Positions 1 through 64,000 of a stretch of DNA of 64,000 bases are shown piece by piece. The DNA is from an uncultured Bacteroidales bacterium (GTDB lineage Bacteria > Bacteroidota > Bacteroidia > Bacteroidales > CAIXZF01). The DNA is taken from contig CAIXZF010000035.1 in assembly GCA_903923925.1 (NCBI GenBank), positions 372,001 to 436,000 of the forward strand, read 5' to 3'. Below the pieces are notes generated by a model. That model made no database searches. It was not told the DNA's origin and worked only from the letters and a program-made list of their open reading frames with translations. How positions within the stretch are numbered: position 1 is the first letter of the stretch; the number at the start of each line of letters is the position of its first letter. Both the position numbers and the translations under genes were made by a program.

Positions 1-3000
1 TGGTGATGCTAACGGACTAAGAATGTTTGCATTATTTAATCCGATTGCAGGTGTCCAGCTATAAGTGTATGGTGCGTGTCCACCAGTTACATAAGAATTC
101 AACGTTGTTGATAATCCAAGTGTAATCGTTTTATCTGGACCTGCATTAACATTAGCTGCTTGATTTACAACAACCAAGGCGTTGTCAGAATCAGTACAAC
201 CATTAGCATCAGTTACAATAACTGTATAGAAGGCAGTTGAAGCTGGATTAGCAATTGGATTAGCAATTGTTGCATTGCTTAAGTTTGTTGCTGGGATCCA
301 CTGATAATTATATGGTCCTGTTCCACCAACTACATTTGCATTTAATGTAGTAGATGTTCCCTGGCAAATAATACTATATCCACCAGTATATACATTAGGA
401 GCAGGATTAACAATAATCTCTGCACTGCCAAACATTGGTACACTACAGGCAGTTACTGAATTAACCCCTACAACTGTATATGTGCCAGCTACTATTTGTG
501 TTCCAAAGGATATTACAGATCCTGTTCCTGATACTACAACTCCTGTTGCAATGCCATTACGGTAAAGATGATACTGCATTCCAATTTCTGAACTTGCAAG
601 AGCAACTACAAACCCACTTCCACCAGCACAGAATGCACCACCTCCAATTACGGTGAATTGTAATGGTTTGACAACATCAACATTGAGGCTTGTCGAACTG
701 ATACATCCAAATTCATTTGTAAATGTATAGGTAATTGTATAGGTTCCAGTTGCTACTGTTGCTGGGTCAAATGTGTTTCCAACAACACCTGTTCCGGAGA
801 AAGTCCCTCCAGCTGGTAAACCAACTAAAGTAACTGCTGGTGCATTGTAACATACTGGTGAAACAGGTACAATAATAGGATTACTTAGAGGATTAACAAC
901 AATTGTTGTTGTTGCTGATGTTGTACAACCATAAGTGTTTGTATAAGTATAGGTGATCAGATGAGTTCCAACACCTGCTTCAGCTGGATTAAAAGTATTA
1001 CCAACAACTCCAGTTCCACTATAGGTTCCACCTGCTGGCTGACCTTGAGTTAATGCAAATACATCTGCATTCTGGCAAATTCCACCAAGATTTCCAATAG
1101 AAACAAAAGTTGCTTCAAGAGTAGTTATTTCTTGTGTAGCAAAATTTGCGCAACCGAATTCATCTGTGAAAGTATAGGTAATAGTATGTACTCCAACTTC
1201 AGTAAGTTCAGGATTGAAGACGTTTCCTATAACACCTGAACCTGAATAAACACCCCCTGCTGGAGTTCCATAAAGTGAAATTGGCGAAGCGTTGTTACAA
1301 ACCGCACCTAATTCTCCAAGAGTAACTACTGGTAATGCGTTTACAGTTACGGGTTGTGAAGTACTGGATGTACAACCATTCTCGTTGGTATAAGTATAGC
1401 TTATTGTGTATGTTCCAGGTCCGGCAACAGCAGGATAGAACATATTTCCTTCCACTCCAACACCTGAATAGCTGCCACCCACTGGAGAACCATATAAAGT
1501 AAGTGCATTTGCACTAACACAGATATTTCCAGGTTCACTTAGTGTAACTACTGGTAAAGCATTAACTGTTATTTCCTGTGATGCACTGTTGGTACATCCG
1601 TTTCCATCTGTATAAGTGTATGTAATGGTATAAGTTCCTGGACCTGCAACTGCTGGATTAAACATGTTGCCCTCAACAGCAGTTCCTGTGAAGATTCCTC
1701 CCTGAGGAGCTGCATTTAATTCAACTGAATTTGAGTTAAAACAAACAGCTGCAATAGCACCAAAATTGATTTCTGGTAATGCATTCACAATGATTTCCTG
1801 CATAGTTGAATTTATGCAACCATTACCATCTGTGTATGTATAGGTAATTGCAAATACACCTGTTCCGGCAATTGTTGGATAAAAAACATTGCCCTCAACA
1901 CTTGTACCTGAATAAACACCACCTGCTGGAGTTCCATTAAGTGCAACTGGAGAAGCATTGTTACAAACAGCTCCTAACTGATCAAGGGACACTACAGGTA
2001 AATCATTTACTGTTACAGGCTGTGAAGTACTAACTGTACAAGCATTCTCATCTGTATAGGTATATGTTATAGTAAAGGTTCCGGCTCCGGCAACAGAAGG
2101 ATAGAACATATTTCCTGCTACACCAACACCTGAATAACTGCCACCTTCAGGTAAACCAGTTAATGCAATAGGATTAGCACTAATGCACATACTTCCGGGT
2201 TCACTTAATGTAACCACTGGTAAAGCATTAACTGTTATCTCCTGTGTTGTACTATTGGTGCAGCTATTTCCATCTGTATAAGTGTATGTAATGGTATAAG
2301 TTCCTGGACCTGCAGTTGCTGGGTCAAACATATTGCCCTCAACAGCAGTTCCTGTGAAGATTCCTCCCTGAGGAGTTGCATTTAATTCAACTGAATTTGA
2401 GTTAAAACAAACAGCTGCAATAGCACCAAAATTGATTTCTGGTAATGCATTCACAGTGATTTCCTGGATAGTTGAATTTACGCAACCATAATTATCTGTG
2501 TAAGTATAGGTAATTGCAAATACGCCAGCACCAGCAATTGTTGGATAGAAAACATCTCCATCAATGCTTGTACCAGAATAAACTCCACCTGATGGCAAGC
2601 CATTCAGAACAATCGAACTACTATTTATACATAAAGGTGCTACAGGAGCAAGAGTTACAACAGGTAAAGCATGTATAAGAACATCACCATTGATGTAAAC
2701 CGATGTAATATTATTTCCATCAAGGTTTTGATATTCACAATTTCCAACTTCAACTAAATCCCATGTTAAATTGCTGAATCCACCTGTTGAGCTGAAAACA
2801 ATATCAAATAGAAGACCATCGCCAATATTTGCAGGAATTACACTGAAGAAACCGGCTTTTATCTGACTGTTATATGCATCAATCTGATAGAAACCATTTA
2901 GTAATTCTGAATTAACATTTTGATAACCAACATAATTCAGAACAGAATTGTCATAATTTAAAGATAATGACATTGAAGCAACACCATACATGTGTTCAAC

Positions 3001-6000
3001 TGTGATTGGTATTACTACATTACCTGCACAAGAAACTGCATTGCCTGCAATTGTTTTAATAATTGGGTTAACAGTTAGTGTTGCAGATCCTGAAATAGTA
3101 GTTGTAGGGCATGTTCCGGATACAATACACTGATATTCATAACCATTCATTGCAAGTGTTACACCTGCCAGGGTTAAGGTCGCTGTATTAGTACCACTGT
3201 AGATGCCGATTTCAGAGATATCAGCCCAGTCATTTCCACCATTTGTTGATACCTGCCATTGGTATCCTGTGGCATTTTGTGCTTCAACTGAAAATGAAGT
3301 ATTTCCTGTTTCATCCACAGTAACACTGGATGGTGACGAAAGAATTGAAGTGATTGGTAAAACAGTAATATTGACACTTGTTTGAATATTACTTGTACAC
3401 ATGTTCGCATCTGAAACAGAAGTGAAATCATATATTGTTGAGATAGTTGGACTAACACTGAAAATATATGGGTTTGCTGAAGTTGTAATAGTATTGCCAT
3501 TGTATACAAATGTCCAAGGGGCAACTCCACCAATAAATTCTACAGTAATATCAGCGGTTTCACCTGCGCATATTACTGAGGAGCCAATAGCAACTAATTG
3601 AGAAACCTCATTAACTGTTATATCCTGTGAAGCAGAGTTAATACAGCCATTTCCATCCGTATATGTATATGTCAATGTGAATGTTCCTAATCCCGATACT
3701 GATGGATTGAACATATTCTCAACAATACCAGTACCAGAATATACTCCACCAGCAGGTGTTGCATTTAGTAACAATGGTTCTGCGTTCAGGCAGATTGGAG
3801 ATAAAGCATTGAATACAACTTCTGGTAAAGCATTAACAGTAATTTCCTGTATAGAACTGTTAGTACATCCATTAACATCTGAATATGTGTAAGTAATGCT
3901 AAATGCACCAGCACCGGCAACTGATGGGTAGAAAATATCCCCGTCAACGCCTGTACCTGAATATACACCGCCTGTTGGAGTTCCATTAAGTACAATAGGG
4001 AAAGCACTGATACAAACTGCACCAAGCTGACCTAGAGTTACTTCTGGCAATGCATTTACGGTTACTGCTTGTGAAGAACTAGCTGTACAACCATTCTCGT
4101 TGGTATAAGTATAGGTTATAGAGTAGGTTCCGGCTCCGGCAACTGCTGGATAGAACATATTTCCTTCAACACCAATACCTGAGTAACTACCACCCTCTGG
4201 TAAACCAGTTAATGCAATTGGATTAGCGTTGATACAGATACTTCCAAGTTCGTTTAAAGTAACTACTGGTAAAGTATTAACTGTTATTTCCTGGGATGCA
4301 CTATTGGTGCATCCGTTACCATCTGTATACGTGTAAGAGATGGTGTAAGTTCCTGCACCTGCAACAGCTGGATCAAAAAGGTTGCCTTCAACTGCTGTTC
4401 CTGTGAAGATTCCTCCTTCAGGAGTTGCGCTTAGTTCAACTGCATTTGAATTGAAGCAAACAGCAGCAATTGGACCAAAGTTGATTTCTGGTAATGCATT
4501 AACAGTAATTTCCTGAGTTGTTGAATTTACACAACCATTATTATCAGTGTAAGTGTAGCTAATTGTATGTACACCAACACCAGCAATTGCTGGGAAGAAT
4601 AAATTACCTTCTAAACCTGTTCCTGAATATGAACCACCTTCAGGCATGCCATTAAGGATAACAGGCGAAGCATCAATACATGCAGCAGTTGATGGATCAA
4701 GTGTAACAGTTGGAAGAGCATTTACTACAACGCTTCCATTATTATAATGTACTGTTAAAAGATGTTCATCAAAATTGGCAAATTCGCAATTACCAGGAGT
4801 TGTTAAATCCCATGTTAATGAAGTACTACCTCCTGTTGAAGAGAATAGATATTCAACTAAAAGACCATCTCCTAAATTTAGCGGAGTAATACTGAATGCT
4901 CCTGCTTTTACTTGTCCGTCAAGTTCTGAAATAACAATAACACCAGTGTTTAAAACCGGATTTACATTTTGGTATCCTGTGTAAGTTAGAACAGTATTGT
5001 CATAATTTAACGTCAGCGACATTGAAGCTATTGAATAGAAATGTTCAGCTGTTACAGGAATTACAAAGTTGCCTGCACATTGTGTTACTGACCCTGCCGT
5101 AATAGTAAGAACAGGATAAACTGTTAGAACAGCCGCTTCTGAAGTTACTGATGGTGAGCAATCACCACTTGCAGTACAATGATATTGGTTTCCATTCATA
5201 TCATAAGAAGCTCCTGAGATAACGAGTTCAGTTGTTGATACTCCTGAATAAACAGCATTGTTTGCAACATCTGCCCAGTTTGCACCTCCGTCAGATGAAA
5301 CTTGCCATTGATATAATCCTGCGTTTTCAGCAATAACTGAGAATGTGGCATTTCCACCTTCATCAACACTTAAACTAACTGGATTGCTTAAAATTGAAGG
5401 AACAGGGAGAACATTGATTTCCTGAGTAGCTGTGTTGGAACAACCATTTCCATCTGTGTAGAAATATGTAATCGTATGAATTCCAGTACCTGCATTGGAG
5501 GCATTGAAAGTATTATTTTCAACTCCATTACCAGAGAATAAACCACCTTCAGGTGTACCAGAAAGATTAATTGTTTCAGCATTCAAACAAATTGAATTAA
5601 CCATACCAAAACTTACCTCTGGTAATGGATTAACTGTAATTTCCTGTGAAGCACTGTTTGTACAACCATTTCCATCTGTAAAAGTATAGGTTACAACGAA
5701 AGTACCTGCTCCATTGGATGAAGGATAAAACATATTTCCTTCAACACCAACACCTGAGTAAGCACCGCCTTCTGGTAAACCATTTAGAGCAAATGGTTCT
5801 GAATCAATACAAGTTGAAATTGTTTGACCTAAAGTTACAATTGGTAGAGGATTTACTGTTGCAGTTCCATCTACAAATGTTGTTGTTAGAACAAATAAGT
5901 TGATATTTTGAATCATGCAATTTCCAGGAACTGTGACATCCCAGGTAAGCGCACTGCTTCCTCCTGTTGAGGAGAAGTTTAAATCAAAGAGTAAACCATT

Positions 6001-9000
6001 ACCAATAGAAATAGGAGCAATAGTAAACATGCCAGCTTTAATCTGACCTCCAATAGAATTTATTGAAATAAACCCTGAAGCAAAACCAGCATTAAGATTT
6101 TCGTAACCTTCATAGTTTAATACGCTATTGTCATAATTAAGGGTAAGTGACATTGCCGCAACATTATCAAAATTTTCTGCAGTAACAGGTATTGTTATGC
6201 TATTTGCACAATTAACAACTGTTCCGGCGGTAATGATAATTGTTGGTTGAATTATTACTGTGAGTGATGCTGCAGTTGATGTTGAATTTAGTCCACATGT
6301 TCCACTTACAACACAATGATAAAGGTTATTATTTAGTTCGTAGACTAAGTATGGTATAGTTAATGCAGAAGTAGATGCTCCATTATAAGTTGCACCATCT
6401 ATTACATTACTCCAGCTGCTTCCACCGTCATTGCTAACCTGCCATTGATATGATGTAACATTTGTTGCATCAACGCTAAATGTAGCACTTTCACTTGCAT
6501 AAGCAGTTACGTCTAGTGGGTTTGAATTAAGAACAGCTTGAACAGCTGATGAACTTACCGTACCATTTACAAAACTTGCAGACATTGTGTTTGCATCAAA
6601 ATCTGTATATTCACAGTATCCCGGAGTTACAATATCCCATGTTAAATCACTAATACCTCCATTGTAATGGAACATAAGATCAACAATTTTACCATCGCCA
6701 AGACTTAATGGTGTTAAGGAATACCATGAGAATAAGAACTGTCCAACAGTTGGACTTACTAATCCATCAGCTAATCCAGGATTTAGATTGGAATAACCTG
6801 TATAATCAAGAACACTTGCATCATAATCTAAGGATAGTGAAATTGAAGCTACATTATAAAAGTCTGTTACATTTATCGGTATAACAATGTCACTTCCCGG
6901 ACAAGAATTTTCAGAACCAGCGGTTGTGATAATTGTAAATTGTTCAGGAGCAATTACTGTTAAAGTAGCCGCTGATGAATTTAGTGTACAATATTCTCCG
7001 GCAACTACGCAACGATATTGGTTGCCATTATATAAGTAAATAGCATTTGTAATCAACAGCTCATCTGAAGTAACACCACTATATACTGAGTTTTCAGAAA
7101 GATCAGTCCAATTCAGACCACCATTCATGCTAACTTGCCATTGGTAAGAAACCGCACCTGAAACTACAACATCGAATGTTGCATTATCATGATGATTTAC
7201 AGCAACGCTTGATGGTTGAGAATTGAATGTAGGCGAAATACCAGCCGAACTTACCGAACCATTAGTGTAATTTGCTAAAAGTGAGTTTCCATTGTAATCA
7301 GTGTATTCGCAGTTGCCTGAAGTTGCAACGTCCCATGTTAGGTTAGTATAACCACCATTAAAAGTGAAATCAATATCAAAAAGATTCTCATTGAAAAGAT
7401 TTACTGGAGTTAAACTGAACCAGGAGAACCTTAAATCTCCAGGTAAGCTAAAAATATTAACCTCTGCCATGTTGAAAGCAGAGTTTAGATTCAAGATATT
7501 ATTATAGGTAAGAACTGCAGGATCATACAATAATGTTAGCGAAATTGCAGCTACATCATAAAGATATTGTCCATTTACTGGAATTACAACAGTATTTCCT
7601 GCACATTCAGTAACATTTGAAGCTGTAGTCAGAACAACACTGCCAGCAGTATAGACAGTTAGTAAAGCAGAATTTGAAATTTCAACGCATACATCACCTG
7701 TTACTAAACAACGATATTGATTAGTATTTAATGTGTAGTTAACAGCGGTCAAAACAAGATTAGAAGTAGTTGCACCTGAGTACATACCTCCATCTATAAT
7801 ATTTGTCCAGCTAACACCACCATTAGTGGAAATTTGCCATTGATACGTACTTGCATTATTAGCAGTAATACTAAAGTTTGCATTACTTCCATCATTAACT
7901 GCTTGATTAACTGGTTGAGCTGTAATTTCAGCCACTGCACCTGATGATGTCACAGTTCCGTTATTATACGCAGAAGCAAGACTATTACCATCAAAGTCAT
8001 TGTATTCGCAGAAACCAGGTGTAGTTACATCCCATGTTAGATTTGATGTACCACCATTATAGGTAAATACCAGGTCAATAATATCAGCCGAATTTAAATT
8101 AACCGGAGTTAAACTAAACCATGAGAAGAACCACTGTCCAGGAATTGCATTAATATTTATTTCTGAAGGATTGAATGCTGAATTCAGGTTCTGGTAACCT
8201 TCATAAGATAGTACACCAGGGTTATAGTTCAGGGTAAGTGAAATTGCAGCTACATTATAGAGATATTGGCCGTTAACTGGAACTACAACAGTATTTCCAG
8301 GACATTCTGTAGCATTTGCAGCAGTTGTTAAAATAACGCTTCCTGCACTATATACACTTAACGTTGCAGCATTTGAAGTAACAACGCAAACATCACCTGT
8401 TACTAAACAACGATATTTGTATGAATTCAGGGTGAAATTAACAGCGGTCAAAACCAGATTAGAAGAAGTTGCACCTGAGTACATTCCTCCATTTGAGATA
8501 TTGTTCCAGCTTCCGCCACCATTAGTTGAAATTTGCCATTGGTATGCACTTGCATTATTAGCAATTAGACTAAAGTTGGCATTATCACCGTCATTAACAG
8601 TTAAATTTACTGGTTGACCTGTAATCTCAGCGAGTAATCCATTTGAAGTTGCAATACCATTATTATAGATTGCAGGAAGGCTATTCCCATCAAAATCATC
8701 ATATTCACAGAAACCAGGTGTTGTTAAATCCCAGGTGAGATTTGTCGTGCCACCATTATAGGTAAATACCAGGTCAATAATGTCAGCTGAATTTAGATTA
8801 ATTGGTGTTAAACTAAACCATGAGAAGAACCATTGTCCTGGAGTTGAGTTAATGTTTATTTCTGATGGACTAAATGCTGAGTTTAGGTTCTGATAATTTT
8901 CATAAGTAAGTACAGCAGGATTATAATTCAGTGTAAGTGAAATTGCAGCTACATTTTGGAGATATTGTCCGTTAACTGGAACAACAATCTGATCTCCTGA

Positions 9001-12000
9001 ACAAGCGGTAGAATTACCGATTGATGTTACGATATCTGTTACAAAAGGAGTAACAGTTAAAGTTGCTGCATCTGAAACAGCTGTGCAAGAGCCAGAAGTT
9101 ACTACACAACGGTAGAAGTATCCATTAATTCCATAATTTACACCTGTTAGAGTCAACACAGCAGTTGATGTACCACTATAAACTCCACCATTGTTTAGAT
9201 TTGACCAGTTTCCACCATCTGCACTAAACTGCCATTGATAGGTGCCAGCATTGGCAGCTGAAATTGCAAAAGTTCCATTTTGTCCATCGGCAACTACAAT
9301 ACTTAGTGGTTGTGAATTAATTTGTGGCATTGCCCCTGATGGCGTTATTGCTCCGTTGCTGAAAACAGCTGATAGTGGATTGCCATCATAGTCGTTATAT
9401 TCGCATGCTCCTGGTGTAGTTACATCCCAGGTAAGATTACTGCTGCCCCCTAAGTAATTGAATGAAATATCTGCAAAATTACCTGAAGCCATATTGATAG
9501 GAGTAAGGCTAAACCATGAGAACCTCCAGTTACCCGGAATGCTGAAAATATTAATATCAGAAGCATTGAAAATTGGATTTACATTCTGGTATCCTGTATA
9601 TTCAAGAACTGATGGGTCATATAAAAGAGTCAATGAAATCGCTGCAACATTTTCAAGATTCTGTCCGGCAAATGGAACAGAAATAGCGTTACCTGCACAT
9701 GCCTGAGTTGAACCGATTGTTGTTATGATGTCGTTAGTAATAACAGTAATTGTGAGTGTTGCAAAATTTGAAGTTGCACTTAATCCGCAAACTGGTTCTG
9801 AAACAACACAATGATATTTCATGCCATTCATCCCAACAGTAGTTGAAGGAATATTTAAGGTAGAAGTTGTCACACCATTATAAGTTAATCCATTTGAAAG
9901 ATTAGTCCATAATGTTCCGTTTGAACTTACTTGCCATTGGTATGAACTTGCACCTGAAGCACTAATTGTAAATGATGCAGGATTACCTGAAAGTACAGTT
10001 GAATTCAATGGATTTAAACTAACCACAGGGGCAATAGCTCCGTTGGTATGAACACCGCCATTAATAAATGAAGCTGCTATAGTAAGTGCATCAATATCAG
10101 TATACTGACAATTTTCAGCTACAGAAAGATCCCAGTTTAAATTGCTGGTACCACCCAGGTAGTTGAAATTAAGATCAAGTAAAACTCCATTTCCAATGTT
10201 GGAAGGTGTTAATGAGAAATGAGAAATCTGAATTAATGAAGATGTAGCATTTATTGTAAGTAAAAATTGATCATTTAGTCCAGGGTTTACATTGCTGAAT
10301 CCTGTGTACTGAAGAACAGAAGAATTATACTGTAAGGTAAGAGAAATAGAAGCTACATTAAACAAATTCTGAACATTTACAGGAACAGAAATTGGTCCGG
10401 CACAGAAGCCTGAATTATCAATACTCGTAATAATATCCTGTCCGGCAACACTTACATTTAACTGAGCATCAGTTGTTGATACTGAGCATCCGGAATTTGA
10501 AAGTATGCAATGGTATAAATAACCGTTCATTTCAAGAATAGCTCCTGTTACATCAAGCACGCTTGTGGTTGATCCTGAATAGAAGCCACCATCTGTAATA
10601 TCACTCCAGCTAATTCCATCATTCGAACTAACCAGCCATTGATATGTACAATCTGAAGTTGATATTACCTGGAAACTACCGCTTCCGCCTTCATTTACAT
10701 TAATATCTGAAGGGTTAACAATAATAACTGGAGTTGTAATAATTTCAATATGAGCATTTCCACTCATCCAATTCTGACAACCGTTAGAATGTCCGATTAT
10801 TGTGTATTCTCCTGATGTTGAATAAGGTCCGAAAGAAATTGCACTTCCAGTACCATCTCCAACAAATCCAAAATAAGTACCATTAATATACATGGCATAA
10901 CTTACACCAACTTCACTGCCTGAAAGATTAACCATAAATTGTGATGATCCTGAGCAGCCTGTACCTCCACCTGAAACAGCAAATGCTGTTGGTAATGGGT
11001 TTACCGTTACGGCAACATCAGAACTTGAAGATGTAATGCCATCTGAAACTACTAAATGATAAGTTAACGATGAACTTGGATTAACAATTGGATTAAGGAT
11101 TGAACTTGTATAACCGTTAGAAGCAGTCCAGCTATAAGTATACGAACCTGTTCCTCCTGACACTGTTGCATTAAGTTGAATGCTTGCACCTGCACAGATT
11201 ACCTGAGGAGTTGCGGTTGCATTTACAGTTATAAGTGCTGTTGATACATTAACTACTACAGCATCTGATTGACTAACACAGCCACTTGTTGTATTAGTTA
11301 CAACCAAAGTAAAAGTAGTTGATGCTAAAAGAGCAGTAGTTGTTGGATTCTGAATATTAGGATTTACAAGTTTTGAAGCAGGTTCCCAATGGTAAGTGTA
11401 GCTGTCGCCAGATTTTCCTGTTGCGGATCCTGATAAAGTTGTTGAAGTATTATATTGAATATTCTGATCAGGACCTGCATGTGCTGTAGGGTTGTTGAAA
11501 ACCTGAACAAATGCCTCAAAGTCCATTGTAGAAGTACATAAAGTTGTATTATTGGTTGCAACAGCAGTATAAGTACCTGCAAGAGCTTGAGTTCCAAAGC
11601 TTATTGAAGAACCATTGCCATTAATAATATTACTCAATGGGTTACCATTAAGGAAAAGCTGATAATGAACACCTGATTGTGACCCATCGAGGCTTACCGC
11701 TACTCCGTTACCGGCACATGAATTTCCACCACCAATTACATTAAATACAATTGGAAGAGGATTCACTGTAATGTTAACAGTTGTTGAAGCATTTGTTAAA
11801 CCGTCAGATACAACAACTGTATAGGTTTTGCTTGAAGTTGGATTATCTGTAACAACCGGCCCGCTTGCGCTGAAACCGTCAATTGTATTCCAGGTAAATG
11901 TATAAACTCCGGTTCCACCTGTTGCAGAAGCTGACAAGGTAACCTGAGCACCCTGGCAAATTGTTAGAGGATTCCCGCTAGCCTGAACAGCTAATGGCAC

Positions 12001-15000
12001 ATTGGTTACATTAACAGTAAGCTGATCTGAACCAGAACAAGCTGTTGCTTGGTTAGTTACATTTAAGGTAAAGACTGTAGTACTTGTTAATGAATGTGTT
12101 AATGTTGTTGCATTACTTGGATTTACTACGAGAGCGGCAGGAGTCCATGAATAAACAAATGAACCTGTTCCTAATACTAATCCCGAAAGGGTTGTAACAC
12201 TGCCAACATTAATCGTTTGATCAACACCAGCATTTACAATCGGATTTTGGTTAACAGAAATCTGAGCGGTACCTGTCATTGCTGATTGGCAACTGGCAGG
12301 ACTTAATGCTGAAATTGTATAACTTCCAGGTTCTGTAAGTGGCCCAAATGATAAAGGCAAACCTGTACCTGATTTTTGACTTTGATAAATACCATTAAGG
12401 AATAAGGAATATTGATAATCAAACTGTGATCCGCTTAAAGTAACATTTACTCCAGCTGTTCCCTGGCAATATCCACCACCTCCACCAACTCCGTAAACGC
12501 TTGGAAGGGGATTAACGGTAACAGTAACACTTCCCGAAGTACTGCTTATTCCATCACTAACTGTTACAGAATAAACTGTTGTTACTGAAGGTGTTGCAGT
12601 TGGGTTGAAGATACCTGAAGTAAAACCGCCTGGTGTTGAACCCCATACATATGTGTAATTTCCTGAACCACCTTGAGCATTGGCAGTTAATTGAACTTGT
12701 GAACCCTGACAAATAATATTTGATGGAAGAACACTCGCATTTACTGTCAATGGTGTTGACGATACATTAACAACAACCTGATCTGCTGCACTTTGACAAG
12801 CTGAACTAAGATCGGTTACTACCAAGCTGAAAGTTGTTGTGAATGGTAAAGCAATAGTTGTTGGATTCTGAACATTAGCATTAACTAATGATGCAGCAGG
12901 ACTCCATGAATATGAATATACACCGCTTCCTCCACTTGCTGAACCATTTAATGTAACTGAATTGCCAATTATTGTATTTTGATCAGTACCTGCATTAGCA
13001 GTTGGCCTTGCATTAATTGTAACAGCTGTTGTTGCTGTTGCACTGCATCCATTTGAACCTGTTACTGTTACAGTATATGTTCCTGAATTTGCTACAATCG
13101 GACTGGATATAATTGGATTTTGAGTACCATTTGAAAATCCGATAGGACCAGACCACGAATACGTTGAACCGCCAGTTGCATGTAATTCTAATGGTGAGCC
13201 TGCGCAAACAGGACCAGTGTTAGATGCTCCGGCAATTGGTAATGCTCTTACAGTAACCGAAATTGATGTAGTTGCCTGACATCCGCTTCCATTTGTTATT
13301 GTTAAGGAATAATTACCTGTAGCACTAATCTGAGCAGCTGGAATTGTTGGATTTTGGCTTGTAGAAGTAAATCCATTCGGACCACTCCAACTATAAGTTG
13401 AAGCTGCACCAGAAGTTAAATTTAATGCCTGGCCTGCACATATAGGACTGTTTGATCCGGCAGAGGCTGTTGGTACTGGGTTTACAGTTGCTGAGAATGA
13501 TGCAACTGCAGAACAACCACCACTATTTGAAACAGTAACTGAATAGCTGCCTGAAGCGGCTGTAGTTACATTAATGATAGATGGGTTTTGTTGTGTTGAA
13601 GCAAATCCGTTTGGACCAGCCCAGTTGTATATGCTTCCACCATTTGCCTGCAAATTTAATGTCAGGCCAGCACAAACCGGGCTGTTTATTGCAGATGCGG
13701 ATGCTATTGGAATACTGCTGATTGTGAGTGCATGATTTGAAGCTGCACCAACTCCACAATTGTTTTCTCCGTGAACAGATACAATACCTGTTATAGCAGA
13801 GTTTGTAACAGAAACAGTTATGCTGTTTGTATTACCGCCACTTGTTAGTGTAACCCCACTTGGTAGTGACCATATATAAGAGGTAGCACCTGAAATAGGA
13901 GCAACTGAGAAAACTAAACCTGTTGTTCCCTGGCATGCTGTTGCTGGTCCTGAAATAGTGCCGGCAGCAGATGGTGTGGAAGGATTAATTACAACCTCAG
14001 TACTACCGGTTGCAGTACAACTGTTTGAACCAGTAACTGTTATTGCATATGTCCCACTATTAAGTGCTGACACATTTAATATAGTTGGATTCTGATTTGT
14101 TGTAAAAAAACTATTTGGACCAGCCCACTGATAAGAAATACCACCGTTTGCAGTAAGATTCAATGTTGCACCCGGGCATAAAGGACCGTTATTGGCAACT
14201 GTGATCTGTGGTGCGGGTTTAACTGTAACTACTCCACTACCTGAAACTGTACCTGAGCAATAAACGTTGCTGACAGATACAAGTGTGTAGGTCGTTGTTA
14301 CAATAGGAGTAACCTGTAATGGGTAAAAATTCTGTGTAATTCCATTTATTGTAAACTGATTTGTCCCATCTGAATAAACCAGACTTAGCGGCTTCGAACC
14401 AGTTAAATTAACGTTGAGCTGTGCTGTAACTCCTGCGCAAACCTGAGGAGTACCTGAAATACTTGCTGTTGGAGGAGAAACGTTGACAATAGAAACAGTT
14501 CCTGTCATCGTTGTTGATCCGCAATCATTGGTGCCAACCACTGAATAAGTGCCAACTGCAGTCTGAGCTGGGAATGAAATTCCTGATCCGGTTCCGGTTA
14601 TTGGTGATCCAATAGCTATTGTGCCATTTTTAAGTTGATAGAAAACTCCCAATTGTGAATTCGCTAAACTGATAGCAGCTCCAGGGCCAGTTGTACAAAC
14701 TGTGCCACCCCCGCTAACCAGGTAGGCTGTGGGGCAAGGAACAGAAACTGTTAAATTAACTGCATTTGAATTGGTGAAATTATATGGAATAGGGCAGTTA
14801 CCACCAAGAACGCAACGGTATTTGTAATTGTTCATACCAAGTAGAGCATTACTAATCGTTAGAGTGTTGGTTGTTACATTTGAATAGGTTGCATTATTGT
14901 TTAAATTACTATATGAAGTTCCTGAGTTAACGCTTAATTGCCATTGATAGGAAATTGTTTCTACTCCGGTTAACGTTATTGATCCGGTTGCTCCCGGAGC

Positions 15001-15585
15001 TAAAGTTAAAGGCAATGGTTGTTGTGATATAGAAGGACTTGTATGTACGTTGCCATCTGTAAAGGTTGCAGGTAATATTGTAAAATTGGGATCTGAATAA
15101 TTGTTAAGATTTGGGTTTGGGTTCCATACCAGATTTGTATAACCTGAATGATTGTGCATATGAAACTTTAAATTGACCAGTAATCCGGAACCAATTGTTA
15201 TCGATCCGCTGATAATGAAAAAGCCGATTGTAACTGTGCCAGCATCATCATTGGCAAGAAAAATACCATTTACATTGGGATTCAGGTTTAAATACGTAAT
15301 AGTATTCTGCGCATTTAGTACCGGAGACATCACTGTAGTGTCGTAAGTAAACTGTAAAGAAGCTGACGCGACATTAGTGAAGTTCTGTACGTTAACAGGT
15401 ACTAGAACGTCCTGACCAGGACAGGTACTAACCGTTCCCAAAGTGGTAACGATGTTCTGAGCCTGAGTGTTGGCTGAGAAAGTGACCAGTGCAAATAGCA
15501 ATGCTATTACTACGGCATTTGTCACATTCCTTGTTGCTGAAAAAGCATCATTTACTTTTTTCATGAGCGTAAGGTTTGGTTCCAT
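1..15585 (-). CDS. Giant secreted poly-cohesin/Ig-like repeat protein (C-terminus beyond window)
   Basis: The frame is open from the ATG at 15585 to base 1, giving 5195 codons, and the protein continues past the left edge. A second in-frame ATG at 15564 is an equally good start; both precede a hydrophobic signal segment ending near ANTQAQ. Order after the signal: cohesin-like module 1 (about residues 40-180), an Ig-like module with YQWQ and YRC motifs, a long stretch of PKD/Ig-like modules (about residues 280-1610), then nine further cohesin-like modules separated by Ig-like modules (about 1615-4310). Arrays of a 74-residue repeat follow modules 8, 9 and 10, and the last readable part returns to PKD-like sequence with PYTYSW motifs. 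Most cohesin modules carry one Cys near the start (CPG/CAG) and one near the end (CEYxDxDGN), a likely disulfide. I saw no catalytic domain. It is probably a T9SS-exported surface scaffold or adhesin; the sorting domain would lie outside the window. I saw no stop in the reading, but a sequencing frameshift cannot be excluded by eye. Confidence 0.9.
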   Translation of the reverse strand, partial: MEPNLTLMKKVNDAFSATRNVTNAVVIALLFALVTFSANTQAQNIVTTLGTVSTCPGQDVLVPVNVQNFTNVASASLQFTYDTTVMSPVLNAQNTITYLNLNPNVNGIFLANDDAGTVTIGFFIISGSITIGSGLLVNLKFHMHNHSGYTNLVWNPNPNLNNYSDPNFTILPATFTDGNVHTSPSISQQPLPLTLAPGATGSITLTGVETISYQWQLSVNSGTSYSNLNNNATYSNVTTNTLTISNALLGMNNYKYRCVLGGNCPIPYNFTNSNAVNLTVSVPCPTAYLVSGGGTVCTTGPGAAISLANSQLGVFYQLKNGTIAIGSPITGTGSGISFPAQTAVGTYSVVGTNDCGSTTMTGTVSIVNVSPPTASISGTPQVCAGVTAQLNVNLTGSKPLSLVYSDGTNQFTINGITQNFYPLQVTPIVTTTYTLVSVSNVYCSGTVSGSGVVTVKPAPQITVANNGPLCPGATLNLTANGGISYQWAGPNSFFTTNQNPTILNVSALNSGTYAITVTGSNSCTATGSTEVVINPSTPSAAGTISGPATACQGTTGLVFSVAPISGATSYIWSLPSGVTLTSGGNTNSITVSVTNSAITGIVSVHGENNCGVGAASNHALTISSIPIASASAINSPVCAGLTLNLQANGGSIYNWAGPNGFASTQQNPSIINVTTAASGSYSVTVSNSGGCSAVASFSATVNPVPTASAGSNSPICAGQALNLTSGAASTYSWSGPNGFTSTSQNPTIPAAQISATGNYSLTITNGSGCQATTSISVTVRALPIAGASNTGPVCAGSPLELHATGGSTYSWSGPIGFSNGTQNPIISSPIVANSGTYTVTVTGSNGCSATATTAVTINARPTANAGTDQNTIIGNSVTLNGSASGGSGVYSYSWSPAASLVNANVQNPTTIALPFTTTFSLVVTDLSSACQSAADQVVVNVSSTPLTVNASVLPSNIICQGSQVQLTANAQGGSGNYTYVWGSTPGGFTSGIFNPTATPSVTTVYSVTVSDGISSTSGSVTVTVNPLPSVYGVGGGGGYCQGTAGVNVTLSGSQFDYQYSLFLNGIYQSQKSGTGLPLSFGPLTEPGSYTISALSPASCQSAMTGTAQISVNQNPIVNAGVDQTINVGSVTTLSGLVLGTGSFVYSWTPAALVVNPSNATTLTHSLTSTTVFTLNVTNQATACSGSDQLTVNVTNVPLAVQASGNPLTICQGAQVTLSASATGGTGVYTFTWNTIDGFSASGPVVTDNPTSSKTYTVVVSDGLTNASTTVNITVNPLPIVFNVIGGGNSCAGNGVAVSLDGSQSGVHYQLFLNGNPLSNIINGNGSSISFGTQALAGTYTAVATNNTTLCTSTMDFEAFVQVFNNPTAHAGPDQNIQYNTSTTLSGSATGKSGDSYTYHWEPASKLVNPNIQNPTTTALLASTTFTLVVTNTTSGCVSQSDAVVVNVSTALITVNATATPQVICAGASIQLNATVSGGTGSYTYSWTASNGYTSSILNPIVNPSSSLTYHLVVSDGITSSSSDVAVTVNPLPTAFAVSGGGTGCSGSSQFMVNLSGSEVGVSYAMYINGTYFGFVGDGTGSAISFGPYSTSGEYTIIGHSNGCQNWMSGNAHIEIITTPVIIVNPSDINVNEGGSGSFQVISTSDCTYQWLVSSNDGISWSDITDGGFYSGSTTSVLDVTGAILEMNGYLYHCILSNSGCSVSTTDAQLNVSVAGQDIITSIDNSGFCAGPISVPVNVQNLFNVASISLTLQYNSSVLQYTGFSNVNPGLNDQFLLTINATSSLIQISHFSLTPSNIGNGVLLDLNFNYLGGTSNLNWDLSVAENCQYTDIDALTIAASFINGGVHTNGAIAPVVSLNPLNSTVLSGNPASFTISASGASSYQWQVSSNGTLWTNLSNGLTYNGVTTSTLNIPSTTVGMNGMKYHCVVSEPVCGLSATSNFATLTITVITNDIITTIGSTQACAGNAISVPFAGQNLENVAAISLTLLYDPSVLEYTGYQNVNPIFNASDINIFSIPGNWRFSWFSLTPINMASGNFADISFNYLGGSSNLTWDVTTPGACEYNDYDGNPLSAVFSNGAITPSGAMPQINSQPLSIVVADGQNGTFAISAANAGTYQWQFSADGGNWSNLNNGGVYSGTSTAVLTLTGVNYGINGYFYRCVVTSGSCTAVSDAATLTVTPFVTDIVTSIGNSTACSGDQIVVPVNGQYLQNVAAISLTLNYNPAVLTYENYQNLNSAFSPSEININSTPGQWFFSWFSLTPINLNSADIIDLVFTYNGGTTNLTWDLTTPGFCEYDDFDGNSLPAIYNNGIATSNGLLAEITGQPVNLTVNDGDNANFSLIANNASAYQWQISTNGGGSWNNISNGGMYSGATSSNLVLTAVNFTLNSYKYRCLVTGDVCVVTSNAATLSVYSAGSVILTTAANATECPGNTVVVPVNGQYLYNVAAISLTLNYNPGVLSYEGYQNLNSAFNPSEININAIPGQWFFSWFSLTPVNLNSADIIDLVFTYNGGTSNLTWDVTTPGFCEYNDFDGNSLASAYNNGTVTSSGAVAEITAQPVNQAVNDGSNANFSITANNASTYQWQISTNGGVSWTNIIDGGMYSGATTSNLVLTAVNYTLNTNQYRCLVTGDVCVEISNSALLTVYTAGSVVLTTASNVTECAGNTVVIPVNGQYLYDVAAISLTLLYDPAVLTYNNILNLNSAFNMAEVNIFSLPGDLRFSWFSLTPVNLFNENLFDIDFTFNGGYTNLTWDVATSGNCEYTDYNGNSLLANYTNGSVSSAGISPTFNSQPSSVAVNHHDNATFDVVVSGAVSYQWQVSMNGGLNWTDLSENSVYSGVTSDELLITNAIYLYNGNQYRCVVAGEYCTLNSSAATLTVIAPEQFTIITTAGSENSCPGSDIVIPINVTDFYNVASISLSLDYDASVLDYTGYSNLNPGLADGLVSPTVGQFLFSWYSLTPLSLGDGKIVDLMFHYNGGISDLTWDIVTPGYCEYTDFDANTMSASFVNGTVSSSAVQAVLNSNPLDVTAYASESATFSVDATNVTSYQWQVSNDGGSSWSNVIDGATYNGASTSALTIPYLVYELNNNLYHCVVSGTCGLNSTSTAASLTVIIQPTIIITAGTVVNCANSITIPVTAENFDNVAAMSLTLNYDNSVLNYEGYENLNAGFASGFISINSIGGQIKAGMFTIAPISIGNGLLFDLNFSSTGGSSALTWDVTVPGNCMIQNINLFVLTTTFVDGTATVNPLPIVTLGQTISTCIDSEPFALNGLPEGGAYSGVGVEGNMFYPSSNGAGTFVVTYTFTDGNGCTNSASQEITVNPLPEVSFGMVNSICLNAETINLSGTPEGGLFSGNGVENNTFNASNAGTGIHTITYFYTDGNGCSNTATQEINVLPVPSILSNPVSLSVDEGGNATFSVIAENAGLYQWQVSSDGGANWADVANNAVYSGVSTTELVISGASYDMNGNQYHCTASGDCSPSVTSEAAVLTVYPVLTITAGSVTQCAGNFVIPVTAEHFYSIASMSLTLNYDNTVLTYTGYQNVNPVLNTGVIVISELDGQVKAGAFSITPLNLGDGLLVEYLFSSTGGSTSLTWDLTTPGNCEFANFDEHLLTVHYNNGSVVVNALPTVTLDPSTAACIDASPVILNGMPEGGSYSGTGLEGNLFFPAIAGVGVHTISYTYTDNNGCVNSTTQEITVNALPEINFGPIAAVCFNSNAVELSATPEGGIFTGTAVEGNLFDPAVAGAGTYTISYTYTDGNGCTNSASQEITVNTLPVVTLNELGSICINANPIALTGLPEGGSYSGIGVEGNMFYPAVAGAGTYSITYTYTNENGCTASSSQAVTVNALPEVTLGQLGAVCISAFPIVLNGTPTGGVYSGTGVDGDIFYPSVAGAGAFSITYTYSDVNGCTNSSIQEITVNALPEVVFNALSPICLNAEPLLLNATPAGGVYSGTGIVENMFNPSVSGLGTFTLTYTYTDGNGCINSASQDITVNEVSQLVAIGSSVICAGETADITVEFIGGVAPWTFVYNGNTITTSANPYIFSVSPTISTIYDFTSVSDANMCTSNIQTSVNITVLPITSILSSPSSVTVDETGNTSFSVEAQNATGYQWQVSTNGGNDWADISEIGIYSGTNTATLTLAGVTLAMNGYEYQCIVSGTCPTTTISGSATLTVNPIIKTIAGNAVSCAGNVVIPITVEHMYGVASMSLSLNYDNSVLNYVGYQNVNSELLNGFYQIDAYNSQIKAGFFSVIPANIGDGLLFDIVFSSTGGFSNLTWDLVEVGNCEYQNLDGNNITSVYINGDVLIHALPVVTLAPVAPLCINSSSIVLNGLPSGGVYSGTSIDGDVFYPTIAGAGVFAITYTYTDNYGCVNSTIQEITVNALPEINFGAIAAVCFNSNSVELNATPQGGIFTGTAVEGNMFDPATAGPGTYTITYTYTDGNSCTNSTTQEITVNALPVVTLSEPGSMCISANPIALTGLPEGGSYSGVGVAGNMFYPSVAGAGTFTITYTYTDENACTVSTSQPVTVNDLPVVSLDQLGAVCNNASPVALNGTPAGGVYSGTSVEGNVFYPTIAGTGVFAITYTYTDGNGCINSTMQEIIVNALPEINFGAIAAVCFNSNSVELNAAPQGGIFTGTAVEGNMFNPAVAGPGTYTITYTYTDGNGCTNSASQEITVNALPVVTLSEPGNICVSANALTLYGSPVGGSYSGVGVEGNMFYPAVAGPGTYTISYTYTNENGCTSSTSQPVTVNALPVVTLGELGAVCNNASPISLYGTPAGGVYSGSGVIGNVFNPELTEVGVHTITYTFTDEFGCANFATQEITTLEATFVSIGNLGGICQNADVFALTQGQPAGGTYSGTGVVGNTFNPAEAGVGTHLITYTYTNTYGCTTSATTTIVVNPLSNPIIVPVSPVCYNAPAVTLVGLPAGGTFSGTGVVGNTFDPATVATGTYTITYTFTNEFGCISSTSLNVDVVKPLQFTVIGGGAFCAGGSGFVVALASSEIGMQYHLYRNGIATGVVVSGTGSVISFGTQIVAGTYTVVGVNSVTACSVPMFGSAEIIVNPAPNVYTGGYSIICQGTSTTLNANVVGGTGPYNYQWIPATNLSNATIANPIANPASTAFYTVIVTDANGCTDSDNALVVVNQAANVNAGPDKTITLGLSTTLNSYVTGGHAPYTYSWTPAIGLNNANILSPLASP
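670..2663 (-). repeat. Tandem 222-base repeat array 3 (9 units, 666-base super-repeat)
   Basis: Nine direct repeats follow cohesin module 10. Exact 222-base boundaries fall at 2663, 2441, 2219, 1997, 1775, 1553 and 1331; the last three units are a few bases longer and more diverged. Units fall in three types that recur in order, giving a 666-base period: the stretch from 1553 to about 1780 is nearly identical to the stretch from 2219 to about 2446. This points to recent duplication or gene conversion. Confidence 0.87.
3602..4712 (-). repeat. Tandem 222-base repeat array 2 (5 units)
   Basis: Five direct repeats of exactly 222 bases follow cohesin module 9, with boundaries at 3602, 3824, 4046, 4268, 4490 and 4712. 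Units keep GG.(Y/F)(S/T)G, a YTYTD.NGC or close variant, and Q.(I/V)TVN. They end in a different Ig/PKD-like unit between about 3360 and 3602. Confidence 0.88.
5399..5843 (-). repeat. Tandem 222-base repeat array 1 (2 units)
   Basis: Two direct repeats of 222 bases (74 residues) lie after cohesin module 8, with boundaries at 5399, 5621 and 5843. Each unit reads LP.V..G..., one Cys, GG..SG.GVE.N.F, YTDGNGC and QEI.V. The fold looks like the Ig-like family common in Bacteroidota surface proteins. Confidence 0.85.
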
Positions 15586-15803
15586 AATTTGAAATATTTG
15601 ATGATTTTATTATTTGTTTTTATTTAAATATCTTTAATGTTTACATAATAAAATGGCAACAAGCACTCCAACTTGCTTTTGCATGTTAGAATAGCCTCTG
15701 CCTAATGTAACATTATATGTTTCTTATTGTCGTAAAATATTTTCTTTAAATTATACTCATTTTATTATAACAATTCAAACTATATTATGGTTTGATTATC
15801 TAG

Positions 15804-15842
15804 GTAAAATAGTTTATAAGAGAAGAACAGAGACTATTTTAC
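15804..15842. promoter_or_regulatory. Perfect 10-base inverted repeat in the giant-gene leader
   Basis: GTAAAATAGT at 15804-15813 is mirrored by ACTATTTTAC at 15833-15842. It sits about 220 bases upstream of the start codon, inside the predicted transcript. Its function is unknown. Confidence 0.5.
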
Positions 15843-15984
15843 TCATTTGTTCGCCCTCTTTTTTGTATCGCCACAAAATACTAACAATTTTTGAATTTTA
15901 TGCGTTAATCTTTATTAATAAAAAGTTAATAAATCTCTGACTAAATCTCTTTTATTTAAATTGAATAAAACACTTTTACAAGCA

Positions 15985-16015
15985 CAAACCTACACTATTT
16001 TTTACAACTTCGCAA
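15985..16015 (-). promoter_or_regulatory. Candidate Bacteroidota promoter for the giant gene
   Basis: On the minus strand, TAGGTTTG (15992-15985) fits the TAnnTTTG -7 element and lies 20 bases downstream of TTG (16015-16013). The predicted start near 15978 would give a leader of about 390 bases. Closer near-matches, such as one at 15784-15776 with one extra base, are weaker. Confidence 0.38.
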
Positions 16016-16079
16016 CCTAAATTTGAAAAAAAAAGCTGAAAACGTCATTAATATGCTAACAAATAATTAAAATAATCGT

Positions 16080-17120
16080 CTATTGAATAATAAACTTTTT
16101 ACATATGCGAAACTGTTCTGTTGATGTTGAACCATATAAAATCAGGTAGTAACTTCCAGCACTATAGTTATTTGTATTAATTAAGAGTTCTGATTTACCT
16201 AAAACAGGACGAAAACACTCACAAATTGTGAATTGATTACCAGTTGCATTAACTAGCCTGATATTCAGTGATATATATTTATTAACAAAAAGATTTAATT
16301 TGATGTTATCTGTAACCGGATTATTTATGTATTGAATGCTCAATGGTGCATTCTTTTCTGTTTCATTTATGGCATCCGGGCCTTTGGTTTTGAACCTGAC
16401 TATAGTTGACCAAAGTGTTGTATCATAAGGATTATATCCGCGTATTCGGCTAAAATAATTTGTGTTTTCAGTTAACCCATTATATTGTATTGTTGTTCCA
16501 AATATTGAATTTTGTGAAATACTTACTTGTTGAAACGTGGAATCTTCTGAAATTTGAAGTTCATAATGAGGTGCACAATTTGACCCTGTCCAACTAAATC
16601 CGAGGTTAGTTGGTTGGTTAATCGCAAAATTCGGAGGGTTTAATATGCCTGGAATTTGCATGTGATTTTCAATGATCCCATTAAAGAATTTTGAAGGCAA
16701 TTCATTCCCGTCAAGGTCTGTGTAAACGCAACTTCCTGCAGTGGCAACATCCCAATTTAGCTGAATTGGGGAGTGGCCAAGATATTCGAACTTTAGATCA
16801 AGTATACTTCCATTTCCAATTGTAACTGGCTGGAGGGAAAACCAGGAGATTATAATTTGTTGATTTGTGGCATTTATAAAAAATAGACCTGAATTAAATA
16901 CTGGATTTAAGTTCTCGTAGGATTGGTATTTTAAATAGCTTGTATCGTATTTAATTATTAATGATATGGATGCTATGTTGTTAAAATTTTCTACTGATAC
17001 TGGTATTATCACATTACCCGGACAAATAGTAATCTGTGGAAGACTTGAAATAATTGTATCCTGACTAAATGATGAAAAAGGCAGGTAGATAATAAGTAAT
17101 AACGATATAAGTTTTTTCAA
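16080..17120 (-). CDS. Secreted single-cohesin protein with T9SS-like C-terminal domain
   Basis: 346 residues. A signal peptide (about 1-20) is followed by one cohesin-like module (about 22-150) of the same type as in the giant neighbour, with CPG at the start and CVYTDLDGNE at the end, so the probable disulfide pair is kept. A fibronectin-III-like region follows (about 155-245; FSWTGS, YELQIS, YFSRIRGYN). The last 85 residues have the strand pattern of a type IX secretion sorting domain (NPVTDNIKL, SAGSYYLILYG, KKFIIQ). It lies between the 2240-residue protein and the giant protein, all on the minus strand. No good -7 box was seen in the 50 bases before the start, so it may depend on read-through from upstream. 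No enzyme motif was seen. Confidence 0.85.
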   Translation of the reverse strand: MKKLISLLLIIYLPFSSFSQDTIISSLPQITICPGNVIIPVSVENFNNIASISLIIKYDTSYLKYQSYENLNPVFNSGLFFINATNQQIIISWFSLQPVTIGNGSILDLKFEYLGHSPIQLNWDVATAGSCVYTDLDGNELPSKFFNGIIENHMQIPGILNPPNFAINQPTNLGFSWTGSNCAPHYELQISEDSTFQQVSISQNSIFGTTIQYNGLTENTNYFSRIRGYNPYDTTLWSTIVRFKTKGPDAINETEKNAPLSIQYINNPVTDNIKLNLFVNKYISLNIRLVNATGNQFTICECFRPVLGKSELLINTNNYSAGSYYLILYGSTSTEQFRICKKFIIQ

Positions 17121-17164
17121 GGTTTTGTTTTTGTAAAAGTAAACATAAGATGCAAATAAAGAAA

Positions 17165-17199
17165 AAAAAAGGGCGTCTCATTGAGACGCCCTTTTTTAA
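17165..17199 (-). terminator. Rho-independent terminator after the 2240-residue gene
   Basis: A 10-base perfect stem, GGGCGTCTCA (17171-17180) with TGAGACGCCC (17182-17191), is flanked by an A-run and a T-run, so it can act on both strands. It starts about 17 bases after the stop codon at 17215. Confidence 0.92.
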
Positions 17200-17214
17200 A
17201 GAAGTTATTAGCTG

Positions 17215-20200
17215 TTATTCGCCAATAACCATAGATTTAGTTTTGGTAATACCATTAACATCGAGTTTGTAATAGTATACACCACGTTGAATGTTGGTAG
17301 CATCGAAATTAACGAAATGTGTTCCAACAGTTTGATCTGTATTAACAAGAGTTACAACTTCTTCTCCCAGTACATTGAATACTTTCAGAGTTACAAAACC
17401 TGATTTAGGCATTGTGTAACTGATTTGAGTAGTCTGGCTGAATGGGTTTGGATAATTGCTGAGACTGTAATCGTCTGCGTTTACACTTGAAACAAGTCTA
17501 GGCATTAACAAACTTACGTTGTCGTAATCGTTTGCTGATTCATTGCTAAGAACACTTTCTTCAGTTGAAATGAAGCTCATGTCTTTCTTAGTAATTGAAT
17601 TTGCTTTAACACTTAATTTCAGCAGAACATCACCAGCCTTTAGGTTAAGAGCTTCTGTACTGAACCATGCAAGTCTCAGGTTGCCATCTTTTGCTGAATA
17701 AACAAGGTTTTCTGAAGTATTAGCTACAGTAACACCTGTGATTTCTAGGTTAGAAGGGTAATTGAGTACAAGAGAAATTGCACCAACAGTCATTGCATTT
17801 TCTGCATAGATTGGAAGTTCAACCGTTCCGTCAAGTAGCATACTGCCTTCAGTTCTGAGGTTAACAGTAGGAGTTTGTTTGAAAGGAGCAGGTGTCGATG
17901 GTGGGATATAACTACCATTAACATCACCAGCGCAAAGTGCTTTCAAATTTTGAGTCTTATTTGCTGTTCCGTCTACTACTACTGAGAAGTGCTCATAATA
18001 CCAGTCTGGTCCACCAGGAGCTGATACATATGGAGGCAAGAAACTTGGAATAGAGCCTACGAATCTCCTTGATACTGCAAGAGCATCAGCAGAGTTTGGT
18101 AAACCGTTACCATTTACGTCAGCTGCAAGAATTCTTAAACCTGCGAGCATTGGAGGTAATTGTACAAAGTGACGAAGGATAGCTAAAGCATCACTTGCAT
18201 TCAATCCACCATGAGCTTTTTGAGTTGCAAAGTTGATAGAATATGTACCATTAGCGATTGTGCTGAACAAATAATGTCCAAGGTTATCTGTAATAGTAGT
18301 ATATGCTAAAGTACCATTCTGTGACAATGAAACAGTAGAATTGTTCATTGCTGTGTTTGCGTTATTGTCGTATTTAACATAACCGGAAACATCTGAACAT
18401 GTACCGTAAGTTAATAAACCATCTGTATAGTTACTTGGCATTACACCTAGTATGAGGTTTGAGAACTGACTTGGCTCTGATCCGCCAACAGTCCAGATAA
18501 GACTATGTGAACCTGGAGATGTTGTGTAGATAATGTTAAATAATGCCTGTCCATCAGGAATATTAGTAGGTGTAACTGAGAACCAGTTAGCCTGTAATGA
18601 AGATGCAGCAACATTAAATACAATCTGTCCACTGGCTAGTGCAGGATTTTCGAATTCATAACCTGCATATGTTAAACCAGCAGTCCAGCTTAATGAAAGA
18701 AGGAAGCTGTTAACATTATTAAAGTTAGTAACTGTAACTGGAATGCTCTTTGTACCAGGACATGTTTCAGTTATAGTAGGAGCAGTTACATGAATCGGAG
18801 GAATCGGAGCAGAAATGTAAACACCATAATCTTCTACTTCACCCCATGATGTGATACCACATGGTGCAAGTGTGTTTACTGAACCGTCGACAATCCTAAC
18901 CCTCATTGTTGTTGGGCCAGGCAGTGCAGTTGCTGGAACTGATACGTTTGCTGAGTATGGTCCACCACCCGGGTTACCATTGAAAGCAATAAGTTCGCCA
19001 ACATCTTCCCAATCGAAATCCTGATTGTAGTCAATCCATGCACCGCATAGGTCAGCATAATATGGGAATCCGTTTACTACTGACATTGGATAAACTGTTC
19101 CAACTGCCAAAGTAGTAGAGATATTTGTATAGTTACTGTAATGCTGTCCTGCTGCCATACCAGTTGTATTGTTGATAGTTCCAATTGTTACGTTGGAAAT
19201 ATACTCATAGCTATTGGTTGCACCTGCTGGGCAGTATTTAGGCGGATTCAGTGCTAATCTGAAAGTGTACTTGTTATGTGATAAACAGGTCATATCATAC
19301 TCGGCGAAGTTTGGAGCTACGATAAGTGCATAAGTACCTGGCTGCATATTAAGTTCGATACTGTCAGTTGAACATCTGTTGAAAGTTTTGAAAGTAAGGA
19401 TGTTACTGCTTGAACATGGAAGACTTACAAGAATGAAGTCAGCAAGGAATTCAGCAGTACCTTTAATTTTAACACTTTTTGATGATGTTAAAGTAAACCT
19501 GTACCAGTCAGTATCTCTCATTGTATCAACAAGCCATGTGGATCCACAGAATGCTTGTCCGTTTAGCATGTCAACATACTGAGCAACTGGCATATTACAG
19601 CCACCATTCAGGTCAAGAGCACAATCTTCTGGCTCCTGAATATAGTTTGGATAGCATGTAATTGTACCGCAAGCTGTGTTGTAGATCTTTTTGCCTGTAG
19701 AGTCGTTCTGCTGCTTTGGATCACCGGTAACACCGCTTATCCAGGCCTGTACGATGTACATACCAGGAGCTGACATATCAAGGTCGGTCTGGAATGCATA
19801 GGTCATTTCTTCACCTGGTTGTAAAGCGTAGTTAGCAGTATAAAATCCCCAGTTTTCTGTTACAACTGCACCATTATTAAATTTATAATGAAGGTCAAAG
19901 TTGTCAACAGCGGTTGCACCAAGGTTTCTTACAGCTACACCAATAGGCTCATGTGCAGTTAAGTTACCACTCATTGGATAATTGATCCACTTCAAAGCGA
20001 GGTCAACGCTAACTGGTTCATTTACAAAAGGAATGGCGAATCCGCACATTTCAATTCCATGAGCAAATCCATTAACAAGACTCATGTTGAGGCCGGTTGG
20101 ACTGTATTTGAAAAGATTACCTGATGACGTATAGGCAGCAAGGAAAAGCTTACCTGTTGAATAATTAAATTCAGCATCCTGAGCATAATTCCATGCACCT

Positions 20201-23200
20201 GTTGGTAGAGTTTCTACGAAAGTTACCTGTGGGGTACCTGTCATTGATGAAAGTGGATCGATTACATAGAGACGCTGTGTTACAAGGTCAACAGTATATA
20301 GTAAACCACCTGGGCTACAAGCAAGGTTGATAGGAAGACCCATTTCAACACCAAGATCAGCATACTCTGTTGCTGCTCCTGTAGCTAGATTGATAGTATA
20401 TAATTTGGTATCCCAAACATTTACTCCGGTACTATTACTAACAAGACCGTAAGTAGTATTGGTTGTCATATCATATGTCATACCATTAACACCTACACCA
20501 AGAGGACCCATACTTGTCATTACACCAGTAGTAGTATTGATTTTGTAAAGGTGACCATGGTTGTATGTTGGAGGTGCATAATATTCAGCAGCATACCAGT
20601 TATTATGTCCTAAAGTATCGTTAACCCAAGCACCAGCACAAATAAAGCTGGTTGATGAGGTAGCGGCCATTGGAGTAATGCTTTCTGGATGCTCCAGTAA
20701 GAATTTAACCGGACCCTGAGCAAACGGAGTTGCACTTGGATCGTAAGCATTGTAACCATATACCTGAGTCTGAGCTGCGTCAACATTAACTCCCTTAGTT
20801 TTACAGTTATTTGGAATGTGCATATCACCAGCCAAAACAGTACAAACTGTGAAAGGTTGTCCGTAACCTGCTGTTGCACCCCAAGGAGCACAATTGTCGA
20901 AAATTACGTTTGCAGTCATACCGGAATAAACAGAAACAGTCTTGGTACAAGTGTAACCGTTAGGTCCTGTTGCAACTACATCAAAAGTTTCGTCATTAAG
21001 ACCAAAGTTTTTAACTGTACAATGAGGAGTGTATGGACCCTGTAAAATATAAGCAGGGAAGTCAACACTTAATACGCCTACGTCATGTGCCAGTGGCATG
21101 TAAGTGTAGTTAACAATCAGGTGAGGTCTGTTAACCTGAGCCCAACCGTCCATTGAACCACGGTAGCAAGCAGCACATGCTTCATATTCATGAACACCAA
21201 CTGCAAACCAGTCAAGGCCCTGAGTGTAAATTGAATAGATGAAGTCAGTTTTTGCCTGAGCACCAAGGTCAAATGTATGCCAGCCAACTGTATAACCACC
21301 GGTTGTTGAGAAATAAGTTGGGTTGGCCAAAATATTTGCATGAACCTGGGCAGCTGTTCCAGCCATTGGATTCTGTAATAATTGCTTTACATTGAAGTAA
21401 GGAGCACCAGACTGGAAATTCATATAATATTCGAATGAAAGTGAATTCAGCGTTCCACCTGGGAACATACCACCAACATAGAATTTAGCATAACCCTGAT
21501 AGGACATACTTTCAAAGTTGATAAGACTGTTCTGTGTGAATGAAGATCCATTAGTTGTACCTGTCCAGTAAGGAACATTCAACGGATAGAGCGTATCAAT
21601 TGCAACAGGCAACAGTTTGGTAACTGAGAAATTTTTGCAATTGTTTGCTAAATTCTGATCACCAACCAGTCCTGTACAAGCATGAATCAAATAAGTCTGT
21701 CCGAAAGTACTCATCTGGGCATGTGTTGCAAAGGTGAAATCATAAGTTCCGATTGGAGCTACTGTTGCAAGGCAGGTTTCTGTAACAACAGTACCGCCGT
21801 CAACCTGGTAAGTTACAGGGAAATTTGATTGTGGCGATGTGCCATAATTCCGGATACGAACTGTAACAATAGTATTGTTATTTAAAGTTGGTCCGCTAAC
21901 AGGAGCAACTAAGGTTTGAATTCCTATATCATTCGGAACAGGAATATAACCATAAGTAACAATAAGGTAAGGCCTGTTTGTTTGAGCCCATCCATCAGCT
22001 ATACCATTATAACCAGCATAACTTTCATACTCATAGAAACCAACACCCCACCATCCGGCAGCTTGTGTTGAAGTCATACTTGTAATAGCTGCTGCTGGAA
22101 GAACTTTTGAATGCCAGCCTACAGCATAATCACCGGTCATATTTCCAATATAAGCAGTACCGGTAGTAATCTGGGAATATGCAGCGGCAGCAGTACTTGT
22201 CATCGGATTAGTAGTCAGATGAGTAAGGCTGTAATAAGGAGCGCCACTCTGATAATTCATATACCAATGAATAGATGCATTCTGAATAACACCGTTTGAA
22301 GGTATCTGATTCATATTAAAAGTAGCATAACCATCATAAGACATACTTGCAAACTTGATGAGACTGGTTTCAGTGAATGAAGTTCCATTCGTTGTACCAG
22401 TTGCATAAGGAGCATTTAATGGATAAATGGTGTCTGTTAATGTAGGCAGTGAGTGTGTAACAACAACTGTTTTACAGTCATTGGCTGGGTTCTGGTCTGT
22501 AGCTAATGCTGTACATGCATAAATTGTATATGCACCAAAGCCTGAGAGGTTGGCAACACCAACTGTAACGTTAGCAGTTGTGTTTGGCTGAATTGTAACA
22601 GGACAATTAACTGAAGTAGAAGAACCACCATTTACTGTGAAGAAAATAGGGAAGCCTGATTCAGCTGTAGTTCCGTAATTCTGAACTTTTACAACTACGC
22701 TTTCTGTGGCACCAAGAGCTGGACCAGTTACAGGAGATACAAGAGATTTAACTCCTACATCGTGTGTATAAACAATTGTATTAGCCATTTCGTAAACAAA
22801 ACATGCGAAAGGAATAATATTTGTTTGAACGCAACCAAGTAATACGAACTTACCTGGAACCATAGCAGCAGAAGAACCAAGACCACCAGCGATTGAGCCG
22901 GCAGGCAGAGCTGGGTTCATGTCAGGAAGTACATTGTGAGTAACACCAGTGAATGATGTTGTGTTAATATCCCACTGACGCAGGCTGCATGAAGGGTAAG
23001 GATTTGACTGGTCGAATAACCAGAGACAAGGTGAACCAGGTACAGAATATGGGTCATAAGCAGAACCATAAATGGAAGGAGCGCCTATTGATTGAACAAC
23101 AAGAGTAGCACCACCTGTGGTAATACTTCTGAGTGAAGTCCAGTCACCAATCCAGAAACCACCTGCAAGTGAATTTAAGTCAGGATCATAAGAAATATGA

Positions 23201-23937
23201 CGAACGATTTGTGGTGCTGCAATAGAACCAACTAGAGTTGATGTTGCAAAATCAACTTTTGCAATTGTAGTAGCTCCGCAACCTACATAGAAATATTGTC
23301 CATCGTAGCACATATCCCTGGCGCCGCCAGGCATACCTGCGATAGTAATATCAGAAATAAATACACCGTTGAGGTCATATTTTTCAAATTTGCCCGCAAC
23401 CTGCCAGTAACCTACATAGATGTAGTTACCATCAGTTTCGATGGCAGTACAAGCATTTGTGGTACTATTTGAATTCCATTGCAGAAGTACATCCCACATT
23501 GCATCTGTATTATCAGTTGCTTTAGGGGTGAACGCTCCTTCAATTTGTGAAGGAGTCACATCAGCAGCAGTAATGTGGTTAGCTAATTGCGCCGCTTTTT
23601 GCGTCACATAGGCCTCCCTGGCATTTAGTGCTTCAATTTTTGCTGCAGCCTCAGCATTCAGGTTCTGCGTTGATTGAGCAGGTTGCAGAACTGGTGTCTT
23701 TGCAGAAGCTTCGCTTACATTCTTTGCAGGAGCAGCGGTTTCTTCCAATGCATTGTACACCTCTGTTTCCAGCTTCCAATGAGCAGGCCTGTAATTAGAG
23801 GTAGCATCACCGTTCTGAACTGTTTTTTGTACCGGACCCTTGTTAACGGGCTCGGCTTTCTGGGCGAATAAATTCATCCCAAAAAGAAAAGCAGGAATCA
23901 GAAGCAGATACTTCAACTTTGTTGTTTTTCTTTCCAT
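17215..23937 (-). CDS. T9SS-secreted multidomain protein with cohesin-like and dockerin-like segments
   Basis: 2240 residues. Domains in order: signal peptide (1-26); low-complexity Ala-rich region; a propeller-like region (about 150-390); two tandem copies of a CARDB-like plus DNRLRE-like unit (about 394-668 and 669-949; each ends in DGWAQ.NRP.LIV.Y); a third CARDB-like piece; a second propeller-like region (about 1060-1330); a GEVED domain (about 1566-1708; WIDYNQDFDWED, WGEVEDYG); a cohesin-like domain (about 1714-1842); a carboxypeptidase-regulatory-like strand set; a dockerin-like segment (about 1905-1960); a second cohesin-like domain (about 2022-2150); and a type A T9SS sorting domain (NYPNPFSQTT, GVYYYKLDVNG) to the end. 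The first cohesin keeps the leading Cys but lacks the second one seen in the neighbours. It is likely attached to or released from the cell surface after T9SS export. The binding partner is inferred, not seen. Confidence 0.9.
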   Translation of the reverse strand: MERKTTKLKYLLLIPAFLFGMNLFAQKAEPVNKGPVQKTVQNGDATSNYRPAHWKLETEVYNALEETAAPAKNVSEASAKTPVLQPAQSTQNLNAEAAAKIEALNAREAYVTQKAAQLANHITAADVTPSQIEGAFTPKATDNTDAMWDVLLQWNSNSTTNACTAIETDGNYIYVGYWQVAGKFEKYDLNGVFISDITIAGMPGGARDMCYDGQYFYVGCGATTIAKVDFATSTLVGSIAAPQIVRHISYDPDLNSLAGGFWIGDWTSLRSITTGGATLVVQSIGAPSIYGSAYDPYSVPGSPCLWLFDQSNPYPSCSLRQWDINTTSFTGVTHNVLPDMNPALPAGSIAGGLGSSAAMVPGKFVLLGCVQTNIIPFACFVYEMANTIVYTHDVGVKSLVSPVTGPALGATESVVVKVQNYGTTAESGFPIFFTVNGGSSTSVNCPVTIQPNTTANVTVGVANLSGFGAYTIYACTALATDQNPANDCKTVVVTHSLPTLTDTIYPLNAPYATGTTNGTSFTETSLIKFASMSYDGYATFNMNQIPSNGVIQNASIHWYMNYQSGAPYYSLTHLTTNPMTSTAAAAYSQITTGTAYIGNMTGDYAVGWHSKVLPAAAITSMTSTQAAGWWGVGFYEYESYAGYNGIADGWAQTNRPYLIVTYGYIPVPNDIGIQTLVAPVSGPTLNNNTIVTVRIRNYGTSPQSNFPVTYQVDGGTVVTETCLATVAPIGTYDFTFATHAQMSTFGQTYLIHACTGLVGDQNLANNCKNFSVTKLLPVAIDTLYPLNVPYWTGTTNGSSFTQNSLINFESMSYQGYAKFYVGGMFPGGTLNSLSFEYYMNFQSGAPYFNVKQLLQNPMAGTAAQVHANILANPTYFSTTGGYTVGWHTFDLGAQAKTDFIYSIYTQGLDWFAVGVHEYEACAACYRGSMDGWAQVNRPHLIVNYTYMPLAHDVGVLSVDFPAYILQGPYTPHCTVKNFGLNDETFDVVATGPNGYTCTKTVSVYSGMTANVIFDNCAPWGATAGYGQPFTVCTVLAGDMHIPNNCKTKGVNVDAAQTQVYGYNAYDPSATPFAQGPVKFLLEHPESITPMAATSSTSFICAGAWVNDTLGHNNWYAAEYYAPPTYNHGHLYKINTTTGVMTSMGPLGVGVNGMTYDMTTNTTYGLVSNSTGVNVWDTKLYTINLATGAATEYADLGVEMGLPINLACSPGGLLYTVDLVTQRLYVIDPLSSMTGTPQVTFVETLPTGAWNYAQDAEFNYSTGKLFLAAYTSSGNLFKYSPTGLNMSLVNGFAHGIEMCGFAIPFVNEPVSVDLALKWINYPMSGNLTAHEPIGVAVRNLGATAVDNFDLHYKFNNGAVVTENWGFYTANYALQPGEEMTYAFQTDLDMSAPGMYIVQAWISGVTGDPKQQNDSTGKKIYNTACGTITCYPNYIQEPEDCALDLNGGCNMPVAQYVDMLNGQAFCGSTWLVDTMRDTDWYRFTLTSSKSVKIKGTAEFLADFILVSLPCSSSNILTFKTFNRCSTDSIELNMQPGTYALIVAPNFAEYDMTCLSHNKYTFRLALNPPKYCPAGATNSYEYISNVTIGTINNTTGMAAGQHYSNYTNISTTLAVGTVYPMSVVNGFPYYADLCGAWIDYNQDFDWEDVGELIAFNGNPGGGPYSANVSVPATALPGPTTMRVRIVDGSVNTLAPCGITSWGEVEDYGVYISAPIPPIHVTAPTITETCPGTKSIPVTVTNFNNVNSFLLSLSWTAGLTYAGYEFENPALASGQIVFNVAASSLQANWFSVTPTNIPDGQALFNIIYTTSPGSHSLIWTVGGSEPSQFSNLILGVMPSNYTDGLLTYGTCSDVSGYVKYDNNANTAMNNSTVSLSQNGTLAYTTITDNLGHYLFSTIANGTYSINFATQKAHGGLNASDALAILRHFVQLPPMLAGLRILAADVNGNGLPNSADALAVSRRFVGSIPSFLPPYVSAPGGPDWYYEHFSVVVDGTANKTQNLKALCAGDVNGSYIPPSTPAPFKQTPTVNLRTEGSMLLDGTVELPIYAENAMTVGAISLVLNYPSNLEITGVTVANTSENLVYSAKDGNLRLAWFSTEALNLKAGDVLLKLSVKANSITKKDMSFISTEESVLSNESANDYDNVSLLMPRLVSSVNADDYSLSNYPNPFSQTTQISYTMPKSGFVTLKVFNVLGEEVVTLVNTDQTVGTHFVNFDATNIQRGVYYYKLDVNGITKTKSMVIGE
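18050..18215 (-). other. Dockerin-like segment inside the 2240-residue protein
   Basis: Two F-hand-like repeats: GGLNASDALAILRHF and ADVNGNGLPNSADALAVS. The second has the full calcium-loop pattern (D1, N3, N5, N9, D12). The first keeps N9 and D12 but lacks ligands at 1, 3 and 5. A further GDVNGS lies about 50 residues later. This matches type I dockerin-like sequences in Bacteroidota, with one degenerate loop. Confidence 0.75.
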
Positions 23938-24267
23938 AGGAACTCGATTTAAAAGTTAATTTAAGGTTGAACTTTGGTTTTTATTTAGCTTCTTATTAAC
24001 AATGAAAAAATAAACGGATGATATATGATGTTTATAACTTCCTAAATAACTAATAATCAATCACTTAATTACAAAACACACCTACCCCTTCTGAAGGGAG
24101 TGGCTAAAATACGAAAAAAATAAAATACGACACCAATTTGATTGAAAAATAATTTTTCAAAATTTAAGTTATTCGCGTAAAAAAAATCTTTCACTTAAGA
24201 CAAATATACATTATAAAAGTTGCCTCTTACAATTATAATGGTGGGTTAACATTGAATTAACATTTAC
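23938..24267. other. Leader region of the 2240-residue gene
   Basis: This 330-base AT-rich stretch has no supported gene. It holds the candidate promoter at 24201-24232 and two perfect short inverted repeats in the predicted leader: CCCTTCTGAAGGG at 24086-24098, and an 8-base pair of arms at 24142-24160 (TTGAAAAA, TTTTTCAA). Neither hairpin has a terminator tail for the minus strand. Confidence 0.55.
24201..24232 (-). promoter_or_regulatory. Candidate promoter of the 2240-residue gene
   Basis: On the minus strand, TATATTTG (24208-24201) matches TAnnTTTG, with TTG at 24232-24230 spaced 21 bases upstream. The predicted start near 24194 gives a leader of about 255 bases. Confidence 0.5.
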
Positions 24268-24300
24268 TAAAAATGCCGGGAAGTCCGGCATTTTTAGTAT
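24268..24300 (-). terminator. Terminator after tmRNA
   Basis: AAAAATGCCGG, loop GAAGT, then CCGGCATTTTT lies about 15 bases past the tmRNA 3' end. The arms are nearly symmetric, so it may also work on the plus strand. Confidence 0.88.
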
Positions 24301-24314
24301 TAAATTGAAAGGAG

Positions 24315-24684
24315 TGGAGCTGGAGGGAATCGAACCCTCGTCCAAACAAGCAGCCCAAGGGCTTTCTACATGCTTATCCTTCGGTTGATTTTCTAAATAT
24401 TCCTGGCAGAAGGCCGACCCAGAATATTCCTATTTCCTGTGATTTTCGACAATGCATCGGAACTCTGCATCACTTAACCCGGCATTTGCGATGTTTCCTT
24501 CGGTCACAGCCGGATCGAGTTACCGGGGAAACAGCACCTGTTTAATTTCTAAAATTAAGCAGCTTGTGCGTATTCAAAAGAGTTGCCAGTTATTATGGCG
24601 ATGAGATTTGGATTTACGAGCAAACTTCTCAATTCTCGGCATGCTTACCATTCAACTTTCTTGCTGTCAAATCCGGTCAGCCCC
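24315..24684 (-). ncRNA. ssrA: tmRNA (ssrA), one-piece
   Basis: The 5' end GGGGCTGACCGGATTTGACA and the 3' T-arm/acceptor (GGTTCGATTCCC, CAGCTCC plus A) are diagnostic. GGGGCTG pairs with CAGCTCC with one G-U wobble. CCA is not encoded. tmRNA with SmpB rescues stalled ribosomes and tags the nascent peptide for proteolysis. The tag frame at 24587-24555 reads GNSFEYAQAA and stop, if the resume codon is GGC. The tag ends in AQAA rather than the frequent ALAA, but keeps the terminal AA that ClpXP-type proteases read. The gene lies 30 bases after the response-regulator gene. Confidence 0.95.
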
Positions 24685-24698
24685 GGTTTTCTTATTTG

Positions 24699-24731
24699 CA
24701 AAGATAGCAAAAATCAGGCTTTCATGTTCAA
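24699..24731 (-). promoter_or_regulatory. Candidate tmRNA promoter inside the regulator gene end
   Basis: TATCTTTG (24706-24699, minus strand) matches the -7 consensus, with TTG at 24731-24729 about 22 bases upstream. The predicted start at about 24692 is close to the mature tmRNA 5' end at 24684. It overlaps the last codons of the upstream gene. Confidence 0.55.
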
Positions 24732-25883
24732 AGGATGTGCAAATCTATTAACATCGGAGGTTGTAACCTTGGTATCACATAAAATAGCAAGTCGTTCTAC
24801 CACATTTCTTAACTCCCTGATGTTCCCTGACCATCTGATATTCATTAATTCGGTGAGTGCTTCAGGCTCAAACTCAAGCTTTGGCTTTCCCTGGAAAGTG
24901 CAGATCTCATTAATAAAATGTTCAATAAGTAAAGGGATGTCTTCTTTTCGCTCATGAAGAGGTGGCACATGAATTAAAATAACACTTAAGCGATGATACA
25001 AATCTTCTCTGAAAGTATTCTTTTCAATTTCCTGCCTGATGTTTTTGTTAGTAGCAGCAATGATCCGGACATTAACGGGGATTTCTTTTTCGCCGCCGAC
25101 CCGCATTATTTTATTTTCCTGCAAAGCCCTGAGTACTTTAGCCTGTGCAGATAAACTCATATCTCCGATTTCATCAAGAAATAAAGTTCCTCCTGTAGCG
25201 AGTTCAAAATCGCCTTTTTTCTGTTTTATTGCTGAAGTAAATGAACCTTTTTCATGCCCGAAGAGATTACTTTCTATTAATTCAGAAGGAATAGCAGCAC
25301 AATTTACTTCAATAAACGGCCCGGAAGCCCTGTTGCTTTTTTCGTGCAGCCAGCGTGCTACAAGTTCTTTTCCGGTTCCATTGTCACCGGTAATCATAAC
25401 TCTGGCGTCTGTTGGTGCCACGCGTTCTATGAGATTTTTTATCTCAAGTAATGCCGTCGATTCGCCTATCATATCGTAAGTTTTACTAATCTTACGTTTT
25501 AAGGCTTTGGTTTCTTTAAGCAGGCTTGATTTATCCATTGCATTCCGGATAGTAATCAGAGTTCTGTTTAAGTCAAGGGGTTTGGAGATAAAATCGTAAG
25601 CACCTTTCTTGATAGATTCAACTGCGGTTTCAATAGTTCCATGCCCTGAAATCATTACAACAGGGGTGTCACAAACAGAGGTTATTTTCTCAAGAACTTC
25701 TATTCCATCCATTCTTGGCATTTTTATGTCACAAAGAATTACATCAAATTTAAATTCTTTTACCAACTCCAATGCAAGCATGCCGTTCTCTGCTTCTTCT
25801 ACTTTAAAGCCTTCGTATTCAAGAATTTCACGAAGAATATTCCGGATACTTTTTTCATCATCTATAATTAGAATATTCGACAT
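24714..25883 (-). CDS. NtrC-family response regulator lacking a DNA-binding domain
   Basis: 389 residues. A receiver domain (about 1-120) has acidic D8/D9, phospho-acceptor D52 and K101. A sigma-54 AAA+ domain (about 137-365) has Walker A GDNGTGKE (166-173), LFLDEIGD (234-241) and the arginine-finger region FREDLYHR. The sigma-54 contact loop, usually GAFTGA, reads GSFTSA (213-218). The protein ends just after the AAA+ lid, with no Fis-type helix-turn-helix, so DNA binding is not evident. It starts 5 bases after the ABC permease gene and is probably its operon partner. It may act without site-specific DNA binding, or regulate something other than sigma-54. The partner histidine kinase is not in the window. 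Confidence 0.88.
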   Translation of the reverse strand: MSNILIIDDEKSIRNILREILEYEGFKVEEAENGMLALELVKEFKFDVILCDIKMPRMDGIEVLEKITSVCDTPVVMISGHGTIETAVESIKKGAYDFISKPLDLNRTLITIRNAMDKSSLLKETKALKRKISKTYDMIGESTALLEIKNLIERVAPTDARVMITGDNGTGKELVARWLHEKSNRASGPFIEVNCAAIPSELIESNLFGHEKGSFTSAIKQKKGDFELATGGTLFLDEIGDMSLSAQAKVLRALQENKIMRVGGEKEIPVNVRIIAATNKNIRQEIEKNTFREDLYHRLSVILIHVPPLHERKEDIPLLIEHFINEICTFQGKPKLEFEPEALTELMNIRWSGNIRELRNVVERLAILCDTKVTTSDVNRFAHPLNMKA

Positions 25884-25888
25884 TATTT

Positions 25889-27208
25889 TTAGCTTTTATA
25901 AGTAATCCATTTCCTGAGTTCTTTGTAATCAACTTTCTTACCATACATTAATATTCCAACTCTATAAATTTTAGCTGCTATCCATGTGGTGCCTAAAAAG
26001 CCAAGAACAAGCAATATCATTGATAATGACAGTTCTAATGGAGATACTCCGAAAGGAATCCGAATCATCATTATTATAGGCGAAGTTAATGGAACAATTG
26101 ACAACCAGAATGAAAGCTGGCCATCAGGATTATTAATTACATATTGGGCCATTATTATGGAAAATATTAGTGGGATTGTAAGGGGCAGCATAAATTGCTG
26201 TGTGTCAGCTTCACTGTCAACTGCAGCTCCAACTGCAGCAAACAGGGCTGCATAAAGTAAGTAGCCACCTAAAAAATAAAATAGAAAAGACGCAATAATT
26301 AAAACAAAATTGACGCTGGAAATTGCATCAAATACCTCAGTAACATCCGATTGCCCAGATTCATTTAGTATTTGTTCAGTTGAAATTGCTTTGGAATTGT
26401 AGATACTTTGTGTCTTTAACTTGTTTAAATCTTTAGAGTATACTGTTTGGAAAACTGTAAAAATACCAAACGTAAGAATTACCCACAATAAAAACTGTGT
26501 GAGCCCAACAAGTGCCACACCAATTATCTTTCCCAGCATCAGTTCGAACGGTTTAACTGAAGATACAATGACCTCAACTATCCTGCTGGTTTTTTCTTCA
26601 ATAACACCGCGCATCACCTGAGCACCAAAAAAGAAAATGAAAAAATAAATAAGAATTCCCGAGAACATTCCTATAACCATGCTTATTTCTGTATAACTCT
26701 TCTCTTCTTTTCCTTCTTTATCGAGTTTAATGGTCAGCAGAGAGATATTCGACTTAGCGGAATCAAGAATTTTCTGATCAATGCCGGAAGCTGCCAGTTT
26801 CAGGCCTTCAATTTCCTTTTTCATAACATCCTCAATATAGGATTTTGCCATAATATTTACTTGCTTGCCTGAGTACAAGACAGCAGAAGAGGGCAGGGTT
26901 GCATTTGTTTTTTGAATGTATAATAAAGCGTAGAAACCACCATCTTTTAACAGTGTCTTTGCGGATTCAAGATCGCAGTAAACATTTTCGAAGGTAATGT
27001 TTTCGCTGTTCTTAAATTTATTGAAGAAAATACCAGTTTCGTCAATAATAGCTATTTTGTTATCCTGACCCGACATTTGAGCAACGTAAACAGGGACTAT
27101 CATTAAAGCGGCCATTAATAATGGTCCAAGAATAGTCATTATAATAAAGGACCGTTTTCTGACCCTTGTCAGATATTCTCTATGGATAATCAGGCTTATT
27201 TTGCTCAT
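25889..27208 (-). CDS. ABC-2 type exporter permease (NatB-like)
   Basis: 439 residues. A hydrophobic N-terminal helix (about 20-45) is followed by an extracytoplasmic domain of about 130 residues, then five or six membrane segments in the C-terminal half. RGVIEEKTSRIVEVIVSS is the typical cytoplasmic coupling stretch of this family. Its start lies 1 base after the ATPase stop codon, so the two are translationally coupled and form one transporter. NatAB-type systems export sodium or other small solutes; the substrate here cannot be told. Confidence 0.85.
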   Translation of the reverse strand: MSKISLIIHREYLTRVRKRSFIIMTILGPLLMAALMIVPVYVAQMSGQDNKIAIIDETGIFFNKFKNSENITFENVYCDLESAKTLLKDGGFYALLYIQKTNATLPSSAVLYSGKQVNIMAKSYIEDVMKKEIEGLKLAASGIDQKILDSAKSNISLLTIKLDKEGKEEKSYTEISMVIGMFSGILIYFFIFFFGAQVMRGVIEEKTSRIVEVIVSSVKPFELMLGKIIGVALVGLTQFLLWVILTFGIFTVFQTVYSKDLNKLKTQSIYNSKAISTEQILNESGQSDVTEVFDAISSVNFVLIIASFLFYFLGGYLLYAALFAAVGAAVDSEADTQQFMLPLTIPLIFSIIMAQYVINNPDGQLSFWLSIVPLTSPIIMMIRIPFGVSPLELSLSMILLVLGFLGTTWIAAKIYRVGILMYGKKVDYKELRKWITYKS

Positions 27209-27209
27209 T

Positions 27210-28169
27210 TTATTCTAAATCGTTTCTATTTGAACCATTAATTAGTTCATTAGCTTCTACAGTCTGAATAAAAATATCATTCATTGTTGGGGTTATTTCA
27301 TGCATTGACTGGATTTCGGCCACAGGCATCAAGGTCTGCAAAAGCATATTTGAACTGATAGTATCGTGGAGTTTAACTTTTATTGAAAGTAACTCATCTT
27401 CTCTGGTTTGAGCTATTAAATCAATACCAGTTGAGAGATAGGGTTTGATATCTTGCTGGCAGTTTGCAAGAAGAAGTTCAAAGGTATTTGACCTGAATTT
27501 ATTTTTGATATCTTTAACACTACCCTCCAGAACTTTTTCTGATCTGTTAATCAGTGCTATATGGTCGCATAATTCTTCAACGGAAGCCATGTTATGTGTT
27601 GAGAAAATCAAGGTTGTTCCCTGGCTTTTCAGGTTTAAAATTTCTTCCTTGATAATATTTACATTTATCGGATCAAAACCGCTGAAAGGTTCATCAAAAA
27701 TAAGAAGTTGTGGTTTGTGAAGGATAGTTACAATAAATTGAACTTTCTGCTGCATTCCTTTTGAGAGTTCTTCGACTTTTCGGTGCCACCATTCAATAAT
27801 ATCAAACTTCTCGAACCAGAATTTTAACTGACTTAATGCTTCAGATCTTGAGAGACCTTTAAGCCGGGCCAGATATATTGCCTGTTCACCAACTTTCATT
27901 TTCTTGTAGAGGCCCCGTTCTTCGGGCAGATAACCGATATTACTAATGTGTTGCGACCTGAGGGGTTCTCCATGAAACAACAGTTTCCCCTCATCAGGTC
28001 CTGTAATCATGTTTATTATCCGGATGAGCGTGGTTTTTCCAGCCCCATTTGGTCCCAATAGGCCGTAAATACTATTATCAGGAACTGAGATACTAACTTT
28101 ATTTAAAGCTGTATGATTAGCAAATCGTTTTGAAACATCAATGGCCTGAAACAAATACTTATCAGACAT
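27210..28169 (-). CDS. ABC transporter ATPase (NatA-like)
   Basis: 319 residues. Walker A GPNGAGKTT, signature LSKGMQQKV, Walker B LLIFDEP and switch histidine STHNM are all present. The C-terminal 90 residues fit the DUF4162-type extension of NatA-like ATPases. It powers the permease encoded immediately downstream. It follows dnaJ by 45 bases on the same strand, suggesting a grpE-dnaJ-ABC-regulator operon. Confidence 0.9.
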   Translation of the reverse strand: MSDKYLFQAIDVSKRFANHTALNKVSISVPDNSIYGLLGPNGAGKTTLIRIINMITGPDEGKLLFHGEPLRSQHISNIGYLPEERGLYKKMKVGEQAIYLARLKGLSRSEALSQLKFWFEKFDIIEWWHRKVEELSKGMQQKVQFIVTILHKPQLLIFDEPFSGFDPINVNIIKEEILNLKSQGTTLIFSTHNMASVEELCDHIALINRSEKVLEGSVKDIKNKFRSNTFELLLANCQQDIKPYLSTGIDLIAQTREDELLSIKVKLHDTISSNMLLQTLMPVAEIQSMHEITPTMNDIFIQTVEANELINGSNRNDLE

Positions 28170-28214
28170 AAGGATTTATGTAAGGAGATATGGAAAAAAG
28201 GAACACAGAAACAA

Positions 28215-29363
28215 CTATTGAAAATACTCTTTCATTCTTCTAAAAAAGCTGCGGTCTTCATTTTTAGGATTTGGTTTAAAATTTTCAGAACTTCCAAGCG
28301 TTTCAAGCATTATTTTCTCTTCTCTACTGAGTAATTGGGGAGTCCAGACATTAATTGTTACAAGTAAATCTCCACGGCCATAACTATTCAGGCTTGGAAG
28401 GCCTTTTCCTTTCAGTCTCAATACCCTTCCACTTTGTGTACCCGGATTTATTTTTACCTTGGCTTTGCCTTCTAATGTTGGAACTTCAATACTGGTACCA
28501 ATAGCAGCATCTGTAAAACTGATGAAATGTTCATAAATCAGATTTGTTCCATCACGTTCAATAAATGGATGCTCTGCTTCTTCAATAAGAATAATAAGGT
28601 CGCCCGGTACACCGCTACGGGGAGCAGCATTACCTTTACCACCCATAGAAAGTTGAATACCTTCACTAACACCTGCCGGTATGCTGATATTTACTATTTC
28701 TTCTCCCTTTACAATTCCGTCGCCGAAGCAGGTATTGCATTTGTCAATAATTACCTGGCCTTCCCCTCCGCAAGCCGGACAAGGTGAAGAAGTTTGCATC
28801 TGACCAAGGAAAGTGTTAGTTACTCTGGTAACCTGACCGCTTCCACCACAACTCGAACAGGTATTGTAGCCGGTTCCGTTTTTAGCACCTGAACCTTTGC
28901 AGGAATTGCAGCCTACATATTTGTTAAGTTTAATCTTTTTATCTATTCCTGTGGAAATTTCTTCAAGAGTTAGTTTTACTTTAACTCTGAGATTACTGCC
29001 TTTATTCACTCTTCGTGTTCTTCCGCCTCTTCCGCCTCCGCCTCCAAATCCACCAAAAGCATTCCCGAAAATGTCGCCGAATTGTGAAAAAATGTCATCC
29101 ATGGACATTCCGCCGCCATATCCTCCATTGAAATTATTCCCCATTCCTGCGTGTCCAAACTGGTCGTAACGACTTCGCTTTTCCGGGTTACTTAAAACCT
29201 CATAGGCTTCTGCAGCTTCTTTAAAATTCTCTTCAGCTTGTTTATCGCCTTCATTTCTATCCGGATGATATTTTAAAGCAAGTTGTCTGTAAGCTTTTTT
29301 AATTTCTGCTTCAGCTGCATTCTTTTGAACGCCTAATATTTCGTAATAATCTCGTTTTGACAC
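28215..29363 (-). CDS. dnaJ: Chaperone DnaJ
   Basis: 382 residues with the full type I layout. The J domain carries YHPDRN, with HPD as the DnaK-stimulating motif. A Gly/Phe-rich linker (about 72-112) follows, then four zinc repeats ([32 protein letters not shown]) and the C-terminal substrate-binding domains. It delivers unfolded clients to DnaK and stimulates its ATPase. It starts 10 bases after grpE, in one operon; dnaK is not in the window. Confidence 0.97.
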
Positions 29364-29373
29364 TTTTGTGAAA

Positions 29374-29982
29374 TTAATTTCCTACAATAACTTTTGCATA
29401 TCTGATCACTTTTCCGCTTAAAAGATATCCTTTTTCAGCCTCATCAATAATTTTGCCTTTAAGGTCTTCTGTAGGCGCAGGGATATTTGTTATGGCTTCA
29501 TGAAAATCTGTATCAAATTCTTTACCAACAGTTTCCATTGATTGAAGTCCTTTCTGTTCCAGAATTGATCTGAATTTTTGTTGAATGAGTCCAAAACCTT
29601 CAATTATAGCATTTACTTCAGAACCTTGTGTAATTGACCGCATAGCCCGATCAAAGTCGTCAAGTACTGGCAAAAGTGCAGTTATAGCTTCCTCTGATGC
29701 ATATTTACTCATTTCAATTTTCTCCTTCAAACTTCTTTTTCTGTAGTTATCGAAGTCAGCAAAGAGTCTTAAGTACTTGTCATTCAATTCAGTTAAACTA
29801 TTCTCAAGCTCAGATTCTCGTGAATCTTTTTTTATCTTTATTTTCTTTGACTTTTTGTCAGTCTCAATTGAATCTGCATCTTCTGCAACTTCCGGGTTCT
29901 CCGAAATAATATCAATATTCTTGTCTTCAGATGTGATTTCGTTTTCCATACCTGTTGTTTTGTCCTTTTTTCTAAAAAACAT
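29374..29982 (-). CDS. grpE: Nucleotide exchange factor GrpE
   Basis: 202 residues. A charged, Lys/Glu-rich N-terminal region (1-60) leads into the long coiled-coil (about 58-110; [17 protein letters not shown]) and the C-terminal beta domain ([19 protein letters not shown]). It releases ADP from DnaK. The start MFFRKK is used; a second Met at residue 12 is possible. It is the first gene of the presumed grpE-dnaJ-ABC operon. No CIRCE element was seen upstream; a short palindrome is present instead (30058-30068). Confidence 0.95.
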
Positions 29983-30029
29983 AAATTATTTAATAAACTT
30001 AAAGAATAAGTCCTGCGAAAGAAAGCTGA

Positions 30030-30068
30030 ATCAATTACTTTGCCAATCAGGAATGACGACAATTTGTC
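30030..30068 (-). promoter_or_regulatory. Palindrome and sigma-54-like sequence upstream of grpE
   Basis: The perfect palindrome GACAATTTGTC lies at 30058-30068. Just downstream in the direction of grpE, TTGGCAAAGTAATTGAT (about 30046-30030) resembles a -24/-12 element, with GG conserved but GA in place of GC at -12. The spacing to the grpE start is about 48 bases. This is tentative. Confidence 0.25.
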
Positions 30069-30082
30069 ACTTTTACTAAAGC

Positions 30083-30116
30083 AAAAAGGATCCGGGAAGT
30101 CCGGATCCTTTTTTTG
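30083..30116 (-). terminator. Terminator after the TlpA-like gene
   Basis: AAAAAGGATCCGG, loop GAAGT, CCGGATCC and seven T residues. It lies right after the stop at 30120 on the minus strand. The stem is 8 perfect pairs (30088-30095 with 30101-30108). Confidence 0.92.
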
Positions 30117-30119
30117 AGA

Positions 30120-30674
30120 TTATTTTGCCAGCTTCTCCAACTGGTAATGAAGGTCAATGCCCCTTAAATTCTTTGCAATGATAATCCCGTTAGCATCTAT
30201 TAGGAAATTGGAGGGTATAGAATTAACACCATATTTCTGTGATGCCTGATTCTGCCAGCCTTGTAAATCACTTACATGATAAGGCCATTCAAGTTTGTCT
30301 GTTTCAATTGCCTTCAGCCATGGTTCCTTCGTTTTATCGAGTGATACGCTGAAAATTTTAAATCCTTTCGCATCTTTAAATCCTCTTTTTTTAAATTTAT
30401 TCCAGGCTTCAACAACATTTGGATTTTCTTTACGACAGGGGCCACACCAGGATGCCCAAAAATCTATTAAAACAACATTTCCTTTAAGAGAAGACAATTT
30501 TATAGTTTTTCCATCGGTTCCAGCCATTTCGATATCTGGTGCTTTATCACCAACGTTTGTGCCGATTGCTGGTTGAGAACTTGTATTGCCTGTTTGAGCG
30601 AATGCTCCGGATAATTGCTTATTCCACTGGAATGGAATAAAAAACATCATTACGATGATGATTCCTTTTTTCAT
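30120..30674 (-). CDS. TlpA/ResA-type thiol-disulfide oxidoreductase
   Basis: 184 residues from the ATG at 30674. This start is preferred over an upstream one at 30767 because it begins with a signal peptide (MKKGIIIVMMFF...) and avoids overlap with murA. The thioredoxin-like domain (about 42-184) has the active site WCGPC (C77, C80) and a cis-Pro in IPSNFLID. It is probably a periplasmic or membrane-anchored thiol reductant. It lies 22 bases after murA and ends at a terminator. A related but longer protein is encoded at 55314-56435. Confidence 0.9.
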   Translation of the reverse strand: MKKGIIIVMMFFIPFQWNKQLSGAFAQTGNTSSQPAIGTNVGDKAPDIEMAGTDGKTIKLSSLKGNVVLIDFWASWCGPCRKENPNVVEAWNKFKKRGFKDAKGFKIFSVSLDKTKEPWLKAIETDKLEWPYHVSDLQGWQNQASQKYGVNSIPSNFLIDANGIIIAKNLRGIDLHYQLEKLAK

Positions 30675-30696
30675 ATGTACAGAATTTAAAATTTGT

Positions 30697-32004
30697 TTAC
30701 GCTGTTCTAACAATTTCCGCGCCAATTTGTCGCAGACGGGAATCAATTTGCTGATATCCCCTATCAATTTGTTCGATATTGTCTATAATACTTTTTCCCT
30801 GAGCTGATAAAGCTGCGATTAACAAGGAAACTCCTGCTCTGATATCTGGTGAGGACATACGGATACCTCTTAAAGGGTATTGCCGGTTAAGTCCTATTAC
30901 AGTTGCTCTGTGAGGGTCGCAAAGTATAATTTGCGCACCCATGTCGATGAGTTTATCTACAAAAAATAATCTGCTCTCAAACATCTTCTGATGAATGAGA
31001 ACACTCCCCTTTGCCTGAGTTGCAACAACTAAAGCAACACTTATTAAATCAGGTGTGAAGCCTGGCCATGGAGCATCTGAAACGGTCATTATAGACCCAT
31101 CCATAAATGTTTCAACTTCATAAGATTCCTGAGCTGGTATTACTAAATCATCATTTACATGATTAATAATAATACCTAGTCTCCTGAATACTTCCGGAAT
31201 TAATCCTAACTGCTGATATTGAACATTTTTTATAGTAATTTCACTTTGGGTCATTGCAGCAAGACCAATAAAACTTCCAATTTCAATCATATCTGGAAGT
31301 AGCTTGTGGGTTGTACCTTGCAAGGATTCAACACCTTCTATCTGGAGCAGGTTCGAGCCGATGCCATAAATTTTTGCCCCCATGCGTGTAAGCATATTAC
31401 ACAATTGCGAGAGATAGGGTTCACAAGCTGCATTGAATATGGTCGTTTTGCCTTTTGCCATTACGGCAGCCATAACAATATTTGCTGTTCCGGTTACTGA
31501 TGCTTCATCGAGAAGCATATAAGTGCCAGTTAATTCGGAACCTTCAACTTTATACAGTCCTGCTTCCTGATCGGAACTAAATTTAGCACCAAGATTTTGC
31601 AGGCCAATAAAGTGGGTATCAAGTCTGCGTCTCCCAATTTTATCACCACCTGGCTGAGGAATGTATGCTACTTTAAACCGAGCCAGAAGCGGCCCCAATA
31701 TCATTACTGATCCTCTGAGGCTTCCTGCTTTTTTTCTGAAATCAGGAGTTTTGAGATAATCAAGATCAATATGTGATGCCTGGAAAGAGTATTCGCCCGT
31801 ATTGAGGGACTGGATTTTAACGCCTAAATCTCCAAGTAATTCAATTAGTTTATTAACGTCTTGAATATCAGGTATATTTGAAATAACTATTTCTTCTGAA
31901 GTAAGAAGTACTGCACATAATATCTGCAATGCTTCATTTTTTGCTCCCTGTGGATAAATTTCGCCTTTTAGCTTTTTACCGCCAATAATTTCAAATGAAC
32001 TCAT
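30697..32004 (-). CDS. murA: UDP-N-acetylglucosamine 1-carboxyvinyltransferase MurA
   Basis: 435 residues, with the inside-out alpha/beta barrel family pattern throughout (KNEALQI, GRRRLDTH, MEIGSF-like DMIEIGSF, SDAPWPGFTPD). It transfers enolpyruvate from PEP to UDP-GlcNAc, the first committed step of peptidoglycan synthesis. The catalytic loop reads GGDKIG, with D121 where E. coli has Cys115. An Asp there keeps activity and is known from fosfomycin-insensitive MurA enzymes of other bacteria. It follows the DUF4290 gene by 9 bases. Confidence 0.95.
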   Translation of the reverse strand: MSSFEIIGGKKLKGEIYPQGAKNEALQILCAVLLTSEEIVISNIPDIQDVNKLIELLGDLGVKIQSLNTGEYSFQASHIDLDYLKTPDFRKKAGSLRGSVMILGPLLARFKVAYIPQPGGDKIGRRRLDTHFIGLQNLGAKFSSDQEAGLYKVEGSELTGTYMLLDEASVTGTANIVMAAVMAKGKTTIFNAACEPYLSQLCNMLTRMGAKIYGIGSNLLQIEGVESLQGTTHKLLPDMIEIGSFIGLAAMTQSEITIKNVQYQQLGLIPEVFRRLGIIINHVNDDLVIPAQESYEVETFMDGSIMTVSDAPWPGFTPDLISVALVVATQAKGSVLIHQKMFESRLFFVDKLIDMGAQIILCDPHRATVIGLNRQYPLRGIRMSSPDIRAGVSLLIAALSAQGKSIIDNIEQIDRGYQQIDSRLRQIGAEIVRTA

Positions 32005-32013
32005 GGCAAAAGG

Positions 32014-32658
32014 TCAGGAGGGTTTATTCTTTTTGATATTGGTATTTCTGCGCTGATTAAGGTTATTTTCCTTTGGACGCTGAAACTTTTTCTTCTTCGC
32101 ATTTCTGGCAAGAATATCGTTAGTATTATGCAATTTTGCATCATCACTCAGTTTTAGTCTTCCAGCAGATAGTAAATCAAGATGCTCATAAATAAGATCA
32201 TCACTTACTGAATCTCTATTCCAGGTGAGGTATGTTTTCTTCAGGTGATTTGCAATCATCTCTACAAACATCTCTTTCTCTGGACCATCATCAAGTACAG
32301 CCGCTTTTTCAATGATTTTTTCAATATTCTTGCCGTAATGTCCATATCGGAAATTCTTGTCTCTGTAGCTTAATTTTTCGGTGTTAAAAGCTAAAACGTC
32401 GGGACTTGGCATGGGATATGGGCTGTCGACATCAAGTTTAAATTCGGCAATAATATGAAGCTGATCCCAAAGTTTCTGTCTGTAATCACCACTTTCTTTT
32501 ACAGTTGGATTTACCTGGCCCATTACATTTATAATCGCCTTGGCTAGCCTGCTCCGTTTGTCTCTGTCCTCGACAGTAAGCGCATATTCTACCATACTCT
32601 GAACATTCCGTCCATATTCTGAAAGTATGAGCTTACTTCGTGTTGTGTTATAATCCAT
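32014..32658 (-). CDS. DUF4290 family protein
   Basis: 214 residues, recognised as the Bacteroidota-specific DUF4290 family (MDYNTTRSKLILSEYGRN, KLWDQLHIIAEF). It is soluble with no signal peptide, and has a Lys/Asn/Arg-rich tail (KKKKFQRPKENN...). The function is unknown. It is the first gene of a likely operon with murA and the TlpA-like gene; the steady pairing with murA may hint at a cell-envelope role. Confidence 0.85.
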   Translation of the reverse strand: MDYNTTRSKLILSEYGRNVQSMVEYALTVEDRDKRSRLAKAIINVMGQVNPTVKESGDYRQKLWDQLHIIAEFKLDVDSPYPMPSPDVLAFNTEKLSYRDKNFRYGHYGKNIEKIIEKAAVLDDGPEKEMFVEMIANHLKKTYLTWNRDSVSDDLIYEHLDLLSAGRLKLSDDAKLHNTNDILARNAKKKKFQRPKENNLNQRRNTNIKKNKPS

Positions 32659-32730
32659 TATAATGGTATTAGGTATTAATCGTTAAACAGGAAAACAGGA
32701 TAAAGTGTTTTCCAAGCACAAATATTTTGG

Positions 32731-32738
32731 CAAAGTTA
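32731..32738 (-). promoter_or_regulatory. Candidate -7 box upstream of the DUF4290-murA operon
   Basis: TAACTTTG on the minus strand fits TAnnTTTG. No TTG is seen at the usual spacing. The predicted leader is about 65 bases. Confidence 0.35.
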
Positions 32739-32762
32739 ATAAAAAACATAAGGTTTTAAGAT

Positions 32763-35030
32763 TCATTCCTGTTCGATGATCCTGAGTTTTGCAAATCGAA
32801 GCAAAAGTTGTTTCTGACCAACAGATTGAAAAAACACAGTTGCTTTTTTGTTAGGGCCATTTCCTTCTACTGAGATAACTTTTCCCTGGCCAAATTGCTG
32901 ATGTTCAACCTGCATACCGGTTTGAACGGTATTTATATCAGCCTCAACAAAGTCAATTTTACTTTCAGTTTTCTGAATATTCGGTTGAATTGGCTTGAGT
33001 TTTTTTACTGAAGGAGAAGGGTTGTGAACGATTTTACCGGGAAGATCCAAAAATTCACTTTTAATTTCTTCGATAAAACGTGATGGATTTGCCATTACCA
33101 GGTTGCCCCAACGGTAACGGGTTTGGGCATAGGCAAGTGTGAGTTTTTTCATTGCTCTGGTAACTGCGACATAGAAAAGCCTTCTCTCTTCCTCAATTTC
33201 ACTTCTGGAACTTTGTGATAAATAGGAGGGGAAGAGATCTTCTTCGAGACCAACAATATATACGAATGGAAATTCAAGCCCTTTGGCAGAGTGAATGGTC
33301 ATCATGGTAACCCTGTTGGTATCCTCCTTTTTTTCATCAGATTCCAGATCTGTGAGCAGTGAAACTTCCATCAGGAATTCCTCCAGAGTCCTTACCGAAT
33401 TATCATCAGTTTTTATTTCACCTGTATCCTGAACCATTCTGGGAGTATCTCCGAAATCCCGGATTGCATTTAATAATTCCTCAACATTCTCAAGTTTGCT
33501 TATACCCTCAGGGGTTTCGTCGGATTTGATATCCTTGACAATTCCAGATTGGTGCGCGATATAGTAAGCAAGATCGAAAGCACTTTGTGTATGAAGCTGA
33601 ACCTGAAACGATCTGATTTTCGTAATAAATTCGATAATTTTATTGATAGTTCCGCCATTAAGTCCTAAAGAATCGTTTCTGAGATTGAGCAGAAGTTCCC
33701 AAATACTTTTCTCTTTTTCACCAGCGGCAACAATTAATTTATCCGTTGTTGTTGATCCTATTCCTCTTGCTGGAAAATTGATAACCCTCAGCAGGGCTTC
33801 CTGATCCTTTGGGTTTATAGTTAATCTGAAATATGCAATAAGGTCCTTTATTTCCTTTCTTTTATAGAAGGAAAGACCACCATAAATTTTATAGGGGATG
33901 TTAAGCTTACGCAGAGACTCTTCAAAGGATCTTGACTGGGCGTTGGTTCTGTAAAGTATTGCAAAAGCGCTGTTTTCCAACTGATTATTCATCTTGTTTT
34001 CGAAGATGGAATGGGCAACAAGCATGCCTTCTTCCGAATCGCTGGTGGCTTTTAATACGGTGATTTTTGGGCCACTGTCATTATTCGTCCATAAATCTTT
34101 GCGGATCTGGTTTTTATTGTTCTGGATAATTGAGTTCGCCGCTTTTATAATATTCTGAGTAGAGCGGTAATTTTGTTCAAGTTTAAAGATTCTGAAATCA
34201 GGATAATCTTTTTGAAAATTAAAGATGTTCTGGATACTGGCACCACGAAAAGCATAAATGCTCTGGGCATCGTCGCCTACCACGCAGATGTTTTCGTTAT
34301 TGGCTGCCAGCCTTTTAATAATCAGGTATTGGGAGAAATTCGTATCCTGGTACTCATCCACAAGGATATATTTGAATTTTTGCTGGTATTTGTATAGCGC
34401 ATCAGGATTATCTCTAAGGAGGACATTCGTAAAAAAGAGCAGGTCATCGAAATCCATTGCCGACGATTGTCTCAGACGTGCCTGGTAAATCTGGTAAATC
34501 TGACCGGTGAGAGGTTTGTTCGCAGTTTGGTCGTAGGCAACAAGTTCCAGATCATCATTATAGTCCTGAGGCGTCATCAGGTTGGTTTTAGCCAGGGAGA
34601 TTCTATGAAGTACAGCAGCAGGATTATAGGTTTTAGGATCTAGATTCAGCTCTTTGAGGATACTTTTAATTAGGCTTTTGGAATCATCAGAATCATAAAT
34701 TGTAAAGTTTGAAGGAAAGCCGATCTTTTCACTTTCTATCCTGAGAATTTTAGCAAAAATAGAGTGAAAAGTACCCATCCAGACATTTCTGGCATCTGTA
34801 CTATCTACCAAGTGGATAATACGTTCTTTCATTTCACTGGCAGCTTTATTGGTAAATGTAAGTGCAAGAATATTAAATGGTTCCACTCCTTTCTGTATAA
34901 GGTAAGCAACCTTAAATGTAAGGACTCTGGTTTTACCGGAACCAGCCCCGGCTATTACCATTATGGGGCCTTCAGTTGTTTCAACTGCTGCCTTTTGTTC
35001 ATCATTCAACTCCTTCAGAAAATCTTTCAT
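32763..35030 (-). CDS. uvrD: ATP-dependent 3'-5' DNA helicase UvrD/PcrA
   Basis: 755 residues, superfamily 1A. Motifs in order: Q-motif LNDEQKAAV; Walker A GAGSGKT (28-34); Ia TFTNKAASEM; II VDEYQDTN; III VVGDDAQSIYAFRGA; IV EQNYRS; V MTIHSAKGLEFP; VI EEERRLFYVAVTRA. The C-terminal 60 residues contain the Tudor-like patch (HQQFGQGKVISVEG) that contacts RNA polymerase in PcrA/UvrD. It is expected in nucleotide excision repair and transcription-replication conflict resolution. A -7-like TATTTTTG lies at 35055-35048, just before the start. Confidence 0.95.
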   Translation of the reverse strand: MKDFLKELNDEQKAAVETTEGPIMVIAGAGSGKTRVLTFKVAYLIQKGVEPFNILALTFTNKAASEMKERIIHLVDSTDARNVWMGTFHSIFAKILRIESEKIGFPSNFTIYDSDDSKSLIKSILKELNLDPKTYNPAAVLHRISLAKTNLMTPQDYNDDLELVAYDQTANKPLTGQIYQIYQARLRQSSAMDFDDLLFFTNVLLRDNPDALYKYQQKFKYILVDEYQDTNFSQYLIIKRLAANNENICVVGDDAQSIYAFRGASIQNIFNFQKDYPDFRIFKLEQNYRSTQNIIKAANSIIQNNKNQIRKDLWTNNDSGPKITVLKATSDSEEGMLVAHSIFENKMNNQLENSAFAILYRTNAQSRSFEESLRKLNIPYKIYGGLSFYKRKEIKDLIAYFRLTINPKDQEALLRVINFPARGIGSTTTDKLIVAAGEKEKSIWELLLNLRNDSLGLNGGTINKIIEFITKIRSFQVQLHTQSAFDLAYYIAHQSGIVKDIKSDETPEGISKLENVEELLNAIRDFGDTPRMVQDTGEIKTDDNSVRTLEEFLMEVSLLTDLESDEKKEDTNRVTMMTIHSAKGLEFPFVYIVGLEEDLFPSYLSQSSRSEIEEERRLFYVAVTRAMKKLTLAYAQTRYRWGNLVMANPSRFIEEIKSEFLDLPGKIVHNPSPSVKKLKPIQPNIQKTESKIDFVEADINTVQTGMQVEHQQFGQGKVISVEGNGPNKKATVFFQSVGQKQLLLRFAKLRIIEQE

Positions 35031-35290
35031 AGTAAAATTAAGGGAGGCAAAAATACTACTTAATGATGAAAGAGATGGATGGGATAATGGAAATTTGAAA
35101 ATTTGATAATTTGGGAATGCGCCAATCTGGATATGAGATACTGTCTTGAATGGTTAATTTTAGTACATCTCAGAGATCTTTTAATACCATGAACAAGAAA
35201 TTTTGGAATTGTGATATGAGAATAAACAGATCCAAGGTGAATTATTTTCAAAAAAAATACAGGAATATTATTTTGTTACAAAAGTTTATT

Positions 35291-35298
35291 TACCTTTG
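35291..35298 (+). promoter_or_regulatory. Candidate -7 box of an upstream transcript
   Basis: TACCTTTG is a near-ideal Bacteroidota -7 element, followed by CAGTCCC. TTG at 35273-35275 is closer (15 bases) than usual. Transcription would begin near 35305, well upstream of rpsL. Confidence 0.5.
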
Positions 35299-35302
35299 CA
35301 GT

Positions 35303-35530
35303 CCCAAAAATAACAGGTTAGTCCTGTAACTTTTGGAAAGATTGAATGGTAAAAAGCTAAAGAAACCTGATAAAGTGAGACTACTATAGGTTTCAGCGAA
35401 CAAGCTGGTGAAGTTGGACTGCGGGGAAGAAAGGTTGTGTTCGGAGTCTCTCACTAGGCTCAGTTTATCTTTTTCTTTTGTTTTCACCTCTCCATCTGAA
35501 AGGGAGTTTCCTTGTAAAAAAGGAGATGAC
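35303..35530 (+). ncRNA. Possible structured RNA upstream of rpsL
   Basis: This is a non-coding stretch downstream of a strong -7 box, with several helices. A 5' hairpin pairs CCAAAA (35304-35309) with TTTTGG (35331-35336) and ACAGG with CCTGT inside. GAAACCT (35362-35368) can pair with AGGTTTC (35388-35394). GTGAGACT (35375-35382) can instead pair with AGTCTCTCAC (35445-35454). CGAACA (35397-35402) can pair with TGTTCG (35438-35443). The third and second helices exclude each other. It could be a 6S-like RNA, a ribosomal-protein leader or something else; I do not recognise the family. Confidence 0.33.
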
Positions 35531-35572
35531 CACAAATAATGGGATGCAAATTAAAAAAATTCAGTTAATGTA

Positions 35573-35602
35573 TTGTTAATTCGGATTTTAATAGTAATTT
35601 TG
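35573..35602 (+). promoter_or_regulatory. Promoter of the ribosomal protein cluster
   Basis: TTG (35573-35575), 19 bases, then TAATTTTG (35595-35602) matches the Bacteroidota housekeeping consensus exactly. Transcription should begin near 35609, about 40 bases before rpsL. Confidence 0.7.
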
Positions 35603-35649
35603 CGCTCCCTTTTGAAAAGGGTATGAATAATTAAACCAAAAGCCTTAAT

Positions 35650-36057
35650 ATGCCTACGATTCAGCAGTTAGTTCGTAAGGGAAGGAAGAAATTAGTGTAT
35701 AAGAGCAAGGCTCCGGCTCTTGATTCCTGCCCACAACGCAGGGGTGTTTGTACAAGAGTTTACACTACCACACCTAAAAAGCCAAACTCAGCCATGCGTA
35801 AAGTCGCAAGGGTGAGGTTAACCAATGGAAAAGAAGTAAATGCTTACATCCCTGGAGAAGGTCACAATTTACAGGAACACTCTATCGTATTGATCAGGGG
35901 TGGAAGGGTAAAGGATCTGCCAGGAGTAAGATATCACATCATTCGTGGTGCACTTGATACTTCCGGAGTAGAAGGCCGTAACCAACGCCGTTCCAAATAT
36001 GGAACAAAGAGGCCCAAAGCAAAGGTAGCCGGTTCAAAACCAGCTGGAAAGAAATAA
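35650..36057 (+). CDS. rpsL: 30S ribosomal protein S12
   Basis: 135 residues, first gene of the cluster. S12 sits at the decoding centre of the small subunit. The conserved [13 protein letters not shown] and [13 protein letters not shown] blocks are intact. K43 and K88, the positions where streptomycin-resistance changes arise, are the sensitive-type lysines. A near-consensus promoter lies 48 bases upstream, and rpsG follows after 28 bases. Confidence 0.98.
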
Positions 36058-36085
36058 GAAACGTAACCTGTAAAATCACAATACC

Positions 36086-36553
36086 ATGAGGAAATCCAGG
36101 CCCAAAAAGCGAATTATTCAGCCTGATCCAACGTTCAATGATGTTTTGGTGACTAAGTTCATCAATAATCTCATGTATAATGGAAAAAAATACCTCGCCT
36201 TCCAGATTTTCTATGATGCCATCAAAATAGTTAGTGAAAAAACTAAGGAAGATGGCCTTGAGGTTTGGAAAAAAGGATTAAATAATGTTACACCTTCAGT
36301 AGAGGTAAGAAGCCGCAGGATCGGTGGGGCAACCTTCCAGATACCTACAGAAATCCGCCCGGGCCGTAAAAGCTCAATCGGAATGAAGGCTCTGATCAAC
36401 TACTCTCGTAAGCGTCACGAAAAATCAATGGCTGGTAAACTTGCTGCTGAGATTATGGCCGCTTATAAGGAAGAAGGTGCAGCTTTTAAGAGAAAAGAAG
36501 ATACTCACAGAATGGCTGAAGCAAATAAAGCCTTCTCTCATTTCAGATTTTAA
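36086..36553 (+). CDS. rpsG: 30S ribosomal protein S7
   Basis: 155 residues, the usual length. It nucleates assembly of the 30S head and lines the exit site. Signatures seen are [14 protein letters not shown] and [18 protein letters not shown]. It lies between rpsL and fusA in the usual str order. Confidence 0.98.
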
Positions 36554-36579
36554 TATATAAAGGAGCGATACAAAATCCA

Positions 36580-38685
36580 ATGTCAGAGCGACTATTACAT
36601 ACACGTAACATCGGCATTATGGCGCACATAGACGCGGGTAAAACCACGACTACTGAGCGGATTTTGTATTACACCGGAAGCAATTATAAAATTGGTGAAG
36701 TACATGATGGCACTGCTACCATGGACTGGATGATTCAGGAACAAGAGAGGGGCATCACTATTACAGCTGCTGCGACTACTGTATTCTGGAAATTCGATGA
36801 TAACCAATATAAAATTAACATCATTGACACACCTGGTCACGTAGACTTCACAGTAGAGGTTGAAAGAAGTCTGAGGGTGTTGGATGGCGCAGTAGCTTTA
36901 TTTTGTGCAGTAGGTGGTGTTGAGCCTCAATCTGAGACTGTTTGGCATCAAGCTGATAAATATAAGGTGCCAAGAATTAGTTTTGTAAATAAAATGGATA
37001 GGGTAGGTGCTGATTTCTTCGCAGTAATCAATGATATTAAGGAGAAATTAGGTGCAAATCCGATTCCAGTTCAAATTCCTATTGGTTCTGAAGAGGAATT
37101 TACGGGAATTATTGATCTTGTTTCAAATAAAGCGTATCAATGGGATAGTGAATCTCTTGGTGCAGACTTTTTTGAAATCGAAGTTCCTGAAGATCTCAAA
37201 GATACTGTAAAAGAATATCGCCGTAAATTAATAGAAGGTGCTGCTGAAGAAAGCAATGAGCTTTTTGAAAAATTCATTCTTGATGCTGATTCGATTACTG
37301 CTGATGAAATTCATGCAATGATCAGGAAAGCCACTTTGGAAATGAGAATTACACCTGTTTTGTGTGGCGCATCTTATCAGAATATCGGAGTTCAGTTATT
37401 ACTGGATGCAGTTGTTAAATATTTACCCTGTCCAACAGATATTGCTGATGTTAAGGGAGTTAATCCTTTTTCTGGCGAAGAAGAAGTTAGAATTACTGCG
37501 TCTGAGGAGAAATTAAGTGCTTTTGCATTTAAAATTGCGACCGACCCTTATGTTGGGCGTATTGCTTTTGTTCGTGTATATTCAGGAGTTCTGCGTCAGG
37601 GTGAACAGGTATTAAATACCAATGTAAATAAAAAAGAGCGGATTTCAAGGTTATTTCAGGTTCATGCCAACAAACAAATACCTATTGAATTTCTTGAAGC
37701 TGGTGATATTGGAGCCATAGTTGGGTTTAAGCAAGTCAGAACTGGGGATACCTTATGTGAAGAGAAGAATCCGATAGTCCTTGGAGCAATTCAGTTCCCT
37801 GAACCTGTTATCAACATTGCAATTGAACCTAAAACACAGGATGAAGTTGAAAAACTTGCCAATGCACTAATAAAATTGACTGAGGAAGATCCCACATTTA
37901 CTGTGAGATCGGATGAGGAGACAGGTCAAACACTTATTAGTGGGATGGGAGAGTTACATCTTGATGTATTAGTTGATAGAATTAAAAGAGAATTTAATAT
38001 AGAATGTAATACAGGAACACCACAAGTTTCATATAAAGAAGCTGTAACTGCAACTGTAGAACATAAAGAAGTATATAAAAAACAATCAGGTGGAAGAGGA
38101 AAATTTGCTGATATAACTATTGAAGTTTCACCAGCAGATATTGGAGTTAAAGGTCTTCAATTTATTAACGAGACTAAAGGTGGAGTTATTCCATCTGAAT
38201 ATATCAGAGCAGTTGAAAAAGGATTTTCTGCTGCAATGGTTAATGGGGTTCTTGCTGGTTTTGCAATGGATAGTCTGAAAGTAAAACTATTAGATGGTTC
38301 AACTCACCCGGTTGATAGTGATTCTTTAGCTTTCGAAATTGCTGCCAGATTGGCATATAAAGAAGCCTGCCGTAAAGCAAAGGCTGTTTTATTAGAGCCA
38401 ATAATGCGTTTAGAGGTAGTTTGTCCAGATCAGTATGTTGGCGAAATCAGCAGTGATTTGAATAAACGGAGAGCGAATGTTGATGCCATTGAATCCAGGT
38501 TGAATTTACAAGTTGTAAAGGCGCATGTTCCGTTATCAGAGATGTTTGGATATGTGACTACATTGCGTAGTTTGTCGCAAGGCAGAGCTACATCAAGTAT
38601 GGAGTTTTCTCATTACGAAAGAACACCTGAATTACTTGCCGACGAGGTTATTATGAAAATTAAAGGATATCTGGTTAAATATTAA
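36580..38685 (+). CDS. fusA: Elongation factor G
   Basis: 701 residues. GTPase motifs: [19 protein letters not shown] and NKMD. Domains II-V follow, with GMGELHLDV in domain III and the domain IV sequence [10 protein letters not shown]. It drives ribosomal translocation and, with RRF, recycling. No tuf gene follows; rpsJ comes next after 17 bases. Confidence 0.98.
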
Positions 38686-38702
38686 TCATAAATTGTAAAA
38701 CG

Positions 38703-39008
38703 GTGAATCAGAGGATCAGAATCAAATTAAAATCTTACGATTACAACCTGGTTGATAAATCAGCCGACAAGATCGTCAAGACTGTAAAAGCAACTGGAGC
38801 AGTTGTTAGCGGACCTATTCCACTGCCAACTGACAAGAAGATTTTTACGGTCAACCGTTCCACTTTCGTAAACAAGAAATCGAGGGAGCAGTTTCAGTTA
38901 AGCACATACAAAAGGTTGCTTGATATTTACAGCTCTACATCAAAAACTATTGATGCATTGATGAAACTTGAATTACCCAGTGGAGTAGAAGTAGAGATCA
39001 AGGTATAA
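38703..39008 (+). CDS. rpsJ: 30S ribosomal protein S10
   Basis: 101 residues from a GTG start; no ATG lies nearby in frame and the N-terminus [12 protein letters not shown] is correct for S10. It contains the loop [14 protein letters not shown]. In other bacteria S10 also serves as NusE in antitermination. It opens the S10 block without its own visible promoter. Confidence 0.97.
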
Positions 39009-39057
39009 CTGAGTTTTCGGACGGCTGCAGGTTAAATCAGTAATAAATTTTTGAACA

Positions 39058-39687
39058 ATGTCAGGAATAATTGGAAAGAAGATCGGTATGACAAGCATTT
39101 ATGATGCAGCAGGTAAGAATATACCTGTTACAGTCATCGAGGCCGGACCTTGCGTGGTCACCCAGATCCGTACAAAGGAAGTAGACGGTTATGAAGCTGT
39201 TCAGCTTGCTTTCGACGAAAAGAAAGAAAAGCATACAACAAAAGCCTTAAAAGGTCATTTTGACAAGGCAGGGACAACTCCTAAAAAGATAATGGCTGAA
39301 TTCACTCGTTTTGATGCAGACCACAATAAAAGTTATGGAGACCTTGTATCTGTTGATGTTTTCACTGAAGGTGAATTTATTGATGTAGTTGGAACTACCA
39401 AAGGAAAAGGATTCCAGGGAGTTGTAAAACGTCATGGATTTGCAGGTGTTGGTGAAGCAACTCACGGACAACATAACAGGTTGAGAGCTCCCGGATCAGT
39501 AGGTGCATCATCTTATCCATCCAGAGTTTTTAAAGGAATTCGTATGGCTGGTCGTATGGGTGGAGTTAGACGTAAAGTGATCAATTTGCAAATTATCAGA
39601 CTGATTGCAGAAAAGAATTTAATTTTAGTTAAGGGAGCTGTTCCAGGTGCAAATGGTTCATATTTAATTCTTGAAAGATGGAGTTAG
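39058..39687 (+). CDS. rplC: 50S ribosomal protein L3
   Basis: 209 residues. It binds near the 3' end of 23S rRNA and shapes the peptidyl transferase centre. The signature [17 protein letters not shown] and the extended loop [15 protein letters not shown] are intact. Its end overlaps the start of rplD by 10 bases, a sign of coupled translation. Confidence 0.98.
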
Positions 39688-40304
39688 AAGTATATAATAT
39701 CAGTGGACAGAAGACCACCAGGACAGTAGTACTGGATGATGCAATCTTCAGCATTGAGCCGAACGATCATGCGATTTATCTAGATGCCAAGCAATATCTT
39801 GCTAATCAACGTCAAGGAACGCATGCGACCAAAGAAAAGTGGGCAGTATCACGTAGTACCAGAAAGCTTAAAAAGCAAAAGGGTACCGGTGGGGCGAGAG
39901 GTGGGAGTTTAAAAAACCCATTGGTAAAAGGTGGAGGTCGTATTTTTGGACCACAACCAAGAGATTACCACTTTAAATTGAACAAGAAATTAAAGCAGCT
40001 TGCAAGAAAATCTGCTTTGACATATAAAGTAAAGGAAAATCAGATTACTATTCTTGAGGACTTTACTTTTGATACGCCAAAAACAAAGAGTTATATTGAA
40101 ATGCTGAAGCATTTTAATCTGGAAGATAAGAAGACTTTACTAGTTATTAATAGTGTTGATATCAATGTTATTCGTTCTTCAAACAATCTCCAGAAGGCAA
40201 AAGTATTAAATGCAACTGACCTGAATACATATGACATTTTAAATGCGAGTCATATGTTGATTACGGAGGCATCTGTTAAAGAAATAGAAAAGGTTACAAT
40301 TTAA
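39678..40304 (+). CDS. rplD: 50S ribosomal protein L4
   Basis: 208 residues. The central extension that lines the exit tunnel ([18 protein letters not shown]) is present. In Escherichia coli L4 also represses the S10 operon; whether that happens here is not visible. It starts inside the last codons of rplC. Confidence 0.97.
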
Positions 40305-40338
40305 CAACAAGGTACTAACCTTAGAAACATTTCAGGCA

Positions 40339-40629
40339 ATGAGTATCATAATGAAACCGATCATAACCGAAAAGATGACTGCGCAAAGCGAAAAGCTTAA
40401 CCGGTTTGGGTTTGTGGTCCATAGAAAAGCCAACAAACTGCAGATTAAAAAGGCAGTTAAAGAGCTTTATGGGGTTGAAGTTATCATGGTAAATACTATG
40501 AATTACCCAGGAAAAGCGAAATCGCGTTATACAAAGACAGGCTTTGTTGCCGGTAGAACAGCTGCCTATAAGAAGGCTGTTGTAACATTAGCACAAGGTG
40601 AAACCATTGATTTTTACAGCAATATTTAA
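40339..40629 (+). CDS. rplW: 50S ribosomal protein L23
   Basis: 96 residues. It sits at the tunnel exit and is the docking site for SRP and trigger factor. Typical features are the N-terminal KPIITEKM and the VNTMNYPGK block. A second Met at residue 5 could also serve as start. Confidence 0.96.
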   Translation: MSIIMKPIITEKMTAQSEKLNRFGFVVHRKANKLQIKKAVKELYGVEVIMVNTMNYPGKAKSRYTKTGFVAGRTAAYKKAVVTLAQGETIDFYSNI

Positions 40630-40634
40630 AATAA

Positions 40635-41459
40635 ATGGCTTTAAAGAAATATAAACCAACGACACCCAGTCAGCGCTTTAAGCTCATCAGTGCTTTTGAC
40701 GAGATCACCACTTCCACGCCGGAAAAGAGCTTGCTAACACCAAAGAAAAGATCTGGTGGTAGGAATAACGAGGGAAAAATGACCATGCGTTATTTGGGTG
40801 GTGGACATAAGCAGAAGTATAGAATTATTGATTTTAAGCGCGATAAAGATGGGATTCCTGCAGTGGTTAAAACCATTGAATATGATCCTAACCGTACTTC
40901 AAGGATTGCGCTTGTAAACTACGCAGATGGGGAGAAACGCTATATAATAGCACCTCATGGGCTAAAAGTTGGACAAGAGATTACATCCGGAAAAGGGGTT
41001 GCACCAGAAGTTGGAAACGCTTTATATTTAAGTGAAATTCCGTTTGGTACAGTTATACACAATATCGAGCTTCAACCAGGTCAGGGCGCAAAGATGGCAA
41101 GAAGTGCAGGTTCTTATGCCCAATTAATGACCAGAGATGGTAAGTTCGCGATTATCAAACTACCATCAGGCGAAACACGTATGATTCTTCAGACATGTAA
41201 AGCTACCGTGGGAATGTGTTCAAATCCTGATCGGAACCTAGAATCCAGTGGCAAAGCAGGTCGCAGCCGTTGGTTAGGTCGCAGGCCAAGAACGAGGGGA
41301 GTAGCTATGAACCCAGTGGATCATCCAATGGGAGGAGGAGAAGGACGTGCATCAGGAGGACATCCAAGGTCGAGGAAAGGTATGCCAGCTAAGGGATACA
41401 AGACACGCTCAAGGGTTAAGCAGTCTGATAAGTATATAATAGAATCCAGAAAGAAATAA
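40635..41459 (+). CDS. rplB: 50S ribosomal protein L2
   Basis: 274 residues. It supports subunit association and the peptidyl transferase centre. The C-terminal block [19 protein letters not shown] carries the conserved histidine region. It starts 5 bases after rplW. Confidence 0.98.
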
Positions 41460-41480
41460 ATCTGAATAAAATCAGTTGAG

Positions 41481-41759
41481 ATGAGTCGTTCACTGAAAAA
41501 AGGACCTTACATCCATTATAAACTCGAGAAAAAAGTTCTCGATTCCGTAGCCTCGAAGAAAAAGGTTGTGATCAAAACCTGGTCACGTGCATCTATGATT
41601 GCTCCTGAATTTGTGGGACAAACAATCGCAGTGCATAACGGTAACAAATTTATTCCGGTATATGTCACCGAAAATATGGTAGGACATAAATTAGGGGAAT
41701 TTGCACCAACCAGAACATTCAGGGGTCATTCCGGAAGTAAAAAAGATGGTAAAAAATAA
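41481..41759 (+). CDS. rpsS: 30S ribosomal protein S19
   Basis: 92 residues. It binds the 30S head with S13. The start [15 protein letters not shown] and the [15 protein letters not shown] signature are canonical. Confidence 0.97.
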
Positions 41760-41774
41760 AGCAATCGTAAACTG

Positions 41775-42203
41775 ATGGGAGCAAGAAAACATAATTCCGC
41801 AGAGTTGCTGAAAGAGGCAAAGAAGAGCATTAGTTATGCCAAATTGAACAACTGTCCAACATCTCCTCGAAAGATGAGATTAGTAGCAGATCTGATCAAA
41901 GGTCGTGATGTAGAGCAAGCCTTAAGTATGCTGAAATTTACAGAGAAAGAGGCCGCAGAGCGAATGCGCAAATTATTACTCTCGGCTATTGCCAACTGGC
42001 AGGCTAAGAATGAGGGGGAGCGTATGGAAGATGCACATCTTTTTATCAGAGAAGTATCGGTAGATGGAGGTAGAATGGTTCGAAGGATCAGACCTGCTCC
42101 ACAGGGTAGAGCTTACAGGATCCGTAAAAGATCAAATCATGTAACCATGATACTCGATATGAGGAAGCAGACGGATGTTGTTGAAACAACGACTGCGGAA
42201 TAG
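41775..42203 (+). CDS. rplV: 50S ribosomal protein L22
   Basis: 142 residues, slightly longer than the usual 110 because of N- and C-terminal extensions. [14 protein letters not shown] and the tunnel-lining hairpin ([18 protein letters not shown]) are present. The hairpin forms part of the exit tunnel constriction with L4. Confidence 0.97.
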
Positions 42204-42257
42204 TAGAAATAGTTAATTTGAATTAATAATAATCAGTCTGCAAACAATCATAACTGA

Positions 42258-42983
42258 ATGGGACAAAAGACTAATCCAATAGGCCTTCGTTTAGGAATCA
42301 TCAGAGGATGGGATTCCAACTGGTTCGGAGGAAAGAAATTCGATACCAAGCTTGTAGAAGATGAGAAAATTCGGAAATATCTGAATGCTCGTTTGGCAAA
42401 GGCTGGGATATCAAGGATAATCATAGAGAGGACTTTAAAACTAGTAACTGTAACAATCAATACCGCCAGGCCAGGAATTATAATTGGTAAGGGAGGTCAG
42501 GAGGTTGACAAGTTGAAGGAAGAATTGAAGAAAATCACTAAGAAAGAGATTCAAATCAATATCTCCGAGATTAAAAGACCTGAACTTGATGCTATAATAG
42601 TTGGTAGTACAATTGCAAAACAGATTGAAGGACGTATTTCATATCGTCGGGCAATAAAAACTGCTATTGCATCTGCCATTCGAATTGGTGCAGAGGGAAT
42701 TAAAGTCAGTATTTCTGGTCGTTTGAGTGGTGCGGAAATGGCTCGTCGTGAGCAGTATAAAGAAGGAAGAACTCCGCTACATACCTTACGGGCTGATATA
42801 GATTATGCTTTATCTGAAGCGCACACAACTTACGGCAGAATTGGAGTTAAGGTATGGATTTGTAAAGGTGAAGTTTATGGTAAGCGTGATTTGATTCCGG
42901 TAATTAATACGACCAAGGAAAAGGTTGCAGCACCAAGGACAAAAGGCCGTAGTCCACAACAACGAGGTGGAAGAAGGAAGTAA
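42258..42983 (+). CDS. rpsC: 30S ribosomal protein S3
   Basis: 241 residues. The KH domain carries the nucleic-acid loop IIGKGGQE. The C-terminal domain includes [18 protein letters not shown] and [12 protein letters not shown]. It lies at the mRNA entry site and takes part in helicase activity of the ribosome. Confidence 0.98.
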
Positions 42984-43021
42984 TTGAGTAAATAGTTCGA
43001 AAACTTTTAATATTTAGATAA

Positions 43022-43450
43022 ATGTTACAGCCAAAGAAAACCAAGTATCGGAAGATGATGAAGGGCAAGATGAAAGGAAATGCCCAACGCGGACATGAAC
43101 TTGCATTTGGTTCTTTCGGGATCAAGACTATGGAGTATGCATGGATCACTCAGAGGCAGATAGAAGCTGCCCGTCAGGCTGTGAGTCGTCATATGAAACG
43201 TGAAGGTCAGATTTGGATCAGGATATTTCCGGATAAACCTATAACCAAGAAACCAGCTGAAGTACGTATGGGTAAAGGAAAAGGAGCTGTTGAGGGATAT
43301 GTTGCACCGATTACACCTGGACGTATTTTGTTTGAGGCTGAGGGAGTATCCCTTGCAATTGCAACAGAAGCGTTACGACTGGCTGCCCAGAAATTACCGG
43401 TGAAGACGAAATTTATCGTCAGAAGAGATTATTTTGAAGAAGCTAACTAA
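43022..43450 (+). CDS. rplP: 50S ribosomal protein L16
   Basis: 142 residues. It organises the A-site tRNA region. Canonical features are [12 protein letters not shown], the block [19 protein letters not shown] and [11 protein letters not shown]. The next gene, rpmC, follows after 6 bases. Confidence 0.98.
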
Positions 43451-43456
43451 TAGGAT

Positions 43457-43675
43457 ATGGAACCGAAAGTGATCAGAGAAATGACAACTGCAGAGCTTAT
43501 AGAAAGGCTTGAAGAGGAGAAACAACAGCTTGTAAAGCTGAAATTGAATCATGCAGTCAGCCCACTCGAAAACCCGAATAAGATAAAGGTTTATAGAAAG
43601 ACTATCGCCAGGCTGATGACAGAGCTTCACAGCAGGGAACTGGCAGCGAAACCGAATGCCGGTATAACCAAATAA
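43457..43675 (+). CDS. rpmC: 50S ribosomal protein L29
   Basis: 72 residues, two long helices. [15 protein letters not shown] and the C-terminal [15 protein letters not shown] are typical. It sits near the tunnel exit beside L23. Confidence 0.95.
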
Positions 43676-43691
43676 GAAGAAGAGAAATAGT

Positions 43692-43949
43692 ATGGAAACT
43701 AGGAACTTCAGAAAAGAAAAAGTCGGTGTTGTTGTAAGCAACAAGATGCAGAAATCGATCGTGGTAGTAGTAGAAAGAAAGATTATGCACCCGAAATATG
43801 GTAAGTTTGTGAAGAAGACATCTAAATTCACAGCCCATGATGAAATTAATGATTGCAAGATTGGCGATACTGTTCGCATAGGCGAAACAAGGCCATTGAG
43901 TAAATCAAAGTGTTGGAGATTAGTCGAAATCTTAGAAAGAGCTAAATAG
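43692..43949 (+). CDS. rpsQ: 30S ribosomal protein S17
   Basis: 85 residues, OB fold. It binds 16S rRNA early in assembly. [12 protein letters not shown] and the [16 protein letters not shown] signature are present. rplN begins 2 bases later. Confidence 0.97.
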
Positions 43950-43951
43950 CC

Positions 43952-44320
43952 ATGATTCAACAGGAAAGCAGATTAATAGTTGCTGACAACAGCGGCGCCA
44001 AAGAAGCGCTGTGTATCAGGGTCTTGGGTGGTACCGGGAAAAGGTACGCATCCCTTGGCGATAAGATCATTGTTTCAATAAAACATGCTCTGCCATCCGG
44101 CAATGTAAAAAAGGGAGCAGTTGTTAAGGCAGTGGTTGTTCGTACAAAAAAAGAAGTTCGGCGTGCAGACGGATCGTATATTCGATTTGATGACAATGCA
44201 TGCGTATTGCTTACCGCATCTGAGGAACTATCAGGAACCCGTATATTTGGGCCTGTAGCAAGAGAGCTGCGTGATAAGAAATATATGAAGATTGTTTCAC
44301 TGGCACCAGAGGTGCTGTAA
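43952..44320 (+). CDS. rplN: 50S ribosomal protein L14
   Basis: 122 residues. It lies on the subunit interface and is the binding site of silencing factor RsfS. The start [18 protein letters not shown] and the [19 protein letters not shown] block are canonical. Confidence 0.98.
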
Positions 44321-44338
44321 TCATACAAATTCTGACCT

Positions 44339-44662
44339 ATGGCAAAGAAATTGCACATCAGGAAGGGTGATACCGTAAAGGTAATCGCCGGGGATAACAA
44401 AGGAGAGCAAGGTAAAGTGCTGGTAGTTGATCCTGACAAACAGACAGCGATTGTTGAGGGAATAAATCTCGTAGCAAAACATACCAAACCTAATACGAAA
44501 AGTCCACAAGGAGGAATCCTGAGGAAAGAAGCTCCTGTTCATATTTCAAATCTGATGGTTATAGACAATTCAGGTAAGCCAACGCGAGTTGGCCGGAAAT
44601 TAGACCCTAAAAAAGAGATATTAGTCCGTTATTCGAAAAAATCAGGGGAGGTAATTAAGTAA
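44339..44662 (+). CDS. rplX: 50S ribosomal protein L24
   Basis: 107 residues with an N-terminal KOW motif ([19 protein letters not shown]). It is an assembly initiator of the large subunit. The last base of its stop codon is also the first base of the rplE start codon. Confidence 0.97.
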
Positions 44663-45210
44663 TGAGCTACACACCAAGATTAAAGGATAAATACACGAGC
44701 GAAATCGTGCCGGAAATGCAGCGTCAGTTTAATTATAAAAGCAAGATGCAAGTTCCAAGACTGGTTAAAATTTGTATTAACCAGGGTGTAGGTGATGCTA
44801 TCACTGATAAGAAACTCATTGATGCAGGCGTACAGGAAATGACAATGATTGCTGGTCAAAAGGCAGTTCAGACTAAGTCAAAAAAAGATATTTCGAATTT
44901 TAAATTGCGTAAAGGAATGCCTGTTGGTGTTAGAGTTACGTTAAGAGGAGAAAGAATGTATGAGTTTCTTGACAGGTTGGTTTCAGTTGCTATTCCTCGT
45001 ATTCGTGACTTTAGAGGTTTAAATGATAAAGGATTTGATGGAAGAGGTAATTATACTATGGGAATTACAGAGCAGATTATTTTTCCTGAAATCAATATAG
45101 ATAAAGTAACAAAAATCAATGGTGTAGATATAACAATGGTTACAACTGCACCAAATGATCAGGAGGCTTTATCACTACTTAAAGAATTTGGCTTACCATT
45201 TAAAAAATAA
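44662..45210 (+). CDS. rplE: 50S ribosomal protein L5
   Basis: 182 residues. It carries 5S rRNA in the central protuberance and contacts P-site t[24 protein letters not shown] and [14 protein letters not shown] are characteristic. It overlaps rplX by one base. Confidence 0.98.
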
Positions 45211-45218
45211 AACTGCTC

Positions 45219-45488
45219 ATGGCAAAAGAATCCATTAAAGCAAGAGAGATTAAGCGCAAAAAGACAGTTGATAAATATGCTGCTAAGCGCGCTGAGCTTA
45301 AAGAAGCTGGTGATTACCTGGCATTGCAGAAATTACCAAGAAATGCTTCTCCGGTAAGAATGCATAACCGTTGTCAACTCACCGGGCGTCCAAAAGGATA
45401 CATGCGTTTATTTGGAGTTTCACGTATCAACTTTCGGGAAATGGCTCTCGCAGGACTGATTCCGGGTGTTAGAAAAGCCAGCTGGTAA
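45219..45488 (+). CDS. rpsN: 30S ribosomal protein S14, long zinc-free form
   Basis: 89 residues, the long type. The block [10 protein letters not shown] of other long S14 proteins appears as [18 protein letters not shown], with a single Cys instead of the CxxC...CxxC zinc knuckle of the short form. It therefore needs no zinc. Confidence 0.96.
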
Positions 45489-45521
45489 AAAATTAATTCA
45501 TTCATAATAAGACAATAATCC

Positions 45522-45920
45522 ATGGTTACAGATCCAATAGCCGATTATTTAACAAGAATCAGGAATGCAGTGATGGCAAATCACAGGCTGGTGGAGATTC
45601 CATCCTCAAATATCAAGAAGGAAATGACAAAGATTCTTTTTGAAAAAGGATATATATTAAATTATAAGTTTGAGGATGATGTATTTCCTGCTGCTATTAA
45701 AATAGCATTGAAATATCATCCGGTATCTAAGATGCCGGCAATCAGCAAACTTACCAGGGTCAGCAAGCCCGGATTGAGAAAATATGTCGGTTCTGATAGA
45801 ATTCCCAGAGTATTAAATGGACTTGGCGTTGCCATCATTTCTACGTCACAGGGATTAATGACTGATAAAGAGGCAAAAAAGCTCAATATTGGTGGTGAAG
45901 TTTTATGTTACATCAGCTAA
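45522..45920 (+). CDS. rpsH: 30S ribosomal protein S8
   Basis: 132 residues. It binds the central domain of 16S rRNA. DPIADYLTRIRNA and the C-terminal STSQGLMTDKEAKKLNIGGE are typical. In other bacteria it regulates the spc operon. Confidence 0.97.
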   Translation: MVTDPIADYLTRIRNAVMANHRLVEIPSSNIKKEMTKILFEKGYILNYKFEDDVFPAAIKIALKYHPVSKMPAISKLTRVSKPGLRKYVGSDRIPRVLNGLGVAIISTSQGLMTDKEAKKLNIGGEVLCYIS

Positions 45921-45932
45921 AACGAGAATTCA

Positions 45933-46487
45933 ATGTCGCGTATAGGTAAATTACCCATTTCGATTCCCGCAGGTGTTCAGGTGAGCATTTCTGACGAGAA
46001 CATAGTAACGGTAAAAGGAGGATTAGGTGAGCTTAAGCAAGCTGTGCATCCTAACATTAACATCAATATTGAAGGCTCTACTCTCACTGTCGGGCGTTTA
46101 AGTGATGAAAACGGAGATCGTAGTAAACATGGTTTGTACCGTTCATTGATAGCCAATATGATTCAAGGAGTATCTGAAGGTTTTACAATAATTCAGGAAC
46201 TTATAGGTGTTGGTTACAAAGCTACGGCTACAGGTCAGGTACTTGAACTAGCTCTTGGTTATTCACATAATATTGTGTTTGAGTTACCTCCGGAAGTTAA
46301 AATAGAAACTACTGCAGAGAAAGGAAAAGTTCCTTCGATTATTTTGAAATCATATGATCGTCAATTAATAGGCCAGGTTGCAGCGAAGATCAGATCACTT
46401 CGACCACCAGAGCCTTATAAAGGAAAAGGAATTCGCTTTAAGAATGAGGTAATCAGGAAAAAAGCCGGTAAATCTGCTGAAAAATAA
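45933..46487 (+). CDS. rplF: 50S ribosomal protein L6
   Basis: 184 residues, two related domains. The start MSRIGKLPISIPAGV and the C-terminal signature RPPEPYKGKGIRFKNE are canonical. It lies near the factor-binding site. Confidence 0.98.
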   Translation: MSRIGKLPISIPAGVQVSISDENIVTVKGGLGELKQAVHPNININIEGSTLTVGRLSDENGDRSKHGLYRSLIANMIQGVSEGFTIIQELIGVGYKATATGQVLELALGYSHNIVFELPPEVKIETTAEKGKVPSIILKSYDRQLIGQVAAKIRSLRPPEPYKGKGIRFKNEVIRKKAGKSAEK

Positions 46488-46523
46488 TTAGATTGGTATC
46501 AACGTATTAATATTTGTAAGCCA

Positions 46524-46886
46524 ATGGCAATCAAAAATGCAAGGGATTACAGGAGGTCAAGGATCAAAATGCGGATCCGTAAGGTCGTTGAAGGCACTCC
46601 TGAGAGGCCAAGAATGACAGTATTTAGAAGTAATAAGGCGATCTATGTTCAATTGGTTGATGATAGTTGTGGTAAGACAGTTGCTTCTGCTTCATCCCAG
46701 ATAAAATCCATAGTAGACCAGAAAGTTACGAAAACTATTAAAGCAAGGCTTGTTGGCGAGATGATCGCAGAGCGTGCAAAAGAGGCAGGAATTGACTCTG
46801 TAGTTTTTGATCGTAATGGTTACTTGTATCATGGGAGAGTAAAAGCACTTGCAGAAGCAGCTAGAGAAAAAGGACTTAAATTCTAA
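46524..46886 (+). CDS. rplR: 50S ribosomal protein L18
   Basis: 120 residues. It binds 5S rRNA with L5. [20 protein letters not shown] and [21 protein letters not shown] are characteristic. It lies between L6 and S5 in the usual order. Confidence 0.97.
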
Positions 46887-46891
46887 GAGAA

Positions 46892-47410
46892 ATGGCCAAC
46901 TTAAATATTAAAAGAGTAAAGTCAAGTGAGATCGAGTTTAAAGATCGGCTTGTGAGTATCCAGAGGGTTACGAAAGTTACAAAAGGAGGTCGTACTTTCA
47001 GTTTCTCAGCGATTGTAGTAGTTGGAAATGAGAACGGTGTTGTAGGATATGGTTTAGGAAAGGCAAAAGAAGTTACAGCAGCTATCGCCAAGGGGATAGA
47101 TGATGCAAAGAAAAACCTAATCAAAGTTCCTATTTTAAAAGGGACTATTCCACACGACCAGCTTGGAAAGTATAGTGGGGCTCTGGTATTTATTAAACCA
47201 GCTGCACCTGGAACTGGTGTCATAGCAGGAGGCGCAATGCGTGCTGTTTTGGAAAGCGTTGGGGTAAGAGATGTACTTGCTAAGTCAAAAGGCTCATCAA
47301 ACCCGCATAGTGTTGTAAAAGCCACGATTAATGCCCTTGTACAGTTGAAAGATCCATATTCTGTGTCTCAACTTAGAGGAATTAGCCTGGATAAAGTATT
47401 TAATGGTTGA
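46892..47410 (+). CDS. rpsE: 30S ribosomal protein S5
   Basis: 172 residues. The double-stranded RNA-binding N-terminal domain ([20 protein letters not shown]) is followed by the C-terminal domain ([19 protein letters not shown]). It takes part in decoding accuracy and mRNA entry. Confidence 0.97.
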
Positions 47411-47430
47411 TAATAAAAAATCTTCTGATA

Positions 47431-47613
47431 ATGAAAAAGATAAAAATTACGCAAGTCAGGAGTGGAATCGATAAGCCATTACGGCAGAAGAGAACACTCG
47501 AAGCTTTGGGTTTCAAGAAGATGCACCAGGTTATTGAAGTTGAGGCTATTCCTCAGATGCTTGGTATGATTGAAAAGGTAAGGCATTTAATTACCATAGA
47601 AGAAATTGATTAA
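47431..47613 (+). CDS. rpmD: 50S ribosomal protein L30
   Basis: 60 residues from the ATG at 47431. An earlier in-frame Met at 47407 would overlap rpsE and add eight residues not found in L30, so the later start is chosen. RSGIDKPLRQKRTLEALGF is diagnostic. Confidence 0.95.
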   Translation: MKKIKITQVRSGIDKPLRQKRTLEALGFKKMHQVIEVEAIPQMLGMIEKVRHLITIEEID

Positions 47614-47636
47614 TAAAGTAGCAAATCATTAAACAA

Positions 47637-48083
47637 ATGGATCTTAGTAATCTTAAACCTGCAGAGGGTTCAATTAAGAAACCAAAGAGAATTGGTCGCG
47701 GACAGGGTTCCGGAAGAGGTGGTACATCTACCAAAGGCCATAAAGGAGCCAAGTCACGTTCAGGCTATAGCAAAAAGCGTGGTTTTGAAGGTGGACAGAT
47801 GCCACTTGTAAGGCGAGTTCCGAAATTTGGTTTCAAGAACATAAACAGGAAAGAATATCACGGTATAAATTTAGTTACCCTGCAACGTTTGGTAGACACC
47901 TTAGGAATCAATGTAATTGACCCGGAGGTAATGGTGGCACACGGTCTGGCTTCATCAAAAGACAGGATTAAAATCCTTGGAACTGGTGAACTTACAGCCA
48001 AAATTGAGATTACTGCACATGGATTCTCAGAAAAAGCCATTAAATCGATTGAATCAGCTGGTGGTACCGCTTCAAAAATTTAA
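47637..48083 (+). CDS. rplO: 50S ribosomal protein L15
   Basis: 148 residues. The Gly/Arg-rich N-terminal extension (RIGRGQGSGRGGTSTKGHKG) reaches into 23S rRNA. GFEGGQMPLVRRVPKFGF is the family signature. secY starts 5 bases later. Confidence 0.97.
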   Translation: MDLSNLKPAEGSIKKPKRIGRGQGSGRGGTSTKGHKGAKSRSGYSKKRGFEGGQMPLVRRVPKFGFKNINRKEYHGINLVTLQRLVDTLGINVIDPEVMVAHGLASSKDRIKILGTGELTAKIEITAHGFSEKAIKSIESAGGTASKI

Positions 48084-48088
48084 TCTGA

Positions 48089-49453
48089 ATGAAAAAACTT
48101 ATCCAGACTATACGGAACATCTATAAGATCGAGGAACTCAGGAAAAGGATCCTGTACACTTTAGGCATTTTATTGATATACCGCTTCGGATCATTTATTG
48201 TTTTACCCGGGGTAGATCCTACAATGCTTGGATCTTTACATAAGCAAACAAAGGAGGGGCTTCTTGGTCTTCTCAACATGTTTTCAGGTGGTGCATTCTC
48301 AAATGCTTCAATATTTGCACTTGGAATCATGCCTTATATTTCTGCCTCCATTGTAGTACAGTTGTTGGGTATGGCAATCCCGTATTTTCAAAAACTACAG
48401 AAAGAGGGAGAAAGTGGAAGGAAAAAAATTAATCAGATTACACGTTATTTAACTGTGATTATTCTTATTTTTCAGAGCCCTGGATATATTGCAAATTTGG
48501 TCTCACAATTACCAAATGAGGCATTTTACCCATTTTCGCCAGATTCTCCACCAACAAGATTCTTCTGGGTTTCGTCTGTAATTTTGCTTACAGCGGGATC
48601 CATGTTTGTAATGTGGTTAGGAGAAAAAATTACAGACAAAGGTTTAGGAAATGGAATTTCACTTATAATCATGGTTGGTATCATGGCGAGATTACCTTTT
48701 GCTCTAGCTGGGGAATTTGTTTCCCGTATGGAAGAGAAAGGTGGTGGAGGTTTAGTGATTTTTATTATTGAAATAGCTGTTTTAGTTTTGGTTATCCTAT
48801 TGTGTATTCTACTTGTTCAAGGGACTCGTAAAATACCTGTACAATATGCGAAACGTATTGTAGGGAATAAGCAGTATGGTGGAGTAAGACAATACATTCC
48901 ATTAAAAGTGAATGCTGCTGGAGTTATGCCAATTATTTTTGCGCAGGCAATTATGTTTCTTCCTGTAACTTTGGCAGGATTTGCCAAGTCTGATGCAATG
49001 AGTGGATTTATAGGAGCATTTGTAAATTTTAACGGCTTTTGGTATAATTTTACTTTTGCCGTAATGATTATAGCATTTACATATTTCTATACTGCGATTA
49101 CGGTTAACCCGAATCAAATGGCAGAAGATATGAAGAAGAATGGAGGATTTATTCCTGGGGTAAAACCTGGCAGGAAAACTTCTGATTTCATTGATTCTAT
49201 TATGTCGAAGATAACTTTTCCAGGTTCATTATTTCTAGCGTTAGTTGCTATTATGCCTGCATTTATTCGATTTGCTGGTGTTAATTCTCAATTTGCTCAG
49301 TTTTATGGTGGAACCTCATTATTAATCTTAGTGGGTGTTGTTTTAGATACTCTACAGCAGATTGAAAGTTACCTGTTAATGAGGCATTACGATGGACTTA
49401 TGAAATCAGGAAGAATTAAAGGAAGGTCATCTTCAATGGCCATGACCGGCTAA
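48089..49453 (+). CDS. secY: Protein translocase subunit SecY
   Basis: 454 residues with ten predicted membrane segments, forming the protein-conducting channel with SecE and SecG. Seen are the plug region after TM1 (FSGGAFSNASIFALGIMPYI) and the cytoplasmic loops that bind SecA and ribosome (NPNQMAEDMKKNGGFIPGVK). It is placed after rplO as in most bacteria; adk is absent. Confidence 0.98.
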   Translation: MKKLIQTIRNIYKIEELRKRILYTLGILLIYRFGSFIVLPGVDPTMLGSLHKQTKEGLLGLLNMFSGGAFSNASIFALGIMPYISASIVVQLLGMAIPYFQKLQKEGESGRKKINQITRYLTVIILIFQSPGYIANLVSQLPNEAFYPFSPDSPPTRFFWVSSVILLTAGSMFVMWLGEKITDKGLGNGISLIIMVGIMARLPFALAGEFVSRMEEKGGGGLVIFIIEIAVLVLVILLCILLVQGTRKIPVQYAKRIVGNKQYGGVRQYIPLKVNAAGVMPIIFAQAIMFLPVTLAGFAKSDAMSGFIGAFVNFNGFWYNFTFAVMIIAFTYFYTAITVNPNQMAEDMKKNGGFIPGVKPGRKTSDFIDSIMSKITFPGSLFLALVAIMPAFIRFAGVNSQFAQFYGGTSLLILVGVVLDTLQQIESYLLMRHYDGLMKSGRIKGRSSSMAMTG

Positions 49454-49462
49454 TTATTGGAG

Positions 49463-50248
49463 ATGACAAAGATAGTACCGTTAAAGACGGAAGAGGAAAT
49501 TGAATTAATTAGAGAGAGTTCTTTGCTTGTTGGAAAAACGCTCGCCGAGGTAGCTAAGTTTATAAAACCTGGTGTTAAAACGAGTGAACTGGATGAAATT
49601 GCAGAAAGTTATATAAGAAGTAATCATGCTGTACCAGGTTTTAAAGGGTACAATGGATTTCCTAAAACACTATGCATATCGATAAATGAACAAGTTGTTC
49701 ATGGGATTCCGGGAAACAGAGTTTTATGTGAAGGTGATATTGTTTCGGTTGATTGTGGTGTATTAATGAATGGCTTTTATGGTGATTCTGCGTATACATT
49801 TGGAGTTGGGAAGGTAAAAGAGCAATATCAACATTTAATGGAGATTACTAAATCTTCACTGGAAAGAGGAATAAATTTGGCAGTTTCGGGTAAGAGGGTT
49901 GGAGACATTGGGTATGAGATACAGCAATATGTTGAAGGATTTGGGTACTCAGTTGTTCGTGATTTAGTTGGGCATGGTGTTGGAAGGAAGTTGCATGAAA
50001 AACCTGAAGTACCGAACTTTGGGCGAAGAGGAGAGGGGATGATGTTAACTGAGGGAATGGTAATCTGTATCGAACCGATGATAAATTTTGGTAAAAAGGC
50101 TGTTATGCAGGAAAGAGATGGATGGACTATAAGGACAAAAGATAGTTTACCCTCAGCACATTATGAACATGTAGTAGCGATAAGAAAAGATAAAGCTGAA
50201 GTTCTTTCCAGTTTTGAAGAGATAGAGCAGGTATTGAACATCAAATAA
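49463..50248 (+). CDS. map: Methionine aminopeptidase type I
   Basis: 261 residues from the ATG at 49463; a TTG two codons upstream is possible but less likely. Metal ligands of the pita-bread fold are visible in [27 protein letters not shown] and the EHVVAI region. It removes the initiator Met from new proteins. It lies 9 bases after secY. Confidence 0.95.
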
Positions 50249-50255
50249 AACAAAT

Positions 50256-50474
50256 ATGGCAAAACAACTCATCATCGAACAAGATGGGATTGTGAAGGAG
50301 AGTTTAGGTAATGCAATGTTTAGAGTAGAGCTTGAAAATGGTCATGTAATAATGGCACATATTTCTGGTAAAATGAGAATGCATTATATAAAAATATTGC
50401 CGGGTGATAAGGTTAAGATAGAAATGTCACCTTATGATCTGACAAAGGGAAGGATAACATTCAGGTATAAATAG
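50256..50474 (+). CDS. infA: Translation initiation factor IF-1
   Basis: 72 residues, one S1/OB fold, the standard length. [18 protein letters not shown] and [20 protein letters not shown] are canonical. It occupies the ribosomal A site during initiation. It starts 7 bases after map. Confidence 0.98.
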
Positions 50475-50490
50475 TTTAACTTCAGATACA

Positions 50491-50607
50491 ATGAAAGTTC
50501 GTGCATCCGTAAAAAAAAGAACAGCTGACTGCAAGATTGTCAGGAGAAAAGGAAAAATTTTTGTTATTAACAAAAAGAACCCTAAGTACAAACAAAGACA
50601 GGGTTAA
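50491..50607 (+). CDS. rpmJ: 50S ribosomal protein L36, zinc-free form
   Basis: 38 residues: [17 protein letters not shown], followed by [12 protein letters not shown] and ending KYKQRQG. The zinc ligands of the classic form (C11, C14, C27, H33) are reduced to C14 only, with T, N and Y at the others. This is a zinc-independent L36. It lies between infA and rpsM as expected. Confidence 0.93.
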
Positions 50608-50638
50608 AAACGAATTGAAACTTCAATTATAAAACAAT

Positions 50639-51022
50639 ATGGCACGTATAGCTGGTATTGATTTACCGAAGAATAAGCAAGGTGAAATAGGTCTTACCTA
50701 CATTTTTGGGATAGGCAAGAGCAGTGCGCAGAATATTCTTATTCAGGCAGATGTTGACCTTTACAAAAAGGTTCAGGATTGGAATGATGACGAATTGACC
50801 CGAATTAGGAACATTATTAATGAGCAATTCAAAGTCGAGGGTGCATTACGTTCTGAAGTTCAGATGAATATTAAACGACTGATGGACATTGGTTGTTACC
50901 GTGGCATCCGTCATCGTGTGGGGCTTCCAACGCGGGGACAGAGTACGAAGAATAATGCCAGGACCCGTAAGGGGAGGAAGAAAACTGTGACCAACAAAAA
51001 GAAGGCACCTACTAAGGGTTAA
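50639..51022 (+). CDS. rpsM: 30S ribosomal protein S13
   Basis: 127 residues. It forms bridges to the large subunit and touches P-site tRNA with its tail. [11 protein letters not shown], the helix-hairpin-helix region and the C-terminal [20 protein letters not shown] are canonical. Confidence 0.98.
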
Positions 51023-51047
51023 TGGTTGAAAATTAATTAATTGAGAT

Positions 51048-51437
51048 ATGGCAAAAACCACAAAGACATCGAAGAAAAGGGTTGTCAAGGTTGATCCGTT
51101 CGGCCGTGCATACATCATGGCATCATTCAACAACCTCATTATTTCATTAACAAATGAGCTTGGACAAGTGATAGCCTGGTCGTCAGCAGGGAAAATGGGA
51201 TTCAAGGGTTCAAAGAAGAATACACCATATGCAGCTCAGGTGGCAGCAGGAGATTGTTCTAAAGTGGCCTACGACCTGGGACTTCGGAAAGTTAAAGTAT
51301 TTGTTAAAGGACCGGGAGCTGGAAGAGAATCTGCAATTCGTACGATACATTCAGCTGGTATTGAAGTTTTGGAGATTGTAGATATTACTCCATTACCACA
51401 TAATGGATGCCGTCCACCAAAAAGGAGAAGGGTCTAA
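51048..51437 (+). CDS. rpsK: 30S ribosomal protein S11
   Basis: 129 residues. It forms the platform near the E-site codon. [20 protein letters not shown] and the C-terminal [15 protein letters not shown] are canonical. In the 76 bases before rpsD a weak hairpin (51444-51463, arms AATCAG and CTGATT) lies before a T-poor stretch. Confidence 0.98.
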
Positions 51438-51513
51438 TCATAAAATCAGGAAAAAATCTGATTTCTTTATTAGATGGAATTTGTATAGAAAAGCAAATCG
51501 TAATTAATTAGAT

Positions 51514-52122
51514 ATGGCAAGATATATCGGTCCAAAGACCAAGATCGCGAGGAAATTCAAGGAGCCTATTTATGGGCCAGATAAGTATTACGAAAAAAAG
51601 GGTTATCCTCCCGGACAGCATGGTTCATCAAAACGCAGGAAGAAAACCTCGGAGTATGGTACTCAGTTGATGGAAAAGCAGAAAGCAAAATACACATATG
51701 GTATTTTGGAAAGACAGTTCAAAAAGACATTTGAAAGAGCGGCAAGAAAATCAGGAGTTACAGGAACAATTTTGCTTCAATTCATTGAAGCCAGGCTGGA
51801 TAATGTAGTTTACAGGTTAGGCATTTCGCCTTCACGTGCTGGAGCCAGGCAGTTGGTTTCTCATTGTCATATTACTGTTAATGGTAAGGTAGTTAATGTA
51901 CCTTCGTTTGAATGTAAAGCTGGTGATGTAGTAGCCGTTAGAGAAAAATCAAAATCACTGGAATCAATAACCGATTCACTACTAAGTGGCAGATCAGCCA
52001 AGTACCCTTGGTTAGAATGGGATCAGGCAACATTAAAAGGAGTTTTTACAAAATTTCCTGAACGTGATGAAATTCCTGAGAACATCAAAGAACAATTGAT
52101 CGTCGAGTTATACTCCAAGTAA
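51514..52122 (+). CDS. rpsD: 30S ribosomal protein S4
   Basis: 202 residues. It is a primary 16S binder and assembly nucleator. The N-terminal region ([16 protein letters not shown]) has no zinc cysteines. The S4 RNA-binding domain reads [20 protein letters not shown]. It may control the alpha operon, as in other bacteria. Confidence 0.98.
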
Positions 52123-52159
52123 TTTTACCCATTCAGTCAACAATACTAAGAGGCAAATT

Positions 52160-53152
52160 ATGGCAATTTTAACATTTCAGAAGCCCGACAAGGTAATAAT
52201 GCTTGAATCGGACGATAACAAAGGAGTCTTTGAATTCCGTCCGCTTGAACCTGGTTTTGGTATCACGATTGGAAATGCCTTAAGAAGGATTTTGTTGTCA
52301 TCGCTAGAAGGGTTTGCTATTACTTCGATTCGGATTGAAGGTGTAGATCACGAATTTTCATCGCTCAAAGGAGTTGTTGAAGATATTGCTGAAATAATTT
52401 TAAACATCAAGCAAATTCGTTTCAGAAGGCAACTGGACAGTGAAACAAGTGAAAAAGTCCATGTTGTTATTGGAAACCAGGATTTATTCAAAGCGGGAGA
52501 CATCAATAAATTTTTATCAGTATTTCAGGTTTTAAATCCAGAGCTTGTGATCTGTCATATGGATCCATCAATTAAATTTTCGATGGAGATAACGATAGAT
52601 AAAGGCAGAGGATATATTCCAGCAGAAGAAAATAAGATACTTAATGCACCCATAGGAACAATTTTTATTGATTCTATTCATACTCCTATTAAAAATGTTA
52701 AGTTCACAATTGAGAACTTCAGAGTAGAACAGAAAACAGATTATGAGAAATTGGTTTTAGATGTGTTAACAGATGGTTCAATTAACCCTAAAGAGGCATT
52801 AAAAGAGGCAGCAAAGATTCTAATTCATCATTTTATGTTATTCTCAGATGAGAAAATTAAACTTGATGTTGAAGAAAAGACTGTTACAGAGGAATTTGAT
52901 GAGAATACTTTGCATGTCAGACAATTACTGAAAACTAAGTTAGTGGATATGGATCTGTCGGTTAGAGCATTAAATTGCTTAAAAGCTGCAGATGTTGAAA
53001 CATTGGGAGATTTAGTTGCTTTTAATAAGAACGATTTGCTAAAGTTCAGGAATTTTGGAAAGAAATCATTGACCGAGCTAGAAGAACTTGTAAAGACCAA
53101 GGGTTTAGAATTCGGGATGAATGTTACTAAGTATAAATTAGATAAGGAATAA
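52160..53152 (+). CDS. rpoA: DNA-directed RNA polymerase subunit alpha
   Basis: 330 residues. The N-terminal dimerisation domain (about 1-230; [20 protein letters not shown]) starts assembly of the polymerase. The C-terminal domain (about 250-330) has [19 protein letters not shown] and [11 protein letters not shown], which contact promoter upstream DNA and activators. It starts 37 bases after rpsD. Confidence 0.98.
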
Positions 53153-53156
53153 AGAG

Positions 53157-53672
53157 ATGAGACACCGCAAAAGTTTCAATCATTTAAGCAGGACAAGCTC
53201 GCATAGGAAAGCAATGTTGTCGAATATGGCGACTTCTCTTATTCTGCACAAACGATTAAATACAACTTTGGCAAAAGCCAAAGCATTAAGATCCTATGTT
53301 GAACCGCTGATTACCAAATCAAAGGATGATTCAACACACTCCAGGAGGGTTGTTTTTAGCTATCTTCAAAGCAAAGAGGCTGTAACTGAACTTTTCAGAG
53401 ATATTTCACAAAAGGTTGCTAATCGCCCGGGCGGTTACACCAGAATTTTCAAAACCGGAATGCGACTGGGGGATAATGCAGAAATGTGCCTTATCGAGTT
53501 AGTTGATTACAATGAAACCTATACTTCAGAAGTTAGGGATACAAAGTCAAAGACTACCAAGCGCAGACGTGGTACAGGAGGCAAGAAAAAAGCTGATGAT
53601 ACCAAGGTTTCTAATGCAACTACGAATGTTCCGAATCAGACAGTTACTCCTGAAGAAGAGGTTCAAGCCTGA
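53157..53672 (+). CDS. rplQ: 50S ribosomal protein L17 with extended tail
   Basis: 171 residues. The first 115 are the standard L17 core ([20 protein letters not shown]). The remaining 55 form a charged, Thr-rich tail ([17 protein letters not shown]) typical of Bacteroidota L17 and probably disordered. It starts 4 bases after rpoA and closes the cluster. Confidence 0.96.
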
Positions 53673-53696
53673 TATAGATTTAAAGCAGACCTTAGT

Positions 53697-53732
53697 AGAA
53701 GGACAGGGCGCAAGGCTGCTTTGTCCTTTTTT
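53697..53732 (+). terminator. Terminator of the ribosomal cluster
   Basis: AAGGACA (53699-53705) pairs with TGTCCTT (53722-53728), followed by a run of eight T residues. The loop of about 16 bases is longer than average. Confidence 0.8.
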
Positions 53733-53787
53733 TTATTTACTTTTGAAGTATCTATTTTAATGATTTAACATTATTATCGCATTGTAA

Positions 53788-55125
<1,338 letters not shown>

Positions 55126-55313
55126 TTTGTAAGATATCAAATTATCCTGGAAATACTATCTCAGAGCATTTTCTGAAGTACAATTAAGTCAATGTTCAGG
55201 ATTGTAAAAAATCAGGAATTGTAAAAGACAAAATTTAATATCAATAGGAGAAATTAACCGATATTCCTTTGCTGGTTGCTTTATAATTGTTCAATACTTA
55301 AAATGCTTAAAAA

Positions 55314-56435
55314 ATGCGAGTATTAAATTTTATGACCATTTGTTTTTTAGTTTTTAGCTTTCACACAACGGCTGATGCGCAATCAAAAGTGAAGGAGACG
55401 TTTGTTAAAGGAATTTTAAAAGGTCAGCCTGGGGTTACTGAAATTCTTTTGAAAATTCCTAATAAAGAAGCAAATGTGGTATCATCGTCTAAGATAGCTG
55501 CAGACGGCAGTTTTTTAATCAATGTGCCAATTTTGGAGACTAATTTATACAAGCTTTGGATTAGTGACAATAGCAATATGTTATTGGTAGTATCTCCCGG
55601 AGACCAGATTGAGATTAATGCCAATTCTGCTGCCTTGACTTTTCAACCTGAAATAAAGGGTAGTAGTGAAACGAAATTATTGCATTTTACATTAGGTGAA
55701 ATTTCTACCATTAATGCTCAGCTGGATAGTATAGAAAAAGTTTATAAAGCCAATCAGGCATCACCAAAAATAGATTCTATTCTGCCCGCTTTACAGGCTC
55801 AGTTCATGCAGCGAGATGCGGTGAAAAAGGATATTATCAGAAAATTTATTAGTATTAATAGTGGCTCTCTGTCCTGCTTAGTATTTATTGATAATCTGGA
55901 ATTGGAAACAGAATTTCCAGTTTATGATTTAATGGATCAGGCATTGAATAAAAAATATCCTAAGAATTTGTTTGTCAAAGATTTTCATGTAAAGGTTGAG
56001 GCTGAAAGATCAACAGCAATTGGAGCAATAGCCCCAGAAATTAGTTTGACAGATACAAATGGGAAAATTGTCCCATTATCATCTTTAAGGGGTAAGATTG
56101 TGTTAATCGATTTTTGGGCATCCTGGTGCGGTCCATGCAGAAAGGAAAACCCTCATGTTGTTGAAGTATTTCAGAAATACCATGCGCAAGGGTTTGAGGT
56201 ATTCAGCGTTTCTTTAGATCGGGATAGAGATAAGTGGATAGATGCGATCAAGAAAGATGGTTTAACCTGGACACATGTGAGCGATTTACAATACTGGAAA
56301 AGTGAGGGAGCAAAAACATATGGAATAAGTGCCATCCCCGCAACAGTATTGATTGACAAGGATGGCAAAATCATATCGAAGAAGCTGAGAGGCCCTAGTC
56401 TAGATGAAAAGTTAAAGGAGATTTTCGGGTTTTAA
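55314..56435 (+). CDS. DUF4369-type/TlpA-like thiol-disulfide oxidoreductase
   Basis: 373 residues. A signal peptide (about 1-23, ending ADAQ) is followed by a beta-rich N-terminal domain (about 28-130) typical of DUF4369 proteins, a helical middle part (about 130-235), and a thioredoxin-like domain (about 240-373) with active site WCGPC near residue 271 and cis-Pro in IPATVLID. It is likely a periplasmic or outer-envelope thiol reductase. The C-terminal domain resembles the shorter protein at 30120-30674. Its stop codon directly abuts that of the convergent FKBP gene, with no terminator between them. Confidence 0.9.
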   Translation: MRVLNFMTICFLVFSFHTTADAQSKVKETFVKGILKGQPGVTEILLKIPNKEANVVSSSKIAADGSFLINVPILETNLYKLWISDNSNMLLVVSPGDQIEINANSAALTFQPEIKGSSETKLLHFTLGEISTINAQLDSIEKVYKANQASPKIDSILPALQAQFMQRDAVKKDIIRKFISINSGSLSCLVFIDNLELETEFPVYDLMDQALNKKYPKNLFVKDFHVKVEAERSTAIGAIAPEISLTDTNGKIVPLSSLRGKIVLIDFWASWCGPCRKENPHVVEVFQKYHAQGFEVFSVSLDRDRDKWIDAIKKDGLTWTHVSDLQYWKSEGAKTYGISAIPATVLIDKDGKIISKKLRGPSLDEKLKEIFGF

Positions 56436-57164
56436 TTATTTTTTCTTGATAGAAATCAACTCAACATCAAAGATCAATAATGAACCTGCAGGAATTGGTC
56501 CAACTTCTCTATCACCATAAGCAAGTTCAGAAGGTATATAAAGCATCATTCTTCCACCGGGTTTAATGTGCTGTAAACCTTCTGTCCATCCAGGAATTAC
56601 ACCTGATAAAGGAAAACTTACTGGCTGACCGGATTCACGCGAAGAATCGAAAGTGGTTCCATCAATAAGTGTGCCTGTATAGTGAACGGTAACAGTATCA
56701 GATGGTAGCGGAAAACTTCCTTCTCCTGGGGTTAATATTTTGTACTGCATTCCACTTGGTAATTCAATAATCCCTGTGTTTTTCTTGTTTTGTGCGAGAT
56801 AAGCTATTGCCATTGCTTTATTTTCTTTTGATTTCATAGATTTTTGAGCGTCTTGTTTAGATGATAATTCCTCCTGAAAGGCTTTCATTATTTTTTCAAC
56901 CTGAGCTTTATTGAAGACCAGTGAATCTATCCCTGACATAGCATCTTTCAGCCCTTTATAAAAGATTTCCGGGTTTACTTCTATACCGTTTTGCTTAATA
57001 TTGCGAGAAATATCTGCTCCAAGGATATAGGATACAGTGTCTTTTTTAGTTTTAAATTCTAATTTCTGATCAGTTTCTTTCTTTTCTTTTTTTGATTTGT
57101 CCTGAGCAAAAATAATACCTGATGAAAACACTGTCAAAAGGCTGAAAATGATTAATTTCTTCAT
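56436..57164 (-). CDS. Secreted FKBP-type peptidyl-prolyl isomerase (FkpA/Mip-like)
   Basis: 242 residues. A signal peptide (1-21, ending IIFAQ) precedes an N-terminal helical dimerisation region (about 40-125) and an FKBP domain (about 135-240; VTVHYTGTLIDGTTFDSS, IPGWTEGLQHIKPGG, AYGDREVG). It speeds proline isomerisation in envelope proteins. The layout matches FkpA and Mip. Confidence 0.93.
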   Translation of the reverse strand: MKKLIIFSLLTVFSSGIIFAQDKSKKEKKETDQKLEFKTKKDTVSYILGADISRNIKQNGIEVNPEIFYKGLKDAMSGIDSLVFNKAQVEKIMKAFQEELSSKQDAQKSMKSKENKAMAIAYLAQNKKNTGIIELPSGMQYKILTPGEGSFPLPSDTVTVHYTGTLIDGTTFDSSRESGQPVSFPLSGVIPGWTEGLQHIKPGGRMMLYIPSELAYGDREVGPIPAGSLLIFDVELISIKKK

Positions 57165-57224
57165 GTTTAAGTATTTTAAATTTGAGAATGCAAAAGTAAT
57201 TCTATTCTGTGGAAGAAAAAAGCG

Positions 57225-57767
57225 CTAGTTATTATCGAGCCAATCAGTTATTTCTGTGGACATAGGATTAACCTTTGACGGAAAACTGCCACGCAAATTA
57301 CCTGCCTCATCGATAAGAAATTTTTGAAAATTCCATTGTACAGGTGCATCAAGTACTCCATTATCGGATTTTTGAGTCAACCATTGGTACAAAGGGTGAA
57401 TATCGTTTCCTTTTACTGATATCTTTGACATTACTGGGAATGTAACTCCATAATTTTTCGTACAGAATTCGGCGATATCTGCATTTGAACCTGGCTCCTG
57501 CGCGCCAAAATTATTGGCGGGAAATGCGATAATAGTGAATTTATCACCACCATATTTCTTATAGAGGTCTTCCAGATCTTTGTATTGAGGTGTATAGCCG
57601 CATTTTGAGGCAACATTGACAAGTAGTACCTTCTTGCCTTTGAGACTTGATAAATCAAAGGGTTTGCCATTGATATCATTAACTTTAAAACTGTATAAGT
57701 TTTTTTGTTGCGCGTGGCTCACAGAAAGAACGCTAAGAAATATTAAAGAAAAAAGAATTGTTTTCAT
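57225..57767 (-). CDS. Secreted glutathione-peroxidase-like protein
   Basis: 180 residues with a signal peptide (about 1-19). The peroxidatic Cys is C55 (VASKCGYT); catalytic partners Q90, W145 and N146 are present (FGAQEP, WNFQKF). The usual resolving Cys in FPCNQFG is replaced (FPANNFG, A84), so a thioredoxin-type resolving step in the same chain is missing. A Cys at 102 (EFCTKN) might serve instead. It probably reduces peroxides in the periplasm. Confidence 0.92.
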   Translation of the reverse strand: MKTILFSLIFLSVLSVSHAQQKNLYSFKVNDINGKPFDLSSLKGKKVLLVNVASKCGYTPQYKDLEDLYKKYGGDKFTIIAFPANNFGAQEPGSNADIAEFCTKNYGVTFPVMSKISVKGNDIHPLYQWLTQKSDNGVLDAPVQWNFQKFLIDEAGNLRGSFPSKVNPMSTEITDWLDNN

Positions 57768-57849
57768 GAGTTGATTTGATTATTAATTAGAATTACAAAT
57801 TTAACAACTCAGTACAAACAAAGTTGTTAAAAATTCATAACTTAGATAA

Positions 57850-58557
57850 TTAAAGGAAAAGAATTTTGTCTTCGGTTATCAAAGGTCTGTTTAAATACCG
57901 CAACAATAACTGTGCAATAGTAACAACATCCTTTTGGCAATATCTAACAATCCTTTCGATATCATGGTCAATCCAGTATACGGCTCCTACATCATTTCCA
58001 TCAATATCATCTTTAGGATCGGCAATTTTGAAAAGTAGTGAGAGAAGTTGGAGAGATGTGTAGTTTTTATAATCTCCGAATTTCCATAATTCCAAAGTGT
58101 CGAGATGAGCGACTTCCCATGGTTTTTTGCCTGCAGTATTGATAATATCAGGGAGAGGCAGACTATTAATAAGTAAACGGCGTGCGATATATGGAAAATC
58201 AAATTCTTTTCCATTATGTGCACATAAACGGGCGTTTTTTTTATTTGCGAATTTCTCCAAAGTATGACAGAAATCTTCTAGCAATTTCTGTTCATTGTCG
58301 CCATAGAATGATTTAATTCGTAATTCATTATTTTGAAGGCATCCGACAGAAATGCATATAATTTTCCCAAATTCTGCGTAAATGCCTGCTTTTTTATACG
58401 TTACAGAGTGTTCTTCATTTTCGGATGTTTTAATATACTTTGATTTTTTATCCCATAATTTCTGAAAAGTTCCTGGTAATGATTCGTAAGAATTGTATGC
58501 AGAGACAGTTTCAATATCCAGAAAAAGGATGTTTGAGATGTTAATGTTTTTTAGCAT
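57850..58557 (-). CDS. DnaQ-fold 3'-5' exonuclease (PolB-like)
   Basis: 235 residues. Exonuclease motifs: FLDIET (ExoI), CAHNGKEFDFPYI (ExoII) and YCQKDVVTIAQL (ExoIII-like) give the metal-binding acids. It resembles the predicted PolB-like 3'-5' exonuclease family (PF10108). It stands alone with no polymerase domain; the substrate is unknown. Confidence 0.85.
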   Translation of the reverse strand: MLKNINISNILFLDIETVSAYNSYESLPGTFQKLWDKKSKYIKTSENEEHSVTYKKAGIYAEFGKIICISVGCLQNNELRIKSFYGDNEQKLLEDFCHTLEKFANKKNARLCAHNGKEFDFPYIARRLLINSLPLPDIINTAGKKPWEVAHLDTLELWKFGDYKNYTSLQLLSLLFKIADPKDDIDGNDVGAVYWIDHDIERIVRYCQKDVVTIAQLLLRYLNRPLITEDKILFL

Positions 58558-58637
58558 AATCCTGATTGATTTTACTGATCTTTGTTAAGATTTTATTTAT
58601 CGGTTATTGAATTCTGAAATTTGAGATTTTTAACATT

Positions 58638-59954
58638 ATGAAGAGTTTGAAATTAGTATCTGCATTATTTCTTTGTGGAGTTACATTAGTTATGGTTTTG
58701 TCAGTATTTTCTTGCAAAAAGGATAAAGAAACCGCCCTTCCTAATATTGAATTTCTGAGTCCTTCTGATTATCAATCTTTTATTATTCCAGATTCTATTC
58801 ATGTTGTTGCAAATATTACATGTGATGATGAAATAACAGCTATTGATGTGAAGCTTGTGGATGAAAATTTTGTTCCAGTTGGACATACCATGAGTTTTTT
58901 ACCTAATGTTAAAGCATATAAGCTTGATGTCTTTTACTATATATACGAAAGTCAGCTTCCAAGTGGGAAGTATTATGTTGAAATTTCTGCACATTCATCA
59001 AATAATAGTAAGTACAAGCAAAAAGAAATTCAGATTACCGGAATTCCGAGAAAGTTGAAGAGCCTACTAATATTTACCAGAAACAATGTGAATACTACAG
59101 CTTTATATATGGCTGATTCATTAATGCAAATGACGCTTAAAGGTTTACTTCCTTGTGATTATGGACAATCTTACTTAAGTAGCAGTAACAATTCGATAAG
59201 CCTTGCTGGAAAAGGAATTGGATTGTTGAGTTATTACGATTTAGTTTCAAATACAACATTATGGACGCAAAGCAATCCTAGCACATATTCATTACCTTTT
59301 TATGTTCATTTAAGCCCTGTTTCAAAGGATATTTTGCTCGCTGGCTGCAGTGATGGGCTGATACGAGAGTTTGATACGGACGGGACATACAGGGTTTTCT
59401 CGGATTTTACAGCGTCAAAATACCCATTAAGAATTTGCAAATTTAAAAATTACATAGCCGCTAATGTTCTTACCAAATCCAATTTTGACAGTTATTTAAA
59501 GATCCTTTACTATCCCTCTGGTTCGGTTTATCAGGAAAAACAGATAACTTTCAGAGTTGCCGACATGTATGCCCTGGATGATGACAGGATAATTCTTTTT
59601 GGGAATACCGGGTCGATCGGGAGCATTAATACTTATCGGATTTCAACAAATACAATCTCGAGTTCACATAGTTTTCCGGCTGAAAAGATTGTAAATGTAG
59701 TGAACATTGATTCGTTGAATTACTTGATTTCTACTACTAATAATATTTTTTGGTATGATGCTGAAACAAACACAATGTCAAGCTTTTTGAATAATATCAG
59801 TTCTGTAAAAATACGATATGAGGATTTGTCGAATCAGATATTTGTTGGGCAGACTCATCAAATATCTGTTTACAGTTTTCCTGGAGGGGTATTAAAAAAT
59901 ACGTATAGCGTGAGTGATTCTCTTGTTGATTGCCAATTTCTTTATACAAGGTAA
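58638..59954 (+). CDS. Lipoprotein of unknown function
   Basis: 438 residues. A signal with lipobox-like VFSC places the lipidated Cys at residue 26. The next 110 residues look like an Ig/bacterial surface fold (IEFLSPSDYQSF, SGKYYVEISAHS). The rest, about 140-438, has regularly spaced beta strands that suggest a propeller. I recognise no family or catalytic motif. The next gene (mnmD-like) begins 12 bases later on the same strand. Confidence 0.75.
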   Translation: MKSLKLVSALFLCGVTLVMVLSVFSCKKDKETALPNIEFLSPSDYQSFIIPDSIHVVANITCDDEITAIDVKLVDENFVPVGHTMSFLPNVKAYKLDVFYYIYESQLPSGKYYVEISAHSSNNSKYKQKEIQITGIPRKLKSLLIFTRNNVNTTALYMADSLMQMTLKGLLPCDYGQSYLSSSNNSISLAGKGIGLLSYYDLVSNTTLWTQSNPSTYSLPFYVHLSPVSKDILLAGCSDGLIREFDTDGTYRVFSDFTASKYPLRICKFKNYIAANVLTKSNFDSYLKILYYPSGSVYQEKQITFRVADMYALDDDRIILFGNTGSIGSINTYRISTNTISSSHSFPAEKIVNVVNIDSLNYLISTTNNIFWYDAETNTMSSFLNNISSVKIRYEDLSNQIFVGQTHQISVYSFPGGVLKNTYSVSDSLVDCQFLYTR

Positions 59955-59966
59955 ATTTTGTTCAGA

Positions 59967-60647
59967 ATGAATATTCAAATAATTACATCAGAGGACGGTT
60001 CACATACTCTTTTTAATAGTGCAATCAATGAGCATTATCATTCCACAAAAGGCGCTATTACTGAGTCACAATTTATTTTTATTAACAATGGATATGAAAT
60101 GCTTCCGGGAAGAAGCAGAAGTATAAATATTCTGGAAATTGGACTGGGTACAGGTTTGAATGCTTTATTAACGAGTATTCGCTGTGAAAAGGACAATCGT
60201 AAAGTAAATTATGTTGCAATTGAGCCATATCCCATTGCAGTTGATATTTTATCGGAGTTAAATTATCCGGGCTTAGTGGGAAGTTGTGAAGAGCGAAATA
60301 GATTCTGGATGATTCATAATGTTCCATGGGAGGTCCCGCATATTATTTCTGATAATTTTATTCTTTATAAGATTAAGCAAAGAATTCAGGAAATTGAGCT
60401 GCAGAAAGATCGATTCTCGTTAATTTATTTTGATGCATTTTCACCTGAAGTTCAGCCTGAGATGTGGACAAAAGATGTATTTGAAAAGTTATTTGATTCT
60501 ATGGAGCCGGGAGGATTATTGCTAACCTACTCGGTCCAGGGAGAAATGCGAAGAGTATTGAAAACATGTGGTTTTGATGTAGTTAAAGTACCAGGGCCTC
60601 CAGGCAAGAGAGAGATTACTCAAGCATCAAAACCAAAAATACTATAG
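59967..60647 (+). CDS. mnmD: tRNA 5-methylaminomethyl-2-thiouridine methyltransferase MnmD
   Basis: 226 residues from the ATG at 59967; a TTG three codons earlier is possible. The SAM-binding loop is ILEIGLGTGLNALL, and IYFDAFSPEVQPEMWT is the MnmC/MnmD signature. It corresponds to the methyltransferase half of MnmC and lacks the FAD oxidase part, as in stand-alone MnmD. It probably completes the wobble-uridine modification. Confidence 0.9.
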   Translation: MNIQIITSEDGSHTLFNSAINEHYHSTKGAITESQFIFINNGYEMLPGRSRSINILEIGLGTGLNALLTSIRCEKDNRKVNYVAIEPYPIAVDILSELNYPGLVGSCEERNRFWMIHNVPWEVPHIISDNFILYKIKQRIQEIELQKDRFSLIYFDAFSPEVQPEMWTKDVFEKLFDSMEPGGLLLTYSVQGEMRRVLKTCGFDVVKVPGPPGKREITQASKPKIL

Positions 60648-60650
60648 GAA

Positions 60651-61112
60651 TTGGGAATAAAGCATTTTAATATAAGGGTATATGGCTTGCTAATAAACCA
60701 GAAATCAGAAGTATTGGTTACTGACGAATTCCGGCTTGAGACATTCATGATGAAATTTCCCGGAGGTGGACTTGAATTCGGAGAAGGAACGATTGATTGT
60801 TTAAAGCGAGAGTGTATGGAAGAATTAGGTCAGGGGATTGGAATTCTACGTCATTTCTACACAACCGATTTCTATCAGGAAACAAAATTGATTCCTAATT
60901 CGCAGCAACTTATAAGTATCTATTATCTAATATCCTTAAATGAGCCAATCAGATTTAAATTAGCGAGTAAGAAATTTGATATTGAAAATAAAGAAGGCGC
61001 CCAGTCATTCAGATGGGTTTCGCTTAAAACTACTGAATTTGAAGAGTTTACTTTTCCGATAGATCAGAAAGTTTTCAAAATGTTGCAGGATGATTTTGTA
61101 GAAACGGAATAA
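60651..61112 (+). CDS. Nudix hydrolase
   Basis: 153 residues from a TTG start at 60651, chosen because the protein then begins with the first strand of the fold (HFNIRVYGLLIN) and no ATG lies near. The Nudix box GGLEFGE...REC.EELG is canonical (about residues 38-60). It hydrolyses a nucleoside diphosphate-linked substrate that cannot be named. It starts 3 bases after mnmD, so they are probably cotranscribed. Confidence 0.88.
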   Translation: MGIKHFNIRVYGLLINQKSEVLVTDEFRLETFMMKFPGGGLEFGEGTIDCLKRECMEELGQGIGILRHFYTTDFYQETKLIPNSQQLISIYYLISLNEPIRFKLASKKFDIENKEGAQSFRWVSLKTTEFEEFTFPIDQKVFKMLQDDFVETE

Positions 61113-61385
61113 TTAATGTTGAATGACGAATTCGGTATGATTATTCAGGGGTGCTTTCCGTACATCTACGCGATCAATTGTAGCCCATTGAGGACCATTC
61201 TGGCACCATTTCAGGTAATTTTCCAGATCATCAAGATCTCCTTCTGCTTCAATGTACACAGTTCCATCGGATTCATTGCGAACTAGGCCGCTTATGTTGT
61301 TCCGGATTGCATTCACATAAGCATGGTATCTGAAACCAACTTTCTGAACTTTTCCAAAGATCCTAATTGTGTAATGAACCTGCAT
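61113..61385 (-). CDS. acyP: Acylphosphatase
   Basis: 90 residues, standard length. The catalytic Arg is in VQKVGFRYHA, and the catalytic Asn in GLVRNESDGTVYIEAEG. It cleaves carboxyl-phosphate bonds. Its stop codon is directly adjacent to the stop of the convergent Nudix gene. It is 21 bases downstream of the E1 gene. Confidence 0.95.
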   Translation of the reverse strand: MQVHYTIRIFGKVQKVGFRYHAYVNAIRNNISGLVRNESDGTVYIEAEGDLDDLENYLKWCQNGPQWATIDRVDVRKAPLNNHTEFVIQH

Positions 61386-61406
61386 AATACCAGATAGAAT
61401 TAATGT

Positions 61407-63833
61407 TTAAAAAATCTTAGGATATATTTCCGGATTACCGTCATGCATAATATTGTAAACTGATTCAAAAACATCCTCAGCATTTGGATTAGAGAAGTAG
61501 TCACCGTCTGTGCTGTAAGCAGGCCGGTGAGCACGCGCTGAAAGTGTTTTAGGTTCAGCATCCAGGTAATAATACGCTTGTTGATCCTCCAAAACTTTCT
61601 GCATCATGTACGCTGTTGCCCCCCCTGGAACGTCTTCGTCAAAGAATAACACTTTATTCGTCTTTTTGATTGAAGAAACAATAATATTTTTTACGTCAAA
61701 AGGTAATAATGTTTGAACGTCAATAAGCTCAACTGAGATAGCATAGTCGCGAAGTTGCTTAACGGCATCTTCAGCAATTCTGACACATGAGCCATATGTT
61801 ACTATGGTAACATCAGTTCCCTGGAGAAGAATTTCAGGGATCCCAAGCGGAATTGTAAAACTACCCAGATTGTCTGGTTTTTTTTCTCGCAGCCTGTAAG
61901 CATTCAAAGGTTCAATTAAAAGTGCAGGTTCATCGGATTTGAGGATAGTATTGTAAAGTCCAGCTGCCTGTGTCATATTTCTGGGAACTAATACATTAAC
62001 ACCTCGAATTGAATTAATAACCATGCTTAGTGCAGAGCCTGAATGCCAGACACCTTCCAGTCGATGGCCTCGAGTACTAATAATCACAGGAGCTTTTTGA
62101 CCGCCTTTAGTCCTATATTGTAATGTTGCAAGATCGTCGCTTACAACCTGAATTGCATAAAGCAAATAATCAAAATATTGAATTTCTGCTACTGGTCTGA
62201 GACCGCGCATAGCCAACCCCACTGCCTGGCCAATAATTGTAGCTTCACGGATCCCAGTATCGGTGACACGGAGATTTCCAAATTTTGCCTGCAGCCCTTC
62301 CATGGTTTGATTTACGCCACCGATGCCTCCAACGTCTTCACCAAATATTAAAAGTTTGTCATCATTTTTAAGAGATATATCCCAGAAGTCACGCAGGATT
62401 TCTCTTCCAGGTACCATTGGGGAATTTTGTGAGTACTCAACTTTAACTTCTTTAATTTTTAATGCAGATTCATCAGATTCGCTGTAAAGATGGGAACTGT
62501 AGCGTTCGTATCCATCCTCCATAGTTTTCTTAAGCCATTTTGTAATATTAATTTTCAGAGAGTTTGCAGGATTACTGCAGGAGTTGCAAATAAGCCTGAG
62601 AATTTGCCTTGCGGAAGACATAATGTCTTTGCGGATTGGTTCAGCGATTCTCTTTAAATCCTGCTTAATAACATCAATTTTGTCTGTTTTCGCGCAATTA
62701 CATGTTGTTATGTCAACGAGCTTTAGAAAATCGTCGCGTTGTTTTTTTAATGGTGCTGTATAATGTTCCCATGCATTATCTCGTATTGATTTAATTTTTT
62801 CTATAGCGACCTTTTCAATAGTTTCTAATTCTTCTGAGGTTGCAAGATTTTTGTCGAGAATCCACTCTTTAAATTTTCTGTTGCAGTCCCATTTTTGTTC
62901 CCAATCCAGTTGTTCAGTAGTTTTATACCGCTCATGTGAACCAGATGTTGAGTGGCCCTGAGGTTGTGTAAGTTCATTCACATGAATTAACACTGGTAAA
63001 TGATTTTCTCTGCACTGAGTAATTGCAACATCGTAGGTCTCACAAAGACATTCGTAATCCCAGCCTTTAACTGTGTATATATTGTAGCCTGGATTTCCTG
63101 GTTCCGCTTGAAATCCTTTAAGTATTTCTGAAATATTTTTTTTGGTAGTCTGGTATTGAATTGGAACAGAAATTCCAAATCCGTCATCCCAGACAGAAAC
63201 TGCCATTGGAATCTGAAGGACACCTGCCGCATTTATTGATTCCCAGAAAACACCTTCTGAAGTACTGGCATCGCCAATTGTTCCAAAAGCAACTTCATTT
63301 CCATTCGTACTGAATGTGCTGTATTTGTTAAGTTCAGGATTGTTTCTAAAGAGTTTAGATGCAAGTGCAAGGCCAACCAGGCGGGGCATTTGACCAGCAG
63401 TAGGGGATATGTCTGCAGAAGAATTTTTAAGTTCAGTAAGGTCTCTCCATTTTCCACATTCATCAAGTGTTCTGGTAGCAAAATGGTTATTCATTAAACG
63501 ACCACCATTCCCACGACTTACTTCAATGTCAGTATCACCATAGAGCTGGGCAAAAAATTCTTCAAGGTTAAACATTCCTGTGGCAAGCATCAATGTTTGG
63601 TCGCGATAATATCCGGAGCGCCAGTCACCTTTTCGGAAAACTTTTGCCATTGCCAATTGGGGCAACTCTTTACCGTCTCCGAAAATACCGAATTTGGCCT
63701 TTCCCGTAAGGACTTCTTTTCGTCCAAACAAACTTGCTTGCCGGCTTTCAACGGCTAACTGATAATCTTTCAGGACATCTTCCCGAGAATAAACATAACC
63801 TTTCTTACTCGTATAACTTTTTTTGGCCTTCAT
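61407..63833 (-). CDS. Fused E1 alpha/beta 2-oxoacid dehydrogenase
   Basis: 808 residues from the ATG at 63833. A TTG at 63854 lies inside the -7 box, so the ATG is preferred. The alpha half (about 10-350) binds thiamine diphosphate (GDASTSEGVFWESINAAG, then WDDGFGIS). The linker (350-470) is Cys-rich (CNCAK, ICNSC). The beta half (about 475-800) has IFGEDVGG, EIQYFDY and a catalytic His in WHSGSALS. It is probably a branched-chain or pyruvate dehydrogenase E1; E2 and E3 are not in the window. Confidence 0.93.
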   Translation of the reverse strand: MKAKKSYTSKKGYVYSREDVLKDYQLAVESRQASLFGRKEVLTGKAKFGIFGDGKELPQLAMAKVFRKGDWRSGYYRDQTLMLATGMFNLEEFFAQLYGDTDIEVSRGNGGRLMNNHFATRTLDECGKWRDLTELKNSSADISPTAGQMPRLVGLALASKLFRNNPELNKYSTFSTNGNEVAFGTIGDASTSEGVFWESINAAGVLQIPMAVSVWDDGFGISVPIQYQTTKKNISEILKGFQAEPGNPGYNIYTVKGWDYECLCETYDVAITQCRENHLPVLIHVNELTQPQGHSTSGSHERYKTTEQLDWEQKWDCNRKFKEWILDKNLATSEELETIEKVAIEKIKSIRDNAWEHYTAPLKKQRDDFLKLVDITTCNCAKTDKIDVIKQDLKRIAEPIRKDIMSSARQILRLICNSCSNPANSLKINITKWLKKTMEDGYERYSSHLYSESDESALKIKEVKVEYSQNSPMVPGREILRDFWDISLKNDDKLLIFGEDVGGIGGVNQTMEGLQAKFGNLRVTDTGIREATIIGQAVGLAMRGLRPVAEIQYFDYLLYAIQVVSDDLATLQYRTKGGQKAPVIISTRGHRLEGVWHSGSALSMVINSIRGVNVLVPRNMTQAAGLYNTILKSDEPALLIEPLNAYRLREKKPDNLGSFTIPLGIPEILLQGTDVTIVTYGSCVRIAEDAVKQLRDYAISVELIDVQTLLPFDVKNIIVSSIKKTNKVLFFDEDVPGGATAYMMQKVLEDQQAYYYLDAEPKTLSARAHRPAYSTDGDYFSNPNAEDVFESVYNIMHDGNPEIYPKIF

Positions 63834-63851
63834 GGTCCTATGAATATCTAG

Positions 63852-63859
63852 CAAAGGTA
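63852..63859 (-). promoter_or_regulatory. -7 box of the E1 gene
   Basis: TACCTTTG on the minus strand fits the Bacteroidota consensus exactly. Transcription would begin near 63845, only about 12 bases before the ATG at 63833; a TTG-33 element is not obvious. The box rules out the TTG at 63854 as the start codon. Confidence 0.5.
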
Positions 63860-64000
63860 TTAAACAGATTTTTATATATAAACCCAGCAGGGCAGAATAT
63901 GTTTAATTTGAAAAAAAAGAATTTAAATTTTCAGAATATGGGTTACCTTGGTTGAATCTCTTGGAGAATTGTAATCAGAACGATTTAATTCTTTAAGTCC
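63860..64000. other. AT-rich edge region
   Basis: Nothing is supported here beyond the E1 promoter region. No RNA gene or coding frame of note is seen before the window ends. Confidence 0.5.

Follow-up and report, generated by a model that had tools for sequence, protein, structure and literature searches.

In cellulosomal X-dockerins, the X module and the dockerin follow each other along the chain. For Bacteroidota, one genome study reports that no cohesins or dockerins were found, consistent with other Bacteroidetes genomes (PMC5831590). A single-cell study reports Pfam dockerins in genomes assigned to Alistipes, Bacteroides and Bacteroidales, none of them accompanied by a cohesin, the one cohesin being that of a Christensenellales genome (PMC10266427). 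Closest to what we describe here is Candidatus Stygibacter (Cloacimonadota), which combines a tandem-cohesin scaffoldin bearing a CTD for surface attachment with enzymes carrying C-terminal dockerins (GH18, GH57, S8/S53 and C25) (PMC8542988), so that the principle is already known, in another phylum. Neither a nested or permuted dockerin nor a comparable Bacteroidota system of cohesins and dockerins came up in our search of the open-access literature; a Bacteroidota genome with about 60 dockerin modules and about 50 cohesins would be unusual and points to a cellulosome-like surface machine.

We analyzed a window of 64,000 nucleotides, meaning the whole stretch of DNA studied, from an uncultured Bacteroidales bacterium, in which a 2240-aa protein, P0001, is encoded. 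In our preferred reading, which we hold with fair confidence, P0001 is a T9SS-exported surface scaffold subunit made of cohesin 1, a nested X-dockerin with a split calcium loop, cohesin 2 and a T9SS tail, working within a cellulosome-like complex.

Domain order of P0001 and its two cohesins

Domain scans, fold comparisons and conservation gave the following features, all on the minus strand (-):

17215..23937 (-), ORF of P0001, 2240 aa: signal-like N-terminus (by eye), CARDB-like stretch, GEVED, cohesin 1, nested dockerin, cohesin 2, T9SS tail
18820..19044 (-), GEVED domain, residues 1632-1706 (PF20009, 68.3 bits)
18412..18801 (-), cohesin 1, residues 1713-1842 (neighbor-cohesin HMM, 66.3 bits; cohesin fold, Z 15.2 to 6kge_A)
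18223..18402 (-), first part of the sandwich (transthyretin-like/SdrD_B), residues 1846-1905 (SdrD_B 27.5 bits, below the cut-off of 29.7; fold match 3e8v, Z 11.8)
18004..18222 (-), dockerin F-hand pair, predicted to be inserted in the sandwich, residues ~1906-1978 (helices in both models; PF00404 16.1 bits in linear order)
18190..18210 (-), putative calcium loop 1, second half, GGLNASD (N1913 = position 9, D1916 = position 12; module conservation)
18085..18120 (-), putative calcium loop 2, D1940-D1951, DVNGNGLPNSAD (sequence and module conservation)
17932..18003 (-), last strands of the sandwich, residues 1979-2002 (strands between positions 134 and 157 of the model of residues 1846-2015, within the range of the transthyretin-like matches)
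17911..17928 (-), GDVNGS, residues 2004-2009, proposed first half of calcium loop 1 (conservation and rotated-sequence tests)
17488..17871 (-), cohesin 2 (divergent), residues 2023-2150 (2xdh, E 1.2e-6; hhalign probability 98.1)
17224..17454 (-), T9SS type A sorting domain, residues 2162-2238 (TIGR04183, 33 bits)
16080..17120 (-), 346-aa protein between P0001 and the giant frame: one cohesin, fn3-like stretch, T9SS-like tail (PF00963 32.8 bits; tail 14.3 of 23 bits)
1..15585 (-), in-window part of the giant frame (5621 residues stop to stop), with scaffoldin-type cohesins (10 cohesins)

The initial annotation had read a cohesin-like, a dockerin-like and a second cohesin-like domain ahead of a sorting domain in one chain, and this order was confirmed: an HMM built from the 11 cohesins of the two neighboring ORFs scored 66.3 bits on cohesin 1 and 20.6 bits on cohesin 2, and TIGR04183 scored 33 bits on the tail. 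The domain scans also placed an SdrD_B/CarboxypepD_reg region between cohesin 1 and the dockerin. Recurrence of the arrangement is far beyond chance, related modules matching 62 times in the same genome and a cohesin, which ends 59 to 65 residues upstream, preceding 8 of the 44 own-genome modules that were read.

Cohesin 1 has a predicted cohesin fold, since most of the 50 best structure matches shown for positions 1 to 140 of the model described below were cohesins, with 6kge_A at Z 15.2 and an rmsd of 2.1 over 125 aligned residues (VIA-align). The Pfam cohesin model PF00963 gave no row for P0001 at E≤1 and matched the 346-aa and giant ORFs. Cohesin 2 proved to be kin to cohesins when compared with a profile of cohesin 1 and the neighboring cohesins (hhalign probability 98.1), its best match among solved structures being Archaeoglobus fulgidus 2xdh (E 1.2e-6, profile A6). 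Genome-wide, profile A5, the rows of which include the eleven cohesins of the two neighboring ORFs and cohesin 1 itself, gave 51 cohesin matches at E≤1.1e-9. The cohesin-2 HMM, which draws on G001 and G053 among others and has only one own-genome row, gave 35 strong matches in the genome (E≤3.7e-20); 30 were directly behind known modules by position, 4 more once read, and 1 was a stand-alone protein. This last one (L179, G000:C72:123972-124394) is a 190-aa frame holding cohesin 2 alone after a signal-like N-terminus, and it alone among the 35 has no preceding module. Because cohesin 2 is so strictly tied to the module and to the T9SS tail, we took it as a fixed neighbor of the module, and its most likely place in P0001 would be that of an invariant element between dockerin and tail.

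The TIGR04183 match (33 bits) and the presence of SprA in the genome (one copy, 2656 bits, SprA being the sole T9SS part searched) mark P0001 as T9SS type A cargo, and the protein would thus be exported by this system; at least 150 T9SS tails are encoded in the same genome. Two genes downstream, the giant frame carries 10 cohesins, as befits a cellulosomal scaffoldin with several of them, and these are followed, beyond the window edge, by a nested-dockerin module, a cohesin 2 and a T9SS tail. Spacer domains of the PKD, Ig and fn3 types are abundant in these proteins. Adjoining the cohesin cluster in the window (24714-63854), genes for a sigma-54 regulator, an ABC transporter, DnaJ, EPSP synthase and UvrD, then EF-G, SecY and enolase, form an ordinary chromosomal neighborhood.

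An F-hand pair predicted within a transthyretin-like sandwich

We modeled residues 1708-2158 with AlphaFold2 from an alignment of 36 rows, drawn from the window and related loci only (mean pLDDT 89.4, pTM 0.79), and residues 1846-2015 from an alignment of 37 rows (pLDDT 94.2, pTM 0.86). Both models placed an F-hand helix after each of the two loops, as in type I dockerins, at model 207-217 and 242-253 in the longer and at 69-79 and 104-114 in the shorter one; the monomer prediction proposed in the initial annotation thus returned F-hand helices with confidence. By its own terms, the same annotation would have been contradicted by a segment that folds as part of a larger beta domain with no F-hand helices, or by related proteins lacking conserved dockerin residues. 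The outcome is divided: the larger beta domain is indeed there, but the F-hand helices and conserved dockerin residues are present too. In addition, the pTM of the three-domain chain suggests a fixed domain arrangement.

The model of residues 1846-2015 matched domains of the transthyretin-like, CnaB and SdrD kinds. Several uninterrupted transthyretin-like domains, each about 80 residues long, aligned over model 3-159, among them 3e8v (78 of 82 residues at 1.9 Å), 5aq0_B (81 of 82 residues at 1.8 Å) and 1qmu_A (80 residues at 1.6 Å), leaving 76 to 77 residues within this range unaligned, about the length of a dockerin. On the basis of this unaligned stretch and of the order of helices and strands, we interpret the dockerin as inserted ahead of the final strands of the sandwich; by computation, the F-hand pair is inserted inside a transthyretin-like (SdrD_B/CnaB) sandwich in the predicted structures. 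As strands alternate in direction, the one leading into the insertion and the final one would end on the same side, which would bring GDVNGS near the dockerin entry. Transthyretin-like and CnaB domains also ranked first in a Foldseek search with the module alone, in which the X-dockerin chains 4wi0_B and 4u3s_B appeared only at an rmsd of >11; the lack of a nested dockerin there proves nothing. The module of P0001 contains an insert of the type PP..PG..W, which recurs in all four modules of the protein pairs at loci L047 and L073.

Against the Pfam dockerin model PF00404, P0001 scored 16.1 and 22.1 bits in two scans and did not reach the curated cut-off of 22.9 bits, and 44 of the 46 own-genome matches lay above it. 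Given the missed cut-off and the linear order of the loops, we did not file the P0001 dockerin as a standard type I dockerin. When a profile of 44 own-genome modules was compared with solved structures, the best two were chains named serine protease (8x3a_A, 2.6e-13), followed by the solved dockerins 4uyp_B (2e-7) and 1ohz_B (2.2e-6), the latter matched from profile position 8. The two F-hands of a module are 46% identical, and F-hands of different modules are just as alike (46%).

Module copies and likely partners

A search of the genome contigs with a single protein found no relative; a search with an 8-row alignment led to 31 loci. Sorted by the number of residues after the module, 56 own-genome modules comprised 22 with 0 to 5 residues, 31 with 205 to 245, 2 others and 1 that was cut. 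Corresponding counts for short-ended, long-tailed, other, cut and incomplete modules were 30, 33, 7, 2 and 1 in G001, taken as RA.bin97 (73 modules); 1, 14, 3, 1 and 1 in G053, taken as SMBSF77 (20 modules); and 7, 14, 0, 1 and 1 in the remaining genomes (23 modules). RA.bin97 and SMBSF77 are placed in the own genome's family and order. All but two (L017 and L173) of the 31 own-genome long tails match the cohesin-2 HMM, and an NCBIfam scan of these tails found TIGR04183 in 29 and FISUMP in 2. At L017, L173 and L014, the module is followed by a FISUMP-like C-terminus and not by cohesin 2 and a T9SS tail (two match TIGR02145; L014 was assigned by eye).

In the own and other genomes together, 33 proteins end ≤5 residues after the module match. 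The enzymes among them are an M14 carboxypeptidase (L028), a metallophosphatase (L021), heparinase II/III-like proteins (L022 and L065) and a gingipain-like C25 protein (L052); no cellulase was found among the 29 of the 33 that were domain-scanned, several of which are N-terminally incomplete. Where the N-terminus is complete, 23 of 25 have a signal-peptide-like start by eye, L027 and L067 being the two without. The C25 protein (L052:3921-8240) has a propeptide, and its module stops before the GDVNGS motif (match 2-80). Tandem pairs of secreted proteins of ~185-205 aa, little more than the module itself, were seen at L047:1786-2962 and L073:2323-3594, this tandem pair being present in both G000 and RA.bin97.

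Modules that end their protein (A) and modules followed by cohesin 2 (B) differ chiefly at columns 85-99 and also at column 13 (p 7e-4, 97 tests), which is loop-1 position 11, near the classical recognition residues; A and B modules may thus not share all partners. We rejected the idea that the two kinds have quite different docking faces, the clearest differences lying at the C-terminal strand and one at loop-1 position 11, and also that they form two clades, as a tree of 130 modules from three genomes required at least 25 label changes. With shuffled labels the mean was 41 changes and the minimum of 200 shuffles was 33, compared with the 25 found, indicating that the A/B type is partly inherited, yet often switched.

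Across a set of 59 related genomes including the own genome, modules occurred in 15 and Pfam cohesins in 20. Among the 58 relatives other than the own genome, 10 had both, 4 modules only, 9 cohesins only and 35 neither (Fisher p 0.0008, a guide, the genomes being related). A draw across the phylum yielded one module match each, at E≤1e-10, in 7 of 117 other genomes, one of them close (G124, 134 bits). At least 26 modules were found only in the own genome, G001 and G053 among the genomes searched; G040 has 9. A MAG contig labeled uncultured Ignavibacteria KTt_bin-1687 (CAIOZA010000052.1, L051:8001-8306) is identical to own contig C57 (L020) over a 2483-base overlap and is probably a mislabeled or mis-binned contig of the window's species.

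In our preferred reading, the P0001 dockerin would most likely dock on cohesins carried by other chains, for instance those of the 10-cohesin scaffoldin encoded two genes downstream. Cohesin 1 would receive module-ended proteins, some of them enzymes, and the result would be a cellulosome-like complex at the cell surface. Since the same module ends many proteins and the 10-cohesin protein is encoded downstream, other chains are no less probable as partners than P0001 itself, and docking to other chains appears to fit best. Counted against this reading are the column differences between A and B modules, Pfam cohesins without modules in 9 relatives and modules without Pfam cohesins in 4, the nature of the enzymes (proteases, a phosphatase and heparinase-like lyases), and the fact that we know of no route by which module-ended proteins cross the outer membrane. 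This raises the question of how dockerin-tailed enzymes without a T9SS tail get to the surface. One answer, which we put forward as quite improbable, would be that these enzymes fold in the periplasm and that their split-loop dockerin engages a cohesin on a scaffold protein with a T9SS tail. This partner would then take the enzyme along through the T9SS pore or retain it at the surface, so that the cohesin-dockerin pair would serve as an export ticket locked by calcium.

P0001 could instead pair with itself within the chain, or polymerize head to tail via its own cohesins and dockerin. A cohesin directly before 8 of 44 own-genome modules, a cohesin 2 behind the module in 34 of the 35 strong cohesin-2 matches and the fixed domain placement suggested by a pTM of 0.79 would all agree with this, but 22 of the 56 own-genome modules end their protein and hence have no cohesin 2 behind them, and another protein, with 10 cohesins, is encoded close by, two genes downstream. 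In our judgment, self-pairing or polymerization is unlikely. We likewise give little credence to the view that the module serves surface proteins as a spacer stiffened by calcium, with no docking and with a likeness to cohesins and dockerins in fold only. Modules and cohesins tend toward the same genomes, and the 46% identity between F-hands is of the order seen in dual-mode dockerins; on the other side, PKD, Ig and fn3-type spacers are plentiful in these proteins and the Pfam cohesin model does not match cohesin 2.

The first calcium loop and comparison with known systems

According to the initial annotation, the first dockerin loop had lost D1, N3 and N5, and only the second was complete. 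In linear order this stands, as T1905, K1907 and H1909 occupy positions 1, 3 and 5 of loop 1, so that only loop 2, contained in ADVNGNGLPNSAD (residues 1939-1951 of P0001), is a complete 12-residue loop; the lost ligands, however, are probably supplied by GDVNGS at 2004-2009, a motif that lies ~90 residues after the first loop. A degenerate linear loop 1 is the rule of the family, with D or N at positions 1, 3 and 5 in 0 of 108, 3 of 146 and 0 of 163 modules, respectively.

Conservation was computed for 167 of 172 modules, chosen as reaching the motif (match from position ≤10 to ≥98). The first residue of the GDVNGS-type motif was D in 166 and E in 1, position 3 was N or D in 164 and position 5 was S in 153 of 166, and the second half of loop 1 had N9 in 160 and D12 in all 167. 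Loop 2 had D1 in 145 and D12 in 167. When D, N, S, T and E were all counted as ligands, the motif gave 167, 167 and 166 versus 166, 164 and 155 for the first half of loop 2 (of 167 each), which would make the latter about as conserved as the motif and counts against the split-loop argument. Because the 167 modules had been chosen as reaching the motif, a core-only search provides the less biased figure: 162 of 168 cores were followed by G[DE]x[NDST]x[STND] no more than 60 residues on, compared with 51 of 726 stretches of 60 residues drawn at random from the same frames, with modules left in. The six exceptions were four variants (ADVNGS, SDVNGD, SDVNMD and GDVNGE), one module that ends early and one with a long insert and then GDVDGS (L080). 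In this last, from Sphingobacteriaceae MAG BC.015 (L080:7986-8696), ~137 extra residues stand between the dockerin core and the GDVDGS half.

We then rotated module sequences, moving the motif half before GG-VN, with the junction picked so as to restore a 12-residue loop. The Pfam dockerin score exceeded that of scrambled motifs in 10 of 10 modules (32.1-50.2 versus 22.9-39.6 bits; gain of 4.6 to 14.6, mean 9.8 bits), the P0001 module reaching 37.5 bits versus 22.9 when scrambled. In 5 of 5 modules, a joint 2 residues longer or shorter lowered the score by 8.9-11.8 bits. Among the top covarying pairs were columns 73-85, 71-88 and 70-89 (hairpin), 18-52 (between the two F-hands) and 9-91, this last across the split at z 3.4, which is consistent but weak. 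The 46 own-genome Pfam dockerin matches started at profile position 8 (31 matches), 11 (11), 12 (1), 4 (1) and 2 (2), and in the two starting at position 2 (L016 and L044) loop 1 is complete in linear order, with no GDVNGS-type motif behind it.

GDVNGS is thus apparently the missing first half of loop 1. Ligands 1, 3 and 5 would come from GDVNGS after the last strand and ligands 9 and 12 from GGLNASD, which lies at the insertion's entry, probably giving the dockerin a pair of calcium sites instead of a single one. From these sequence comparisons, we infer a nested, circularly permuted dockerin with a split calcium site. That the dockerin instead binds one calcium, with loop 1 plainly degenerate and GDVNGS an unrelated conserved turn or a separate half-site, would fit the linear reading of loop 1 and the calcium binding of Dx[DN]xDG motifs described in several non-EF-hand folds (PMC3123361), but is quite unlikely given that the motif begins with D in 166 of 167 modules versus 145 for loop 2 D1 (166 with N and E), matches the dockerin profile precisely where positions are lacking and with the right spacing, and is missing from the two linear dockerins of the own genome.

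If the split site is real, this textbook EF-hand module would have been circularly permuted in nature, its first loop being completed from ~90 residues downstream within another fold, and the split-loop dockerin would be a ready-made part for protein assembly.

Compared with the known systems, Ca. Stygibacter belongs to another phylum, and the passages of its report that we consulted name four dockerin enzymes and one scaffoldin, with no mention there of a split or nested dockerin or of a dockerin-cohesin-CTD cassette (PMC8542988). The non-cellulosomal cohesin of Archaeoglobus fulgidus (2xdh) is the best solved match of cohesin 2, which in P0001 is instead fused between the dockerin and the T9SS tail. 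With type I dockerins (PF00404), the module shares the F-hand pair, the profile match and the match to solved dockerins, but at least the first 7 profile positions are missing linearly in 43 of the 46 genome matches and have apparently moved to the C-terminus. Finally, 3kcp_A, CohI9-X-DocII of CipA, was among the structure matches (226 residues over model 1-254, but at an rmsd of 9.8). P0001 resembles this Clostridium thermocellum protein in having a cohesin, an Ig-like domain corresponding to the X module and a dockerin in one chain, and differs from it in that the dockerin is predicted to lie inside the sandwich, that its first loop appears to be split and that a second cohesin and a T9SS tail follow.
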